NCBI GenBank assembly: GCA_017457155.1 | Contig: JAFTHZ010000003.1 | Span: 1-43,708 of the forward strand | Reading direction: 5' to 3' | DNA from: Ruminococcus sp. | GTDB taxonomy: Bacteria; Bacillota; Clostridia; Oscillospirales; Acutalibacteraceae | DNA: 43,708 bases | Part shown: positions 1-43,708 of the stretch, one piece after another | Position numbering within the stretch: position 1 is the first letter of the stretch | Layout: every line of letters starts with the position of its first letter | The notes under the pieces: model-generated | What the model saw: the letters and a program-made list of their open reading frames with translations, nothing else | Database searches by the model: none | Told to the model about the DNA's origin: nothing | Made by a program: the position numbers and the translations under genes

Positions 1-4
1 GCTG

Positions 5-649
5 ATGCCCATTTTTGTGGGGCTGGGCGGACTCGGTTTCCTTTTGATGCTCGTTACCGATTACGTTCCCGCTTTTGCCCCTGTTGCCTGCGGGCTGATA
101 GGATTCGGTATGACTGCCGCCATATTCGGGCCGCTTTACGGTGTGCCGATTATGAAGTCCTATCCATCCAAGTTCATAGCACCCTCTATAATCGGTCTTG
201 CTTTCTCGGCTGTTCTCGTTCACGCCGTTATCGCCGAGATCTTCCTTGGTTCGCCAATCGCGCTGTATATCTTTTATGCCGTAGTCACGGCGGTGCTTGT
301 GTTCGTGTTTACGCAGATTGAACCTTTCTTACTATTTTCTCTGCGCAGAAGAAATGCCGAAAACAACGAAACCGCACAAAAAGACATTTCGCCTGTCAGT
401 GAGACTGTTACAAAACCTGCACAAACTCCTGCACAAACCCCTGATATTCTTTCTGTTCTTACTCCAAAGGAACGGGAGGTTACCGAATTTATTTGTATGG
501 GCTACACCAACAAGGATATTGCCAAGATAATGTTTATTTCCGAAAATACAGTTAAAGACCACACTAAGAAAATTTACCCCAAGATGGGCGTTCACAGCCG
601 TTTCGAGCTTGCAACTCTTGTCAGCAAAAACCGTCCGCAAGACAACTGA
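5..649 (+). CDS. LuxR-family membrane-bound regulator, C-terminal part (5' end outside window)
   Basis: The visible part starts with about four hydrophobic segments (residues about 1-110), then a Pro/Gln/Thr-rich linker, then a C-terminal LuxR/GerE helix-turn-helix (about 150-210) with the typical LTPKEREV opening, the NKDIAKIM helix and ISENTVKDH recognition helix. It is therefore a DNA-binding regulator tethered to the membrane. Proteins of this layout usually have many more membrane spans, and the frame is open to within four bases of the window edge, so the first ATG is probably internal and the gene begins upstream. No ribosome site can be judged. A hairpin terminator follows at 705-737. 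The signal it senses is unknown. Confidence 0.8.
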   Translation: MPIFVGLGGLGFLLMLVTDYVPAFAPVACGLIGFGMTAAIFGPLYGVPIMKSYPSKFIAPSIIGLAFSAVLVHAVIAEIFLGSPIALYIFYAVVTAVLVFVFTQIEPFLLFSLRRRNAENNETAQKDISPVSETVTKPAQTPAQTPDILSVLTPKEREVTEFICMGYTNKDIAKIMFISENTVKDHTKKIYPKMGVHSRFELATLVSKNRPQDN

Positions 650-704
650 TTTTGATTTAGTTTTCTGAGACACCCTCTTACAAAAACGCATCTTAAAGAC
701 AAAA

Positions 705-737
705 CACAGGACATCATTTCCGATGCCCTGTGTTTTT
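705..737 (+). terminator. Intrinsic terminator after the LuxR gene
   Basis: CACAGG (705-710) pairs with CCTGTG (727-732), and after one A-C mismatch CATC pairs with GATG. A run of five T follows. It lies 56 bases after the LuxR stop. A near copy of the hairpin, in the other orientation of use, lies at 13834-13863. Confidence 0.75.
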
Positions 738-743
738 CTTTAC

Positions 744-896
744 TCAGATTTCGAAGCTATCCGTTATCCCTCTCAGCTTTGAGTCATCTCTTTTCACATA
801 ATACATTTCCGTTATCTGTGAGGTGCTGTGTCCGAGAAGGTCACCAGCTTGTCTTGGTGTTAGGCATTTTATACTGCCGTCGGGTTGTTTATACCA
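744..896 (-). pseudogene. Tyrosine recombinase (phage-type integrase), C-terminal remnant
   Basis: Read on the minus strand from 896 to the TGA at 744-746, after an in-frame stop, the frame gives about 50 codons ending in LLGHSTSQITEMYYVKRDD and a short tail. The LGHSTSQIT..YY pattern is the end of the tyrosine-recombinase catalytic domain, with the conserved His and the catalytic Tyr. The rest of the gene, including the first catalytic Arg and the whole N-terminal DNA-binding domain, is absent. It marks an old integrated element now lost or decayed. Confidence 0.7.
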
Positions 897-1114
897 TTAT
901 TTCAAAACCTCTTTTTTCTTTGTTTTCAGTGTCACAATTTTTGAGCTGGCAATAAAGAAAAAATGCAACACCGCAAGTAACTAAACCTACAATGTTGCAT
1001 CTGAGATTATTTATTAACTTTTCTAATACGAATTTGAGGTTATCAAAGTGATATCATCTTATCATCTTTAATCTGTATTTGCTCGACTACTTTACTTCCG
1101 CTTTTGTAAATCAG

Positions 1115-1143
1115 TTGCTTTTTTTATGTGAATATTATATAAT
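1115..1143 (+). promoter_or_regulatory. Probable promoter of the LysR gene
   Basis: TTGCTT (1115-1120), a 17-base spacer and a perfect TATAAT (1138-1143) lie about 68 bases before the LysR start. Between 897 and 1114 I see only AT-rich DNA with no supported gene. Confidence 0.6.
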
Positions 1144-1210
1144 GCAGTTATATTAGTCAATTAAATGATCAGAGCATTCACTATCGAAAGCGTCGATACA
1201 GAGGTATATA

Positions 1211-2098
1211 ATGGAACTTAGAAATTTAATTACATTTATTCACGTTGCCGAACTTGGAAGTTTCACAAAGGCAGCAGAACAGCTTGGTTATTCACAATCT
1301 ACCGTTTCTTTTCAGATAAAGCAATTGGAAGAAGAATTAGGATGCCTGTTGTTTGAAAGAATTAACCATACCATTACTCTCACCGAGCGTGGACACAAAC
1401 TGATTACTTATGCTCACGGAATTCGTGCGCTGATGGACGAATTCAAGGAAAACTTAACAAAAGAAGAACTTTCCGGGTCTATTCATATTGTTGCGCCTGA
1501 CTCGATATGCGACGATATGATAAACTCCCACTACATCGACTTTCATGAAAAGTATCCGTCGATTTCAATTCGCTTTACCACAGGCGACTCAGCGCTGATG
1601 CTCGAGATGCTCGATCATAACGAGGCAGATTTTATCATCACGCTGGATAGTCGCTTATACAATAAAGATTATGTCATCGCTAAAGAGCAGCCACTTTCTA
1701 TGCACTTTGTGTCAAGTACAAATTCAAAGTTTGCCGGCAAGAAAAAGTTATCCGTTAAGGATATTATTAACGAGCCTTTTATCCTGACCGAACATGGCCA
1801 AGGTTACAGGAGGGTTTTAGATCGAGAGCTTGCAAAAATGTCGCTGGAAATAACCCCTGTTCTGGAAATCGGACGAACCGATATTATAACCACAATGATC
1901 GCCCAAAACAATATGGTTTCTTTCTTGCCGGATTTTGTAACCAAAGACTTAGTAGATTCGGGAGTACTTTGCTACCTTGACGTGTGCGACATACACGTTG
2001 ATATCTGGAAGCAGCTTATTTATCATAAAAATAAGTGGATATCAAAAAGCATGAAAACCTTTATTGACTATGTAAAAGAACAAGAATTTTCAGATTAA
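1211..2098 (+). CDS. LysR-family transcriptional regulator
   Basis: A protein of 295 residues, the normal length for LysR regulators. Residues 1-60 hold the winged helix-turn-helix (FTKAAEQLGYSQSTVSFQIK, then LEEELGCLLFER), and about 90-290 form the periplasmic-binding-like co-inducer domain. The ATG follows AGAGG at a usable distance and a TATAAT promoter. It is convergent with the ilv-leu operon, with a shared bidirectional terminator between them, so it is not placed like a typical divergently transcribed LysR partner. Its target and co-inducer cannot be read from the sequence. Confidence 0.88.
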   Translation: MELRNLITFIHVAELGSFTKAAEQLGYSQSTVSFQIKQLEEELGCLLFERINHTITLTERGHKLITYAHGIRALMDEFKENLTKEELSGSIHIVAPDSICDDMINSHYIDFHEKYPSISIRFTTGDSALMLEMLDHNEADFIITLDSRLYNKDYVIAKEQPLSMHFVSSTNSKFAGKKKLSVKDIINEPFILTEHGQGYRRVLDRELAKMSLEITPVLEIGRTDIITTMIAQNNMVSFLPDFVTKDLVDSGVLCYLDVCDIHVDIWKQLIYHKNKWISKSMKTFIDYVKEQEFSD

Positions 2099-2102
2099 AC
2101 AT

Positions 2103-2138
2103 AAAAACGAGAGATTCATTATTGAACCTCTCGTTTTT
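2103..2138. terminator. Bidirectional terminator between lysR and ilvD
   Basis: AACGAGAG (2106-2113) pairs with CTCTCGTT (2128-2135), with an A-run on one side and seven T on the other, so it can stop transcription from both sides. Its 3' edge overlaps the end of ilvD. Confidence 0.85.
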
Positions 2139-3794
2139 TTAATTAAGTATAGCACCCTTTGCTCCGCCTGAAACAAGGGCGGCATAACGTTTGAGATAGC
2201 CCGAGAGTTCCTTTTTCTTGGGCACAAAGTTTTTCATACGTTCTTTAAGAACATCTTCATCAACTTTCAGCTCAATGGTATTCTCAGGGATACTGATGCT
2301 GATGATGTCGCCGTCCTCAACCACACCGATCAGACCGCCCGACGCGGCTTCGGGTGTTACGTGACCGATACAAGCTCCACGGGTAGCACCGCTGAAACGA
2401 CCATCGGTGATAAGGGCAACGCTGTTTCCGAGTCCCATTCCCATAATCGCAGAGGTGGGGTTGAGCATTTCGCGCATACCGGGACCGCCTTTTGGACCTT
2501 CATAACGGATAACAACAACGTCACCTGCCACGATCTTACCACTGTTAATTGCCTGCTGTGCCTCTTCTTCAGAGTCGAACACCTTAGCAGGACCCTCGTG
2601 CATAAGCATCTCGGGAAGTACCGCTGAACGTTTCACAACACTACCCTCGGGTGCAAGGTTGCCCTTAAGCACTGCAATGCCGCCTGTTTCGCTGTAGGGA
2701 TTATCGATAGGACGAATAACATCGGGATTGAGATTAACACAGCCTTCGATATTCTCACCAATGGTCTTTCCTGTAATGGTCATACAATCGATGTTTAGCA
2801 GACCTTTTTTAGTAAGCTCATTCATTACGGCATAGACACCGCCTGCTTCGTTCAGCTCTTCCATATACGTGCGACCTGCAGGCGCCAAGTGGCAGAGGTT
2901 TGGAGTTACTGCACTGATCTCATTTGCAATGTCGAGATTAAGCTCAACACCGCACTCGTGAGCAATAGCGGGCAGATGAAGCATTGAGTTTGTGGAGCAA
3001 CCGAGAGCCATATCCACAGTAAGCGCATTCATCAGTGCTTCCTTTGTCATAATATCACGAGGACAGATATTTTTTCTGACCAGATCCATTACCGCCATAC
3101 CTGCCCTCTTTGCAAGCTCGATACGAGCAGAGTAAACAGCAGGAATAGTGCCGTTGCCGCCAAGTCCCATTCCAAGTGCTTCGGTCAGACAGTTCATAGA
3201 ATTTGCAGTGTACATACCACTGCAAGAACCACAGGTCGGACAGGTCTTGCACTCATATTCATAGAGCTTTTCGTCGTCTATTTTACCTGCATTATATGCA
3301 CCAACCGCCTCAAACATAGAAGAAAGACTTGTTTTCTTGCCCTCAATTCTGCCTGCAAGCATGGGACCGCCGCTGACGAATACTGTGGGAATATTTACCC
3401 TTGCCGCCGCCATCAGAAGTCCGGGCACATTTTTGTCGCAGTTTGGTACCATAACAAGACCGTCAAAGCCGTGAGCCAGTGCCATAGCTTCGGTGGAATC
3501 CGCTATAAGGTCACGAGTGACAAGGGAGTACTTCATTCCCGTATGTCCCATAGCAATGCCGTCGCAGACCGCAATAGCAGGGAACACTATAGGTGTTCCT
3601 CCTGCCATTGCAACGCCCAGCTTTACGGCGTCTACTATCTTATCAAGATTCATGTGTCCGGGGACGATTTCGTTATATGAGCTGACAATGCCTATAAGGG
3701 GACGGCTCTGCTCTTCTTCGGTAAGTCCCAGAGCGTGAAAAAGTGAGCGGTGAGGAGCATTGTGTACTCCTTTTACTACATTTTCTTTTGACAT
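2139..3794 (-). CDS. ilvD: Dihydroxy-acid dehydratase
   Basis: This enzyme dehydrates 2,3-dihydroxy-isovalerate and 2,3-dihydroxy-3-methylvalerate to the 2-keto acids of valine and isoleucine. It has the iron-sulfur cluster cysteines in NCDKNVPG and [17 protein letters not shown], and [14 protein letters not shown] near the end; 551 residues is normal. I take ATG 3792-3794 as the start because AAGGAG lies eight bases upstream. A GTG nine bases further out would sit directly on that ribosome site. It is the last gene of the operon, 15 bases after ilvC, and ends at the bidirectional terminator. Oxygen sensitivity of the cluster fits an anaerobe. Confidence 0.96.
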
Positions 3795-3809
3795 AAAATT
3801 CACTCCTTA

Positions 3810-4844
<1,035 letters not shown>

Positions 4845-4849
4845 CTAAA

Positions 4850-5356
4850 TTATAAATTTAAGTTTTGACGCAAAGTAGATGCGCCTTTTTCAATAGATGC
4901 CGTACCTGTTCGGCAAATTTCAAGAATGGTCTGATCACGCATAAGCGAAATAAAATCGTCCATTTTTGTACTGTTTCCAATTACACGAAGTACAATAGAT
5001 TCCTTTGTGTAGTCAATCGTCTCCGCCTTAAATGCTTCTGCCGCGGCGTGAATCTCCTCACGGGAGGAAGGTTCATTTTTAAGTTTAATCAGCATCAGTT
5101 CACAGCTTAGAGAATTATCGACAGTCAGTTCTTTAATAGAGCAAACGTCGGGTAATTTGTAGAGCTGATTTATAAGCTGCTGTTTTTCGTTTTCCTCACT
5201 ATAGAAACCGAAAGTGATTCGGGAATATTCTTCTGATTCTGTTTCGCTTGCAGTGATAGAACTGATGTTGAACTGACGGCGACGAAACATACTGGTAAGC
5301 CGATTTAATACACCGAACTGATTTTTAACAAGCACAGCTAATGTGTATCTGTTCAC
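4850..5356 (-). CDS. ilvN: Acetolactate synthase, small (regulatory) subunit
   Basis: A regulatory partner of IlvB, carrying an N-terminal ACT domain (RYTLAVLVKNQFGVLNRL, then ISSITASETE) that in this family binds valine for feedback control, and the usual C-terminal domain. The frame is open further upstream, but I choose GTG 5354-5356: GGAGG lies seven bases before it, the ACT domain starts directly after it, and the resulting 168 residues match the family. This start overlaps the ilvB stop as GTGA, a four-base overlap typical of translational coupling of the two subunits. Confidence 0.93.
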   Translation of the reverse strand: MNRYTLAVLVKNQFGVLNRLTSMFRRRQFNISSITASETESEEYSRITFGFYSEENEKQQLINQLYKLPDVCSIKELTVDNSLSCELMLIKLKNEPSSREEIHAAAEAFKAETIDYTKESIVLRVIGNSTKMDDFISLMRDQTILEICRTGTASIEKGASTLRQNLNL

Positions 5357-7026
5357 TTTTGCACCTCCAACTGAGTAATTATGTCGTCCATACTGCCGTT
5401 TGGCGGCAGCATGGGAAGAACAAATTCGTCCTTGTCGATCTTGCAATCGACGATATACGGACCTTCTGTTTTGAAAGCACGGCCGAGTGCCGCATCTAAT
5501 TCTTCAGGCGTGGTTACTGCTTCACCGTCTGCACCGAAAGCTTTTGCAAAAGCGGAAAAATCTGTTTTGCGCTCTAAAACCGAATTGGAATAGTGCCTAT
5601 CGTAAAAAAGCGTTTGCCACTGTCTGACCATACCGAGTACACCATTATTCATGATGATAACCACTACGGGAACATTGTACCTTACAGCGGTTGCAAGCTC
5701 ATTAAGATTCATACCAAAGCTTCCGTCTCCGGTAATTAAAACACTGCGTTCGCCTGTACCGTACGCCGCACCGATTGCTGCTCCGAAGCCGTAGCCCATC
5801 GTTCCGAGACCGCCGCTGGATGCAAAGCGTCGGGGATTTTTGAAATTAAGGTTTTGTGCTGACCACATCTGGTGTTGACCGACATCGGTACAAACGGCGG
5901 TATTTTCGCCTAAATGCTTATTGAGTGTTAAAATTGCTCTTCTCGGAGTCAGTCCTTCACGATTATCAAGGTAGTTTTCTTCTTCCTTTCGTAAAGCATC
6001 GACCTTTGCCATCCACTGGTCCTTTTTGCTTTCATCAAGAAGCGGAAGAAGCTTTTGCAAGGTAAGCTTTACATCGCCTCTGAGTCCGCAAACCGAGTTC
6101 ACTGTTTTATTTAGCTCTGAGCCGTCCACGTCAACATGAACTATTTTTGCACCCACCGCGAATTTCGTGCGGTTGCCCGTAACACGATCGTTAAACCGAA
6201 CTCCTAACGACAGAATTACGTCCGCATTGTGCATGGACATAGAGGATGCAAAGTGTCCGTGCATACCTTGCATCCCAAGGAATCTCGGATGATCGGTGGG
6301 TATTGCGGAAAGTCCCATTAGTGAACAGCCGATAGGTGCATCTATCTTTTCCGCAAGAGCAAGCACCTCGTCCTCTGCATCCGCTGTAATCACACCGCCG
6401 CCAAAGTAGATAAAGGGACGTTTTGCAGAATTGATAATCTCTGCCGCTTCTTCAATGCGCACATCCTTTGCGGCATAAGGTGTTTCCTTTTCTGTGGGAG
6501 AGAAGACTTCATATTCACACTTTGCAATTTGAACATCCTTTGGAACGTCAATCAGCACAGGTCCCGGTCTGCCCGACATTGCAAGCTTAAATGCTTCACG
6601 GATAGTATTTGCCAAGTCAGCAACGTTGCTGACAAAGTAGTTGTGCTTGGTGATAGGAAGGGTCACACCCGTAATGTCAATTTCCTGAAAACTGTCTGTT
6701 CCGATTTGTGTTGTCGGTACATTACCGCAGATGGCAACCATTGGAATTGAGTCGAGGTAAGCCGTTGCGATTCCTGTTACAAGGTTGGTAGCTCCCGGTC
6801 CTGAGGTGGAAATTACAACTCCCACCTTGCCCGTGGTGCGTGCATATCCGTCAGCAGCGTGTGCCGCACCTTGTTCGTGTGCAGTCAACACGTGGTTTAT
6901 TTCATTTTGATATTTATAAAGGCTGTCGTACACGTTGAGTATCTGACCTCCGGGATAACCGAAGACGGTATCAACCCCTTGTTCAATTAAAGTTTTAACT
7001 AAGATATCTGAGCCTGAAAGAAGCAT
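5353..7026 (-). CDS. ilvB: Acetolactate synthase, large (catalytic) subunit
   Basis: A thiamine-diphosphate enzyme that condenses pyruvate with pyruvate or 2-oxobutyrate, the first common step to valine, leucine and isoleucine. It shows the catalytic glutamate in AHEQGAAHAADGYAR near residue 50, the FAD-binding middle domain, and the TPP motif GDGSFGMNLNELAT ending in IIMNNGVLGMVRQWQ. Its length of 557 is normal. The AAGGAG ribosome site is formed by the last two sense codons (Lys-Glu) of leuB, so the two genes are tightly joined. Confidence 0.96.
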   Translation of the reverse strand: MLLSGSDILVKTLIEQGVDTVFGYPGGQILNVYDSLYKYQNEINHVLTAHEQGAAHAADGYARTTGKVGVVISTSGPGATNLVTGIATAYLDSIPMVAICGNVPTTQIGTDSFQEIDITGVTLPITKHNYFVSNVADLANTIREAFKLAMSGRPGPVLIDVPKDVQIAKCEYEVFSPTEKETPYAAKDVRIEEAAEIINSAKRPFIYFGGGVITADAEDEVLALAEKIDAPIGCSLMGLSAIPTDHPRFLGMQGMHGHFASSMSMHNADVILSLGVRFNDRVTGNRTKFAVGAKIVHVDVDGSELNKTVNSVCGLRGDVKLTLQKLLPLLDESKKDQWMAKVDALRKEEENYLDNREGLTPRRAILTLNKHLGENTAVCTDVGQHQMWSAQNLNFKNPRRFASSGGLGTMGYGFGAAIGAAYGTGERSVLITGDGSFGMNLNELATAVRYNVPVVVIIMNNGVLGMVRQWQTLFYDRHYSNSVLERKTDFSAFAKAFGADGEAVTTPEELDAALGRAFKTEGPYIVDCKIDKDEFVLPMLPPNGSMDDIITQLEVQK

Positions 7027-7030
7027 AAAA

Positions 7031-8098
7031 TCACTCCTTCGCTAAGTAATTTACAATCAGGTCACCACACTGTTTACATCCGACGAGTGTCATCCCTTCG
7101 CTCATAATGTCGGCAGTGCGATAGCCTGCATCAAGATATTTCCCTACAGCATTTTCTATAGCATCTGCTTCGTTTGGCATATTGAAACTAAAGCGAAGCA
7201 TCATCGCCGCAGAAAGTATCGTTCCGATAGGATTTGCCTTGTCTTGCCCTGCAATATCAGGCGCAGAGCCGTGAATCGGCTCGTAAAGTCCGCAGGTGGT
7301 TGCTCCTAAACTGGAGGAGGGAATCATACCGATAGAACCTGTAATCATGGATGCCTCATCGGAGAGAATATCACCAAACATATTCTCGGTAACTACCACG
7401 TCAAACTGAGCAGGATTTTTAACTATTTGCATGGCACAGTTGTCAACAAGCATATCGGAAAGCTCTACGTCGGGATATTCCTCTCTTAGACGGTGCATCA
7501 CCTTTTTCCAAAGGCGACTACTGTCAAGCACGTTGCTCTTTTCTACTGAGCAAAGCTTTTTATTTCTCTTTCTTGCAGTTTCAAAGCCAATTCTGCCTAT
7601 GCGTTCGATCTCTGCTTCGCTGTATTTAAGCACGTCGGTGGCGGTGTCTCCTTCGGTTTTATGTTCACCGAAATAAATACCACCGATCAGTTCTCTGACA
7701 ATGATAAAATCAATACCCTCTTCAACGATTGATTTCTTCAGAGGTGAAGCATCGGAAAGCTGCGGCCAGATCTTTGCAGGGCGATTGTTGGAATAAACAC
7801 CCATACCTTCTCTGAGTCTCAAAAGTCCTTTTTCAGGGCGCATATTTCCTGGTACATCGTTCCACTTGTCCCCGCCCACAGCACCAAGCAGTACGCTGTC
7901 CGATTCTACACATTTTTTCAGTTCCGACTCAGGCAGAGGATCGTTGTATTTATCAATGGCGCATCCACCCATATCCACATCGGTGTAATTGAAGGTATGT
8001 CCATAAAGCTGCGCTACCTTATCGAGAACTTTAAGTGCCTCATTTACGATCTCGGGGCCGATGCCGTCGCCACGGATAACTGCGATATTCTTAACCAT
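7031..8098 (-). CDS. leuB: 3-isopropylmalate dehydrogenase
   Basis: An NAD-dependent oxidative decarboxylase that makes 2-oxoisocaproate in leucine synthesis. Family signatures seen are [17 protein letters not shown] at the start, [17 protein letters not shown], and the substrate/metal motif [18 protein letters not shown], followed by [20 protein letters not shown]. It has 355 residues, the normal length. Its ATG lies inside the end of leuD (eight-base overlap), and its last codons contain the ilvB ribosome site. Confidence 0.96.
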
Positions 8099-8588
8099 TT
8101 ACTTCGCCTTCTTTCAGGGATTTTAAGAGTCCGCCGCTTTTAATAATGTTCTGAATAAAGGGCGGAAAAGGCTGAGCCTTGTATTCTTTATTTGTAGTTA
8201 GGTTTGTGATGACGCCTGTATCAAAATCCACCTTGACCTCATCACCTGCGTTTATCTCTTCAGCGGCTTCTTCGCATTCTAAAATCGGTAAGCCAATGTT
8301 GATAGCGTTTCTGTAAAAAATTCGTGCAAAGCTTTTGGCGATAACACAACCTGTACCGCAGGTCTTAATAACCATAGGTGCGTGCTCTCTGGAGGAGCCG
8401 CAACCAAAATTGAAGCCTGCTACCATCACATCGCCAGCATTTACGTTTTTAACAAACTCAGTGTCGATATCCTCCATACAGTGAAGTGCGAGCTCTTTGG
8501 CATCGGGAGTATTTAAGTATCGGGCAGGGATGATAACGTCGGTGTCAACGTTATCGGGATATTTGAAAACTTTTCCTTGTGTGTTCAT
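8091..8588 (-). CDS. leuD: 3-isopropylmalate dehydratase, small subunit
   Basis: The small (swivel-domain) subunit of isopropylmalate isomerase. The family motif [11 protein letters not shown] is present near residue 60, followed by [18 protein letters not shown]. It has 165 residues, as expected for the bacterial or archaeal short type. The ribosome site AAGGAGG is in the last codons of leuC and its ATG is three bases after the leuC stop. Confidence 0.95.
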
Positions 8589-8591
8589 CTT

Positions 8592-9851
8592 TTATGCCTC
8601 CTTATACTCTGTGATATAGCCTGTCAACGCACTTGCGGCGGCAGTGTGAGGGGAAGCAAGATACACTTCACTGTCAACGTGTCCCATACGCCCCACAAAG
8701 TTGCGGTTAGTAGTGGCAATGCACCTTTCACCTGCGGCAAGAATACCCATATATCCGCCAAGGCACGGACCGCAGGTAGGAGTGGAAACAATCGCACCCG
8801 CATCAATAAAGGCGGTAACGAAGCCACGCTCTACACATTCACGGTAGATCTGCATAGTGCCGGGGATAATAATTACTCGGATACCGTCAGCTACATTTTT
8901 GCCGTTAAGGATGCTGTAAGCCGCTTCCATATCCTCCATTCTGCCATTGGTGCAGGACCCGATCACAACCTGATCTATTTTAATATTGTGAAGCTCCTCT
9001 GCAGGACGGGTATTCTCAGGAAGATGAGGACAAGCTACGGTAGGAACAATTTTACTTAAGTCTATCTCATATACCTTTTCGTATTCAGCGTCACTATCTG
9101 CTTTGTAAATAACAGGCGTTCTTTCGCTTCTTCCGTTAAGATAATCCAAGGTCACGTCATCAACAGGGAAGATGCCGTTTTTAGCTCCTGCCTCTATTGC
9201 CATATTGCAGATGCAAAGGCGGTCATCCATTGAAAGATTCTTAACACCCTCGCCCGTAAACTCCATACTCTTATAGAGAGCGCCGTCCACACCAATCATG
9301 CCGATAATTGTGAGAATAACATCTTTACCGCTTGTGTTTTCGGGGAGCTTTCCTGTGAGATTAAATTTAATTGCGGAGGGCACCTTGAACCAAGCCATAC
9401 CTGTTGCCATTCCTGCCGCCATATCGGTAGAACCTACACCGGTAGAAAATGCACCTAAAGCACCGTAAGTACAGGTATGTGAATCGGCACCAATAATGCA
9501 ATCACCTGCGGTCACAACTCCTTGTTCGGGAAGAAGTGCATGTTCAATGCCCATTTTACCAACGTCGTAAAAATGGCTCACACAGTGAGAGCAAGCAAAC
9601 TCACGGCAAGTTTTACTCTGTTCTGCCGCCTTGATGTCCTTGTTAGGCACGAAGTGGTCAAGCACGATTGCCACTCTATCCTTATCAAAAACCTTTTCAA
9701 AGCCTGCTTTCTTAAATTCATTCACCGCAACGGGTGTAGTTATATCGTTTCCCAGCACAATATCAAGATTTGCGCCGATAAGCTGTCCGGCTTCTACCTT
9801 GTCAAGTCCTGCGTGGGCAGCAAGGATTTTTTGAGTCATGGTCATTCCCAT
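8592..9851 (-). CDS. leuC: 3-isopropylmalate dehydratase, large subunit
   Basis: An aconitase-family subunit carrying the 4Fe-4S cluster. Seen: [34 protein letters not shown] and [12 protein letters not shown], which hold the cluster cysteines. It has 419 residues, the short LeuC type that pairs with the 165-residue LeuD next to it. GGGAGG lies nine bases before the first ATG, so I keep that start over two in-frame ATGs just downstream. Two bases separate it from leuA. Confidence 0.96.
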
Positions 9852-9853
9852 TT

Positions 9854-11527
9854 TTATTTACCTCCCTTTGTCATATTATGGAAAGCACTCAAGAGTGCTT
9901 TTGTGTTGGCAGTAATCACGTCGTTATCGGTGCCTGCGCCCCAATACATCCTGCCGTCCTCTCTCTGAAGTCCGATATACGAGGCGGCAACGCTGCGGGA
10001 GCCGTCGCCCTGCATACTGTGCTGTGTGAACACCTGCAAAGTGTACTGCTCGCCTGTAAATTCACAAAGAGCATTGTTCACTGCACTGAGCGTTCCGTTG
10101 CCAACCGCTTCAAGTTCGGTCTCCTTACCATCCTTCAGGAAAGTAATATTGATTTTAACAGTATCGTTTTCACGCTCAAAATCAAAATCGGTCACTTCAA
10201 TACCGCTGTTAAGATTCAAGTAATTAGCGGTAAAAATATCAAGCACTTCATCCGGCTTGAGTTCCTTATGCTCGTGGTCAGAAACACCTTTGCACATATA
10301 GCTGAAATGCTCACGCATTTTTTGTGGCAGATTATATCCAAATGTCTGCTCCAAGAGATAGCCGATACCACCCTTGCCCGACTGGGAATTTACTCTGATA
10401 ACATCAGCATCGTAGGTACGGCCGATATCCTTGGGATCAATGGGAATATACGGAACACTCCATTCGAGAAGCTTATTCTTCGCTCTGTATTTCATACCCT
10501 TTGCAATGGCATCCTGATGAGAGCCTGAGAAAGCGGCAAACACAAGTGCGCCTGCATAAGGAGCTCGTTCATAGACGTGCATACGAGTACATCTCTCATA
10601 CACTTCAACAAGCTCGTTCATATTGGAAAGGTTAAGCTTTGGGTCTACACCATGAGAATACATATTCATAGCGAGTGTGATAATATCTACATTACCGGTG
10701 CGTTCTCCGTTACCAAAGAGTGTACCTTCCACACGGTCAGCACCAGCAAGGAGTGCAAGCTCGGTATCAGCAACGCCTGTACCTCTGTCATTATGGGGAT
10801 GAATCGACAAAGTCACAAACTCACGATATTTAAGATTTTCGCTCATAAATTCCACCTGAGAAGCGTACACGTGGGGCAAACTCATCTCAACCGTTACAGG
10901 AAGATTGATAATAACATTGTTATCTATACTCGGCTCTAACACATCAAGAACAGCGTTGCAAACCTCGAGAGCATATTCGGGCTCTGTTCCCGTAAAGGAC
11001 TCAGGAGAATACTCAAAACGGAAGTTGCCTTCATATTCACTTGCAAGCTTTTTCACAAGCTTTGCGCCGTCAACAGCAATCTTCTTAATTTCTTCCTTGC
11101 TCTTCTTAAACACCTGCTCACGCTGAGCCACGCTTACAGAATTATAAAAATGAATAATAGCACTGGGCGCACCTTTGCAAGCATCAAAGGTCTTGCGGAT
11201 AATATGCTCTCTGCACTGAGTAAGCACCTGGACTGTTACGTCTTCGGGTATCATATCATTGTCTATGAGTGTCCTCAGAAATTCATACTCAGTCTCAGAA
11301 GCAGCAGGAAAACCAACTTCGATTTCTTTGAAACCTACATCAAGGAGAACCTTGTAGTACTCAAGCTTTTCCTGAAGGCTCATAGGAATGACCAGAGCCT
11401 GATTTCCGTCTCTCATATCAACTGAGCACCACACAGGGGGCTTTTCGATATGGTCCTTCTCCACCCATTTATTGTATTTTTTATCTACGGGGAAGTACCC
11501 CACTCGGTATTTACTTGAATCCAGCAT
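9854..11527 (-). CDS. leuA: 2-isopropylmalate synthase (long, LeuA2-like type)
   Basis: Condenses acetyl-CoA with 2-oxoisovalerate, the committed step to leucine. Motifs seen are [15 protein letters not shown] at residues 35-50 and the metal-binding [12 protein letters not shown]. The C-terminal third is the allosteric domain ([21 protein letters not shown] region), where leucine feedback acts in this family. The N-terminal extension and length of 557 resemble the LeuA2 subgroup. It lies six bases after ridA. Confidence 0.95.
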
Positions 11528-11533
11528 CTCTGT

Positions 11534-11911
11534 TTACTCCTTTTCAGCAACCACTTCAACCTCAACCAAAGCTCCTTTGGGAAGATCTTTTACTGCCACG
11601 CAACTTCTTGCGGGTTTCTCAGTAAAATACTGTGCATATACCTCGTTAAATGCGGCGAAATCCGCCATATTTGCAAGAAAGCAAACGGTCTTCACAGCAC
11701 TTTTAAGGCTGCCGCCTGCAGCAGTTAACACTGCCTCCAAATTTTTGCATACTCTGTGAGTCTGTTCGGAAATGTTTTCTCCCTCCAGAACTCCTGTTTC
11801 GGGGTTCAGAGGAATTTGTCCTGAGGTAAAAATGAGATTACCCGCTACTACTGCCTGTGAGTAAGGGCCGATTGCCTTTGGTGCCTTATTTGTCAGAACT
11901 TTATTACTCAT
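11534..11911 (-). CDS. ridA: RidA-family enamine/imine deaminase
   Basis: A 125-residue RidA (YjgF/YER057c) protein with GPYSQAVVAGNLIFTSGQIPL and the substrate-binding arginine in RSCVAVKDLPKGALVEVE. In this family the protein hydrolyses the reactive 2-aminoacrylate and 2-aminocrotonate intermediates released by PLP dehydratases. Its place directly after ilvA, 13 bases away, fits clean-up of the threonine dehydratase intermediate, which otherwise damages PLP enzymes. Confidence 0.92.
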   Translation of the reverse strand: MSNKVLTNKAPKAIGPYSQAVVAGNLIFTSGQIPLNPETGVLEGENISEQTHRVCKNLEAVLTAAGGSLKSAVKTVCFLANMADFAAFNEVYAQYFTEKPARSCVAVKDLPKGALVEVEVVAEKE

Positions 11912-11924
11912 AATTTTATCTCCT

Positions 11925-13115
11925 TTATACTAATTTGAAGCCTTCATCGCGTAATGTCTTCGTGATCAGGTTAACATGTGAGAAATCTCTTGTTTCCATT
12001 TCAATACGGAGGAAGCAACCGTTTACGCTCTCGGTATTGCCCTTTTCATAATGAACACCGGTAACATTGCCGCCACAATCAGCGATGATACGGGAAATCT
12101 CTTTCAGTTGTCCGGGTTTGTCAATGAGTTCAATCAGTAGACTTGAGGAACGTCCGGAATTAAGAAGTCCGCGATCAATGACACGGGACAGGCTTGTAAC
12201 ATCAATATTACCGCCGGAAACAACAGCAACCACTCGTTTGCCTTTCAGGTCAAATTTACCTGCCATAACAGCGGCAACGGCAGTTGCACCTGCACCCTCT
12301 GCAATCATTTTTTGCTTTTCGATGAGAGCCAGAATGGCTTCGGAAACCTCGTCATCAGTGACAAGGGCAATTTCATCAACATACTCGCTGACATAATGAA
12401 AAGTGTTTTCGCCTGGTTGTTTCACCGCAATACCGTCGGCAATAGTAGAAACGGAAGAAAGACATTCAATTTCTCCACCCTTCACCGAGTTATACATACT
12501 GGGTGCGCCTGCGACCTGAACACCATAAACCTTAACGGTCGGTCTGATTTGTTTTGCGGTATATGCAATGCCAGAAATCAGTCCGCCTCCGCCAATCGGA
12601 ACTACGATAGCATCGATATTATCAAGGTCACCCAGAATTTCCAGAGCAATCGTACCCTGACCTGCGATTACATTTTCATCATCAAAAGGATGAACGAAGG
12701 TGTATCCCTCACTGTCACGAAGCTCCAACGCCTTCTCATAAGCATCGTCATAGCATCCTTCCACTAAGCAAACCTCAGCGCCAAAGCCTTTGGTTGCTTC
12801 GACCTTAGAAATAGGAGCCGTATCCGGCAGGCATATCAGGGATTTGATGCCGTTCTTGGTCGCTGCAAGCGCCACGCCCTGTGCATGATTTCCTGCCGAG
12901 CAGGCTATAACACCTTTTGCCTTTTCTTCTTCACTCAGCATTGCGATTTTATATGCAGAGCCTCTGACCTTAAAGGAACCTGTAATCTGTAGGTTTTCAG
13001 GTTTCAGATACAGTTCGCAGTCATTTGCTATACCATAAGCTCTGACTACGTTCGTTTCACGAATAATGTTTTTTAGCACTGTCTGTGCATTAAACACTTT
13101 GTCGAGAGTTAACAT
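11925..13115 (-). CDS. ilvA: Threonine ammonia-lyase (threonine dehydratase) with one ACT domain
   Basis: Deaminates threonine to 2-oxobutyrate, the entry to isoleucine. The PLP lysine is in the SFKVRGSAYK motif near residue 48 and the phosphate-binding loop is GGGGLISG. The last 70 residues form a single ACT-like domain (LLIELIDKPGQLKEISRII). The length near 400 is that of the short form, not the 500-residue E. coli IlvA. AAGGCGG sits seven bases before ATG 13113-13115 but almost touches the ATG six bases upstream, so I prefer the inner start. First gene of the operon, behind the T-box. Confidence 0.94.
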   Translation of the reverse strand: MLTLDKVFNAQTVLKNIIRETNVVRAYGIANDCELYLKPENLQITGSFKVRGSAYKIAMLSEEEKAKGVIACSAGNHAQGVALAATKNGIKSLICLPDTAPISKVEATKGFGAEVCLVEGCYDDAYEKALELRDSEGYTFVHPFDDENVIAGQGTIALEILGDLDNIDAIVVPIGGGGLISGIAYTAKQIRPTVKVYGVQVAGAPSMYNSVKGGEIECLSSVSTIADGIAVKQPGENTFHYVSEYVDEIALVTDDEVSEAILALIEKQKMIAEGAGATAVAAVMAGKFDLKGKRVVAVVSGGNIDVTSLSRVIDRGLLNSGRSSSLLIELIDKPGQLKEISRIIADCGGNVTGVHYEKGNTESVNGCFLRIEMETRDFSHVNLITKTLRDEGFKLV

Positions 13116-13170
13116 TTTCATTCCGCCTTTCTGTTTTAAGTGTATGCGCTCCGGATTCGCTTTAAGGCAA

Positions 13171-13213
13171 AATAAAAACCCGCCTCAAAGCTTATACTTG
13201 CTTTGAGACGGGT
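13171..13213 (-). terminator. T-box leader terminator of the ilv-leu operon
   Basis: On the minus strand ACCCGTCTCAAAGC pairs with GCTTTGAGGCGGGT around a short loop (13178-13213), followed by TTTTTATTTT. This is the regulated terminator. It competes with the antiterminator formed by the T-box motif just upstream (13234-13243). Confidence 0.9.
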
Positions 13214-13652
13214 GTAAATCTAAATTTAGCACTCGCGGTACCACTCAAATTGCAGATATAAAATCTGCCACCTCTTCGAAGTCAAACAACTTCTATGCAC
13301 TAACGTAGCATGCACGAGAAACGCCTACTGGGTGTTTGTTCCTTTGGGGCTTCCGGCTCAGAAGGGATGGGAAGTCTACAGTCTTTTACCGGGATCGCAC
13401 CATCCCCGGCTCTCTGGGAAAATCACTCGTAGGTTCCGTCTTCATCGACGCCTTTACTTTATTCGAAGTCAAGCAACTTCTATGCACTGACGTAGCATAC
13501 ACGAGGTTCCCTACACACCATAGCTTCAGGTTCCCGGCTCGGAAGCGAGAGGACAAAGATAATAAATACACTGATTCGCACCAACCATCAGCTCTCTGCA
13601 CTGTTTTTCTCTATGACCATTCTTCGTCACAGCCTTTAGTAATATTTAGTTT
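13178..13652 (-). promoter_or_regulatory. Double-unit T-box leader RNA of the ilvA-ilvD operon
   Basis: Minus-strand leader. The T-box motif TGGTACCGCG lies at 13243-13234, inside an AATTT...AAATT antiterminator, and is followed by the terminator. Two stem I units are seen. Unit 1 (13536-13635) has GGCT/AGCC and GAAG/CTTC base pairs around a kink-turn, and AGAGAGCTGATGG. Unit 2 (13355-13452) has GGC/GCC, GAAG/CTTC and AGAGAGCCGGGG. Each is followed by a 44-base block (13462-13505 and 13275-13318) differing at three bases. Aligned on CTTC, the codons in the specifier position are CUC (13547-13549, Leu) and AUC (13366-13368, Ile). Unit 1 has no antiterminator or terminator of its own. Uncharged tRNA would be expected to favour read-through. 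Confidence 0.88.
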
Positions 13653-13659
13653 GTGTCAT

Positions 13660-13688
13660 ATTTTAATCTTTAACGTAAGAAAAGTCAA
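13660..13688 (-). promoter_or_regulatory. Promoter of the ilv-leu operon
   Basis: Minus strand TTGACT (13688-13683), a 17-base spacer, then TAAAAT (13665-13660). It places the RNA start about 15 bases before the first T-box stem I. Confidence 0.8.
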
Positions 13689-13825
13689 GGAAATCTAGTA
13701 ATTAATATCACGAATCTTTTCGAAGGTTGCTATCGAATATTCCGATGATAACTATAAATAAAACAACAAATACTGATGGGAATTTTAATATTCATGCGGA
13801 ATATAAAAACGTTGATATGAAGTAA

Positions 13826-13863
13826 GAACAAAACCACAGGACATCAGAAACGATGCCCTGTGG
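13826..13863 (-). terminator. Terminator after the GNAT gene
   Basis: CCACAGG (13834-13840) pairs with CCTGTGG (13857-13863), with an inner CATC/GATG stem, and on the minus strand is followed by TTTTGTTC. The arm sequences match the terminator at 705-732. Between 13689 and 13825 I see no supported feature. Confidence 0.65.
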
Positions 13864-13882
13864 TTTCTATTATCTATTCCGA

Positions 13883-14335
13883 TTATCTGTGAATATATAG
13901 TCTGGTCATATCGGGTTCGCCGTCCCCCTGAGCCATACAGTAGAACTCCCAACCATACCTCTCATAAAAACCTGTGTGGTCTGTGACCAGATATACAGGG
14001 GAGATACCCTTTGTTCTCAGGTCATCCACCACCATATTCAGAAGCTGACCTGCGATTCCCTGTTTGCGGTGGCTTTCTTCTGTATATACGGCGCAGACAT
14101 TGGGGAAAAGATCCTTTCGGTCATGAAAGTCGTTTTCGATAACTCCCATTCCGCTTACAATCTGATCTCCGTCCAGACACAGATACCAACCGTACTCTGT
14201 GTCTCCGCTAAGGTACTCCTCCATACACTCAAGGTACGCCTCCTTGGGCACACCCCACTTGCTGTTGAACCAAGAAGCGGCCAACTCCATAAGCTCGGGT
14301 CTTTCTCTCAATGTTATGTAATGTAATTCTGACAT
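13883..14335 (-). CDS. GNAT-family N-acetyltransferase
   Basis: A 150-residue single-domain GNAT. The acetyl-CoA motif A reads SHRKQGIAGQLLNMVVDDL (about residues 87-105), and FYERYGWEF near the end is the usual GNAT tail. GGAG lies seven bases before the ATG. It is the last gene of the rsgA operon, 17 bases after the next GNAT. The substrate is unknown; the size fits aminoglycoside- or amine-acetylating and N-terminal acetylating relatives alike. Confidence 0.88.
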   Translation of the reverse strand: MSELHYITLRERPELMELAASWFNSKWGVPKEAYLECMEEYLSGDTEYGWYLCLDGDQIVSGMGVIENDFHDRKDLFPNVCAVYTEESHRKQGIAGQLLNMVVDDLRTKGISPVYLVTDHTGFYERYGWEFYCMAQGDGEPDMTRLYIHR

Positions 14336-14352
14336 ATCAATTCTCCTTTTGA

Positions 14353-14901
14353 TTATTTTAACGATTCATAGTATGTGTAATCCAGGACACCGCTGATTCC
14401 TGAAAGAGCATTTTCTTCCAGCTCTTTTACCATCAGACACTCGGGTGCAGGGAGACCCACACTCTCTGCTGCGGTAATTCCGAAATCCTCGGACGTCACA
14501 AATCCACGGCTTCGGTAATTCTGAGGGTTTCCCTCCACAATAACTACCTTAAAGCCCATTTTCTTTGCTTTCTCAAAGCCTGCCTCAATTAGTTCCTTGG
14601 AGATATGCTGACGCTGCAGGTCTGTCTTCACTGCAACGGGAGTGAGGATAAGAAGCTCATCGGAGAACCTGCCCTCAATATGAAAACGAGAGAATTGTGC
14701 ATAGCCGATCACCTCGTCATCCTCATCCACCATAATCAGCTCAAGCTCGGGCAGGTAATACTCCTTGGCTCTGATTTCCTCAATCAGGTTTACAACAACC
14801 TGTGCCTGTTCTGCATTCTCGCTGTCTGTAAATGTGTTTCTTACCATACAGAGCGAACTATGCAGATATTTCTTCTCCATTGGCTTAATGGTTCTTGTCA
14901 T
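14353..14901 (-). CDS. GNAT-family N-acetyltransferase
   Basis: A 182-residue GNAT with the beta-4 strand and CoA loop around LQRQHISKELIEAGFEKAKKMG and a C-terminal NPQNYRSRGFV segment. The CoA loop (RQHIS) lacks the usual glycine pattern, so catalytic competence is less certain. The frame stays open further upstream inside rsgA, but ATG 14899-14901 is chosen: AAGGAGG lies nine bases before it, built from the last codons of rsgA, and the rsgA stop is one base away. This points to coupling with rsgA. Confidence 0.82.
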   Translation of the reverse strand: MTRTIKPMEKKYLHSSLCMVRNTFTDSENAEQAQVVVNLIEEIRAKEYYLPELELIMVDEDDEVIGYAQFSRFHIEGRFSDELLILTPVAVKTDLQRQHISKELIEAGFEKAKKMGFKVVIVEGNPQNYRSRGFVTSEDFGITAAESVGLPAPECLMVKELEENALSGISGVLDYTYYESLK

Positions 14902-14902
14902 A

Positions 14903-15955
14903 TTACCATACCTCCTTTTTCTTTTGTTTCTCGTATTTTCTGATATTCTTGCCCCACTGTTGCTTCTGTCTGAGAAAGTCGGTTTTGTCCTCAGTGTATT
15001 TCGCCTCAGCCCTGAGCTTCCTGTAGCTTTCAAATCGGGCAGAATCAAGGCTTCCATTCTCGATGGCTTCTCTCACAGCACATCCGGGCTCGTTTTCGTG
15101 CTTGCAGTCACGGAATTTGCAGTAACCTATGAACCTCTCAACATCTGCGAAAGCTTCGCTTAGACCTTCGGTAACATCCCACATTCCCAGCTCTCGCATA
15201 CCTGGGGTATCAATAATCATAACGCCATTTTTGAGCATAATAAGCTCTCTGTGAGTGGTGGTATGTCTGCCCTTGCTGTCGTCCTCTCTGATACCATTCA
15301 CATCCATAATCTCCTCACCCGCCAGAGCATTGACAAGGCTTGACTTGCCTACTCCCGAGGAGCCCAAAAACACAAGTGTGTTTCCTTTTTTCATATACGC
15401 CGAGAGAGAATCCATACCAAAGCCTGTTTTTGAACTCACTATATGAGTTTCCGCTCCGTCTGCCACTCGGCTCACCTGTATAATATAGGGCAGGTAATCA
15501 TCGGTCAGGTCGGCTTTTGTGAGTATAACCACAGGCTTTGCTTTCGACTGAAGGGTCGCGGTCAGGTATCTTTCCAACCGCTTCGGGTTAAAGTCGTCAT
15601 TCAGCGACTGCATAATAAAAACGTAGTCAAAGTTCGATGCAACCGCCTGCTCTCCCTTACCCTTGTCCGGGTCACGACGAGAAAAATAGGTTTTTCGGTT
15701 AAGGGTTGCTGTAATTCGGCTATCGCCGTTCTCAACATAATCTATCAGCACAAAGTCGCCTACCGTGGGAAAAGCTTCTCCATCATAATAATACTCCTTT
15801 GACTTCAGCTGAGCGAAGCCCTCGCCAAAATCAGACACAATGCCGAAGCGCCCCTTATGAACAGATGTTATGCGTGCAGGGGTGCCGTGGACTTCCTTTG
15901 GCATCAAGTCATAAGTGAAGCCGTAATCTGTTATTTTCAACTTTTGTTCCTCCAT
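14903..15955 (-). CDS. rsgA: RsgA-type circularly permuted GTPase
   Basis: A ribosome small-subunit-dependent GTPase. An N-terminal OB-like domain is followed by a permuted GTPase order: G4 ILTKADL, then G1 GSSGVGKSSLVN, G2 region and G3 DTPGMREL, and a C-terminal zinc-finger set with CKFRDCKHENEPGC. RsgA acts in late 30S maturation and releases RbfA. It has 350 residues plus a basic KKKEVW tail. The ribosome site is weak. It leads an operon with two GNATs and lies behind a leader-peptide attenuator, unusual for a housekeeping rsgA, so this may be a second, accessory copy. Confidence 0.88.
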   Translation of the reverse strand: MEEQKLKITDYGFTYDLMPKEVHGTPARITSVHKGRFGIVSDFGEGFAQLKSKEYYYDGEAFPTVGDFVLIDYVENGDSRITATLNRKTYFSRRDPDKGKGEQAVASNFDYVFIMQSLNDDFNPKRLERYLTATLQSKAKPVVILTKADLTDDYLPYIIQVSRVADGAETHIVSSKTGFGMDSLSAYMKKGNTLVFLGSSGVGKSSLVNALAGEEIMDVNGIREDDSKGRHTTTHRELIMLKNGVMIIDTPGMRELGMWDVTEGLSEAFADVERFIGYCKFRDCKHENEPGCAVREAIENGSLDSARFESYRKLRAEAKYTEDKTDFLRQKQQWGKNIRKYEKQKKKEVW

Positions 15956-16005
15956 AATCAGTTGTGGTCTCTATAAATTATCAACAAGCTAACTGAAAAA
16001 AAGGC

Positions 16006-16049
16006 ACAAAAAAACACCGCAGAAAGTCACCCTCAAAGGATTCCTGCGG
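16006..16049 (-). terminator. Second leader terminator before rsgA
   Basis: Minus strand CCGCAG (16049-16044) pairs with CTGCGG (16022-16017), followed by TGTTTTTTT. It lies between the first leader terminator and rsgA, so read-through into rsgA must pass two terminators. Confidence 0.75.
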
Positions 16050-16061
16050 CTGAAAAAGAAT

Positions 16062-16092
16062 ATAAAAAGACACACCCCTTCCGAGTGTGTCT
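16062..16092 (-). terminator. First leader terminator before rsgA
   Basis: Minus strand AGACACAC pairs perfectly with GTGTGTCT (16092-16068) around a nine-base loop and is followed by TTTTTAT. Confidence 0.85.
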
Positions 16093-16111
16093 GAGCATCA
16101 GGCATAGAATT

Positions 16112-16244
16112 CGTGAAAGGTCACTTAAACGGCACGACAAACATAGGGGCCAAATATTAGTCCCTGAGCCTTAGAAAATCGTGCCAATATTCAGTTAGCG
16201 ATTAACTACCTCTCTGTAAATCATACTGAAATTCTCCTTTCACG
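16112..16244 (-). promoter_or_regulatory. Leader region with alternative stems (putative translation attenuator)
   Basis: On the minus strand the leader ribosome site lies in CGTGAAAGG (16244-16236), and a perfect nine-base complement CCTTTCACG occurs at 16120-16112. Between them GGCACGA and TCGTGCC (16185-16131) form a closed stem, and TTCAGT/ACTGAA flanks the leader peptide. A GTTTGC/GCAAAC stem (16269-16244) starts the transcript. Mutually exclusive stems around a short translated peptide are the hallmark of ribosome-stalling attenuators. This is read from the sequence; the ligand is unknown. Confidence 0.65.
16195..16224 (-). CDS. Leader peptide MIYREVVNR
   Basis: A nine-codon frame with its own strong ribosome site (AAAGGAG, nine bases before ATG) directly behind a consensus promoter. 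It is followed by stem-loops and two terminators before rsgA. It resembles the leader peptides of antibiotic- or translation-responsive attenuators, in which a stalled ribosome changes the folding downstream. No known leader was recognised. Confidence 0.6.
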   Translation of the reverse strand: MIYREVVNR

Positions 16245-16280
16245 TTTGCTTCAAGTATTCATAGCAAACTTTATAATTGA

Positions 16281-16309
16281 AGTGTACCTCAATTACTTAG
16301 TTTTGTCAA
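16281..16309 (-). promoter_or_regulatory. Promoter of the leader-rsgA-GNAT-GNAT unit
   Basis: Minus strand perfect TTGACA (16309-16304), a 17-base spacer, then TACACT (16286-16281). It separates this unit from the deacetylase gene upstream. Confidence 0.8.
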
Positions 16310-16367
16310 TAGCTTTTCGCGGTCAAAACAGCATAGCCAGTGTCTTCAGCTTTCAGAACCCCGAGAT

Positions 16368-17186
16368 TCATTTCAAACTGATTTTCGCCTTTGGCTTTAC
16401 CTCACACAAGGTTTCATCCACCAAAAACCACAAGCTTTCCTCGCTGTTATTTTCAATATACTCCTCAGTGATTTCTGCCTTGTCCATAGCCCTGAGGTAA
16501 CGGACAAGCTCTATGGTAGTCATGGAAAGTACGTCACTGTTGTTTCCGATTCTTCTGAGGATATTCTCAATACATTCCCACTTGTCTTCTGTATCAAGGT
16601 CATATGAATGCCCCACAATCTGGAAGAGTGCCAGCTCCGAGTCGGAACGTACAAACCTCTCAGCCAGCTCCTCAAGAGAATCATCCAGATGAAACACCGT
16701 TGCCTTCCAATTATAGTAGTCGCTCTGAGGACTGAAGCACAAGCTCTCCTCTGATATGCGTGCGTACTCAAAACCGCACTCTTTCACACACTCCTCAATA
16801 AGCTCGCTGTAATAATCAAAAGGAACGGCAAATCCGCTGACCTCCTCAGAAAAAATCTCCTCAAGCCGTCTTTTGTCCCATGAAAGTTCACGGAGGATCT
16901 CTTCTTTTGTGAGGTTATCCATATAGGGATGAGTCGCAGTGTGACTTGCTACCTCGTGGCCTTTGTACAGAGACGCTACCTCTTTTTGATTCAGTCTCTT
17001 CACCACAAGGCCGCTCTCGTGTGTCCATTCAAATTCCTGCTCCATCAAGGCCGAATTCAGATTGAAGGTGCCTTTGAGGTTGTATTTATTGAGAAGTTCC
17101 ACGAAACGAACATCCTGCTCAACTCCGTCATCATATGTGACATTAAAGGCTTTTTTCTTGCCGTATGGATAAAACTTCCGAATCAT
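16368..17186 (-). CDS. Polysaccharide deacetylase family protein (NodB/CE4 type)
   Basis: A 272-residue protein with the CE4 catalytic pattern: TYDDG near residue 17 (TFDDG motif with the catalytic and metal Asp) and SHTATHP near 81 (the metal-binding H-S/T-x-x-H motif). No signal peptide or membrane segment is seen, so it probably acts in the cytoplasm, unlike peptidoglycan deacetylases. AGGAGG lies six bases before the ATG. It lies 34 bases from the frameshifted GNAT upstream. The substrate is unknown. Confidence 0.85.
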   Translation of the reverse strand: MIRKFYPYGKKKAFNVTYDDGVEQDVRFVELLNKYNLKGTFNLNSALMEQEFEWTHESGLVVKRLNQKEVASLYKGHEVASHTATHPYMDNLTKEEILRELSWDKRRLEEIFSEEVSGFAVPFDYYSELIEECVKECGFEYARISEESLCFSPQSDYYNWKATVFHLDDSLEELAERFVRSDSELALFQIVGHSYDLDTEDKWECIENILRRIGNNSDVLSMTTIELVRYLRAMDKAEITEEYIENNSEESLWFLVDETLCEVKPKAKISLK

Positions 17187-17220
17187 AAGGCACCTCCTGA
17201 ACTCACACTGAGTTTTTCCT

Positions 17221-18097
17221 TTAGTTAACTTCCTTTGTATAGTAGCTGCGGGTGATACCCTGACGAGTAAAACCGTTTTTCTCGTAATAATGCTGAGCCA
17301 CGAGATTCCTCACAGCTGTGTCGGTATCAAATCTCCTGACGCCCCTTTCATAGAGAAATCTCCTCAGAGCCTTCATACACCTTGTACCGACACCTTTACC
17401 TACCATATCTCCGTTGACATAAATCCAACGCAGATAAGCTGTGGTATCATTCACATAATGCACCTGACAACCTCCGACCTGTGTACCGTCGATACTGAAA
17501 TCGACACACTGCTGTGCACCTTCTGTCAGGTCTCCCGGTGCGATTACTGCATCTGTATTTTCGTCCCCGCTGAGTAATGTCGAATAATAAACATTCTCGT
17601 GTTCTACCTCAAATCCACTTTGTCTGAGCAATGTGTCAATATGAGTATTCGCCTCAAAGAGCTTTCCGTGTCGGGCAAAACAGCTCATCCCGAAATAATG
17701 GAAGAAAGCGTATACCCTTTCATTTTCCCCTGAACATTTCATCGCTTCCCTTAACAACAATTCACCTGCATCTGCCCTGTCCTCTCTGAAATACAGGTTG
17801 CGGATAACAGGGTATGAAACATCACTTGAAATCTCTCCCCCTATCATCAAACCCAAAGGCAGTTTTGCCGTACTGTACAAAACCTGCAAGTTTATCGTTA
17901 TCATACACAGCTTTTAAAAAAAGCCCTTTGAATAGCTCTCTGCCCTCGCCATCGATATCCGCCTCAAAAGACTTTTTCCAATCTTCAGACTCCACATCAA
18001 AAAAGTATGGTGTTTTGAAACCAAGCTGAAAATCATAAATATCTTTTAAATTATATGTATCAGTTATCTTTAACATTTCCATTCTCTTTTCTGTCAT
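17221..18097 (-). pseudogene. GNAT-family acetyltransferase broken by a one-base frameshift
   Basis: Two frames join into one gene. The first (from ATG 18097) runs 87 codons to GKTAFGFDDRG. The second continues from EISSDVSYPVIRNLYF to the stop at 17221 and contains the CoA loop GKGVGTRCMKALRRFLYER and HYYEKNGF. The break is at a run of five C (17837-17841, G on the coding strand); with four, the frame is continuous. Restored length is about 291 residues, with a GNAT domain at the C-terminal end and a more diverged N-terminal half. It may be a true mutation, phase variation at the homopolymer, or a sequencing error. Confidence 0.8.
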
Positions 18098-18116
18098 ACA
18101 ATTTAGGATTTGTTGA

Positions 18117-18479
18117 TTATATCGGTGTCCCTACTTCGATTAAGTTACCGTCCAAATCGTAGAATCGAACTACTCGTTGCCCCCAACTATGTGTCATAAG
18201 ACGATTTACATATTCAATCGAGGGGTATAATCTTTCTAATTTTCGGACAAACGATTCGATATCCAGCTCCTCAAAATACAATTCGCAAGAGTTGTTCTTT
18301 GGAACAACATCTCTGTCTAAAAACGATTTCCATATTTTCTCATCCTGAAGAACAAGACCTTCTGTCAGAATCATATTGCCATCGTTATCAAGCACCAAAT
18401 CTATACCAAACAAATCGTGATAGAATTTTCTCGATTTTTCTATATCTTTAACAACAATCAGAATGTTCTTCAATTTCAT
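18117..18479 (-). CDS. VOC-superfamily (glyoxalase/bleomycin-resistance) protein
   Basis: A 120-residue protein with the VOC fold pattern: NILIVVKDIEKSRKFYHDLFG at the start and FYDLDGNLIEVGTP at the end. The family's usual first metal-binding His is replaced by Leu/Val in the first strand, while the last Glu is kept, so metal catalysis is doubtful and ligand binding is as likely. GGAG lies before the ATG. It lies 19 bases upstream of the broken GNAT and probably shares its transcript. Confidence 0.82.
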   Translation of the reverse strand: MKLKNILIVVKDIEKSRKFYHDLFGIDLVLDNDGNMILTEGLVLQDEKIWKSFLDRDVVPKNNSCELYFEELDIESFVRKLERLYPSIEYVNRLMTHSWGQRVVRFYDLDGNLIEVGTPI

Positions 18480-18518
18480 ATCATTTCTCCGTCAAATTCA
18501 AGTTTATCAACTCAACTT

Positions 18519-18862
18519 TTACTTCTTTTTACAAACGACCGATATGCACATAAAGCCGTTTTCGATTTCTGCAAAAACATCTCCGCCCATAGCCCTTGTC
18601 AGCTGACGGCAGATGTAAAGTCCCAGACCGTTGCCGCTTTTTGAGCCTGTATTCGATCCCCTGTAGAAGCTGTCAAAAACATGAGCAAGCTCACTTTCCT
18701 CAAGAGTGCAACCGCTGTTTCTCACGGTGATTATACGGCAATCCTCCTCATCAGTGAAGTGCAGAGTTATGCTCTCACCATCGCCGATAAAAACCCATCA
18801 AGCTTATTATACCACGCCATAGTACAAACCTCAACCGCTGACAAAATCCTCACACAAAAAAG
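18519..18862 (-). pseudogene. Sensor histidine kinase, C-terminal remnant with a frameshift
   Basis: The end of a HATPase domain. VRNSGCTLEESELAHVFDSF and the G2 box GNGLGLYICRQL are in one frame down to the stop at 18519. The upstream part (SAVEVCTMAWYNKLDGF) is in another frame, with the switch at a run of five T near 18786-18790. The N-terminal sensor, HisKA domain and most of the ATP-binding N-box are gone; the remnant begins right behind the tetR terminator. No response regulator is next to it. It is a dead gene. Confidence 0.75.
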
Positions 18863-18897
18863 AGTGGCTACGCATCACCGATGAATAGTCACTCCTT
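18862..18897 (-). terminator. Terminator after the TetR gene
   Basis: Minus strand GAGTGACTA pairs with TAGCCACTC (one A-C mismatch), followed by TTTTTT. It overlaps the truncated edge of the kinase remnant. Confidence 0.8.
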
Positions 18898-18901
18898 GGT
18901 C

Positions 18902-19480
18902 TCAGTTTTTATTACCTTTTGCCTTCATAGCCTCCACAACACTTCTGACCATCATATGATAACTCTCAGTTGTATCAATCTCAAGGTGATCAAATACCCC
19001 CAGAGAATCCAGGGTAGAGAAGCCGTGAGTTACAACACGCATTGCCACATACATATGTTCCATAAACTCTTTATCCTCTACTCCATACTCCTTAAGTATA
19101 TAGAAAATGGGTGCTTCGAATCCCTTGATAGCCTGCTGAAAACCCGGGTCAGACAACAGGCTCTCGTCTATGAGCAATTCATAAAGATACCTGTGATCCT
19201 TCAGAAACGACCTGAAGGCATCCGCCGACTCTGTTGTTGCATCATCAAGTTCAATTCCTGAAACAGCCTGCACCACATGCTCCGTATACTTTGCAGCAGC
19301 AAGTTTCGCCACCTCCAGCATAAGCTCATGCTCGTTCTTCACGTGGTTGTACAGAGATGACACCTGCACCCCAAGCTTTGCAGCCAATTGCCTCATGGAG
19401 AAATTATCTTTTCCTTTTTCGTCAATCATGGCAAAAGCACTTGATATGATCAGTTCTTTTGTCAAGCTTTTCTTAATCAT
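18902..19480 (-). CDS. TetR-family transcriptional regulator
   Basis: The N-terminal helix-turn-helix is clear (ELIISSAFAMIDEKGKDNFS, then RQLAAKLGVQVSSLYNHVKN), followed by a TetR-type ligand domain with a TetR_C-like C-terminal half. I choose ATG 19478-19480 (192 residues) because AAGGTGAT lies at the right distance; an ATG 18 bases upstream has no ribosome site. It has its own promoter and terminator and no divergent partner, so its target is not evident. Confidence 0.88.
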   Translation of the reverse strand: MIKKSLTKELIISSAFAMIDEKGKDNFSMRQLAAKLGVQVSSLYNHVKNEHELMLEVAKLAAAKYTEHVVQAVSGIELDDATTESADAFRSFLKDHRYLYELLIDESLLSDPGFQQAIKGFEAPIFYILKEYGVEDKEFMEHMYVAMRVVTHGFSTLDSLGVFDHLEIDTTESYHMMVRSVVEAMKAKGNKN

Positions 19481-19534
19481 AGGATCACCTTGAACCATAG
19501 AATCACTAAAGCAGTATACAATACCTTCAGATAA

Positions 19535-19563
19535 ATTTTATACCAAACTCAAGCTGTAGTCAA
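19535..19563 (-). promoter_or_regulatory. Promoter of the TetR gene
   Basis: Minus strand TTGACT (19563-19558), a 17-base spacer, then TAAAAT (19540-19535), the same box pair as the ilv promoter. Confidence 0.7.
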
Positions 19564-19647
19564 CAAATATCAGAATTCACCAAAAGAATTATCACATCCG
19601 TCTCTGGTTCTGCGTTATTACTTTCCCATAAATATCCCTTTATTGAA

Positions 19648-19686
19648 ACATACACCTCGAAAGCATCTGACTCTCGAGGTGTATGT
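19648..19686 (-). terminator. Hairpin terminator at the end of the dockerin operon
   Basis: ACATACACCTCGA (19648-19660) and TCGAGGTGTATGT (19674-19686) form a perfect 13-bp stem with a 13-base loop. On the minus strand it is followed by only a short T-run, so termination strength is uncertain. It lies 55 bases after the last dockerin gene. Confidence 0.65.
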
Positions 19687-19741
19687 CACATCAATAAATG
19701 TATTCTTTATCTTTTCAGTTTACGGAAGATACCATCACTTG

Positions 19742-21478
19742 TCAGGAAGCAAAGACGATCTCTCCAATGTCAAAACCTGTATCCATACCTGCCACGTGCT
19801 TCTGGATAGCGGTGGCATCCTTGATATTCACGCTACCGTTGCCGTCAACATCCGCAAGGATACGACCTGTATCGGAAAGGCTTGCAAGGTATGCAATATC
19901 CTTCTGGATAACAGTGGCGTCCTTGACGTTCACCTTGCCGTCCTCATTGGCATCGCCGAGCAAACCTAATACAACAGGAATTGTTGGGGCAGTAGGTATA
20001 TCCTGACCACCTGTTGAAGGTTCGGTAGGATCAATGGGATTACTTGGATTTGTACTATCTTCTGGGATGGTAAAATCCATAGTAAAGCCTGCAACTTTGT
20101 CAGAAGAAGCATTCAAAGTCTCTGCAGACTTGCCGTTTATCTTTGCATTTACGTTGAGATATCCGTCCCTATCCGTATTCATATAAAAACCATCATTCGC
20201 TTCAAGCCACATCTCAACCTGATATGTGCGACCAGCCTCAAAGGTGTCTGTATTATTCATCAAAACACGCTCTCCGTCGGTTACGTCATACCAATACATA
20301 TTGCTGACAACACAGCCAATTGTTTTGTTCAAAAAAGCTATTTCCGCATCCTGACCCGCTACAGGCTCATCAACCTCAACTGACAAATCCATAATAATTA
20401 CCGGTGTATAGACATTTACGAAATAACACACAGACTCCGTTGCTATCTCATTTCCCTCGGGATCAAGAAGGAAAAGCTCATGGTAGATATAATACTTTCC
20501 CGGCATAGTTGCCACATCTATAAGATTCACTCTGTCTCCCGAATGGGCATAGTAAACTCTTTCTCCGTCACGCTGGATTTCTGTGCTGCCATAAACTGTG
20601 TAATCTGCAAGTGCCATATTACTGGGCAAATCCTTTATTTTAAACTCAAACGGAATGTCCATCGAATCAGTGCCTAGGTACGCATTGCCTAAATTAACAT
20701 TAGTTGCTGTATCAGACGGATTTCTCGACTCAAAGTCCAGAATTCCGTCAGGGACAGTTCCCTTATAAGATACAGTGTAAACACGGTCTACATAATAAGC
20801 AATTGTTCCGTCTTCACCTTTTTCAGAATACACATTGCAAATAATACCATCCACACTACAATCTGAATTCTCATTGAATGTATATCCCTTTGCAGGGTCA
20901 AGGTAGAATCTGCACTTATACTTACCTTCAACGTAAACATCAGTACTATCCATCAAAGGAGCATACGAGTCACTTATTGGTCCATACCACACCATTGAAT
21001 CCAAGTCGTCTTGTTTACTCTGAAGATCATCAGTTCGGTATTGTGGAGGGCATCCGAAAACAGGAGCATCCACACCTACAACGTATGCCCTGCTGATCAC
21101 CTTAGGTTCAAGGAAGGTAAAATGGAAAAGCTGACTATAAGTAGAACCGCCGTCATAGGTAATCTTGCAACGGAACTCAAGAGCATCAAGTTGTCCTGAT
21201 GCCAGAATTTTAAAATGGTTTGTTTTTGTTCCGATATAATACTCGTTGTCATCAAGATCCTCAGGGGCATGCACACTGTCATAATAACCTGCCTGCCATT
21301 GATAAGTTACGTTAGTAGCTCCTGTAACCTTAAGCTTGATTTCTCCATAAGAGCCCATATAGGGAGTGAGTGACATACTTTCAACAGATACAACAGGTGC
21401 TGCATATGCCGTCATTACGGACACAGCACACATTATCATTAAAAGACTAAGAACAAGGGAAACAACTCGTTTGGTCAT
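19742..21478 (-). CDS. Secreted dockerin protein A
   Basis: 578 residues: signal peptide (MTKRVVSLVLSLLMIMCAVS..AYA, cut near residue 26), beta-rich modules, a Pro/Thr-rich linker near 480, and a C-terminal type I dockerin (about 508-572). The dockerin has two calcium loops, GDANEDGKVNVKDATVIQK and ADVDGNGSVNIKDATAIQK. No glycosidase, esterase or lyase domain is recognised. The first 290 residues are nearly identical to the next gene upstream (B); the middle differs. The dockerin should bind a cohesin on a scaffold or cell-surface protein encoded elsewhere. Last gene of the operon, five bases after B. Confidence 0.88.
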   Translation of the reverse strand: MTKRVVSLVLSLLMIMCAVSVMTAYAAPVVSVESMSLTPYMGSYGEIKLKVTGATNVTYQWQAGYYDSVHAPEDLDDNEYYIGTKTNHFKILASGQLDALEFRCKITYDGGSTYSQLFHFTFLEPKVISRAYVVGVDAPVFGCPPQYRTDDLQSKQDDLDSMVWYGPISDSYAPLMDSTDVYVEGKYKCRFYLDPAKGYTFNENSDCSVDGIICNVYSEKGEDGTIAYYVDRVYTVSYKGTVPDGILDFESRNPSDTATNVNLGNAYLGTDSMDIPFEFKIKDLPSNMALADYTVYGSTEIQRDGERVYYAHSGDRVNLIDVATMPGKYYIYHELFLLDPEGNEIATESVCYFVNVYTPVIIMDLSVEVDEPVAGQDAEIAFLNKTIGCVVSNMYWYDVTDGERVLMNNTDTFEAGRTYQVEMWLEANDGFYMNTDRDGYLNVNAKINGKSAETLNASSDKVAGFTMDFTIPEDSTNPSNPIDPTEPSTGGQDIPTAPTIPVVLGLLGDANEDGKVNVKDATVIQKDIAYLASLSDTGRILADVDGNGSVNIKDATAIQKHVAGMDTGFDIGEIVFAS

Positions 21479-21483
21479 AGCAA

Positions 21484-23166
21484 TTAAATCTCCTTTTCGA
21501 TATCGTAGCCTGTATCCATACCTGCAATATGTTTCTGAATTGCAGTTGCATCCTTAACATTCACCTTGGTGTCCTGGTTGACATCTGCAAGCTCAACTCC
21601 GCTGTCTGTCAGTGTGCTAAGACTTGCAACATGCTTCTGGATGGCGGTGGCATCCTTGACGTTTACCTTGCCGTCCTCATTGGCATCGCCAAGGACTCCC
21701 TTGGGGTCAGTGGGATTTGAAGGATTGTTGGAATCTGTTTTTTTCTCGTAGATAAAATCGCAAGTAATAATCATTTGCTTATTGTCAGACAAATCATTAT
21801 CAATCATCGCAGGCATATCGTTGATTGTAGCGGTAACATCAACACTGCCGCTGTTGTCTGTTTTGAATTCATATCCATATTCAGTCTCAATCCATATACA
21901 CATACGATAGGTATGTCCATCAATAAAATCAGTACCTGCCGGGACATATTTACCGTCCAATGTCATATCATTCCACGCTGTAGAATTCACCCTTACACCG
22001 GAAGTTACTGTAACAGGAGAATACAAAGGTCGTACCCAGTTTTCGATCTTGTCAAAATCAACACTTACCTCTGTAAGTATCTGGGGTTTTACTATGTCTA
22101 CTATGTATGACTGTGTACGAGTTGCCAACACCTCCAGTGTAGGAGACATCAGGCATATTTTCTGCTCCAGCGTACAGCTTCCTTCTTCGCCATAAATCAG
22201 TGAGTTGAGTTTTACGGATGCGCCTGTTATGTCACGCAGTACTCTGCCATCTTTTATAAGACTTGTTTTTCCGAATATATAGTAACCATTACTACTCATG
22301 CTTGAGGGCAAAGCCTTGGTGGTAAAGCTGAACTCAGTATCCATGTCCGATGTACCAAGACAAAAAGTCCCCGCATAAACATCGTGTTCTCCCAGGGGAG
22401 CATCAGGAAATCTCGACTCAAAGTCCAGAATTCCGTCAGGGACAGTTCCCTTATAAGATACAGTGTAAACACGGTCTACATAATAAGCAATTGTTCCGTC
22501 GCCATTCTTTTCAGAATACACATCGCAAATGATGCCATCCACGCTACAATCAGAATTCTCATTGAAGGTATATCCCTTCGCAGGGTCAAGGTAGAATCTG
22601 CACTTATACTTACCTTCAACGTAAATATCAGTACTCTTCATCTCAGGGGCAGATGAGCCATTTATTGGTCCATACCACACCATTGAATCCAAGTCGTATT
22701 GTTTACTCTGAAGATCATCAGTTCTGTATTTTGGAGGGCATCCGAAAACAGGAGCATCCACACCTACAACGTATGCCCTGCTGATCACCTTAGGTTCAAG
22801 GAAGGTAAAATGGAAAACCTGACTGTATACCTTACCGCCGTCATAGGTAATCTTACAACGAAAATCAAGAGAATCAAGTTCTCCTGATGCCAGAAGCTTG
22901 AAATGATTTGTTTTTGTTCCGATGTAATACTCGTTATCATCAAGATCTACAGGGTCAAATGTACTGTCAAAAAAGCCTGCCTGCCATTGGTAAGTTACAT
23001 TGGTGGCTCCTGTAACCTTCAGCTTGATTTCTCCATAAGAGCCCATATATGGAGTAACTGCCAGACTTTCAACAGATACAACAGGTGCTGCATATGCCGT
23101 CATTACAGACACAGCACACATTATCATCAAAAGACTAAGAACAAGTGAAAAAACACGTTTAGTCAT
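21484..23166 (-). CDS. Secreted dockerin protein B (tandem paralogue of A)
   Basis: 560 residues with the same signal peptide and first 290 residues as protein A, including the WYGPI, CRFYLDPAKGYTFNENSDCS and YYVDRVYTVSYKGTVPDGI segments. Long DNA stretches are identical (for example 22413-22500 against 20726-20813). The middle module is different, and a type I dockerin closes the protein (GDANEDGKVNVKDATAIQK and ADVNQDTKVNVKDATAIQK). AAAGGAG lies 11 bases before the ATG. It is five bases from gene C. No catalytic motif seen. Confidence 0.88.
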   Translation of the reverse strand: MTKRVFSLVLSLLMIMCAVSVMTAYAAPVVSVESLAVTPYMGSYGEIKLKVTGATNVTYQWQAGFFDSTFDPVDLDDNEYYIGTKTNHFKLLASGELDSLDFRCKITYDGGKVYSQVFHFTFLEPKVISRAYVVGVDAPVFGCPPKYRTDDLQSKQYDLDSMVWYGPINGSSAPEMKSTDIYVEGKYKCRFYLDPAKGYTFNENSDCSVDGIICDVYSEKNGDGTIAYYVDRVYTVSYKGTVPDGILDFESRFPDAPLGEHDVYAGTFCLGTSDMDTEFSFTTKALPSSMSSNGYYIFGKTSLIKDGRVLRDITGASVKLNSLIYGEEGSCTLEQKICLMSPTLEVLATRTQSYIVDIVKPQILTEVSVDFDKIENWVRPLYSPVTVTSGVRVNSTAWNDMTLDGKYVPAGTDFIDGHTYRMCIWIETEYGYEFKTDNSGSVDVTATINDMPAMIDNDLSDNKQMIITCDFIYEKKTDSNNPSNPTDPKGVLGDANEDGKVNVKDATAIQKHVASLSTLTDSGVELADVNQDTKVNVKDATAIQKHIAGMDTGYDIEKEI

Positions 23167-23171
23167 GACAG

Positions 23172-24941
23172 TTAAATCTCCTTTCCGATATCGTAGCCTG
23201 TATCCATACCTGCCACGTGCTTCTGGATAGCGGTGGCATCCTTGATGTTCACGTTATCGTTTGCGTCAACATCCGCAAGGATTCGACCTGTATCAGAAAG
23301 ATTTGCAAGACCTGCTATATGCTTCTGTATAGCGGTGGAATCCTTGACGTTCACCTTGGAGTTACAATCAGCATCTCCATAGATTCCTATGGGTTTATTG
23401 GGGTTTTCTGCACAGGGAGCAAACACAAGTCCAAGTTCCAGCTCTGTCTCGTCGTGTGAGCCGTAGGCTATGGCACTGACTCCGTTAATGTAACCTGTGG
23501 CTTCATTGTAGCCGTCTACCATCAGGAAGGTGTGGTTGCCCTCTGCCTGAACTAACACATCCACTCTGTAAGTGCGACCTACCCGGAAGGTATCATCCTC
23601 TGACATCAGAACCCCTCTGCCCTCGGTCACGTCGTACCACCTAACTCTTGACACATTGCAACCCTGAGTTGTGCAGAATGCGTCCAAATCAGGAGTTTCG
23701 CCCTCTAAGGGAGTATTCACATTGATAACATCTACTATGGATACTATGGTTGGTTCGGACATTGTGTATCTGACAGAAAGCTCTGCAGAAATCTCCGATC
23801 CGGGCAGGAGAACATCCGCCTGCTCACCGCCTACGAGAGCCATAATATCCACGTAGCCATCCTCATCTATGCTGAACTTATGGTCCTCATTTGCTCTTAT
23901 CCATACCTGAAGCTCGTATGTGTGTCCTGCCTTAAAGGTATCGGTTTCTTTCATTGAAACTTCTGTAGAGTTTGTAACATCTGTCCAGTAAACACCGTTT
24001 ATATAGAAATCATCACCTGCCGGAGAAACGAAAAAGTCGGGGTTTGCACCGACAGAGGGAGTCTTGAGGTCCGTAATCTCTACATACTCTACCTCTTCTC
24101 TGATATCACCAAATACCACGCAGGAAACTTGGATATAGTATTTATCATTTTTACCTGCAGTGTTTGCTTCCCCTTCCTTACCATTGATTATTACATTGAC
24201 ATCAGTCATATCGTTATTTGTAGAGAAATAATAGTCACCAATGGTAGTCAGAAAAACGTTAACCTCGTAGATACCATCTTCCTCGAAAGTATGAGACGGG
24301 TCAAGGAAGGTCTGGTTTACACAGTCATACCAAGCAACACTCTCGATACAAAAGGGAGAGTCGGTTTCATCTTTAACAACGCCGGCTGTAAGTATCTCTA
24401 CATCATATTTGGGATATCCCCCTGCCACAGGCTCCTCTACATTAACCTCGACATTAGAAATCTCATAATTGTAATCACATGGCTCAAAGGTGTATTCTAT
24501 AAAAGCCTTAGATTTACCTGTGAGGTCGTCGTGGACAACTGCTTCTTCACCGTTGACCGTAGCACTTATGAAGGGTGTGTTATAGTTATCGACACGGAAT
24601 TCGTAACCCTCTGTGGGCACAAGCAAAATATAAAGGGTATAAACGTGGCCCAGCTCAAAAGTATCGGAAGGAGAAACTACCCACTGTTCTGTTTCATCAT
24701 ACCACCACTTGCCGTTATACACATCAGGATCGTCCTTCATCTGATCATCGTATGTGTAAGAGGTACTGCCGAGACGGCTTGCGTAATCGGGATGGTAGCC
24801 TGCATAGGGAGTATGAACACCTGTTATTTCAACATTTTTTATGATACTGACATTAGGAGAATTTGCCGCATAAACCACAGAGGGAATCATGGCAAACATT
24901 AACACCAAACATAAAATAAAACTAACAATTCTTTTTTTCAT
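23172..24941 (-). CDS. Secreted dockerin protein C with repeated modules
   Basis: 589 residues: signal peptide to about 25, then four modules of about 105-115 residues with the pattern I..V.V..P..G..P...W.D....F..G..Y.......G..F, and a dockerin (GDADCNSKVNVKDSTAIQK and ADVDANDNVNIKDATAIQK). The last module, with CTTQGCNVSRVRWYDVTEGRG and AIAYGSHDETELELGL, is shared with gene D. No catalytic domain is seen; the modules look like Ig- or fibronectin-type beta domains but I cannot assign a family. Confidence 0.86.
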   Translation of the reverse strand: MKKRIVSFILCLVLMFAMIPSVVYAANSPNVSIIKNVEITGVHTPYAGYHPDYASRLGSTSYTYDDQMKDDPDVYNGKWWYDETEQWVVSPSDTFELGHVYTLYILLVPTEGYEFRVDNYNTPFISATVNGEEAVVHDDLTGKSKAFIEYTFEPCDYNYEISNVEVNVEEPVAGGYPKYDVEILTAGVVKDETDSPFCIESVAWYDCVNQTFLDPSHTFEEDGIYEVNVFLTTIGDYYFSTNNDMTDVNVIINGKEGEANTAGKNDKYYIQVSCVVFGDIREEVEYVEITDLKTPSVGANPDFFVSPAGDDFYINGVYWTDVTNSTEVSMKETDTFKAGHTYELQVWIRANEDHKFSIDEDGYVDIMALVGGEQADVLLPGSEISAELSVRYTMSEPTIVSIVDVINVNTPLEGETPDLDAFCTTQGCNVSRVRWYDVTEGRGVLMSEDDTFRVGRTYRVDVLVQAEGNHTFLMVDGYNEATGYINGVSAIAYGSHDETELELGLVFAPCAENPNKPIGIYGDADCNSKVNVKDSTAIQKHIAGLANLSDTGRILADVDANDNVNIKDATAIQKHVAGMDTGYDIGKEI

Positions 24942-24965
24942 AACACTCGCCCTTTTGCTTTTTTC

Positions 24966-26951
24966 TTATTTCACAGACTGACCGATGGGATAGCCTGTTG
25001 TCATTCCTGCCACGTGCTTCTGGATAGCGGTGGCATCCTTGATGTTCACGTTGCCGTTTGCGTCAACATCTGCAAGGATTCGACCTGTATCGGAAAGACT
25101 TGCAAGGCTTGCGATGTGCTTTTGGATAGCGGTGGCATCCTTGACATTTACCTTGCCATCCTCATTGGCATCGCCCAGAAGCCCTGTAACATCGGGCTCT
25201 GAAGGGTCTTTCTCGCAGATGGGGAACTCAAGTCCAAGCTCCAGCTCTGTCTCATCGTGTGAGCCGTAGGCTATGGCCTTTGTGCTGTTTATGTAGCCTA
25301 CAGCTTCATTATAGCCGTCAGCCATCAGGAAGGTATATCCTTCATCCGTTTTAACCAGAACAGTAACTTTGTAGCTGCGACCTTCAACAAAAACGTCGTC
25401 AGCATTCATCAGTGTTCCTCTGCTCTCAGTCGCATCGTACCAATTAACCTCAGAGACACTGCATCCGTCGGTTGTGCATACAGCGTCCATATCGGGAGTC
25501 TTGCCTGCTACGGGTGCGTCAATTCCTGCTACATACACCACATCAATAACTTTTTTCTCGGGCTCTTTTTCGATAGGCTCGTAATAAATCCGCACTATAT
25601 CCTCGTATGTTGACAGGTCGGAGTTTGTAACAACACAACGGATAACATAGCATCCCCCTTCCTCGGGGCGTTCATCCGGCTGCCAATGTGAGACATTATA
25701 TGCATCGCCGATATGGGTCCACTGAGTATCCTCTCCACAGTAATCGGACTCGTCACACATATACCAGTTGACGTACTGATGGTCTAAGGTACGGTTACGC
25801 AGTTCAATGATGGGAGACTCTTCCTCGTCAGCATCTACGTAGATGGTATCTATCCTGTCGAGTATATAGTCGAATTCTTCCTTATGAAGATCGTACACAG
25901 AGCTTCCGTAGCTTTTTACAATTTCCTTATCACACAGACCGATCAGTCTGTAATAATAGTCCAGAGACTCAGACACAATCATGGGAGGTGCGGTTACCTT
26001 ATAGTATCCGCCTGTGTAATCATCTATGGTCTCTGTAAACAGCTTTTTTGAGGAACCGCTGAGGAATCTCTGGTCTGTATAGTTGAGACACTTTGAGAGT
26101 ACGATACCCTCTGCAACTATAACTCGTCCCCAACCGTTATTGCAATATGCAAAGCTGGCGCTGTCTCCATCCTTGCCTCCGTTTGTAACATAGAAGTTAC
26201 CGCCCAGCACATAGACACTGGGGTAAAGGCAACCGTATTTGATAAAACTATCAAAAGGAGTTACGTCAATGCTTTGATATTTGCCGTAGAAGTCGCCGCC
26301 TAAAATAACCACCTGAGGCACATCATACATATAAGCATTATGACCAACAGAGATAGTATCGCCAACCCATGAAGAGCTGGAGTCAAAGGTACCGCCACGG
26401 ATATATGTATTACCGCTTGTAGTTCGGATTACGCTGCAATCTCCCTGCTCAAAGGGAGAGAGTATCTCGTAGTATCCGCCAAAAATCTCCAGGTCTCCAC
26501 CTTCATTGTAGAATACCGCCTTGCTGTATGAGCTGTAACCCTCAGAGAAAGAGCAGTAGCCTGTTTGAGAAGATGAGGTATCTCTGATACTCATCACACC
26601 GCCGCTGCGAATACGGAACAGCGCAGAGTCGTTGCCCTGGGTACTTCTCTGGATGCTGTATCCGTTAAGGTCAAGGTTGAAAGTTGCTCCCGTGGGAATA
26701 ACAACCTCCAGGTCGTTTGTGTTGTCATCCTGAGTGATGTCGTCATTCAGGATGTATATATAACCCGACTGTGCATTGCTTGCGTGGTTACGAAGCTGTT
26801 CGTAGGTCTCGATATAATACACAGGTGCCTCACCTACTGCTTCAGTCTCTGCCTGAGCCGCAGACGTAACTGCTCCGCTTATGGGCACCATTGTCAGAAG
26901 CAATACAAATACCAGTAATGAACTACATGCTCGTTTTAAATTTTCTTTCAT
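24966..26951 (-). CDS. Secreted dockerin protein D with a beta-helix-like N-terminal region
   Basis: 661 residues. After a signal peptide (cut near 32) comes a region (about 45-310) rich in short repeated strands such as LNDDITQDDNTNDLEV, FNLDLNGYSIQ, GGDLEIFGGYYE and NTYIRGGTFD, the pattern of right-handed parallel beta-helix (pectate-lyase-like) or adhesin folds. Then a linker domain, a module shared with gene C (TTDGCSVSEVNWYD and AIAYGSHDETELELGL), and a type I dockerin. Catalytic residues of pectate lyases are not evident. AGGAGG lies six bases before the ATG. Confidence 0.86.
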   Translation of the reverse strand: MKENLKRACSSLLVFVLLLTMVPISGAVTSAAQAETEAVGEAPVYYIETYEQLRNHASNAQSGYIYILNDDITQDDNTNDLEVVIPTGATFNLDLNGYSIQRSTQGNDSALFRIRSGGVMSIRDTSSSQTGYCSFSEGYSSYSKAVFYNEGGDLEIFGGYYEILSPFEQGDCSVIRTTSGNTYIRGGTFDSSSSWVGDTISVGHNAYMYDVPQVVILGGDFYGKYQSIDVTPFDSFIKYGCLYPSVYVLGGNFYVTNGGKDGDSASFAYCNNGWGRVIVAEGIVLSKCLNYTDQRFLSGSSKKLFTETIDDYTGGYYKVTAPPMIVSESLDYYYRLIGLCDKEIVKSYGSSVYDLHKEEFDYILDRIDTIYVDADEEESPIIELRNRTLDHQYVNWYMCDESDYCGEDTQWTHIGDAYNVSHWQPDERPEEGGCYVIRCVVTNSDLSTYEDIVRIYYEPIEKEPEKKVIDVVYVAGIDAPVAGKTPDMDAVCTTDGCSVSEVNWYDATESRGTLMNADDVFVEGRSYKVTVLVKTDEGYTFLMADGYNEAVGYINSTKAIAYGSHDETELELGLEFPICEKDPSEPDVTGLLGDANEDGKVNVKDATAIQKHIASLASLSDTGRILADVDANGNVNIKDATAIQKHVAGMTTGYPIGQSVK

Positions 26952-26979
26952 AGTCAGCCTCCTGTTATTTCACTTGCCA

Positions 26980-27318
26980 TCAATCTGCTTTTGTAACAAC
27001 CAAATCTTTGTCAACTTCAAGTGTAAATGTTTCGGTCTCGTCCTCGCAGGTCGGATACCCATAGGTAATAGTCACCTTTACTCTGCCCTCTCTGAGTCCT
27101 GCAAAGTAGATATCTGCGCCCCTGTCCTTCATTCCGCATTCGTTCTCAGCCGCAGGTCGCACATAGCTGTAGTGCTCAACAATTCCCTCTGGCTCAAGGG
27201 TCAGCCTGACCCTTCCACCCGCTATCACTCCCTGACGGAAGAAACAGAAGGCTTTTTCCTTGCAGAAGGGATACTCAGGTTTTTTGTCTTTGCTGAAAAG
27301 TCCCGAAAAAATTCCCAT
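26980..27318 (-). CDS. Small protein of unknown function at the head of the dockerin operon
   Basis: 112 residues. I use ATG 27316-27318, eight bases after AAAGGAG; a GTG two codons upstream nearly touches that site. No signal peptide; the start is MGIFSGLFSKDKKPEYPF. The body alternates short beta segments (GRVRLTLEPEG, RVKVTITYGYP, ETFTLEVDKDLVVTK), suggesting an Ig-like or small beta-sandwich fold. It is 28 bases from gene D and under the same promoter. I do not recognise a family. A cytoplasmic partner or a leaderless secreted protein is possible. Confidence 0.65.
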   Translation of the reverse strand: MGIFSGLFSKDKKPEYPFCKEKAFCFFRQGVIAGGRVRLTLEPEGIVEHYSYVRPAAENECGMKDRGADIYFAGLREGRVKVTITYGYPTCEDETETFTLEVDKDLVVTKAD

Positions 27319-27384
27319 AGGCACAACTCCTTTAATAAGCTGTATTTTTCGATGTCGGATTTGACGAAATCTCTTCTTGATAAA

Positions 27385-27413
27385 AATATATCATTTGCAG
27401 GCCCGTGAAGCAA
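27385..27413 (-). promoter_or_regulatory. Likely promoter of the dockerin operon
   Basis: Minus strand TTGCTT (27413-27408), a 17-base spacer and TATATT (27390-27385). A second candidate with a perfect TATAAT but a poor GGGACA -35 box lies at 27522-27494. The rest of 27319-27690 holds no supported gene, only short repeats of a GTGTGGGA-like word at 27540-27600. Confidence 0.5.
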
Positions 27414-27693
27414 GAGATAAACCTTATTCAGGGTACAGAGCATCTCTCATAACAAGGCTCAGATCGAGAATCCGAAAATACTTTTTCGAGTATATTATAT
27501 ATGATCCACCATCACTTGTCCCCACCCCAAAATAAGAATTAGTGTGGGAAAATAAAAAATAGAAAGCAAAAGTGTTGGAAAAAGTGTGGGACAATTCCAA
27601 ATGAGGGGACAACTCATCTGCTGTCACTCGCAAAAGGGAGTCAATACTAAGGCAGAAACTCCTTCAGCTTTCACCATCACCACATAATAAAAC

Positions 27694-27726
27694 CCCGACT
27701 CCATTGTGCGGAGACGGGGTTTTTGT
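27694..27726. terminator. Terminator after the 1779-residue gene
   Basis: CCCCGACTCC pairs with GGAGACGGGG (with one A-A mismatch) around a seven-base loop. A-run and T-run on its two sides make it usable in both directions; on the minus strand it is 37 bases after the stop at 27763. Confidence 0.8.
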
Positions 27727-27762
27727 TAATTATTCAGTCAATAGAGAATGTCTACGTTGTCA

Positions 27763-30700
27763 TCAGTCGTTAACTCTGTCAACTGTGTACATATCAGAGT
27801 AAACTGTCAGGATCTCTCCATCTGCTGTCTGATACTTTGCCCATGCCTTAACAAAGTGGATCTGATCATCGAAGAAGGGACCTGTCCATGTGTATGTACC
27901 GATAGCGTTAACCTTGTCAACCTCTCTGTCGTACATACCGCTCTGGCCTGAACCTGTGTAGAACTTGCTCTCGTCATAGATTGTGTTCTGTACGGAGATA
28001 AGTCCTGCAGAGATGAACTTGACACCCATCTCCTCAGTAGGTACATACCAGCTGATGGAAACCTGACCGTAGGGATCTGCTATGTTGAAGGTATCAACAT
28101 TAGCAAGAACAGAGTACTCTATCTCTTCGTCCTCTGCTACGAATACAGCCTTGAGGATTGTGTCTGCTGCAGGATAGAAGCTAAACTCTGTTGCGTAGCT
28201 CTTGATGGATACTACGTTGCCCTTTGCGTCAACTGCTGCCCAGTAAGCGAACTTCTGGCCAGGCTCTGCTGCGTCTGCAACTACAGTTGTCTTGGAGTTT
28301 GCAAGATACTTGCCGTCCTTCATACCGCCGTTTACTGTGATCTTACCACCCTCAACGGTGATAGCTACGTATACGATCTGCTTTGCCCATACAGGTGTAA
28401 CTGTTACGTCCTCACCTGCTGCGATCTTCTCGGCGATCTCCTGTGCTGTCATGTTCCACTCTACGAAGTCGAAACCTGCGTGCATAGGACCATCAGGCAG
28501 AGCGATTGTATCTGTTGCGCTGTAGTACTGCTGATCCCAGATAGTGTTACCCTTGTCGTACAGGAATGTGACAAGCTGTGCGTCATCTATGGGAGTCTTA
28601 AACATAGCCTTGATTGTATCAGAACCTGATGCATAGAAGCTGTATGTAAGCTCTGTGGACAGGATCTTTCCGTCTGCTACATTGACCCAACCAACGAACT
28701 CATTGTCAGCGAGGCTCTGTGCCACAACTGTTACGTATGCATTGATTGGCATCTGTCTGTTGTAGTAGGAGGTACCCTGAGGTCTCTGTGGCCCATCATC
28801 AACGGAGATCGTGAAGCCTGAACCGCCTACGATTTCTATCTTCACAGTTCCTGCGGTTACGGGCTTGACTTCTGTAGCCTTCTTTGTATATATGGCTGTT
28901 ACTGTCAGGTCGCCTGTAATCTCCTCAAACGAGAAATCCCACTCCTTGAAGGTATAACCCTCAACCTCGGGTGCCTCGGGAGCTGTTGCAGCTGAGCCGT
29001 ATGCTACCTGCTGCTCGTCGATCACTGCGCCGTCCATAGCCTTGAAGGTTACGGTGTACTCGTTGACTGTTACGTCGTATCTTGCAACAGTAATTACATT
29101 TGATTTTATTTCAGTAAGATCTGCATCCCAACCCACAAATGTGTAGGTAAACTGTGCATCTGCCTCCATTGTGGGAGTAGGTGCGTTTACTGCGGGCTTG
29201 CCTTCCTCTACCTGCTCAACGCCAAGATACTTTCTGTCTGCATTCAGATAGACTACTGCGTAGCGTTTTGCTGCAGGCTCTGTTGCAGGAGGATCTGTCA
29301 CTACAGGTGTTGTGGTGGCAGGCTCTGTTGCAGGAGGATCTGTCACTACGGGTGCTGTGGTGGCAGGCTCTGTTGCAGGAGGATCTGTCACTACGGGTGC
29401 TGTGGTGGCAGGATCTGTTACGGGAGGATCTGTCACTACAGGAGGAGCTGTAGTAGCTTTAGCTGTTGTTGTAACGGCCTGAGTAGTTGTTGTAGTTTCT
29501 TCCTCGGTCTTCATGGTGTATGTATCAACTGTCCACTTACCGGAGGAATCCTCCTTCAGATAGTAGCCGGTGTTCTCAACAAAGGGACCGGGGATATCAA
29601 CTGTCTGAGGCTGGTTTGAGCCACCATTGAAGATAACATAGTCTACATCAGAAGGAACTGATATGGAATAAATATCCTGACCATATTCATTGGTAGAATG
29701 GTAGGTCATCTTTGTTCCGGGCCAGCTGGAGGTTACATCTCCGCCATCAACCCAGGAGTAACAATATACGCTGCCCCAGAAGTTATTGTTTGTGAAGTAA
29801 ATTGTAGTATACTCGGGATCTGTGGGAGTTGCCGTTGTGGATGTCACAGACTCTGTGGGAGTCTCCACAGCTGTGTATGCACCTGTGACATTGTGGTAGG
29901 TACCGCCCCACTCAAAGAGGAGCAGGATCTGGTCTTCTGCGTAAGTTACCTGCTCAGAAGCCCACTTGCCGTTGGACCCCTTGTCCCAGGTCTTCATGGT
30001 GGTAGCCTCTACGGGTATTTCTGTTTTGTATACCTTGAAGTTCTGTTTTGCGTTGCTCCAATAAGAAGAACCCAATGCGTACTGTGCAGTCTCGTCAGTA
30101 GCCACAAGGTCTGTGTCACCTGCCAGTCCTGAGCTATTCCAGTAATGAAGTGTGGGAACAAAGTCCTTGATATACTCAATAACACCGACATATACGGTCT
30201 TGTGAGTAGGTGCTGTAGTAGCAGGCTCTGTTGCAGGAGGATCTGTCACTACAGGTGCTGTAGTAGCAGGCTCTGTTGCAGGGGGATCTGTCACTACAGG
30301 TACTGTAGTAACAGGCTCTGTTGCGGGAGGCTCTGTGGGTTCCTGCTCCACATAGGTAGCGGATACATTGTGATACAGGTTGCTCCACTCAAACACCAGC
30401 AGAATCTGTCCGTCCACATAGGCTACGGATTCCTCGGCCCATCTGTCGTTCGAGGACTGTCTGAATGTCTTCATCTCTGTAGCAGTCGCAGGAATCTCTG
30501 TCTTGTAGATATTGAAGGTCTGCTTGTCTCCGCTCCAGTAAGCTGAGCCTACTGAATACTCATCTGTCTTGCCTGTTGCCAGAAGTGTGGCATCTCCTGC
30601 AAGACCTGTGGAGTTGTTCCAGTAATGAAGAGTAGGAATAAAGTCAGTTATATGCTCAACAACACCAACATATACAGTCTTTGTTGCAGGAGCAATCTCA

Positions 30701-33102
30701 GCGTCTGACAGGTCGAAGGAAACTGTAAGCTTCTTGGTTGATGTATCAAACTTGAATACGTATTTTCCGCCTGTGGCGTTGATTGTGCAGTCGCCTGCAG
30801 TTGTCTCCATGGTCCAGCGGTCTGCTGAATCAGTGAATGTGCCTGCGTTTCCGTACCATGTACCGTTTGCATCAATCTTAAATGTATAGGTGCCCGCTGC
30901 CAGTTCCTTGGTGACAGCATAGACTCCGTCCACATCAGTCTTGAGAAAGGCATCTGTTGCTTCCCAATCGTTGAAGGAACCCTTCAGATAGATTGTGGAG
31001 GTAGTCAAGGACAGGGTGTTGGCATTATTGTATGTGATGGTATATGTACCATCGCTGTTCATAACAAAAGTGAAGGTGCGGTAGGTACCATCATCATTGG
31101 CTGTGCCTATGATAGCCTTTGAACCGGAGGGCACTGTGTTGTCAATGGTCACTGTGCCGTCATCGTTAAGTGTCACAAATCCTGCAGTTGTGGATTCGCC
31201 CATAACAATTGTAGCGCCTTCATCAAAGCTGGGAGTAAAGGAGGTTACACTTGATGACATCAGGATGGTTGAGCCATCATTTGCAACTCCGCCTGCTGTG
31301 TTGCTGTTTGATGTGTTGTTGGCGTGGATTGTGAGTGTAACTCCATCAAATGCCTCTGATGTCAGGTTAACGATGTTCTTATCCATCACGCTGGCATTGG
31401 AGGAGAATCTGATTGTTACAGTTCTCAGCTTTCCATTATATACTCTTAAGGAGCTGTTTGCTCCACAAGCCTCAAGATACTCAATAAAGTCTGCATCTGT
31501 CACAGGATCCAAAACAATAGAATCTGCTGCAGTTGCACCCTTTGCCCAGTAATGGAGAGTGTTTGTTGAAGCGTCAAAATATACTCTGTTCTCTCTTGTC
31601 AGATATGTTGAGCCTGTAGAAGGATCCAGAATACGATATGTGCTGTTTGTGAGCACAGAGGGAATGTTCTGGACGGGTGTCACAACATTATCATCATCTG
31701 TAAGGTTGAAAGTATCAACTGCCTGATAGTTCATGCTTGTGAGGAGTGTATCCCATGCATCAGGAAGCTCAACCTTAACTGTTACACTCTTTCCGCCGGG
31801 CATAACCTGGGTCTTGTTACGGGAGCTGTCGCCTGTAACTATAAAATCGGTGTTGCCCTTGTACATGGTTGCGCCTGTCTCTACGGTGGGATTAGTGATA
31901 CCGCTCATCCATGCAGGAGAAGAGGTAACAGCCGCTCCCTCAGACTCGGTCGCAACCAGCTGATCATAGACTTCTTTCAGGCTTTTGCCGCTTGTGAGGG
32001 CTCCGCCTGTGTTTGCATAGTAATATGCGTATGCTCGCATCCACATGGGACGGCGGGCAGTCTCAATAAGAGCATCCTCCAGGAGATCCTTGGTCTTGTA
32101 GCGGGTTCCAAGAACCTTTGCTACAGGCTCAGTGATGAATACTGTGCGGTGGGTGTTCTTGTAGTCCTCGGAGCTTGCGCTTCCAAGTCCGCCCAGGTTC
32201 TTCTCGGTGATATCCCATGCGAGAACCTTCATAACCTCCTCAGGAAGGTCTGTGGCAGGAGTCAGGTTATTACCCCACATTGAGAAAGTTGTTGCTGTGA
32301 AGGTGCTGTCGTTAAGATCATAACCTGCAACAACATTGTGAGGCTCCCAGCCTGCGTCCAGACATGCCTGGTCGTTCTCTGAGAATACCAGAGGCTGAAC
32401 ATTACCGAAGGCACTGTCTCGCTGCTGCGAAACACCTGCAAGGTTTATCAGTGCAAACTCAATAAATCTACCTAAAGCGATGTTCACTTCCTCAGTAGTC
32501 ATACCCTGAGTATTGTCAACCCCAACCTGACGGGCAACAGGGCCGTTTGCAAAAGCCATGGGAGTCAGGTTGCTGTCAATGATTGAGCTCATATAGCCCT
32601 CATCATCCATTGCTTTGACATAAGCAATACAGAGAGGAAGATGCTCAGCAGAGCATCCTGCCATAATTGCATTGACTGCTACCTGATAGGTGTTGATTGT
32701 TCTGCCTGTGGCTTCGATTGTAGCGATAACCTCATCCTCTGCATAGGGAGTATATCGCAGGAACTTCTCAACTTTAAGAGTTGTGGGAGGAATAATAGGC
32801 ATACCGTCTGTCTGGCCAAGACCCTCGTAATAGTCCTGCACCTCGTGGTATGCACCTGTCAGCACAATATCCTTATATGTTGTGCTCTGGCCTGTTGTGC
32901 TTACGGGAGAAACAACCTTGAATCTGTTGTTCTGAGGCTCAAGGCAGTCACAATCGTCCTCTGCACAATTCAGGTCTTCGTATGTACCGTCAAAGTCGTC
33001 TGCATACGCAGCGCTTGCTGTAAATGACATAGACATAATGCTCATCAGAGTCATCAGACACAGCAATATTGCGATAGCACGACTAAATAATTTAGATTTC
33101 AT
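27763..33102 (-). CDS. Giant secreted protein: DGLPVVPPT-type domain fused to starch-binding-like and InlB-type modules
   Basis: 1779 residues. Order: signal peptide (cut near 32); domain shared with the next gene (about 65-470), with TDGMPIIPPT, RTINTYQVAVNAIMAGCSAE, NGPVARQVGV and TARRPMWMRAYAYYYANTGG; a beta domain; a CBM48/X25-like module (TIYLKGSFNDWEA, near 700); two copies of a 110-residue module (TVYVGV..PTLHYWN..GLAGD, near 807 and 969); a CBM26-like starch-binding module (IYFTNNNFWGSVYCYSW, near 1097); Thr/Pro-rich linkers of 15-residue repeats; InlB-type repeats (YTFKEWDF, FVEWNM and similar, about 1280-1660); and a C-terminal beta domain. No dockerin or LPXTG anchor. An extracellular protein that probably binds alpha-glucan; the enzymatic role of the N-terminal domain is unknown. 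Confidence 0.85.
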   Translation of the reverse strand: MKSKLFSRAIAILLCLMTLMSIMSMSFTASAAYADDFDGTYEDLNCAEDDCDCLEPQNNRFKVVSPVSTTGQSTTYKDIVLTGAYHEVQDYYEGLGQTDGMPIIPPTTLKVEKFLRYTPYAEDEVIATIEATGRTINTYQVAVNAIMAGCSAEHLPLCIAYVKAMDDEGYMSSIIDSNLTPMAFANGPVARQVGVDNTQGMTTEEVNIALGRFIEFALINLAGVSQQRDSAFGNVQPLVFSENDQACLDAGWEPHNVVAGYDLNDSTFTATTFSMWGNNLTPATDLPEEVMKVLAWDITEKNLGGLGSASSEDYKNTHRTVFITEPVAKVLGTRYKTKDLLEDALIETARRPMWMRAYAYYYANTGGALTSGKSLKEVYDQLVATESEGAAVTSSPAWMSGITNPTVETGATMYKGNTDFIVTGDSSRNKTQVMPGGKSVTVKVELPDAWDTLLTSMNYQAVDTFNLTDDDNVVTPVQNIPSVLTNSTYRILDPSTGSTYLTRENRVYFDASTNTLHYWAKGATAADSIVLDPVTDADFIEYLEACGANSSLRVYNGKLRTVTIRFSSNASVMDKNIVNLTSEAFDGVTLTIHANNTSNSNTAGGVANDGSTILMSSSVTSFTPSFDEGATIVMGESTTAGFVTLNDDGTVTIDNTVPSGSKAIIGTANDDGTYRTFTFVMNSDGTYTITYNNANTLSLTTSTIYLKGSFNDWEATDAFLKTDVDGVYAVTKELAAGTYTFKIDANGTWYGNAGTFTDSADRWTMETTAGDCTINATGGKYVFKFDTSTKKLTVSFDLSDAEIAPATKTVYVGVVEHITDFIPTLHYWNNSTGLAGDATLLATGKTDEYSVGSAYWSGDKQTFNIYKTEIPATATEMKTFRQSSNDRWAEESVAYVDGQILLVFEWSNLYHNVSATYVEQEPTEPPATEPVTTVPVVTDPPATEPATTAPVVTDPPATEPATTAPTHKTVYVGVIEYIKDFVPTLHYWNSSGLAGDTDLVATDETAQYALGSSYWSNAKQNFKVYKTEIPVEATTMKTWDKGSNGKWASEQVTYAEDQILLLFEWGGTYHNVTGAYTAVETPTESVTSTTATPTDPEYTTIYFTNNNFWGSVYCYSWVDGGDVTSSWPGTKMTYHSTNEYGQDIYSISVPSDVDYVIFNGGSNQPQTVDIPGPFVENTGYYLKEDSSGKWTVDTYTMKTEEETTTTTQAVTTTAKATTAPPVVTDPPVTDPATTAPVVTDPPATEPATTAPVVTDPPATEPATTTPVVTDPPATEPAAKRYAVVYLNADRKYLGVEQVEEGKPAVNAPTPTMEADAQFTYTFVGWDADLTEIKSNVITVARYDVTVNEYTVTFKAMDGAVIDEQQVAYGSAATAPEAPEVEGYTFKEWDFSFEEITGDLTVTAIYTKKATEVKPVTAGTVKIEIVGGSGFTISVDDGPQRPQGTSYYNRQMPINAYVTVVAQSLADNEFVGWVNVADGKILSTELTYSFYASGSDTIKAMFKTPIDDAQLVTFLYDKGNTIWDQQYYSATDTIALPDGPMHAGFDFVEWNMTAQEIAEKIAAGEDVTVTPVWAKQIVYVAITVEGGKITVNGGMKDGKYLANSKTTVVADAAEPGQKFAYWAAVDAKGNVVSIKSYATEFSFYPAADTILKAVFVAEDEEIEYSVLANVDTFNIADPYGQVSISWYVPTEEMGVKFISAGLISVQNTIYDESKFYTGSGQSGMYDREVDKVNAIGTYTWTGPFFDDQIHFVKAWAKYQTADGEILTVYSDMYTVDRVND
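29273..29452. repeat. 45-bp tandem repeats coding a Pro/Thr-rich linker (array 1)
   Basis: Units start at 29273, 29318, 29363 and 29408, exactly 45 bases apart, and code for ATTAPVVTDPPATEP-type units in the giant protein. Confidence 0.9.
30221..30345. repeat. 45-bp tandem repeats coding a Pro/Thr-rich linker (array 2)
   Basis: Units start at 30221, 30266 and 30311 with the same 45-base period and nearly the same unit as the array at 29273-29452. Confidence 0.9.
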
Positions 33103-33130
33103 GTTACCATCCTTTCTGTAATAACGACAG

Positions 33131-33148
33131 GGCTGAAAAACTTTTCAG
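33131..33148. other. Hairpin between the UGSC-like gene and the giant gene
   Basis: GCTGAAAA and TTTTCAGC face each other with a two-base gap in the 82-base spacer. It could be an RNA processing or stability element; no T-run marks it as a terminator. Confidence 0.4.
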
Positions 33149-33184
33149 CATAAAGATTATCGTTTTCCAAATACTGCTGTACTG

Positions 33185-35146
33185 TTACTGTGATAGCTTG
33201 CAACTGTTAAGTGTGGGGTAGCCCAGCTCTCTCATGAGAGAGGACCACTCAGAGGGAAGCTCGATCTCATAGGATGCGCAGTCGCCGCCTGGCATAACCT
33301 GTGCCTCCTTGCTGATGTCGCCGCCTGTGATAACAATGCCTGTTGCACCCTTGTCCATGGTCTGGGTTGTATCGATCTTGTCAAAGGGAACAATCGCACT
33401 GAGCCAGGGAGGAGCTGTTGTTGAGCCTACGATATCGGCTTCAACGTTCTCTGTTGACTCACCACCCTTGAGTGCATAATAGTGATCATCAAAGGATGTG
33501 TTCAGGTGAATCTTGCTTCCTGTGTTTGCCCAGTAGTGAGCGTAGGTACGCATCCACAGGGGTCTGCGAGCAGTGTTTATGAGCGCATCCTCGAAGGTGT
33601 CCTTTGAGGAGTAACCCTCTGCCATAGTCTGGGCAGCGTCTGCTGTGAGCCAGAGCATACGGGGAACACGAGGATTGGTGTTACCAAGGCCATTCTGCTG
33701 TTTCTCAGTGATATCCCAAGCAACAAGCTGCATAGCCTTGTCAGGCTCTTCTGTACCAATAGTCACGCTGTTGCCCCATGTGATGGTGGATCCGCAGGTG
33801 ACAACATTATCGTTAAGGCTGAAGCCCTTTGTTACGTGATAGGGATCCCAGCCGATATCCAGACAGGTCTGCTCATCCTCAGCAAAGGCAAAGGGTAACA
33901 TATAGCCGAAGGTACCCATGCGGTTTTCCTTGATTTTGTAACCTGCAAGGTTAAGCATTGCAAGGGAGATGTATCTGCCGAGAAGCTTGTTAGCCTCTTC
34001 GTTAATCATACCATCCTCATAGGAAATTCCCAGCTGACGAGCAATAGGACCGCTGATAAGAGAATAGGGGGTCCATGCGTGGGTACTCTGGAGAGGTTTG
34101 TAGAAGTTACCGTTACCAAAGCACTTTGTAATTGCAATACAAAGAGGCATATACTCAGCAGGACAACCTGCCATAATAGCATTGACTGCCACCTGATATG
34201 CAGTGATGGTGCGGTTTGCAGGAGGAACATCCTGCAGCTCTCCGCTGTAGCTTGTGCAAACATAGTCGGTTGCCTCATAAGGAGTGAAGGTCAGATAGTA
34301 GTCAACCTTGTCCTTTGTGGGAGGAACAACAGGAAGTCCGTCGGACATCTCGTTAACTTCGAAGAACTCCTGTACTCTCTGGTAGGAACCTGTGAAGATA
34401 ACATGGTCATAGGCAACATTTGTGGATGCTGCCAGGCTATCGATCTCCTCCTGAGTAATCTGTGTTGTGAGAGCTGTCACAACCTGATCATAGAGGATGT
34501 CACGAGCCTTCTGCTCCTGAACTGCTGTTTCGTCAGCAGCAAATGCTCCGGGGTATGCAGCAGTTCTCACAACAGGAACACCACGGCTGACGCCTGTAGA
34601 CTGAATCTGTGCAATAAAGGTCTCTGCACCAACAACAACTGCGGGAATACCGATATACTCCGCAGCAAGTGCGTTACCTGTTTCCTTGACGGTACAGATA
34701 CCGCAGCCGCAGTTACCGGAGATAACTGCATCTACGCCGTAATCCTTAAGCTTCTGCTGGAAGTCCTTGGACTGCTGGCTCTGGTTGTTAGGGTTGAATG
34801 TACCGCCCTTGCCAATCTCGTCCATGTAGTAGGTTTTGCAACCAAATTCTTCCTCAAGCATATCCCTGAGGATTGCATGTGTTACAGAGGCCGAGAAACT
34901 TCCACCAACAAGTGCGATTGTCTTGCCCTCAAGAGAATCAAGACGTGCCGGCTGCTCAATGGACTCAATTGTGGAACCCGAAGGCACAGGAGACACTATC
35001 TCATACTTATTCTCTGTGGGCTCAAGGCTTGTCTGTGCTGCTGTTTCTTCTGCCGCAAAAGCTGTCATTCCTATGGTAGTCATAGATATGACACTAAGCA
35101 AACACAGAATCAGCGATAACAAACGCTTTGAGATGTTTGATTTCAT
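33185..35146 (-). CDS. Secreted UGSC-like thiol domain joined to a DGLPVVPPT-type domain
   Basis: 653 residues. A signal peptide (cut near 32) is followed by a domain at about 69-255: GKTIALVGGSFSASVT, then GNCGCGICTVKETGNALA (Cys near 147-152), then YIGIPAVVVGAETF. This matches the UGSC family, a thiol/selenol group whose signature is Sec/Cys-Gly-Ser-Cys followed by Thr; here it is CGIC with Cys codons, not TGA. Residues about 260-650 are the second domain (MSDGLPVVPPT near 272, AYQVAVNAIMAGCPAE, GPIARQLGI, TARRPLWMRTYAHYW), shared with the giant protein. A redox or cofactor role is inferred; its extracytoplasmic location is unusual. Second gene of a three-gene operon. Confidence 0.8.
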   Translation of the reverse strand: MKSNISKRLLSLILCLLSVISMTTIGMTAFAAEETAAQTSLEPTENKYEIVSPVPSGSTIESIEQPARLDSLEGKTIALVGGSFSASVTHAILRDMLEEEFGCKTYYMDEIGKGGTFNPNNQSQQSKDFQQKLKDYGVDAVISGNCGCGICTVKETGNALAAEYIGIPAVVVGAETFIAQIQSTGVSRGVPVVRTAAYPGAFAADETAVQEQKARDILYDQVVTALTTQITQEEIDSLAASTNVAYDHVIFTGSYQRVQEFFEVNEMSDGLPVVPPTKDKVDYYLTFTPYEATDYVCTSYSGELQDVPPANRTITAYQVAVNAIMAGCPAEYMPLCIAITKCFGNGNFYKPLQSTHAWTPYSLISGPIARQLGISYEDGMINEEANKLLGRYISLAMLNLAGYKIKENRMGTFGYMLPFAFAEDEQTCLDIGWDPYHVTKGFSLNDNVVTCGSTITWGNSVTIGTEEPDKAMQLVAWDITEKQQNGLGNTNPRVPRMLWLTADAAQTMAEGYSSKDTFEDALINTARRPLWMRTYAHYWANTGSKIHLNTSFDDHYYALKGGESTENVEADIVGSTTAPPWLSAIVPFDKIDTTQTMDKGATGIVITGGDISKEAQVMPGGDCASYEIELPSEWSSLMRELGYPTLNSCKLSQ

Positions 35147-35178
35147 GAAACCATCCTTTCAAAATATTTTTTAATATA

Positions 35179-35214
35179 AAAACTGAATAATTACTTCGCC
35201 CTTTATTCAGTTTT
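35179..35214 (-). terminator. Internal hairpin between the membrane-anchored gene and the UGSC-like gene
   Basis: AAAACTGAATAA pairs with TTATTCAGTTTT, a perfect 12-bp stem. On the minus strand it is followed by TATATTAAAAAAT, so it may be a leaky terminator or an RNA-stability element that sets the ratio of the two parts of the operon. Confidence 0.5.
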
Positions 35215-35241
35215 ATATACAGGCTTTGTGCAAGGTCCGAT

Positions 35242-36138
35242 TTACTCCTCTGTGAAGTAGGAATTGTTGTCAGGCTCTGTGGCTTCGGGCAGGTTCTCGG
35301 GAGTATAGAAGGTAACATCTCCGAAGAACTCGTCCGCAAAGATAGAGTCCGTGGTAGTATCATCAAGGAACTTAATGTTGCCCTTGCCGTCAAACTCATA
35401 GCCCACTGTGTATTCAGTCTCCTTGTCTGTCACAGGGCTGAAAGTAAGCTTTCCGTCAGCGGCTGTGTAGGCATAGTACATATACCTGTCAAGCATCAGG
35501 TCCTCGCTCTCGTAGTGAATGACCATTATTCCGTCATCAGTAAACTCCACATTCTGAAGGTAGGAAATTGAATAGTAATAATAAGCCAAAGTACGCTCAT
35601 TGGTTGCCCATTCTCCCACAAGGGACTTGTCTATGTTATAGCTCTCATAAGATTCCTTTGTATAATCAGGAACCTTTGCCTGCTCCAGAACATAAATCTC
35701 GTCCTCATGAACCTCTCCTGTCTCCTCATCGGTGTATCCGGGATACACCAGAGTCACCTTGGCATTACCCAAAAGCTTTGAACCTGTTATCTTATAATCC
35801 AGATCCACAGAGCCCAGGTTTATCATCTCCCCTGACTCTGTTTCAACGAATTTATACTCATAATACTCAATACCCCCCGCGTAGCAGGTCTTCCATGTGC
35901 CCTGTCCGTAGCGTCCGGGCTTTTCAAATACATAGTAGACCCTGTCTGCCTCCGCTACCTCATCGGCTGTAGACTGCTCTACCTCAGGGTTCACAGTCAG
36001 CTCCCATGAACCTGTAATTGATTTTGGAAAAACAAAGGAGCAGGCGATCACAACACCTGCAACAACAAGCACACATCCCAGTATTGAAAGTACCAGAAAA
36101 AGTCTATTTGACTTAAGCTTTGCAATTAAAGACTTCAT
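35242..36138 (-). CDS. Membrane-anchored extracytoplasmic protein of unknown function
   Basis: 298 residues with a short basic cytoplasmic head, one membrane segment at about 14-36 (LFLVLSILGCVLVVAGVVIA) and an outside part. The outside part contains two similar lipocalin-like halves: ITGSWELTVNPE with YYVFEKPGRYGQGTW, and LVGEWATNERTL with VEFTDDGIMVIHYESE. This GxW..F..DG pattern is common in small ligand-binding or sensor-like proteins of Firmicutes. It is the first gene of the operon with the UGSC-like protein and the giant protein, so it may anchor or bind a ligand or partner of these. No family name can be given with certainty. Confidence 0.7.
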   Translation of the reverse strand: MKSLIAKLKSNRLFLVLSILGCVLVVAGVVIACSFVFPKSITGSWELTVNPEVEQSTADEVAEADRVYYVFEKPGRYGQGTWKTCYAGGIEYYEYKFVETESGEMINLGSVDLDYKITGSKLLGNAKVTLVYPGYTDEETGEVHEDEIYVLEQAKVPDYTKESYESYNIDKSLVGEWATNERTLAYYYYSISYLQNVEFTDDGIMVIHYESEDLMLDRYMYYAYTAADGKLTFSPVTDKETEYTVGYEFDGKGNIKFLDDTTTDSIFADEFFGDVTFYTPENLPEATEPDNNSYFTEE

Positions 36139-36158
36139 AACAACTAAACACCTTCTAT

Positions 36159-36172
36159 GTAATATATATTAC
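36159..36172. promoter_or_regulatory. 14-bp palindrome just after the -10 box
   Basis: GTAATATATATTAC is a perfect palindrome at the expected RNA start of the operon. It may be a second operator, or a chance event in AT-rich DNA. Confidence 0.35.
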
Positions 36173-36173
36173 A

Positions 36174-36203
36174 AGTATAAAACGAACACTGTTCGTGTGT
36201 CAA
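36174..36203 (-). promoter_or_regulatory. Promoter with palindromic operator for the UGSC-like operon
   Basis: Minus strand TTGACA (36203-36198), an 18-base spacer, and TATACT (36179-36174). The spacer contains the perfect 15-base palindrome ACGAACACTGTTCGT (36182-36196), the layout of a TetR- or MarR-type operator that blocks polymerase. No regulator gene is adjacent. Confidence 0.75.
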
Positions 36204-36477
36204 GGAAGCCTCAGTTTTTTCGGAGATAAGACCATATAAAGAGCCTTTGCTTTGTGCAACTTAAACAAGGGATTCGGAAACACTTCACAAAAGCCGTTGT
36301 GCCACATTATAACTATCTTCTGAGTCTGCTTAATTTTTCACAATTTATCTTATTTTTTGCTCACGCAAATACTGATTTTTCGTCGATAATCCCACTCCAA
36401 TACGGTACAATTCTCGTTTATTTTATCAGACAGACCAAAAGGATACTCCCATCCTGTAAATCCGAATATCAGTCACA

Positions 36478-36515
36478 GAAAAAAATGACCGCCTGAACTT
36501 TACGCTCAAGCGGTC
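36478..36515 (-). terminator. Terminator after the HExxH membrane protein gene
   Basis: GACCGC (36487-36492) pairs with GCGGTC (36510-36515), and the minus-strand product is followed by a run of seven T. The stretch 36204-36477 holds no supported feature. Confidence 0.75.
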
Positions 36516-36565
36516 CTTATTATTACTATATTCGATTTTCTGAGTCTATGAAGAGTATCATTGCA

Positions 36566-37066
36566 TCAGTCTATGAGAAGATTCTCCATAGACTTGCTTT
36601 TTGTGACCTTCTCACCCAGCAGGTTTGCCCATCGCTCTGTGAAGAAAGAAAAATACGAAACTCCTTCTTCCCGACGTTTTTTCTGGGCCGAAGGCAGAAA
36701 CCCCCATAGGGTTGACGGAATACCCATCACCAAAAGGTAGAGGGGACCCAGTATCAGCGACTGGATGGTATGTCCGTACTCATGAACCAAAAGTCTGTGA
36801 GACAGCTCCTTCTCAGTATACTCGGGAGCCAGCTTAGGTGCGAAGTAGGGCTTATCCGTCACAAACACAAACATCCCCAGAGAAACGCTGGATCTGCTCT
36901 TCCAACAGGTGACCACCGCCGAGTGAAAGACGAAGTGTCTGTCCCTGATATGAATCAGAAACACCACCGCACCAAGCAGAGTCTGGAGCACTCCCCAGCT
37001 GCACTGACAAATAATATATAGTGCTGATTTCAGGCTGAGCTTTGATACCAAGGTCTTAGTCCTCAA
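36566..37066 (-). CDS. Membrane protein with HEYGH metalloprotease-like motif
   Basis: Up to 166 residues. A hydrophobic N-terminal region (about 14-40), then LLVHEYGHTIQSLILGPLYLL with HEYGH at about 95-99, overlapping a second hydrophobic stretch. HExxH is the zinc-binding motif of metallopeptidases, here next to a membrane segment, as in small M50/M48-like proteins. The start is uncertain: the frame opens with TTG codons inside the end of the cyclophilin gene (11-base overlap) and there is no good ribosome site. Substrate unknown; it could also be a non-catalytic member of its family. Confidence 0.7.
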   Translation of the reverse strand: MRTKTLVSKLSLKSALYIICQCSWGVLQTLLGAVVFLIHIRDRHFVFHSAVVTCWKSRSSVSLGMFVFVTDKPYFAPKLAPEYTEKELSHRLLVHEYGHTIQSLILGPLYLLVMGIPSTLWGFLPSAQKKRREEGVSYFSFFTERWANLLGEKVTKSKSMENLLID

Positions 37067-37571
37067 CTCTGATTGTGACAGAATTCATAACAGGGTGACG
37101 GTCTCTGGGAATGGTTCCATTCTGGTCGATGGGTCTTGCCTCATCGCAGACTCTGTCCACAACCTCAATACCCTCGGTAACATATCCGAAGGCTGCGTAC
37201 TGGCCATCAAGGAACTGGCTGTCCTCGTGAACGATGAAGAACTGGGAGCTGGCGCTGTCAGGGTCCATGGAACGTGCCATAGAGATTGCACCTCTTGTAT
37301 GGGACAAATCATTGCTGTAGCCGTTCATACGGAACTCGCCCACGATGTTCTCGTCAGATCCACCCATACCTGTGCCTGTAGGGTCACCGCCCTGCATCAT
37401 AAATCCTGCGATAATGCGGTGGAAGGTCAGCCCGTCATAGAAGCCCTCCTCTGCCAGCGCCACAAAATTCTCTGTGGTAATGGGAGCAGAGTCCTGACAA
37501 AGCTTCACGGTGATGACACCATAGCCCTCAATATCAATATCTGCAAAGTAAGTCTTGTTGCTCTCAAGCAT
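37056..37571 (-). CDS. Peptidyl-prolyl cis-trans isomerase, cyclophilin type
   Basis: 171 residues with the cyclophilin core: TTENFVALAEEGFYDGLTFHRII, then FMMQGGDPTGTGMGGS, then ISMARSMDPDSASSQFFI and DGQYAAFGYVTEG. The active-site Arg (FHRI), Phe and Gln (MQGG) and Phe (QFFI) are present. It lacks a signal peptide, so it acts in the cytoplasm in protein folding. GAAGGA precedes the ATG, and a TATAAT-type -10 box lies upstream near 37605. Confidence 0.94.
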   Translation of the reverse strand: MLESNKTYFADIDIEGYGVITVKLCQDSAPITTENFVALAEEGFYDGLTFHRIIAGFMMQGGDPTGTGMGGSDENIVGEFRMNGYSNDLSHTRGAISMARSMDPDSASSQFFIVHEDSQFLDGQYAAFGYVTEGIEVVDRVCDEARPIDQNGTIPRDRHPVMNSVTIRVED

Positions 37572-37628
37572 AGTTATCCTTCTTTCTGTTTAAGTTCAAG
37601 GAAATTATACTACACATCCCCGAAAATA

Positions 37629-38810
37629 TCATTCTTCATAAGAAATATACTTTATTGCGTATCCTTCCTCGGCAAAATGAGCGCTCAAAAGATTTTTTAT
37701 TTCCTTTACTGTTGCTTTTGCCATTCTGTTCATTCTCGGATAATCCCACCAGGAGAACTCATCCACCTTGGCGACCCTGAAGTCGTCATCCGTTTCGTAC
37801 ATAATAAGAACCCCTCGCTCTTCCCACTTCACATAGATATAGCCATCTTTTCGGATAACATCTCTGTGATTCATCTTTGCAAAGAGCTTTTTATCCTTCT
37901 GGACCTCAAGTCCAAGGTCTGTTTTAGTCTCTCTCCAAAAGCTCCACAGGCTTTGCTCCGGGTTGTAGTCTTTGGGAAGGTCAAGCATATACTCCTCCGA
38001 GTTAACAGGCAGACGATTTCCGAATATACATTTTCGTACGATTCGAACGCCACGGTTCTTCACAGGATACTGAAAGCCCGAATATGGAATCCGAAGGCTG
38101 TCAAATGTACAAATTCTTTTTTCTATATCTATAACACAAGGAATCAATGCGTTATCAAATCCATCTCCGTTACCTTTGCACAGGGTATTATATAGCTTAA
38201 CACTCAGTTTCTCATCAACAGTTTTTGCAAAGATAAACACAACTGTCACCCTGTTAAGAGGAGATTTTTTCTGAGATTTATCAAGATAAAAATGCTTACC
38301 CTTGCCCTTGAGAGACTCTGAATTCGCCTTGGCAGAACAAAGTATCGAATCATACTCAGGCTTATCCAGATATTCGGAATTATAGGACAAAACAACTTTT
38401 TCTATTCCGCTGGAGTATATAGATACAGGAGTAGTACTTTTGTATCGTAGCATCTGAGGTTTAGATAAGGAGGAAACAGGTTCATACCCTCTGCCAAAAT
38501 GAGAAATCTTACTCAAGGCATTCTTAACGGAAAAGTTTGTCGGGAGACCATACTGTTTTCGTGCTGTCTGATAACACCTGAGAGTCGCAAACCAGATATC
38601 CATAGACATCAGCAACACAAAATTCCTGACCAGATATCCAAGCAATCCCAGGGTTATTGCTACGCACAGGATTATCTTCACTGCCTCGGGAATAAACTTC
38701 AGGCACGTCACCGTCGCCATCAGCCCAATGTACAAACCCAACACTACTACATATACAAGCACTCTACACAGCAGCGCATTTTTCTGACGTGGAAATTTCA
38801 TTTGTATCAC
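37629..38810 (-). CDS. Membrane protein of unknown function
   Basis: 393 residues. Two membrane segments at about 14-35 and 44-66 are followed by a soluble part of about 320 residues, likely cytoplasmic. It is rich in aromatic and basic residues and contains VTVVFIFAKTVDEKLSVKLYNTLC and a C-terminal VDEFSWWDYPRMNRMAKATV. I recognise no domain. It has its own promoter and is not clearly linked to the genes around it; 57 bases separate its end from the cyclophilin start. Confidence 0.7.
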   Translation of the reverse strand: MIQMKFPRQKNALLCRVLVYVVVLGLYIGLMATVTCLKFIPEAVKIILCVAITLGLLGYLVRNFVLLMSMDIWFATLRCYQTARKQYGLPTNFSVKNALSKISHFGRGYEPVSSLSKPQMLRYKSTTPVSIYSSGIEKVVLSYNSEYLDKPEYDSILCSAKANSESLKGKGKHFYLDKSQKKSPLNRVTVVFIFAKTVDEKLSVKLYNTLCKGNGDGFDNALIPCVIDIEKRICTFDSLRIPYSGFQYPVKNRGVRIVRKCIFGNRLPVNSEEYMLDLPKDYNPEQSLWSFWRETKTDLGLEVQKDKKLFAKMNHRDVIRKDGYIYVKWEERGVLIMYETDDDFRVAKVDEFSWWDYPRMNRMAKATVKEIKNLLSAHFAEEGYAIKYISYEE

Positions 38811-38833
38811 CCCCGATAATATTTTACTCCCAA

Positions 38834-38863
38834 ATTATAGCATAAGAACAGATAAAGTTTCAA
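38834..38863 (-). promoter_or_regulatory. Promoter of the 393-residue membrane protein
   Basis: Minus strand TTGAAA (38863-38858), an 18-base spacer, and an extended TGCTATAAT (-10 at 38839-38834). Confidence 0.7.
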
Positions 38864-38939
38864 CCAACACAAGGGACAAAGCGCGTTTGAATTTCATTTG
38901 CATTATCGAAACCATCTGATACAACAATTTGTCTTTTTC

Positions 38940-38967
38940 TTGAAAAAGGCGAAAAATATGCTACAAT
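38940..38967 (+). promoter_or_regulatory. Promoter of the lipoprotein gene
   Basis: TTGAAA (38940-38945), a 16-base spacer ending in TGC, and TACAAT (38962-38967). Confidence 0.65.
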
Positions 38968-39008
38968 GAAACCATAGTATATTCTTTCTGTACCAAGGAG
39001 GCTTCTCT

Positions 39009-39809
39009 ATGAAAAAAGGTATCATTATCCTCATTACTGCACTCATCATGCTTTTGCTTTGCAGCTGTGCATCCAATGACGCCACAGAACCCGAGGTCTC
39101 AGAAACTACGGTGTTGCAGGCTACTTCTGCAGTCTCCACAGAAATCCCGACAGAAGCTACCACCAAAGCCACAGAGGCCACCACAGCACCCTTCACAAAA
39201 ACAACCGAGCCCGCCACAGAAAAAACAACAGAGCCGACTCTGACTCCCATGCAAGAGGTTCCGTACCTGAAGGATCTCCCTGCAGAAGTCTGTATTTTTC
39301 AGCAGGCAGACCCCTCCTCCGCATATATGGGCAACATTGGAGCAGAGGGAGTATACACCATTGTTGAAGAGACACGTCATTCAGACGGTGACCTTTGGGG
39401 AAAGCTCAAGTCAGGAATCGGTTGGATCAATCTGACAGATCCCTTCTGTGACGGAGAGCTGCTCCCACCTGTTACTGCCAGCTACAGCAGTAGTCTCATA
39501 CTGAACGGCAGCTACCATCTTGCAGGCATTCATACATATGACGACTACAAAGTCAACGTCACCTTCTATGCTCACGAAACAGTATATGACCTACAGATTA
39601 CAGGATTCGACGCTTTCTCGAACAGCCCCACAGACACACTCTATACTCTCGGGGAGCTTGACTCCCAAAAGCCTCTTGTGGCACATCTGTCATTTCCCGG
39701 GGACTTTTCTGCCTTTGGTCTGAGTTTTCAGGACAGTAACAACCAAACTCATACCTACAAAATCTATCAAAGCGGTCTGAACGGAAACATCCTGATGACA
39801 GAGTACTGA
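39009..39809 (+). CDS. Lipoprotein with SH3-like domain
   Basis: 266 residues. The lipobox LCSC puts the lipid-modified cysteine at about residue 20. A Thr/Glu/Pro-rich linker follows (about 25-80), then an SH3-like (bacterial SH3/GW) segment with GVYTIVEETRHSDGDLWGKLKSGIGWINL, and a C-terminal beta domain of unknown type. SH3b domains in such proteins usually bind the cell wall. AAGGAGG is seven bases before the ATG. It lies alone between divergent genes. Confidence 0.82.
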   Translation: MKKGIIILITALIMLLLCSCASNDATEPEVSETTVLQATSAVSTEIPTEATTKATEATTAPFTKTTEPATEKTTEPTLTPMQEVPYLKDLPAEVCIFQQADPSSAYMGNIGAEGVYTIVEETRHSDGDLWGKLKSGIGWINLTDPFCDGELLPPVTASYSSSLILNGSYHLAGIHTYDDYKVNVTFYAHETVYDLQITGFDAFSNSPTDTLYTLGELDSQKPLVAHLSFPGDFSAFGLSFQDSNNQTHTYKIYQSGLNGNILMTEY

Positions 39810-39924
39810 TTACTCTCCCCGAGTAAATCATCATCAATTACCAAATATCCTCCTTAAGAGTAATTATGGATATACTCTGACAGGAGTACCCCCTCATACA
39901 AAATCCTGTTCAAGGAGGTTCTTT

Positions 39925-40365
39925 ATGAAAGACAACATAACCATCAAAGAAGAGCGAATTTCATCAGAAGAATACATAGATTTTCTGAAAAGAACAGATC
40001 TGGGCTCACAGTACCCTAAAGAGCGATTTGAGGAAAGAATCAAAAAACTTGTAGCTAATGTCTCAATCAGCCTTGTCGCCCGCAACAAAGAGGACAAGGT
40101 GGTGGGTGTTTTGTTCGGCCTGACAGACTTTGCCTACTGGCTCTATGTTACAGATCTGGGCGTAGACAGAGATTACACCGGGCAGGGCATCGGCAGACAG
40201 CTGATGAGAAGTGCTCACGAAATCGCAGGCGGCGAAAAGGACATCGCGGTTTATCTGATTGCCAACGAGAACGCCATCCCCTTCTACGAGAAGTTGGGCA
40301 TGGAAAAATCCTCGGATGTTATGCAGTATAACAAAATTGAATGGACATCATTTGAGGTCAAATAA
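39925..40365 (+). CDS. GNAT-family N-acetyltransferase
   Basis: 146 residues, a typical compact GNAT with the CoA loop DRDYTGQGIGRQLMRSAHE (R/Q-x-x-G-x-G) and a NENAIPFYEKLGMEKSSDVM C-terminal motif. AAGGAGG is six bases before the ATG. The substrate cannot be told. It is 115 bases after the lipoprotein gene and probably has its own transcript. Confidence 0.9.
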   Translation: MKDNITIKEERISSEEYIDFLKRTDLGSQYPKERFEERIKKLVANVSISLVARNKEDKVVGVLFGLTDFAYWLYVTDLGVDRDYTGQGIGRQLMRSAHEIAGGEKDIAVYLIANENAIPFYEKLGMEKSSDVMQYNKIEWTSFEVK

Positions 40366-40453
40366 ACCTGTATTTATGCGGGTTGCAACGAATTTTTACA
40401 CAAATGTAATAGCACGTTGACATATTGCAAGGGATAGTTGGTGGCGCTTTTCT

Positions 40454-40506
40454 CTCCAAAATTCTACAATTATTTCATCACAAGAATTGATGAAAAAATT
40501 TTGGAG
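40454..40506 (+). promoter_or_regulatory. Hairpin that can hide the ribosome site of a truncated gene
   Basis: CTCCAAAATT (40454-40463) pairs perfectly with AATTTTGGAG (40497-40506), with an inner TTTCATC/GATGAAA stem. The 3' arm contains the GGAG of the ribosome site for the ATG at 40516. Confidence 0.6.
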
Positions 40507-40515
40507 GAGATAATT

Positions 40516-40731
40516 ATGAAAGCAAAAGAATTTGTCAAAAACATCAGTCCCTTTAACAACCTGGAGGAAATGCCCAAAACCTTATATATTATAAAAAAGG
40601 CGTTGCACATCATGAGAGATATAAAAACTCTCCTTCAGACTGCAACGCTTGTTTTTTTGCTTATTCATTTGGCTTTTCGCTACAAATTAACGACAAAGCA
40701 GCGATCCCTATACTACTCAATATATCAATAA
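40516..40731 (+). pseudogene. Truncated small membrane protein gene, 5' remnant
   Basis: From ATG 40516, after GGAGGAGATAATT, the frame begins MKAKEFVKNISPFNNLEEMP and KTLYIIKK, which looks like the start of a multi-span membrane protein of the CPBP (CAAX-like) type seen in Ruminococcus-like bacteria (recalled, not checked). After about 28 codons it runs into a repeated hairpin terminator (40600-40658), so the remaining codons are read from repeat DNA. The gene body has been lost. Confidence 0.5.
40600..40658 (+). repeat. GCGTTGC hairpin repeat, copy 1 (terminator-like)
   Basis: GCGTTGCA (40600-40607) pairs with TGCAACGC (40641-40648), with an inner GAGAG/CTCTC stem, followed by TTGTTTTTTT. 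It shares CCTTCARACTGCAACGCTTG and the following T-run with 43507-43566. Confidence 0.75.
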
Positions 40732-40760
40732 AGGGGTCACGTTTGTCAAGTTATATCGTT

Positions 40761-41579
40761 TCAGATATCATTATGTTTGATACCAAGCTCATAGAACGCT
40801 ACTGCTGATGCAGCAGCAACGTTCAGCGAATCAACACCATGAAACATAGGTATCTTCACAGTGTAATCGCAGTTGTCTATGGTTATATCTGCAAGTCCGT
40901 CCCCTTCTGTTCCCATAACAACGGCGAGCTTTTCTTCTTTTGCAAGCCTTGGATCCCCTATAGAAAGAGAGTTGTCCTTGAGAGCCATGGCAACGGTCTT
41001 GAATCCCATAGTCTTGATTTCATCAAGACTGTCATCAGACAAAAAAGCCCAGTCAATCTGGAACACTGTACCCATACTGACTCTTGCGGCGCGTCTGTAA
41101 AGCGGGTCCGAGCAACCCGGAGTAAGAAGCACTGCGTCCATTCCAAGAGCAGCGGCCGAGCGGATTATTGCCCCCACGTTTGTTGGATTCATAACCTTGT
41201 CCAGAATCACGATTCGTCTTTTGTCCTTGCAGATCCGGATTGCATCCGGCTGAGGCTTTCGCTTCATAGTGCATAGCATACCCCGGGTGAGCTTGAAGCC
41301 TGTGAGCTGAGTCAGAACATCAAGCTCTGAACAAAACACAGGGATATCTTTCATCCTTGCAAGGACGTGCTTGTTTTCGCCACCTATATGCCTTTTCTCC
41401 GTAAGGCACGATACAGGTTCGTATCCTGCATCAAGTGCGCGCTCTATCACCTTTGGGCTTTCTGCCACAAACAAGCCTTTTTCGGGGAATTCTTTGTTAA
41501 GGAGCTGTGCTTCGGTCAGCCGCGCATACACATCCAGCTCAGGAGCGTTAAAATCTGTTATTTCAATAATGTTATTCAT
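40761..41579 (-). CDS. SpoU/TrmH-family RNA 2'-O-ribose methyltransferase
   Basis: 272 residues. The SPOUT trefoil-knot motifs are clear: motif 1 DKVMNPTNVGAIIRSAAALG, motif 2 LAVVMGTEGDGL, motif 3 VKIPMFHGVDSLNVAAASAVA. An N-terminal L30e-like substrate-binding domain precedes it (ITDFNAPELDVYARLTEAQL). It methylates a ribose in rRNA or tRNA; the exact target is not clear. I use ATG 41577-41579, behind GGAG at six bases, rather than the ATG 15 bases upstream. It has its own promoter. Confidence 0.92.
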   Translation of the reverse strand: MNNIIEITDFNAPELDVYARLTEAQLLNKEFPEKGLFVAESPKVIERALDAGYEPVSCLTEKRHIGGENKHVLARMKDIPVFCSELDVLTQLTGFKLTRGMLCTMKRKPQPDAIRICKDKRRIVILDKVMNPTNVGAIIRSAAALGMDAVLLTPGCSDPLYRRAARVSMGTVFQIDWAFLSDDSLDEIKTMGFKTVAMALKDNSLSIGDPRLAKEEKLAVVMGTEGDGLADITIDNCDYTVKIPMFHGVDSLNVAAASAVAFYELGIKHNDI

Positions 41580-41606
41580 ATTCTTCTCCATCATATTGAT
41601 GTGTAT

Positions 41607-41636
41607 ATTGTAGCCTTAACAATCCCCGTGTGTCAA
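41607..41636 (-). promoter_or_regulatory. Promoter of the RNA methyltransferase gene
   Basis: Minus strand TTGACA (41636-41631), an 18-base spacer, and TACAAT (41612-41607). Confidence 0.8.
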
Positions 41637-41667
41637 ACATTTTATAATGAATACGTAGTGAGATGAG

Positions 41668-41772
41668 TTACGCTTCTTGTGCGCGCTCCTCCTTCACAGC
41701 CGGCTTTTTGAGGAATTTATAAAGACACAAGCTAAGTGATACAATGAACGGAAATTCCCGAGCGTTGCATTC
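41668..41772 (-). pseudogene. Peptide remnant starting in 39-bp repeat copy 1
   Basis: The minus-strand frame after an in-frame stop reads CNAREFPFIVSLSLCLYKF, then LKKPAVKEERAQEA and stop. Its first ten residues are coded by the repeat and are the same as in the frame at 42037-42153. The rest resembles a hydrophobic C-terminal tail. Not functional by itself. Confidence 0.5.
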
Positions 41773-41775
41773 TTA
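41737..41775. repeat. 39-bp direct repeat, copy 1
   Basis: Identical to 42118-42156 except for one base. It lies 11 bases downstream of the immunity-like gene at 41787-42035. Confidence 0.95.
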
Positions 41776-41786
41776 AACGCACCACA

Positions 41787-42035
41787 TCAGTTCCCATATT
41801 GCTCTTTTATACGTTCATTAACAATAGCATTCATAACAGGTATCTCTTTTAGATCCTCTTCTTTAACAGCAGGAGTAGCTATATCATCTTTTTCTCCGCA
41901 TTGCGGAAAGTTAACAAGCCAATATCCATCAACACACTCTTCCATACAAATCCACCCTTGCATGCCTTTATGAACGCCCTCTTTTGCATAGGTGTCTTTC
42001 TCAACGATTAATTCAACACAATCCATCATTTTCAT
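41787..42035 (-). CDS. Small immunity-like protein
   Basis: 82 residues, starting MKMMDCVELIVEKDTYAKEG, with WLVNFPQCGEKDDIATPAV and an acidic tail; it resembles the small DUF4926-like proteins found next to polymorphic toxins. CGGAGG lies eight bases before the ATG. The start is one base after the stop of a short peptide frame that ends GKIKLTTPYGGK, the spacing expected for a toxin-immunity pair. No catalytic motif. The immunity role is an inference from context. Confidence 0.7.
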   Translation of the reverse strand: MKMMDCVELIVEKDTYAKEGVHKGMQGWICMEECVDGYWLVNFPQCGEKDDIATPAVKEEDLKEIPVMNAIVNERIKEQYGN

Positions 42036-42036
42036 A

Positions 42037-42153
42037 TTACTTACCTCCGTATGGTGTAGTGAGTTTTATTTTTCCATCAGGATAAATCATCCACCCAGTG
42101 ATAAAAACTACGCTATTTGATACAATAAACGGAAATTCCCGAGCGTTGCATTC
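42037..42153 (-). pseudogene. Toxin C-terminal tip remnant starting in repeat copy 2
   Basis: After an in-frame TAA, the frame reads CNAREFPFIVS (repeat-coded), then NSVVFITGWMIYPDGKIKL and TTPYGGK, then stop. The stop and the ATG of the next gene are one base apart. The layout (conserved boundary, short tip, immunity gene) is that of an orphan toxin cassette. No ribosome site or start codon precedes it, so it is probably not translated by itself. Confidence 0.55.
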
Positions 42154-42156
42154 TTA
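42118..42156. repeat. 39-bp direct repeat, copy 2
   Basis: Same 39 bases as 41737-41775 with one change. It lies 19 bases after the barstar-like gene. It contains GGAAATTCC and GCGTTGC words. Confidence 0.95.
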
Positions 42157-42175
42157 TGGAATAAAAATTACAGGT

Positions 42176-42460
42176 TCAGTCAACAAATTCGTAGTCAAAC
42201 GGAGAACTGCAGTGAGCCCAATATTGTTTATTTTCTTCTAACAACTCGTGCATTATTTCAACGGATCCTTTCAGCTCATCAGCAACTGTCTTGCTTCCTT
42301 TTATAGTAATAAAGTTAAACTCTATATTACGATTAATATCGTCCCAAAAAGCGTCCCAGTTTCTTTCGTATCCGTCTTGCAATTTTAAGCCGTCTTTTAT
42401 TCTTTCGTGCAGCTCCATTAAATATTTGCAATCTGTTAAATCAATAGTTGCTTTTCTCAT
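42176..42460 (-). CDS. Barstar-family (ribonuclease inhibitor-like) immunity protein
   Basis: 94 residues. It shows the barstar pattern: a first beta strand (MRKATIDLTDC), a helix LMELHERIKDGLKL, the signature DGYERNWDAFWDDI, and a C-terminal helix (SVEIMHELLEENKQYW). Barstars block barnase-like RNase toxins. AAGGAGG lies eight bases before this ATG, so I start here. The same frame stays open upstream to a GTG at 42629-42631 that also has an AGGAGG, giving a 151-residue alternative. No intact barnase is in the window. Confidence 0.82.
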   Translation of the reverse strand: MRKATIDLTDCKYLMELHERIKDGLKLQDGYERNWDAFWDDINRNIEFNFITIKGSKTVADELKGSVEIMHELLEENKQYWAHCSSPFDYEFVD

Positions 42461-42631
42461 GTATTTTACCTCCTTATCAGCACAAATAAAACAAGTCTTA
42501 ATATCTAATACAGCATTCCATATTTTATAAGAAACACTTGGCTGTGTTACTGGAACGAACACATCATCTCTTGCTTTATCCGTATAATCATCAGTAAATT
42601 CCTCGTTTGTATATGTCTTTCTGATATACAC
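42461..42631 (-). CDS. In-frame extension upstream of barstar (possible toxin remnant)
   Basis: From GTG 42629-42631, seven bases after AGGAGG, 57 codons run into the barstar gene with no stop. They include NEEFTDDYTDKARDDVFVPV and WNAVLDIKTCFICADKEVKY. The DIKTCFICADK stretch resembles the C-x2-C end of MuF-type phage head/toxin proteins (DxRTCxxC). It may be the tail of a toxin that lost its stop codon and is now fused to the inhibitor, or a chance open frame. Confidence 0.4.
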
Positions 42632-42849
42632 TTTGTCACCTCCTAATATATCGTAAGGACAAGTACCCTCCATATATAGGAGATAAATAAAGAAAAATTG
42701 CACAGTGTTATGCAACTTTTCAAAAATATTTATAATCAGTTTACAAGGGAATGATCGCAATTCACGTATTCTAAATCAAGTGTAGCCGAATAACATATCT
42801 TTCTGGTATATTTATAACTCGTAAACTCAAAAAATGCAACCTCAAATAG

Positions 42850-42948
42850 ACCCCGCCCCTGTGGCACACAACAGTTGATAAAGTCACAGTAAATGCAGAC
42901 GAAAGCGTGGTGTTCAGCTTTAAGAATGGGAGTGAGGTGGAGGTGTAG
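42850..42948 (+). pseudogene. Serine recombinase C-terminal remnant, copy 1
   Basis: After an in-frame TAG the frame reads TPPLWHTTVDKVTVNADES, then VVFSFKNGSEVEV and stop. Large serine recombinases end with such an LW..VD.VTV....V.F.FK.G.E pattern. The rest of the gene is missing. The surrounding 42632-42849 holds no other supported feature. Confidence 0.6.
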
Positions 42949-43036
42949 TGAATAATAGCTTTATTGTTGCTTTCGTCTCTCGCGATATGTTATGATATAA
43001 TAAGTACAGAACCTTGAATTTATGGAGGTGTTTTGA

Positions 43037-43351
43037 TTGTTCGATAATAGCGTTACTGATATTAAGAATGTTTATGAACAACTAAAAGATAAATATGAAT
43101 TGCTACTAACTACTACATCTGCATTAGATGAAGGGTTCACCGTTGATTTCCCTATCATTGTAGCTAAAGCTCACGGACAAATACTAGAATTGTATGAAGA
43201 TGGTGGTATGTTCGTAATGGACGTAATGGACGCCGAACAAACTATGGGTACACATTGGCATCCATATGAAGTAGAACATGCAGTAAAAGATATTGTTGAA
43301 TTCATGGAGGGTAAATCAGATTATAAAATGCATCCTTTTAAATATCTTTAA
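43037..43351 (+). CDS. Small conserved-looking protein of unknown function
   Basis: 104 residues from a TTG start with GGAGG eight bases upstream. The protein starts MFDNSVTDIKNVYEQLKDKY, has a central VAKAHGQILELYEDGGMFVMDVMD and a THWHPYEVEHAVKDIVEFMEG segment. No signal peptide or membrane segment. Its size, single-gene form and place between recombinase stubs and near other immunity-like genes suggest an accessory or immunity gene, but no family is recognised. A TATAAT-like box lies at about 42996-43001. Confidence 0.65.
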   Translation: MFDNSVTDIKNVYEQLKDKYELLLTTTSALDEGFTVDFPIIVAKAHGQILELYEDGGMFVMDVMDAEQTMGTHWHPYEVEHAVKDIVEFMEGKSDYKMHPFKYL

Positions 43352-43506
43352 AGTTTTTATGTAAAGTTCAATGGCTTAATTTGCTATTGTTTTTGCTTAT
43401 TAATAAATGACAAATGATTCGGTCGTTTAACGATAGCCCTATAATGAGCGTAGGTTTGGGGATTTTACCGGCAAAAGCATAAAACTACATATTTTTACAC
43501 AACAAA

Positions 43507-43566
43507 AAGCGTTGCGGATGAGGGGAGATGTCAATTCATTCCTTCAAACTGCAACGCTTGTTTTTA
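43507..43566 (+). repeat. GCGTTGC hairpin repeat, copy 2 (terminator-like)
   Basis: AAGCGTTGC (43507-43515) pairs with GCAACGCTT (43551-43559), followed by GTTTTTATTTTT. The 3' arm and T-run match copy 1 at 40600-40658. 43352-43506 holds nothing else I can support. Confidence 0.75.
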
Positions 43567-43570
43567 TTTT

Positions 43571-43693
43571 TGGCTCAACCTCAAAATTACTCCAACTTTA
43601 TGGCATACAACAGTAGATGAGGTTACAGTTAATGCTGATGAAGTTATTGTGGTTCACTTTACGAGTAAGAGTGATGTCATTTTGGAGATATAA
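43571..43693 (+). pseudogene. Serine recombinase C-terminal remnant, copy 2
   Basis: Reads WLNLKITPTLWHTTVDEVTV, then NADEVIVVHFTSKSDVILEI and stop at 43691-43693. It matches the remnant at 42850-42948 in LWHTTVD.VTVNADE, at both DNA and protein level. Only the last exposed beta strands of a recombinase are left. Confidence 0.6.
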
Positions 43694-43708
43694 ATACGAA
43701 GTATATAA

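What the first reader, a model, noticed from the sequence alone, without database searches (positions are those of the whole stretch)
27763..36138. Extracytoplasmic UGSC/DGLPVVPPT system fused to starch-binding modules
One operon encodes a membrane-anchored lipocalin-like protein, a secreted protein with a CGIC-type UGSC-like domain plus a DGLPVVPPT domain, and a 1779-residue secreted protein that carries the same DGLPVVPPT domain with CBM26-like and CBM48/X25-like modules and InlB-type repeats. As I recall, UGSC and DGLPVVPPT proteins elsewhere are small, lack signal peptides and often occur together. Here the pair is exported and linked to glucan-binding modules, and the large protein lacks the thiol domain. 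That suggests an unknown redox or hydrolytic chemistry at the cell surface on starch or a starch-bound compound.
Basis: partly seen in the sequence, partly recalled or inferred. Interest (0 to 1): 0.8.

Follow-up and report, generated by a model that had tools for sequence, protein, structure and literature searches.

The report
Putative exported UGSC reductase, starch-tethered
A starch-eating gut Ruminococcus exports a two-protein system that resembles selenium- and sulfur-based reductases of unknown purpose, and appears to hold one of the two proteins on starch; related bacteria seem to fix the same pair to other fibre-degrading complexes, so it probably carries out a thiol-driven reduction outside the cell on a substrate still unknown.

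Summary
Three minus-strand genes (A 35242-36138, B 33185-35146, C 27763-33102) encode a membrane-anchored protein, a secreted UGSC (CGIC) + "DGLPVVPPT" (DGL) protein, and a 1779-aa secreted protein with a second DGL domain, CBM26, an X25-type module and List_Bact repeats. Pfam confirms UGSC (51 bits, cut-off 25); it has no DGL model. Export is not peculiar to this window: exported UGSC-DGL fusions occur in several phyla, and some Bacillota have selenoprotein forms with an in-frame UGA at the UGSC site. In 11 of 33 non-Ruminococcus loci of this type, TlpA-, CcdA/DsbD- or membrane-ferredoxin-like genes lie within 1 kb. Best reading: an extracytoplasmic, thiol-fed reductase distantly related to glycine/proline reductase component B. 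B- and C-DGL domains diverged by one duplication. C's tail looks like an address tag: of 38 complete C proteins (window included) 28 have a dockerin and 7 CBM26, so chemistry on starch itself is not supported. Against: this genome (89% complete) shows no CcdA, TlpA or membrane ferredoxin, and the substrate is unknown. A TetR gene at 18902-19498 and a unique operator probably control A-B-C.

The parts
36174..36203 (-). promoter-like site TTGACA-18-TATACT upstream of A
   Evidence: 11 of 12 consensus matches (17 promoter-like sites found in the region against 13.2 expected by shuffling, so suggestive only)
36182..36196 (.). palindrome ACGAACAGTGTTCGT between -35 and -10, probable TetR operator
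   Evidence: only site in the 1.64-Mb genome with up to 1 mismatch, 0 in the reversed control; near-identical site at the same place in L009, 1 of the other 25 upstream regions read
35242..36138 (-). gene A: 298 aa, N-terminal membrane anchor, function unknown
   Evidence: homologues aligned
33185..35146 (-). gene B: 653 aa, signal-peptide-like N-terminus, UGSC domain fused to DGL domain
   Evidence: AlphaFold model mean pLDDT 87, pTM 0.83
34466..35002 (-). UGSC domain of B
   Evidence: PF24696, E 2.1e-13; genome-level match at these coordinates
34694..34705 (-). CGIC motif (C148-G-I-C151), the place of Sec in UGSC selenoproteins
   Evidence: C148 and C151 invariant in 46 of 46 aligned homologues
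33188..34432 (-). DGL (DGLPVVPPT) domain of B
   Evidence: alignment A1; same family as DGL proteins without a visible signal peptide, hhalign E 7.8e-44
27763..33102 (-). gene C: 1779 aa secreted protein, DGL domain plus carbohydrate-binding and repeat modules
31687..32898 (-). DGL domain of C, without UGSC
   Evidence: most strongly conserved family residues are kept
30844..30981 (-). X25/CBM48-like module of C
   Evidence: PF22058, 27.2 bits, cut-off 27
29596..29802 (-). CBM26 starch-binding module of C
   Evidence: PF16738; R. bromii Amy16/Amy10 match
28939..29058 (-). List_Bact_rpt (Flg_new) repeat of C, best of two
   Evidence: PF09479
27687..27724 (-). G+C-rich inverted repeat followed by T's after C, probable terminator
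   Evidence: read directly in the sequence; one central mismatch, not listed by the scan
18902..19498 (-). TetR-family regulator (TetR_C_33), probable regulator of the operon
   Evidence: 60% identical to the TetR beside the relative operon L009; Pfam TetR_N and TetR_C_33

Best explanation
A, B and C are an inducible extracytoplasmic reductase system. B is the catalytic protein: its UGSC domain carries a CxxC (C148/C151) where relatives carry selenocysteine, and its DGL domain is probably the partner or substrate-binding part. C supplies a second DGL domain and holds the assembly on starch or the amylosome, as homologous C proteins probably do on cellulosome-like complexes through dockerins. 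Thiol electrons (thioredoxin to CcdA/DsbD to TlpA in some relatives; route unknown in this organism) re-reduce the CxxC, which reductively cleaves or reduces a small diet- or plant-derived compound, by analogy with component B of glycine, sarcosine and proline reductases. Shown: UGSC and DGL homology, the exported family, the Sec forms, redox neighbours in other lineages, the B/C duplication, tail swapping. Inferred: that it is a reductase, that B and C act together, the role of the tails, TetR control. Unknown: the substrate and, here, the electron route.
For: UGSC by Pfam; 46 of 46 homologues match NCBIfam UGSC at E<=1e-3 and 8 of 46 match glycine reductase selenoprotein B. Of 18 DGL ORFs examined in other Bacillota, 11 start right after an in-frame TGA with a long open frame before it; for the two tested, the halves match UGSC profile positions 1-92/94-169 and 2-89/94-171, i.e. 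UGA at position 93. Five Sec forms (L133, L134, L140, two in L141) have lipoprotein-like N-termini by eye; SelB and SelD genes lie beside one cluster. Redox partners: 11 of 33 non-Ruminococcus loci of the exported type have TlpA, CcdA/DsbD or Fer4_5 genes on the same strand within 1 kb; 10 of the 11 were also seen with Pfam or NCBIfam, among them a DsbD 41 bp downstream, E 4.9e-59; MauE in 4 of 7 Sec loci (3 of these 4 scanned loci and a fourth by Pfam). Other relatives: trxB-trxA-DGL-UGSC in Arthrobacter; a UGSC-DGL gene beside grd and trx genes; DGL-UGSC-DGL in two haloarchaeal plasmids. B-DGL (35 rows) and C-DGL (36 rows) are sister clades, each with SH-aLRT 100; mirror r 0.95 over 34 loci. 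Regulators nearby: histidine kinase within 2 kb in 31 of 94 loci; TetR in 8, the window's 8.2 kb away.
Against: Own genome (89% complete): 0 matches to DsbD_TM, AhpC-TSA and Fer4_5, one thioredoxin over the cut-off, without an obvious signal; only 2 of the 7 UGSC-positive genomes of the genus have DsbD_TM. 22 of the 33 loci have no such neighbour, and several of the 11 are close kin (L071/L074 nearly identical); L063's TlpA is below the Pfam cut-off and L074 rests on a profile made here. B is far below the NCBIfam cut-offs for UGSC (28.7 against 125) and component B (29.2 against 65.45). The DGL profile shows no similarity to the one GrdE-type sequence tested and B's profile none to the part of one GrdB before its Sec; DGL has no known activity. 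Mirror r mostly reflects the shared species tree. Foldseek matches of the model are weak and mixed. SECIS-like hairpins were not supported by a consensus fold, z -0.2 to -2.0 singly. The window's C has Asn where 88% of rows have His in the DGL motif.
Confidence: 0.55

Rival explanations
1. A thiol-disulfide reductase or isomerase for extracellular proteins: the starch- or fibre-bound complex opens disulfide-linked plant proteins (such as the protein matrix round cereal starch, recalled) or repairs the bacterium's own surface proteins.
For: CxxC at a helix start, TlpA/CcdA/DsbD partners in relatives, tails of polysaccharide-degrading machinery.
Against: None of the 50 Foldseek rows shown is a thioredoxin; sequence similarity is to component B of amino-acid reductases; the large conserved DGL domain would be unexplained; members without a visible signal peptide.
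Confidence: 0.15
2. Oxidant defence: B is a surface peroxidase or scavenger that protects an anaerobe on oxygen-bearing feed particles.
For: Thiol/selenol site and thioredoxin-type electron supply in relatives; regulators nearby.
Against: No peroxidase family match in B; the annotated relatives sit beside glycine reductase, CoA-transferase and transporter genes rather than oxidative-stress genes, apart from a universal stress protein in one.
Confidence: 0.1
3. A substrate-binding or adhesive surface system without catalysis; the cysteines are structural.
For: CBM26, X25, List_Bact repeats and dockerins on C proteins; no transmembrane thiol carrier found in this genome.
Against: C148 and C151 invariant in 46 of 46; the same site is Sec in relatives, which would be odd for a structural disulfide.
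Confidence: 0.12
4. An enzyme acting on starch itself (hydrolysis or redox change of glucan).
For: CBM26 and X25 modules on C; GH3 beta-N-hexosaminidases among the weak Foldseek matches of B, aligned part unknown.
Against: Homologous C proteins carry dockerins without CBM26 (22 of 38); in Akkermansia, Lentisphaerota and Bacteroidota loci only B was found in the fetched stretches; no glycoside hydrolase match to B or C in Pfam.
Confidence: 0.05

Closest known systems
UGSC family (seleno)proteins, Pfam PF24696 / NCBIfam NF041046
   Same: UGSC domain over the Pfam cut-off, U/CxxC motif, DGL partner in the loci examined
   Different: exported, fused to DGL, Cys not Sec, far below the NCBIfam equivalog cut-off; a starch-binding partner protein. 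Listed as uncharacterised in the passages of PMC13188914 seen
UGSC/Unknown_1 fusion of the Global Ocean Sampling selenoproteome (PMC2398784)
   Same: a UGSC protein fused to an unknown domain (passages seen)
   Different: whether Unknown_1 is DGL could not be checked (supplement not available); that paper proposes a Trx-like fold, whereas the model here reads as another alpha/beta fold
Component B (GrdB/GrdF/GrdH, PrdB) of glycine, sarcosine, betaine and D-proline reductases
   Same: weak sequence similarity over about 140 aa round the Sec/Cys site, common gene neighbourhood in one genome
   Different: exported, no GrdE-like partner recognised, below the curated cut-offs
GrdB-like fluoroacetate reductase of rumen Synergistota (PMC10838667, abstract and outline seen)
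   Same: precedent for component-B-type proteins acting on a non-amino-acid plant compound
   Different: related to GrdB itself, not UGSC-DGL; cytoplasmic location is recalled
Ruminococcus bromii amylosome / cellulosome components
   Same: CBM26 here, dockerins in relatives; cohesins in the genome
   Different: the attached domain is a redox-linked DGL domain, not a glycoside hydrolase or plain starch binder; no dockerin was recognised in the window's C

Membership tests
UGSC family (PF24696) | score over Pfam gathering cut-off | tested here: met
   51.2 bits against 25
UGSC family (PF24696) | U/C-x-x-C redox motif | tested here: met
   CGIC, C148/C151 invariant in 46 of 46
NCBIfam UGSC_fam NF041046 (equivalog) | score over curated cut-off | tested here: not met
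   28.7 bits against 125
Glycine/sarcosine/betaine/proline reductase component B (TIGR01918) | score over curated cut-off | tested here: not met
   29.2 bits against 65.45
Glycine/sarcosine/betaine/proline reductase component B (TIGR01918) | GrdE/PrdA-like proprotein partner | tested here: inconclusive
   DGL profile against a single GrdE-type sequence: probability 0.2%; no GrdE alignment was made
Glycine/sarcosine/betaine/proline reductase component B (TIGR01918) | thiol-dependent reductive cleavage activity | not testable with these tools
   needs enzyme assay
Amylosome component | starch-binding module of the R. bromii type | tested here: met
   CBM26
Amylosome component | dockerin in C | tested here: not met
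   no dockerin found in the window's C; 28 of the other 37 complete C proteins have one
Lipocalin-like (gene A) | profile match or fold | tested here: inconclusive
   best Pfam E 0.074; structure job not finished

The most novel reading that the evidence does not exclude
Exported UGSC-DGL proteins are a large, unrecognised class of thiol/selenol-based extracytoplasmic reductases: gut and other anaerobes use them as inducible terminal reductases that put electrons on dietary or plant compounds outside the cell, a counterpart to flavin-based extracytosolic reductases; gut Ruminococcus has duplicated the DGL subunit to fix the enzyme on the fibre or starch it is eating.
Probability: 0.3. Interest if true: 0.85.

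Novelty: new variant of a known kind. Interest (0 to 1): 0.62.

Why it matters
UGSC is among the major selenoprotein families of an ocean-sampling data set (passages), and a 2026 review counts it among families whose biological functions remain largely uncharacterised (passages). Exported forms with TlpA, CcdA, DsbD and MauE neighbours, a partner family without a Pfam model (DGL), Sec and Cys versions, and a fibre-tethered version with its own operator turn that orphan into a testable enzyme system, with candidate electron donors to try and a place (outside the cell) where candidate substrates can simply be added.

Tried and rejected
Rejected: that UGSC export is unique to this window; that the chemistry must be on starch (tail swapping); that B is a full member of the component B family (cut-offs not met). 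Doubted: a thioredoxin fold for UGSC (no thioredoxin among the 50 Foldseek rows shown of 1522). Led nowhere: PDB sequence searches with B, the 46-row profile and the DGL profile A5; GrdE and GrdB comparisons by hhalign with single sequences, the GrdB one ending at its Sec codon; SECIS consensus fold; regulon search with the operator (only the one site); literature search for DGLPVVPPT (0 papers) and 'UGSC family' (0).

Rows dropped before counts: L001-L007, L028, L035, L038, L041 and L066 as duplicates of L008-L013 (not dropped, whose 68 include five of them); short or contig-end rows; C proteins cut by a contig end, tails under 150 aa, and L036, L057, L070, L082, L090, L092. The 33 non-Ruminococcus loci are the 31 B-only loci without L012 and L050 (29), plus L057, L082, L090 and L092; L082, L090 and L092 show no complete B frame. 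L051 was left out because it holds both types. The 94 loci are these 81, the six plasmid loci L093-L098 and the seven Sec loci.
Full report
1. What is there. The window is one contig (43,708 bases) of a 1.64-Mb, 40-contig genome of 89% completeness. Many of the nearest relatives' records are labelled Ruminococcus or Oscillospiraceae, and the genome carries 37 CBM26 matches (35 over the cut-off) and 5 cohesin matches, as a starch specialist of the R. bromii type would. A promoter-like site with 11 of 12 consensus matches lies before A, and the scan called no terminator-like site between the genes (numbers near chance). By eye, A+T-rich inverted repeats lie in both gaps and a G+C-rich one followed by T's lies after C.

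2. Domains. B matches Pfam UGSC (51.2 bits, cut-off 25) at residues 49-227, followed by the DGL domain, for which the Pfam scan gave no match over a cut-off. C has a DGL domain 40% identical to B's, an X25-type module (27.2 bits, cut-off 27), CBM26 and List_Bact repeats; the CBM26 stretch matches R. bromii Amy16 and Amy10 of known structure. B and C begin with signal-peptide-like sequences and A with a hydrophobic anchor. A's 'lipocalin' nature is unproven: best Pfam E 0.074.

3. The wider family. A profile of the DGL domain found 79 loci in genome contigs, the best of 96 relatives. After removing duplicates and adding same-genus loci and the window, 81 loci were compared: 41 have B and C, 31 B only, 9 no complete B (contig ends or frame problems). 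B-type proteins occur in records labelled Bacillota, Bacteroidota, Verrucomicrobiota, Lentisphaerota, Kiritimatiellota, Melainabacteria, Planctomycetota and Treponema (most are metagenome bins and some may be misassigned). 65 of 68 B proteins have a hydrophobic N-terminal stretch (five duplicates included). So export of a UGSC-DGL fusion is general in this clade. In the genus, 7 of 36 genomes including the window's, and 0 of 23 others of the order, have UGSC. DGL proteins of haloarchaeal and Arthrobacter plasmids, which show no signal peptide by eye, are homologous: hhalign probability 100%, E 7.8e-44 over 335 columns. In two haloarchaeal plasmids one UGSC gene lies between two DGL genes, a one-to-two ratio that the window repeats in fused form.

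4. Selenocysteine forms. Among 398 Bacillota genomes, 20 including the window's have DGL. Of 18 DGL ORFs read in fetched stretches, 11 begin directly after an in-frame TGA with a long open frame before it: nine read U-G-S-C and two another U-x-x-C. In the two tested, the pieces on either side match UGSC profile positions 1-92 and 94-169 (L132) and 2-89 and 94-171 (L140), so the UGA is at the active-site position. Five have lipoprotein-like N-termini by eye. L129 holds four such genes with SelB and SelD beside them. SECIS hairpins are suggestive only: no consensus structure, single hairpins with z -0.2 to -2.0. The window's C148 is the Cys counterpart; C148 and C151 are invariant in 46 of 46.

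5. Electron supply in relatives. TlpA-, CcdA/DsbD- or Fer4_5-type genes lie on the same strand within 1 kb in 11 of 33 non-Ruminococcus loci of the exported type (L060-L064, L068, L071, L072, L074, L077, L092). Ten were also seen with Pfam or NCBIfam (L063's TlpA below the Pfam cut-off); L074 rests on a profile made here and is nearly identical to L071. L092, whose own DGL gene is cut by the contig end, has a DsbD 41 bp downstream (E 4.9e-59). MauE-type genes lie beside 4 of 7 Sec loci, and one of these also has CcdA 2.8 kb away. In Arthrobacter trxB and trxA precede DGL and UGSC. In L132 a UGSC-DGL selenoprotein without a visible signal lies beside genes for glycine/sarcosine-type reductase components A, B and C plus trxA and trxB. 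B itself has weak similarity to component B: E 2e-7 over about 140 aa, far below cut-off. I take this as a common theme of thiol-fed reduction, not as proof of glycine-reductase function.

6. The case against, for this organism. No DsbD_TM, AhpC-TSA or Fer4_5 match was found in its genome, and only one thioredoxin over the cut-off, without an obvious export signal. Two of the seven UGSC-positive genomes of the genus have DsbD_TM. Either the carrier is of another kind, or lies in the missing 11%, or the enzyme uses thiols of the gut, or the Ruminococcus branch has changed function. 22 of the 33 loci elsewhere also show no such neighbour within 1 kb.

7. B and C. In a 120-row tree (quick method, SH-aLRT) the Ruminococcus-type B-DGL domains (35 rows) and C-DGL domains (36 rows) are each one clade with support 100 and are sisters (95): one duplication, then joint descent (mirror r 0.95 over 34 loci, largely a species-tree effect). 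One further DGL-only protein (L057) lies outside both. C keeps the residues that are invariant in all 128 rows, among them G270, G327, G366, E423, W433 and A505 in B numbering, but the window's C has Asn at the place of H437, where 88% of rows have His. It is thus not a plainly decayed copy. C tails differ: of 38 complete ones, the window included, 22 have a dockerin only, 6 a dockerin and CBM26, 1 CBM26 only (the window), 9 neither (profiles from a few seeds). The tail probably follows the host's polysaccharide machinery, so it is best read as an address tag.

8. Structure. The model of B (46-row alignment; mean pLDDT 87, pTM 0.83) has an alternating alpha/beta UGSC domain with the CxxC between strand 140-146 and helix 149-164. 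Foldseek against the PDB gives 1522 weak matches, one at E <= 0.001; the 50 shown are a mixed set (glycerol dehydrogenase, NQO1, GH3 hexosaminidases, MccF peptidases, receiver domains and others), none a thioredoxin, all with query TM-scores of 0.16 or less. I read the UGSC part as Rossmann-like. Nothing in the list speaks for a known DGL fold, but it does not show which part of the model aligned.

9. Regulation. The palindrome ACGAACAGTGTTCGT lies between the -35 and -10 hexamers before A and is the only such site in the genome with up to one mismatch. L009 has nearly the same site and a TetR gene 245 bp from its operon; the other relatives' upstream stretches read did not show it. The window's 60% identical TetR homologue is at 18902-19498, 8.2 kb beyond C. 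Other lineages have a histidine kinase within 2 kb (31 of 94 loci). Ligand-dependent induction fits a system for an external substrate; this is inference.

10. Literature. UGSC proteins are known as selenoproteins of uncharacterised function (passages of PMC2398784, PMC13188914 and PMC9312934), and a UGSC/Unknown_1 fusion was reported in 2008. Searches for 'DGLPVVPPT' and 'UGSC family' found no paper in the held library; the search for UGSC with selenoprotein gave 8 papers, of which I saw passages of those three. A component-B-like route for fluoroacetate in rumen bacteria is a precedent for reduction of plant compounds (abstract of PMC10838667). The analogy to flavin-based extracytosolic reductases rests on the starts of abstracts in a listing and recall.

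11. Verdict. Observation confirmed. Best account: an exported, thiol-fed reductase of the UGSC kind with a duplicated DGL subunit that tethers it to food particles; substrate unknown.

Noticed in passing
   Followed up: yes
window 19742-26951: Three proteins with type I dockerins (19742-21478, 21484-23166, 24966-26951) and one with a weak CBM_4_9 match (23172-24941) lie between C and the TetR gene.
   Followed up: partly
window 42176-42760: Protein with a barstar domain; its partner was not looked for.
   Followed up: no
L129 5949-19267: Four Sec-type UGSC-DGL genes within 14 kb together with SelB and SelD genes in a single-contig Bacillota genome: paralogues suggest different substrates.
   Followed up: partly
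L096 5692-9836: Arthrobacter plasmid operon with ComA-like phosphosulfolactate synthase, trxB, trxA, DGL and a UGSC protein with a NifU-like C-terminal domain; an ABC transporter lies upstream.
   Followed up: no
L135, L136, L137, L138: About 600-aa DGL proteins; in L136 the UGSC part is below the Pfam cut-off, the others were not scanned. In L135, L136 and L137 a FAD-dependent-oxidoreductase-like gene is near (Pfam tested only for L136; by eye).
   Followed up: no
L051, L027: Ruminococcus-type B+C genes in bins labelled Kiritimatiellae and Alistipes: transfer or bin contamination.
   Followed up: no
N-termini of exported B proteins outside Ruminococcus: A Cys pair within 40 aa before the UGSC domain in 24 of 32, against 4 of 38 Ruminococcus-type B proteins; possible extra redox relay.
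   Followed up: partly
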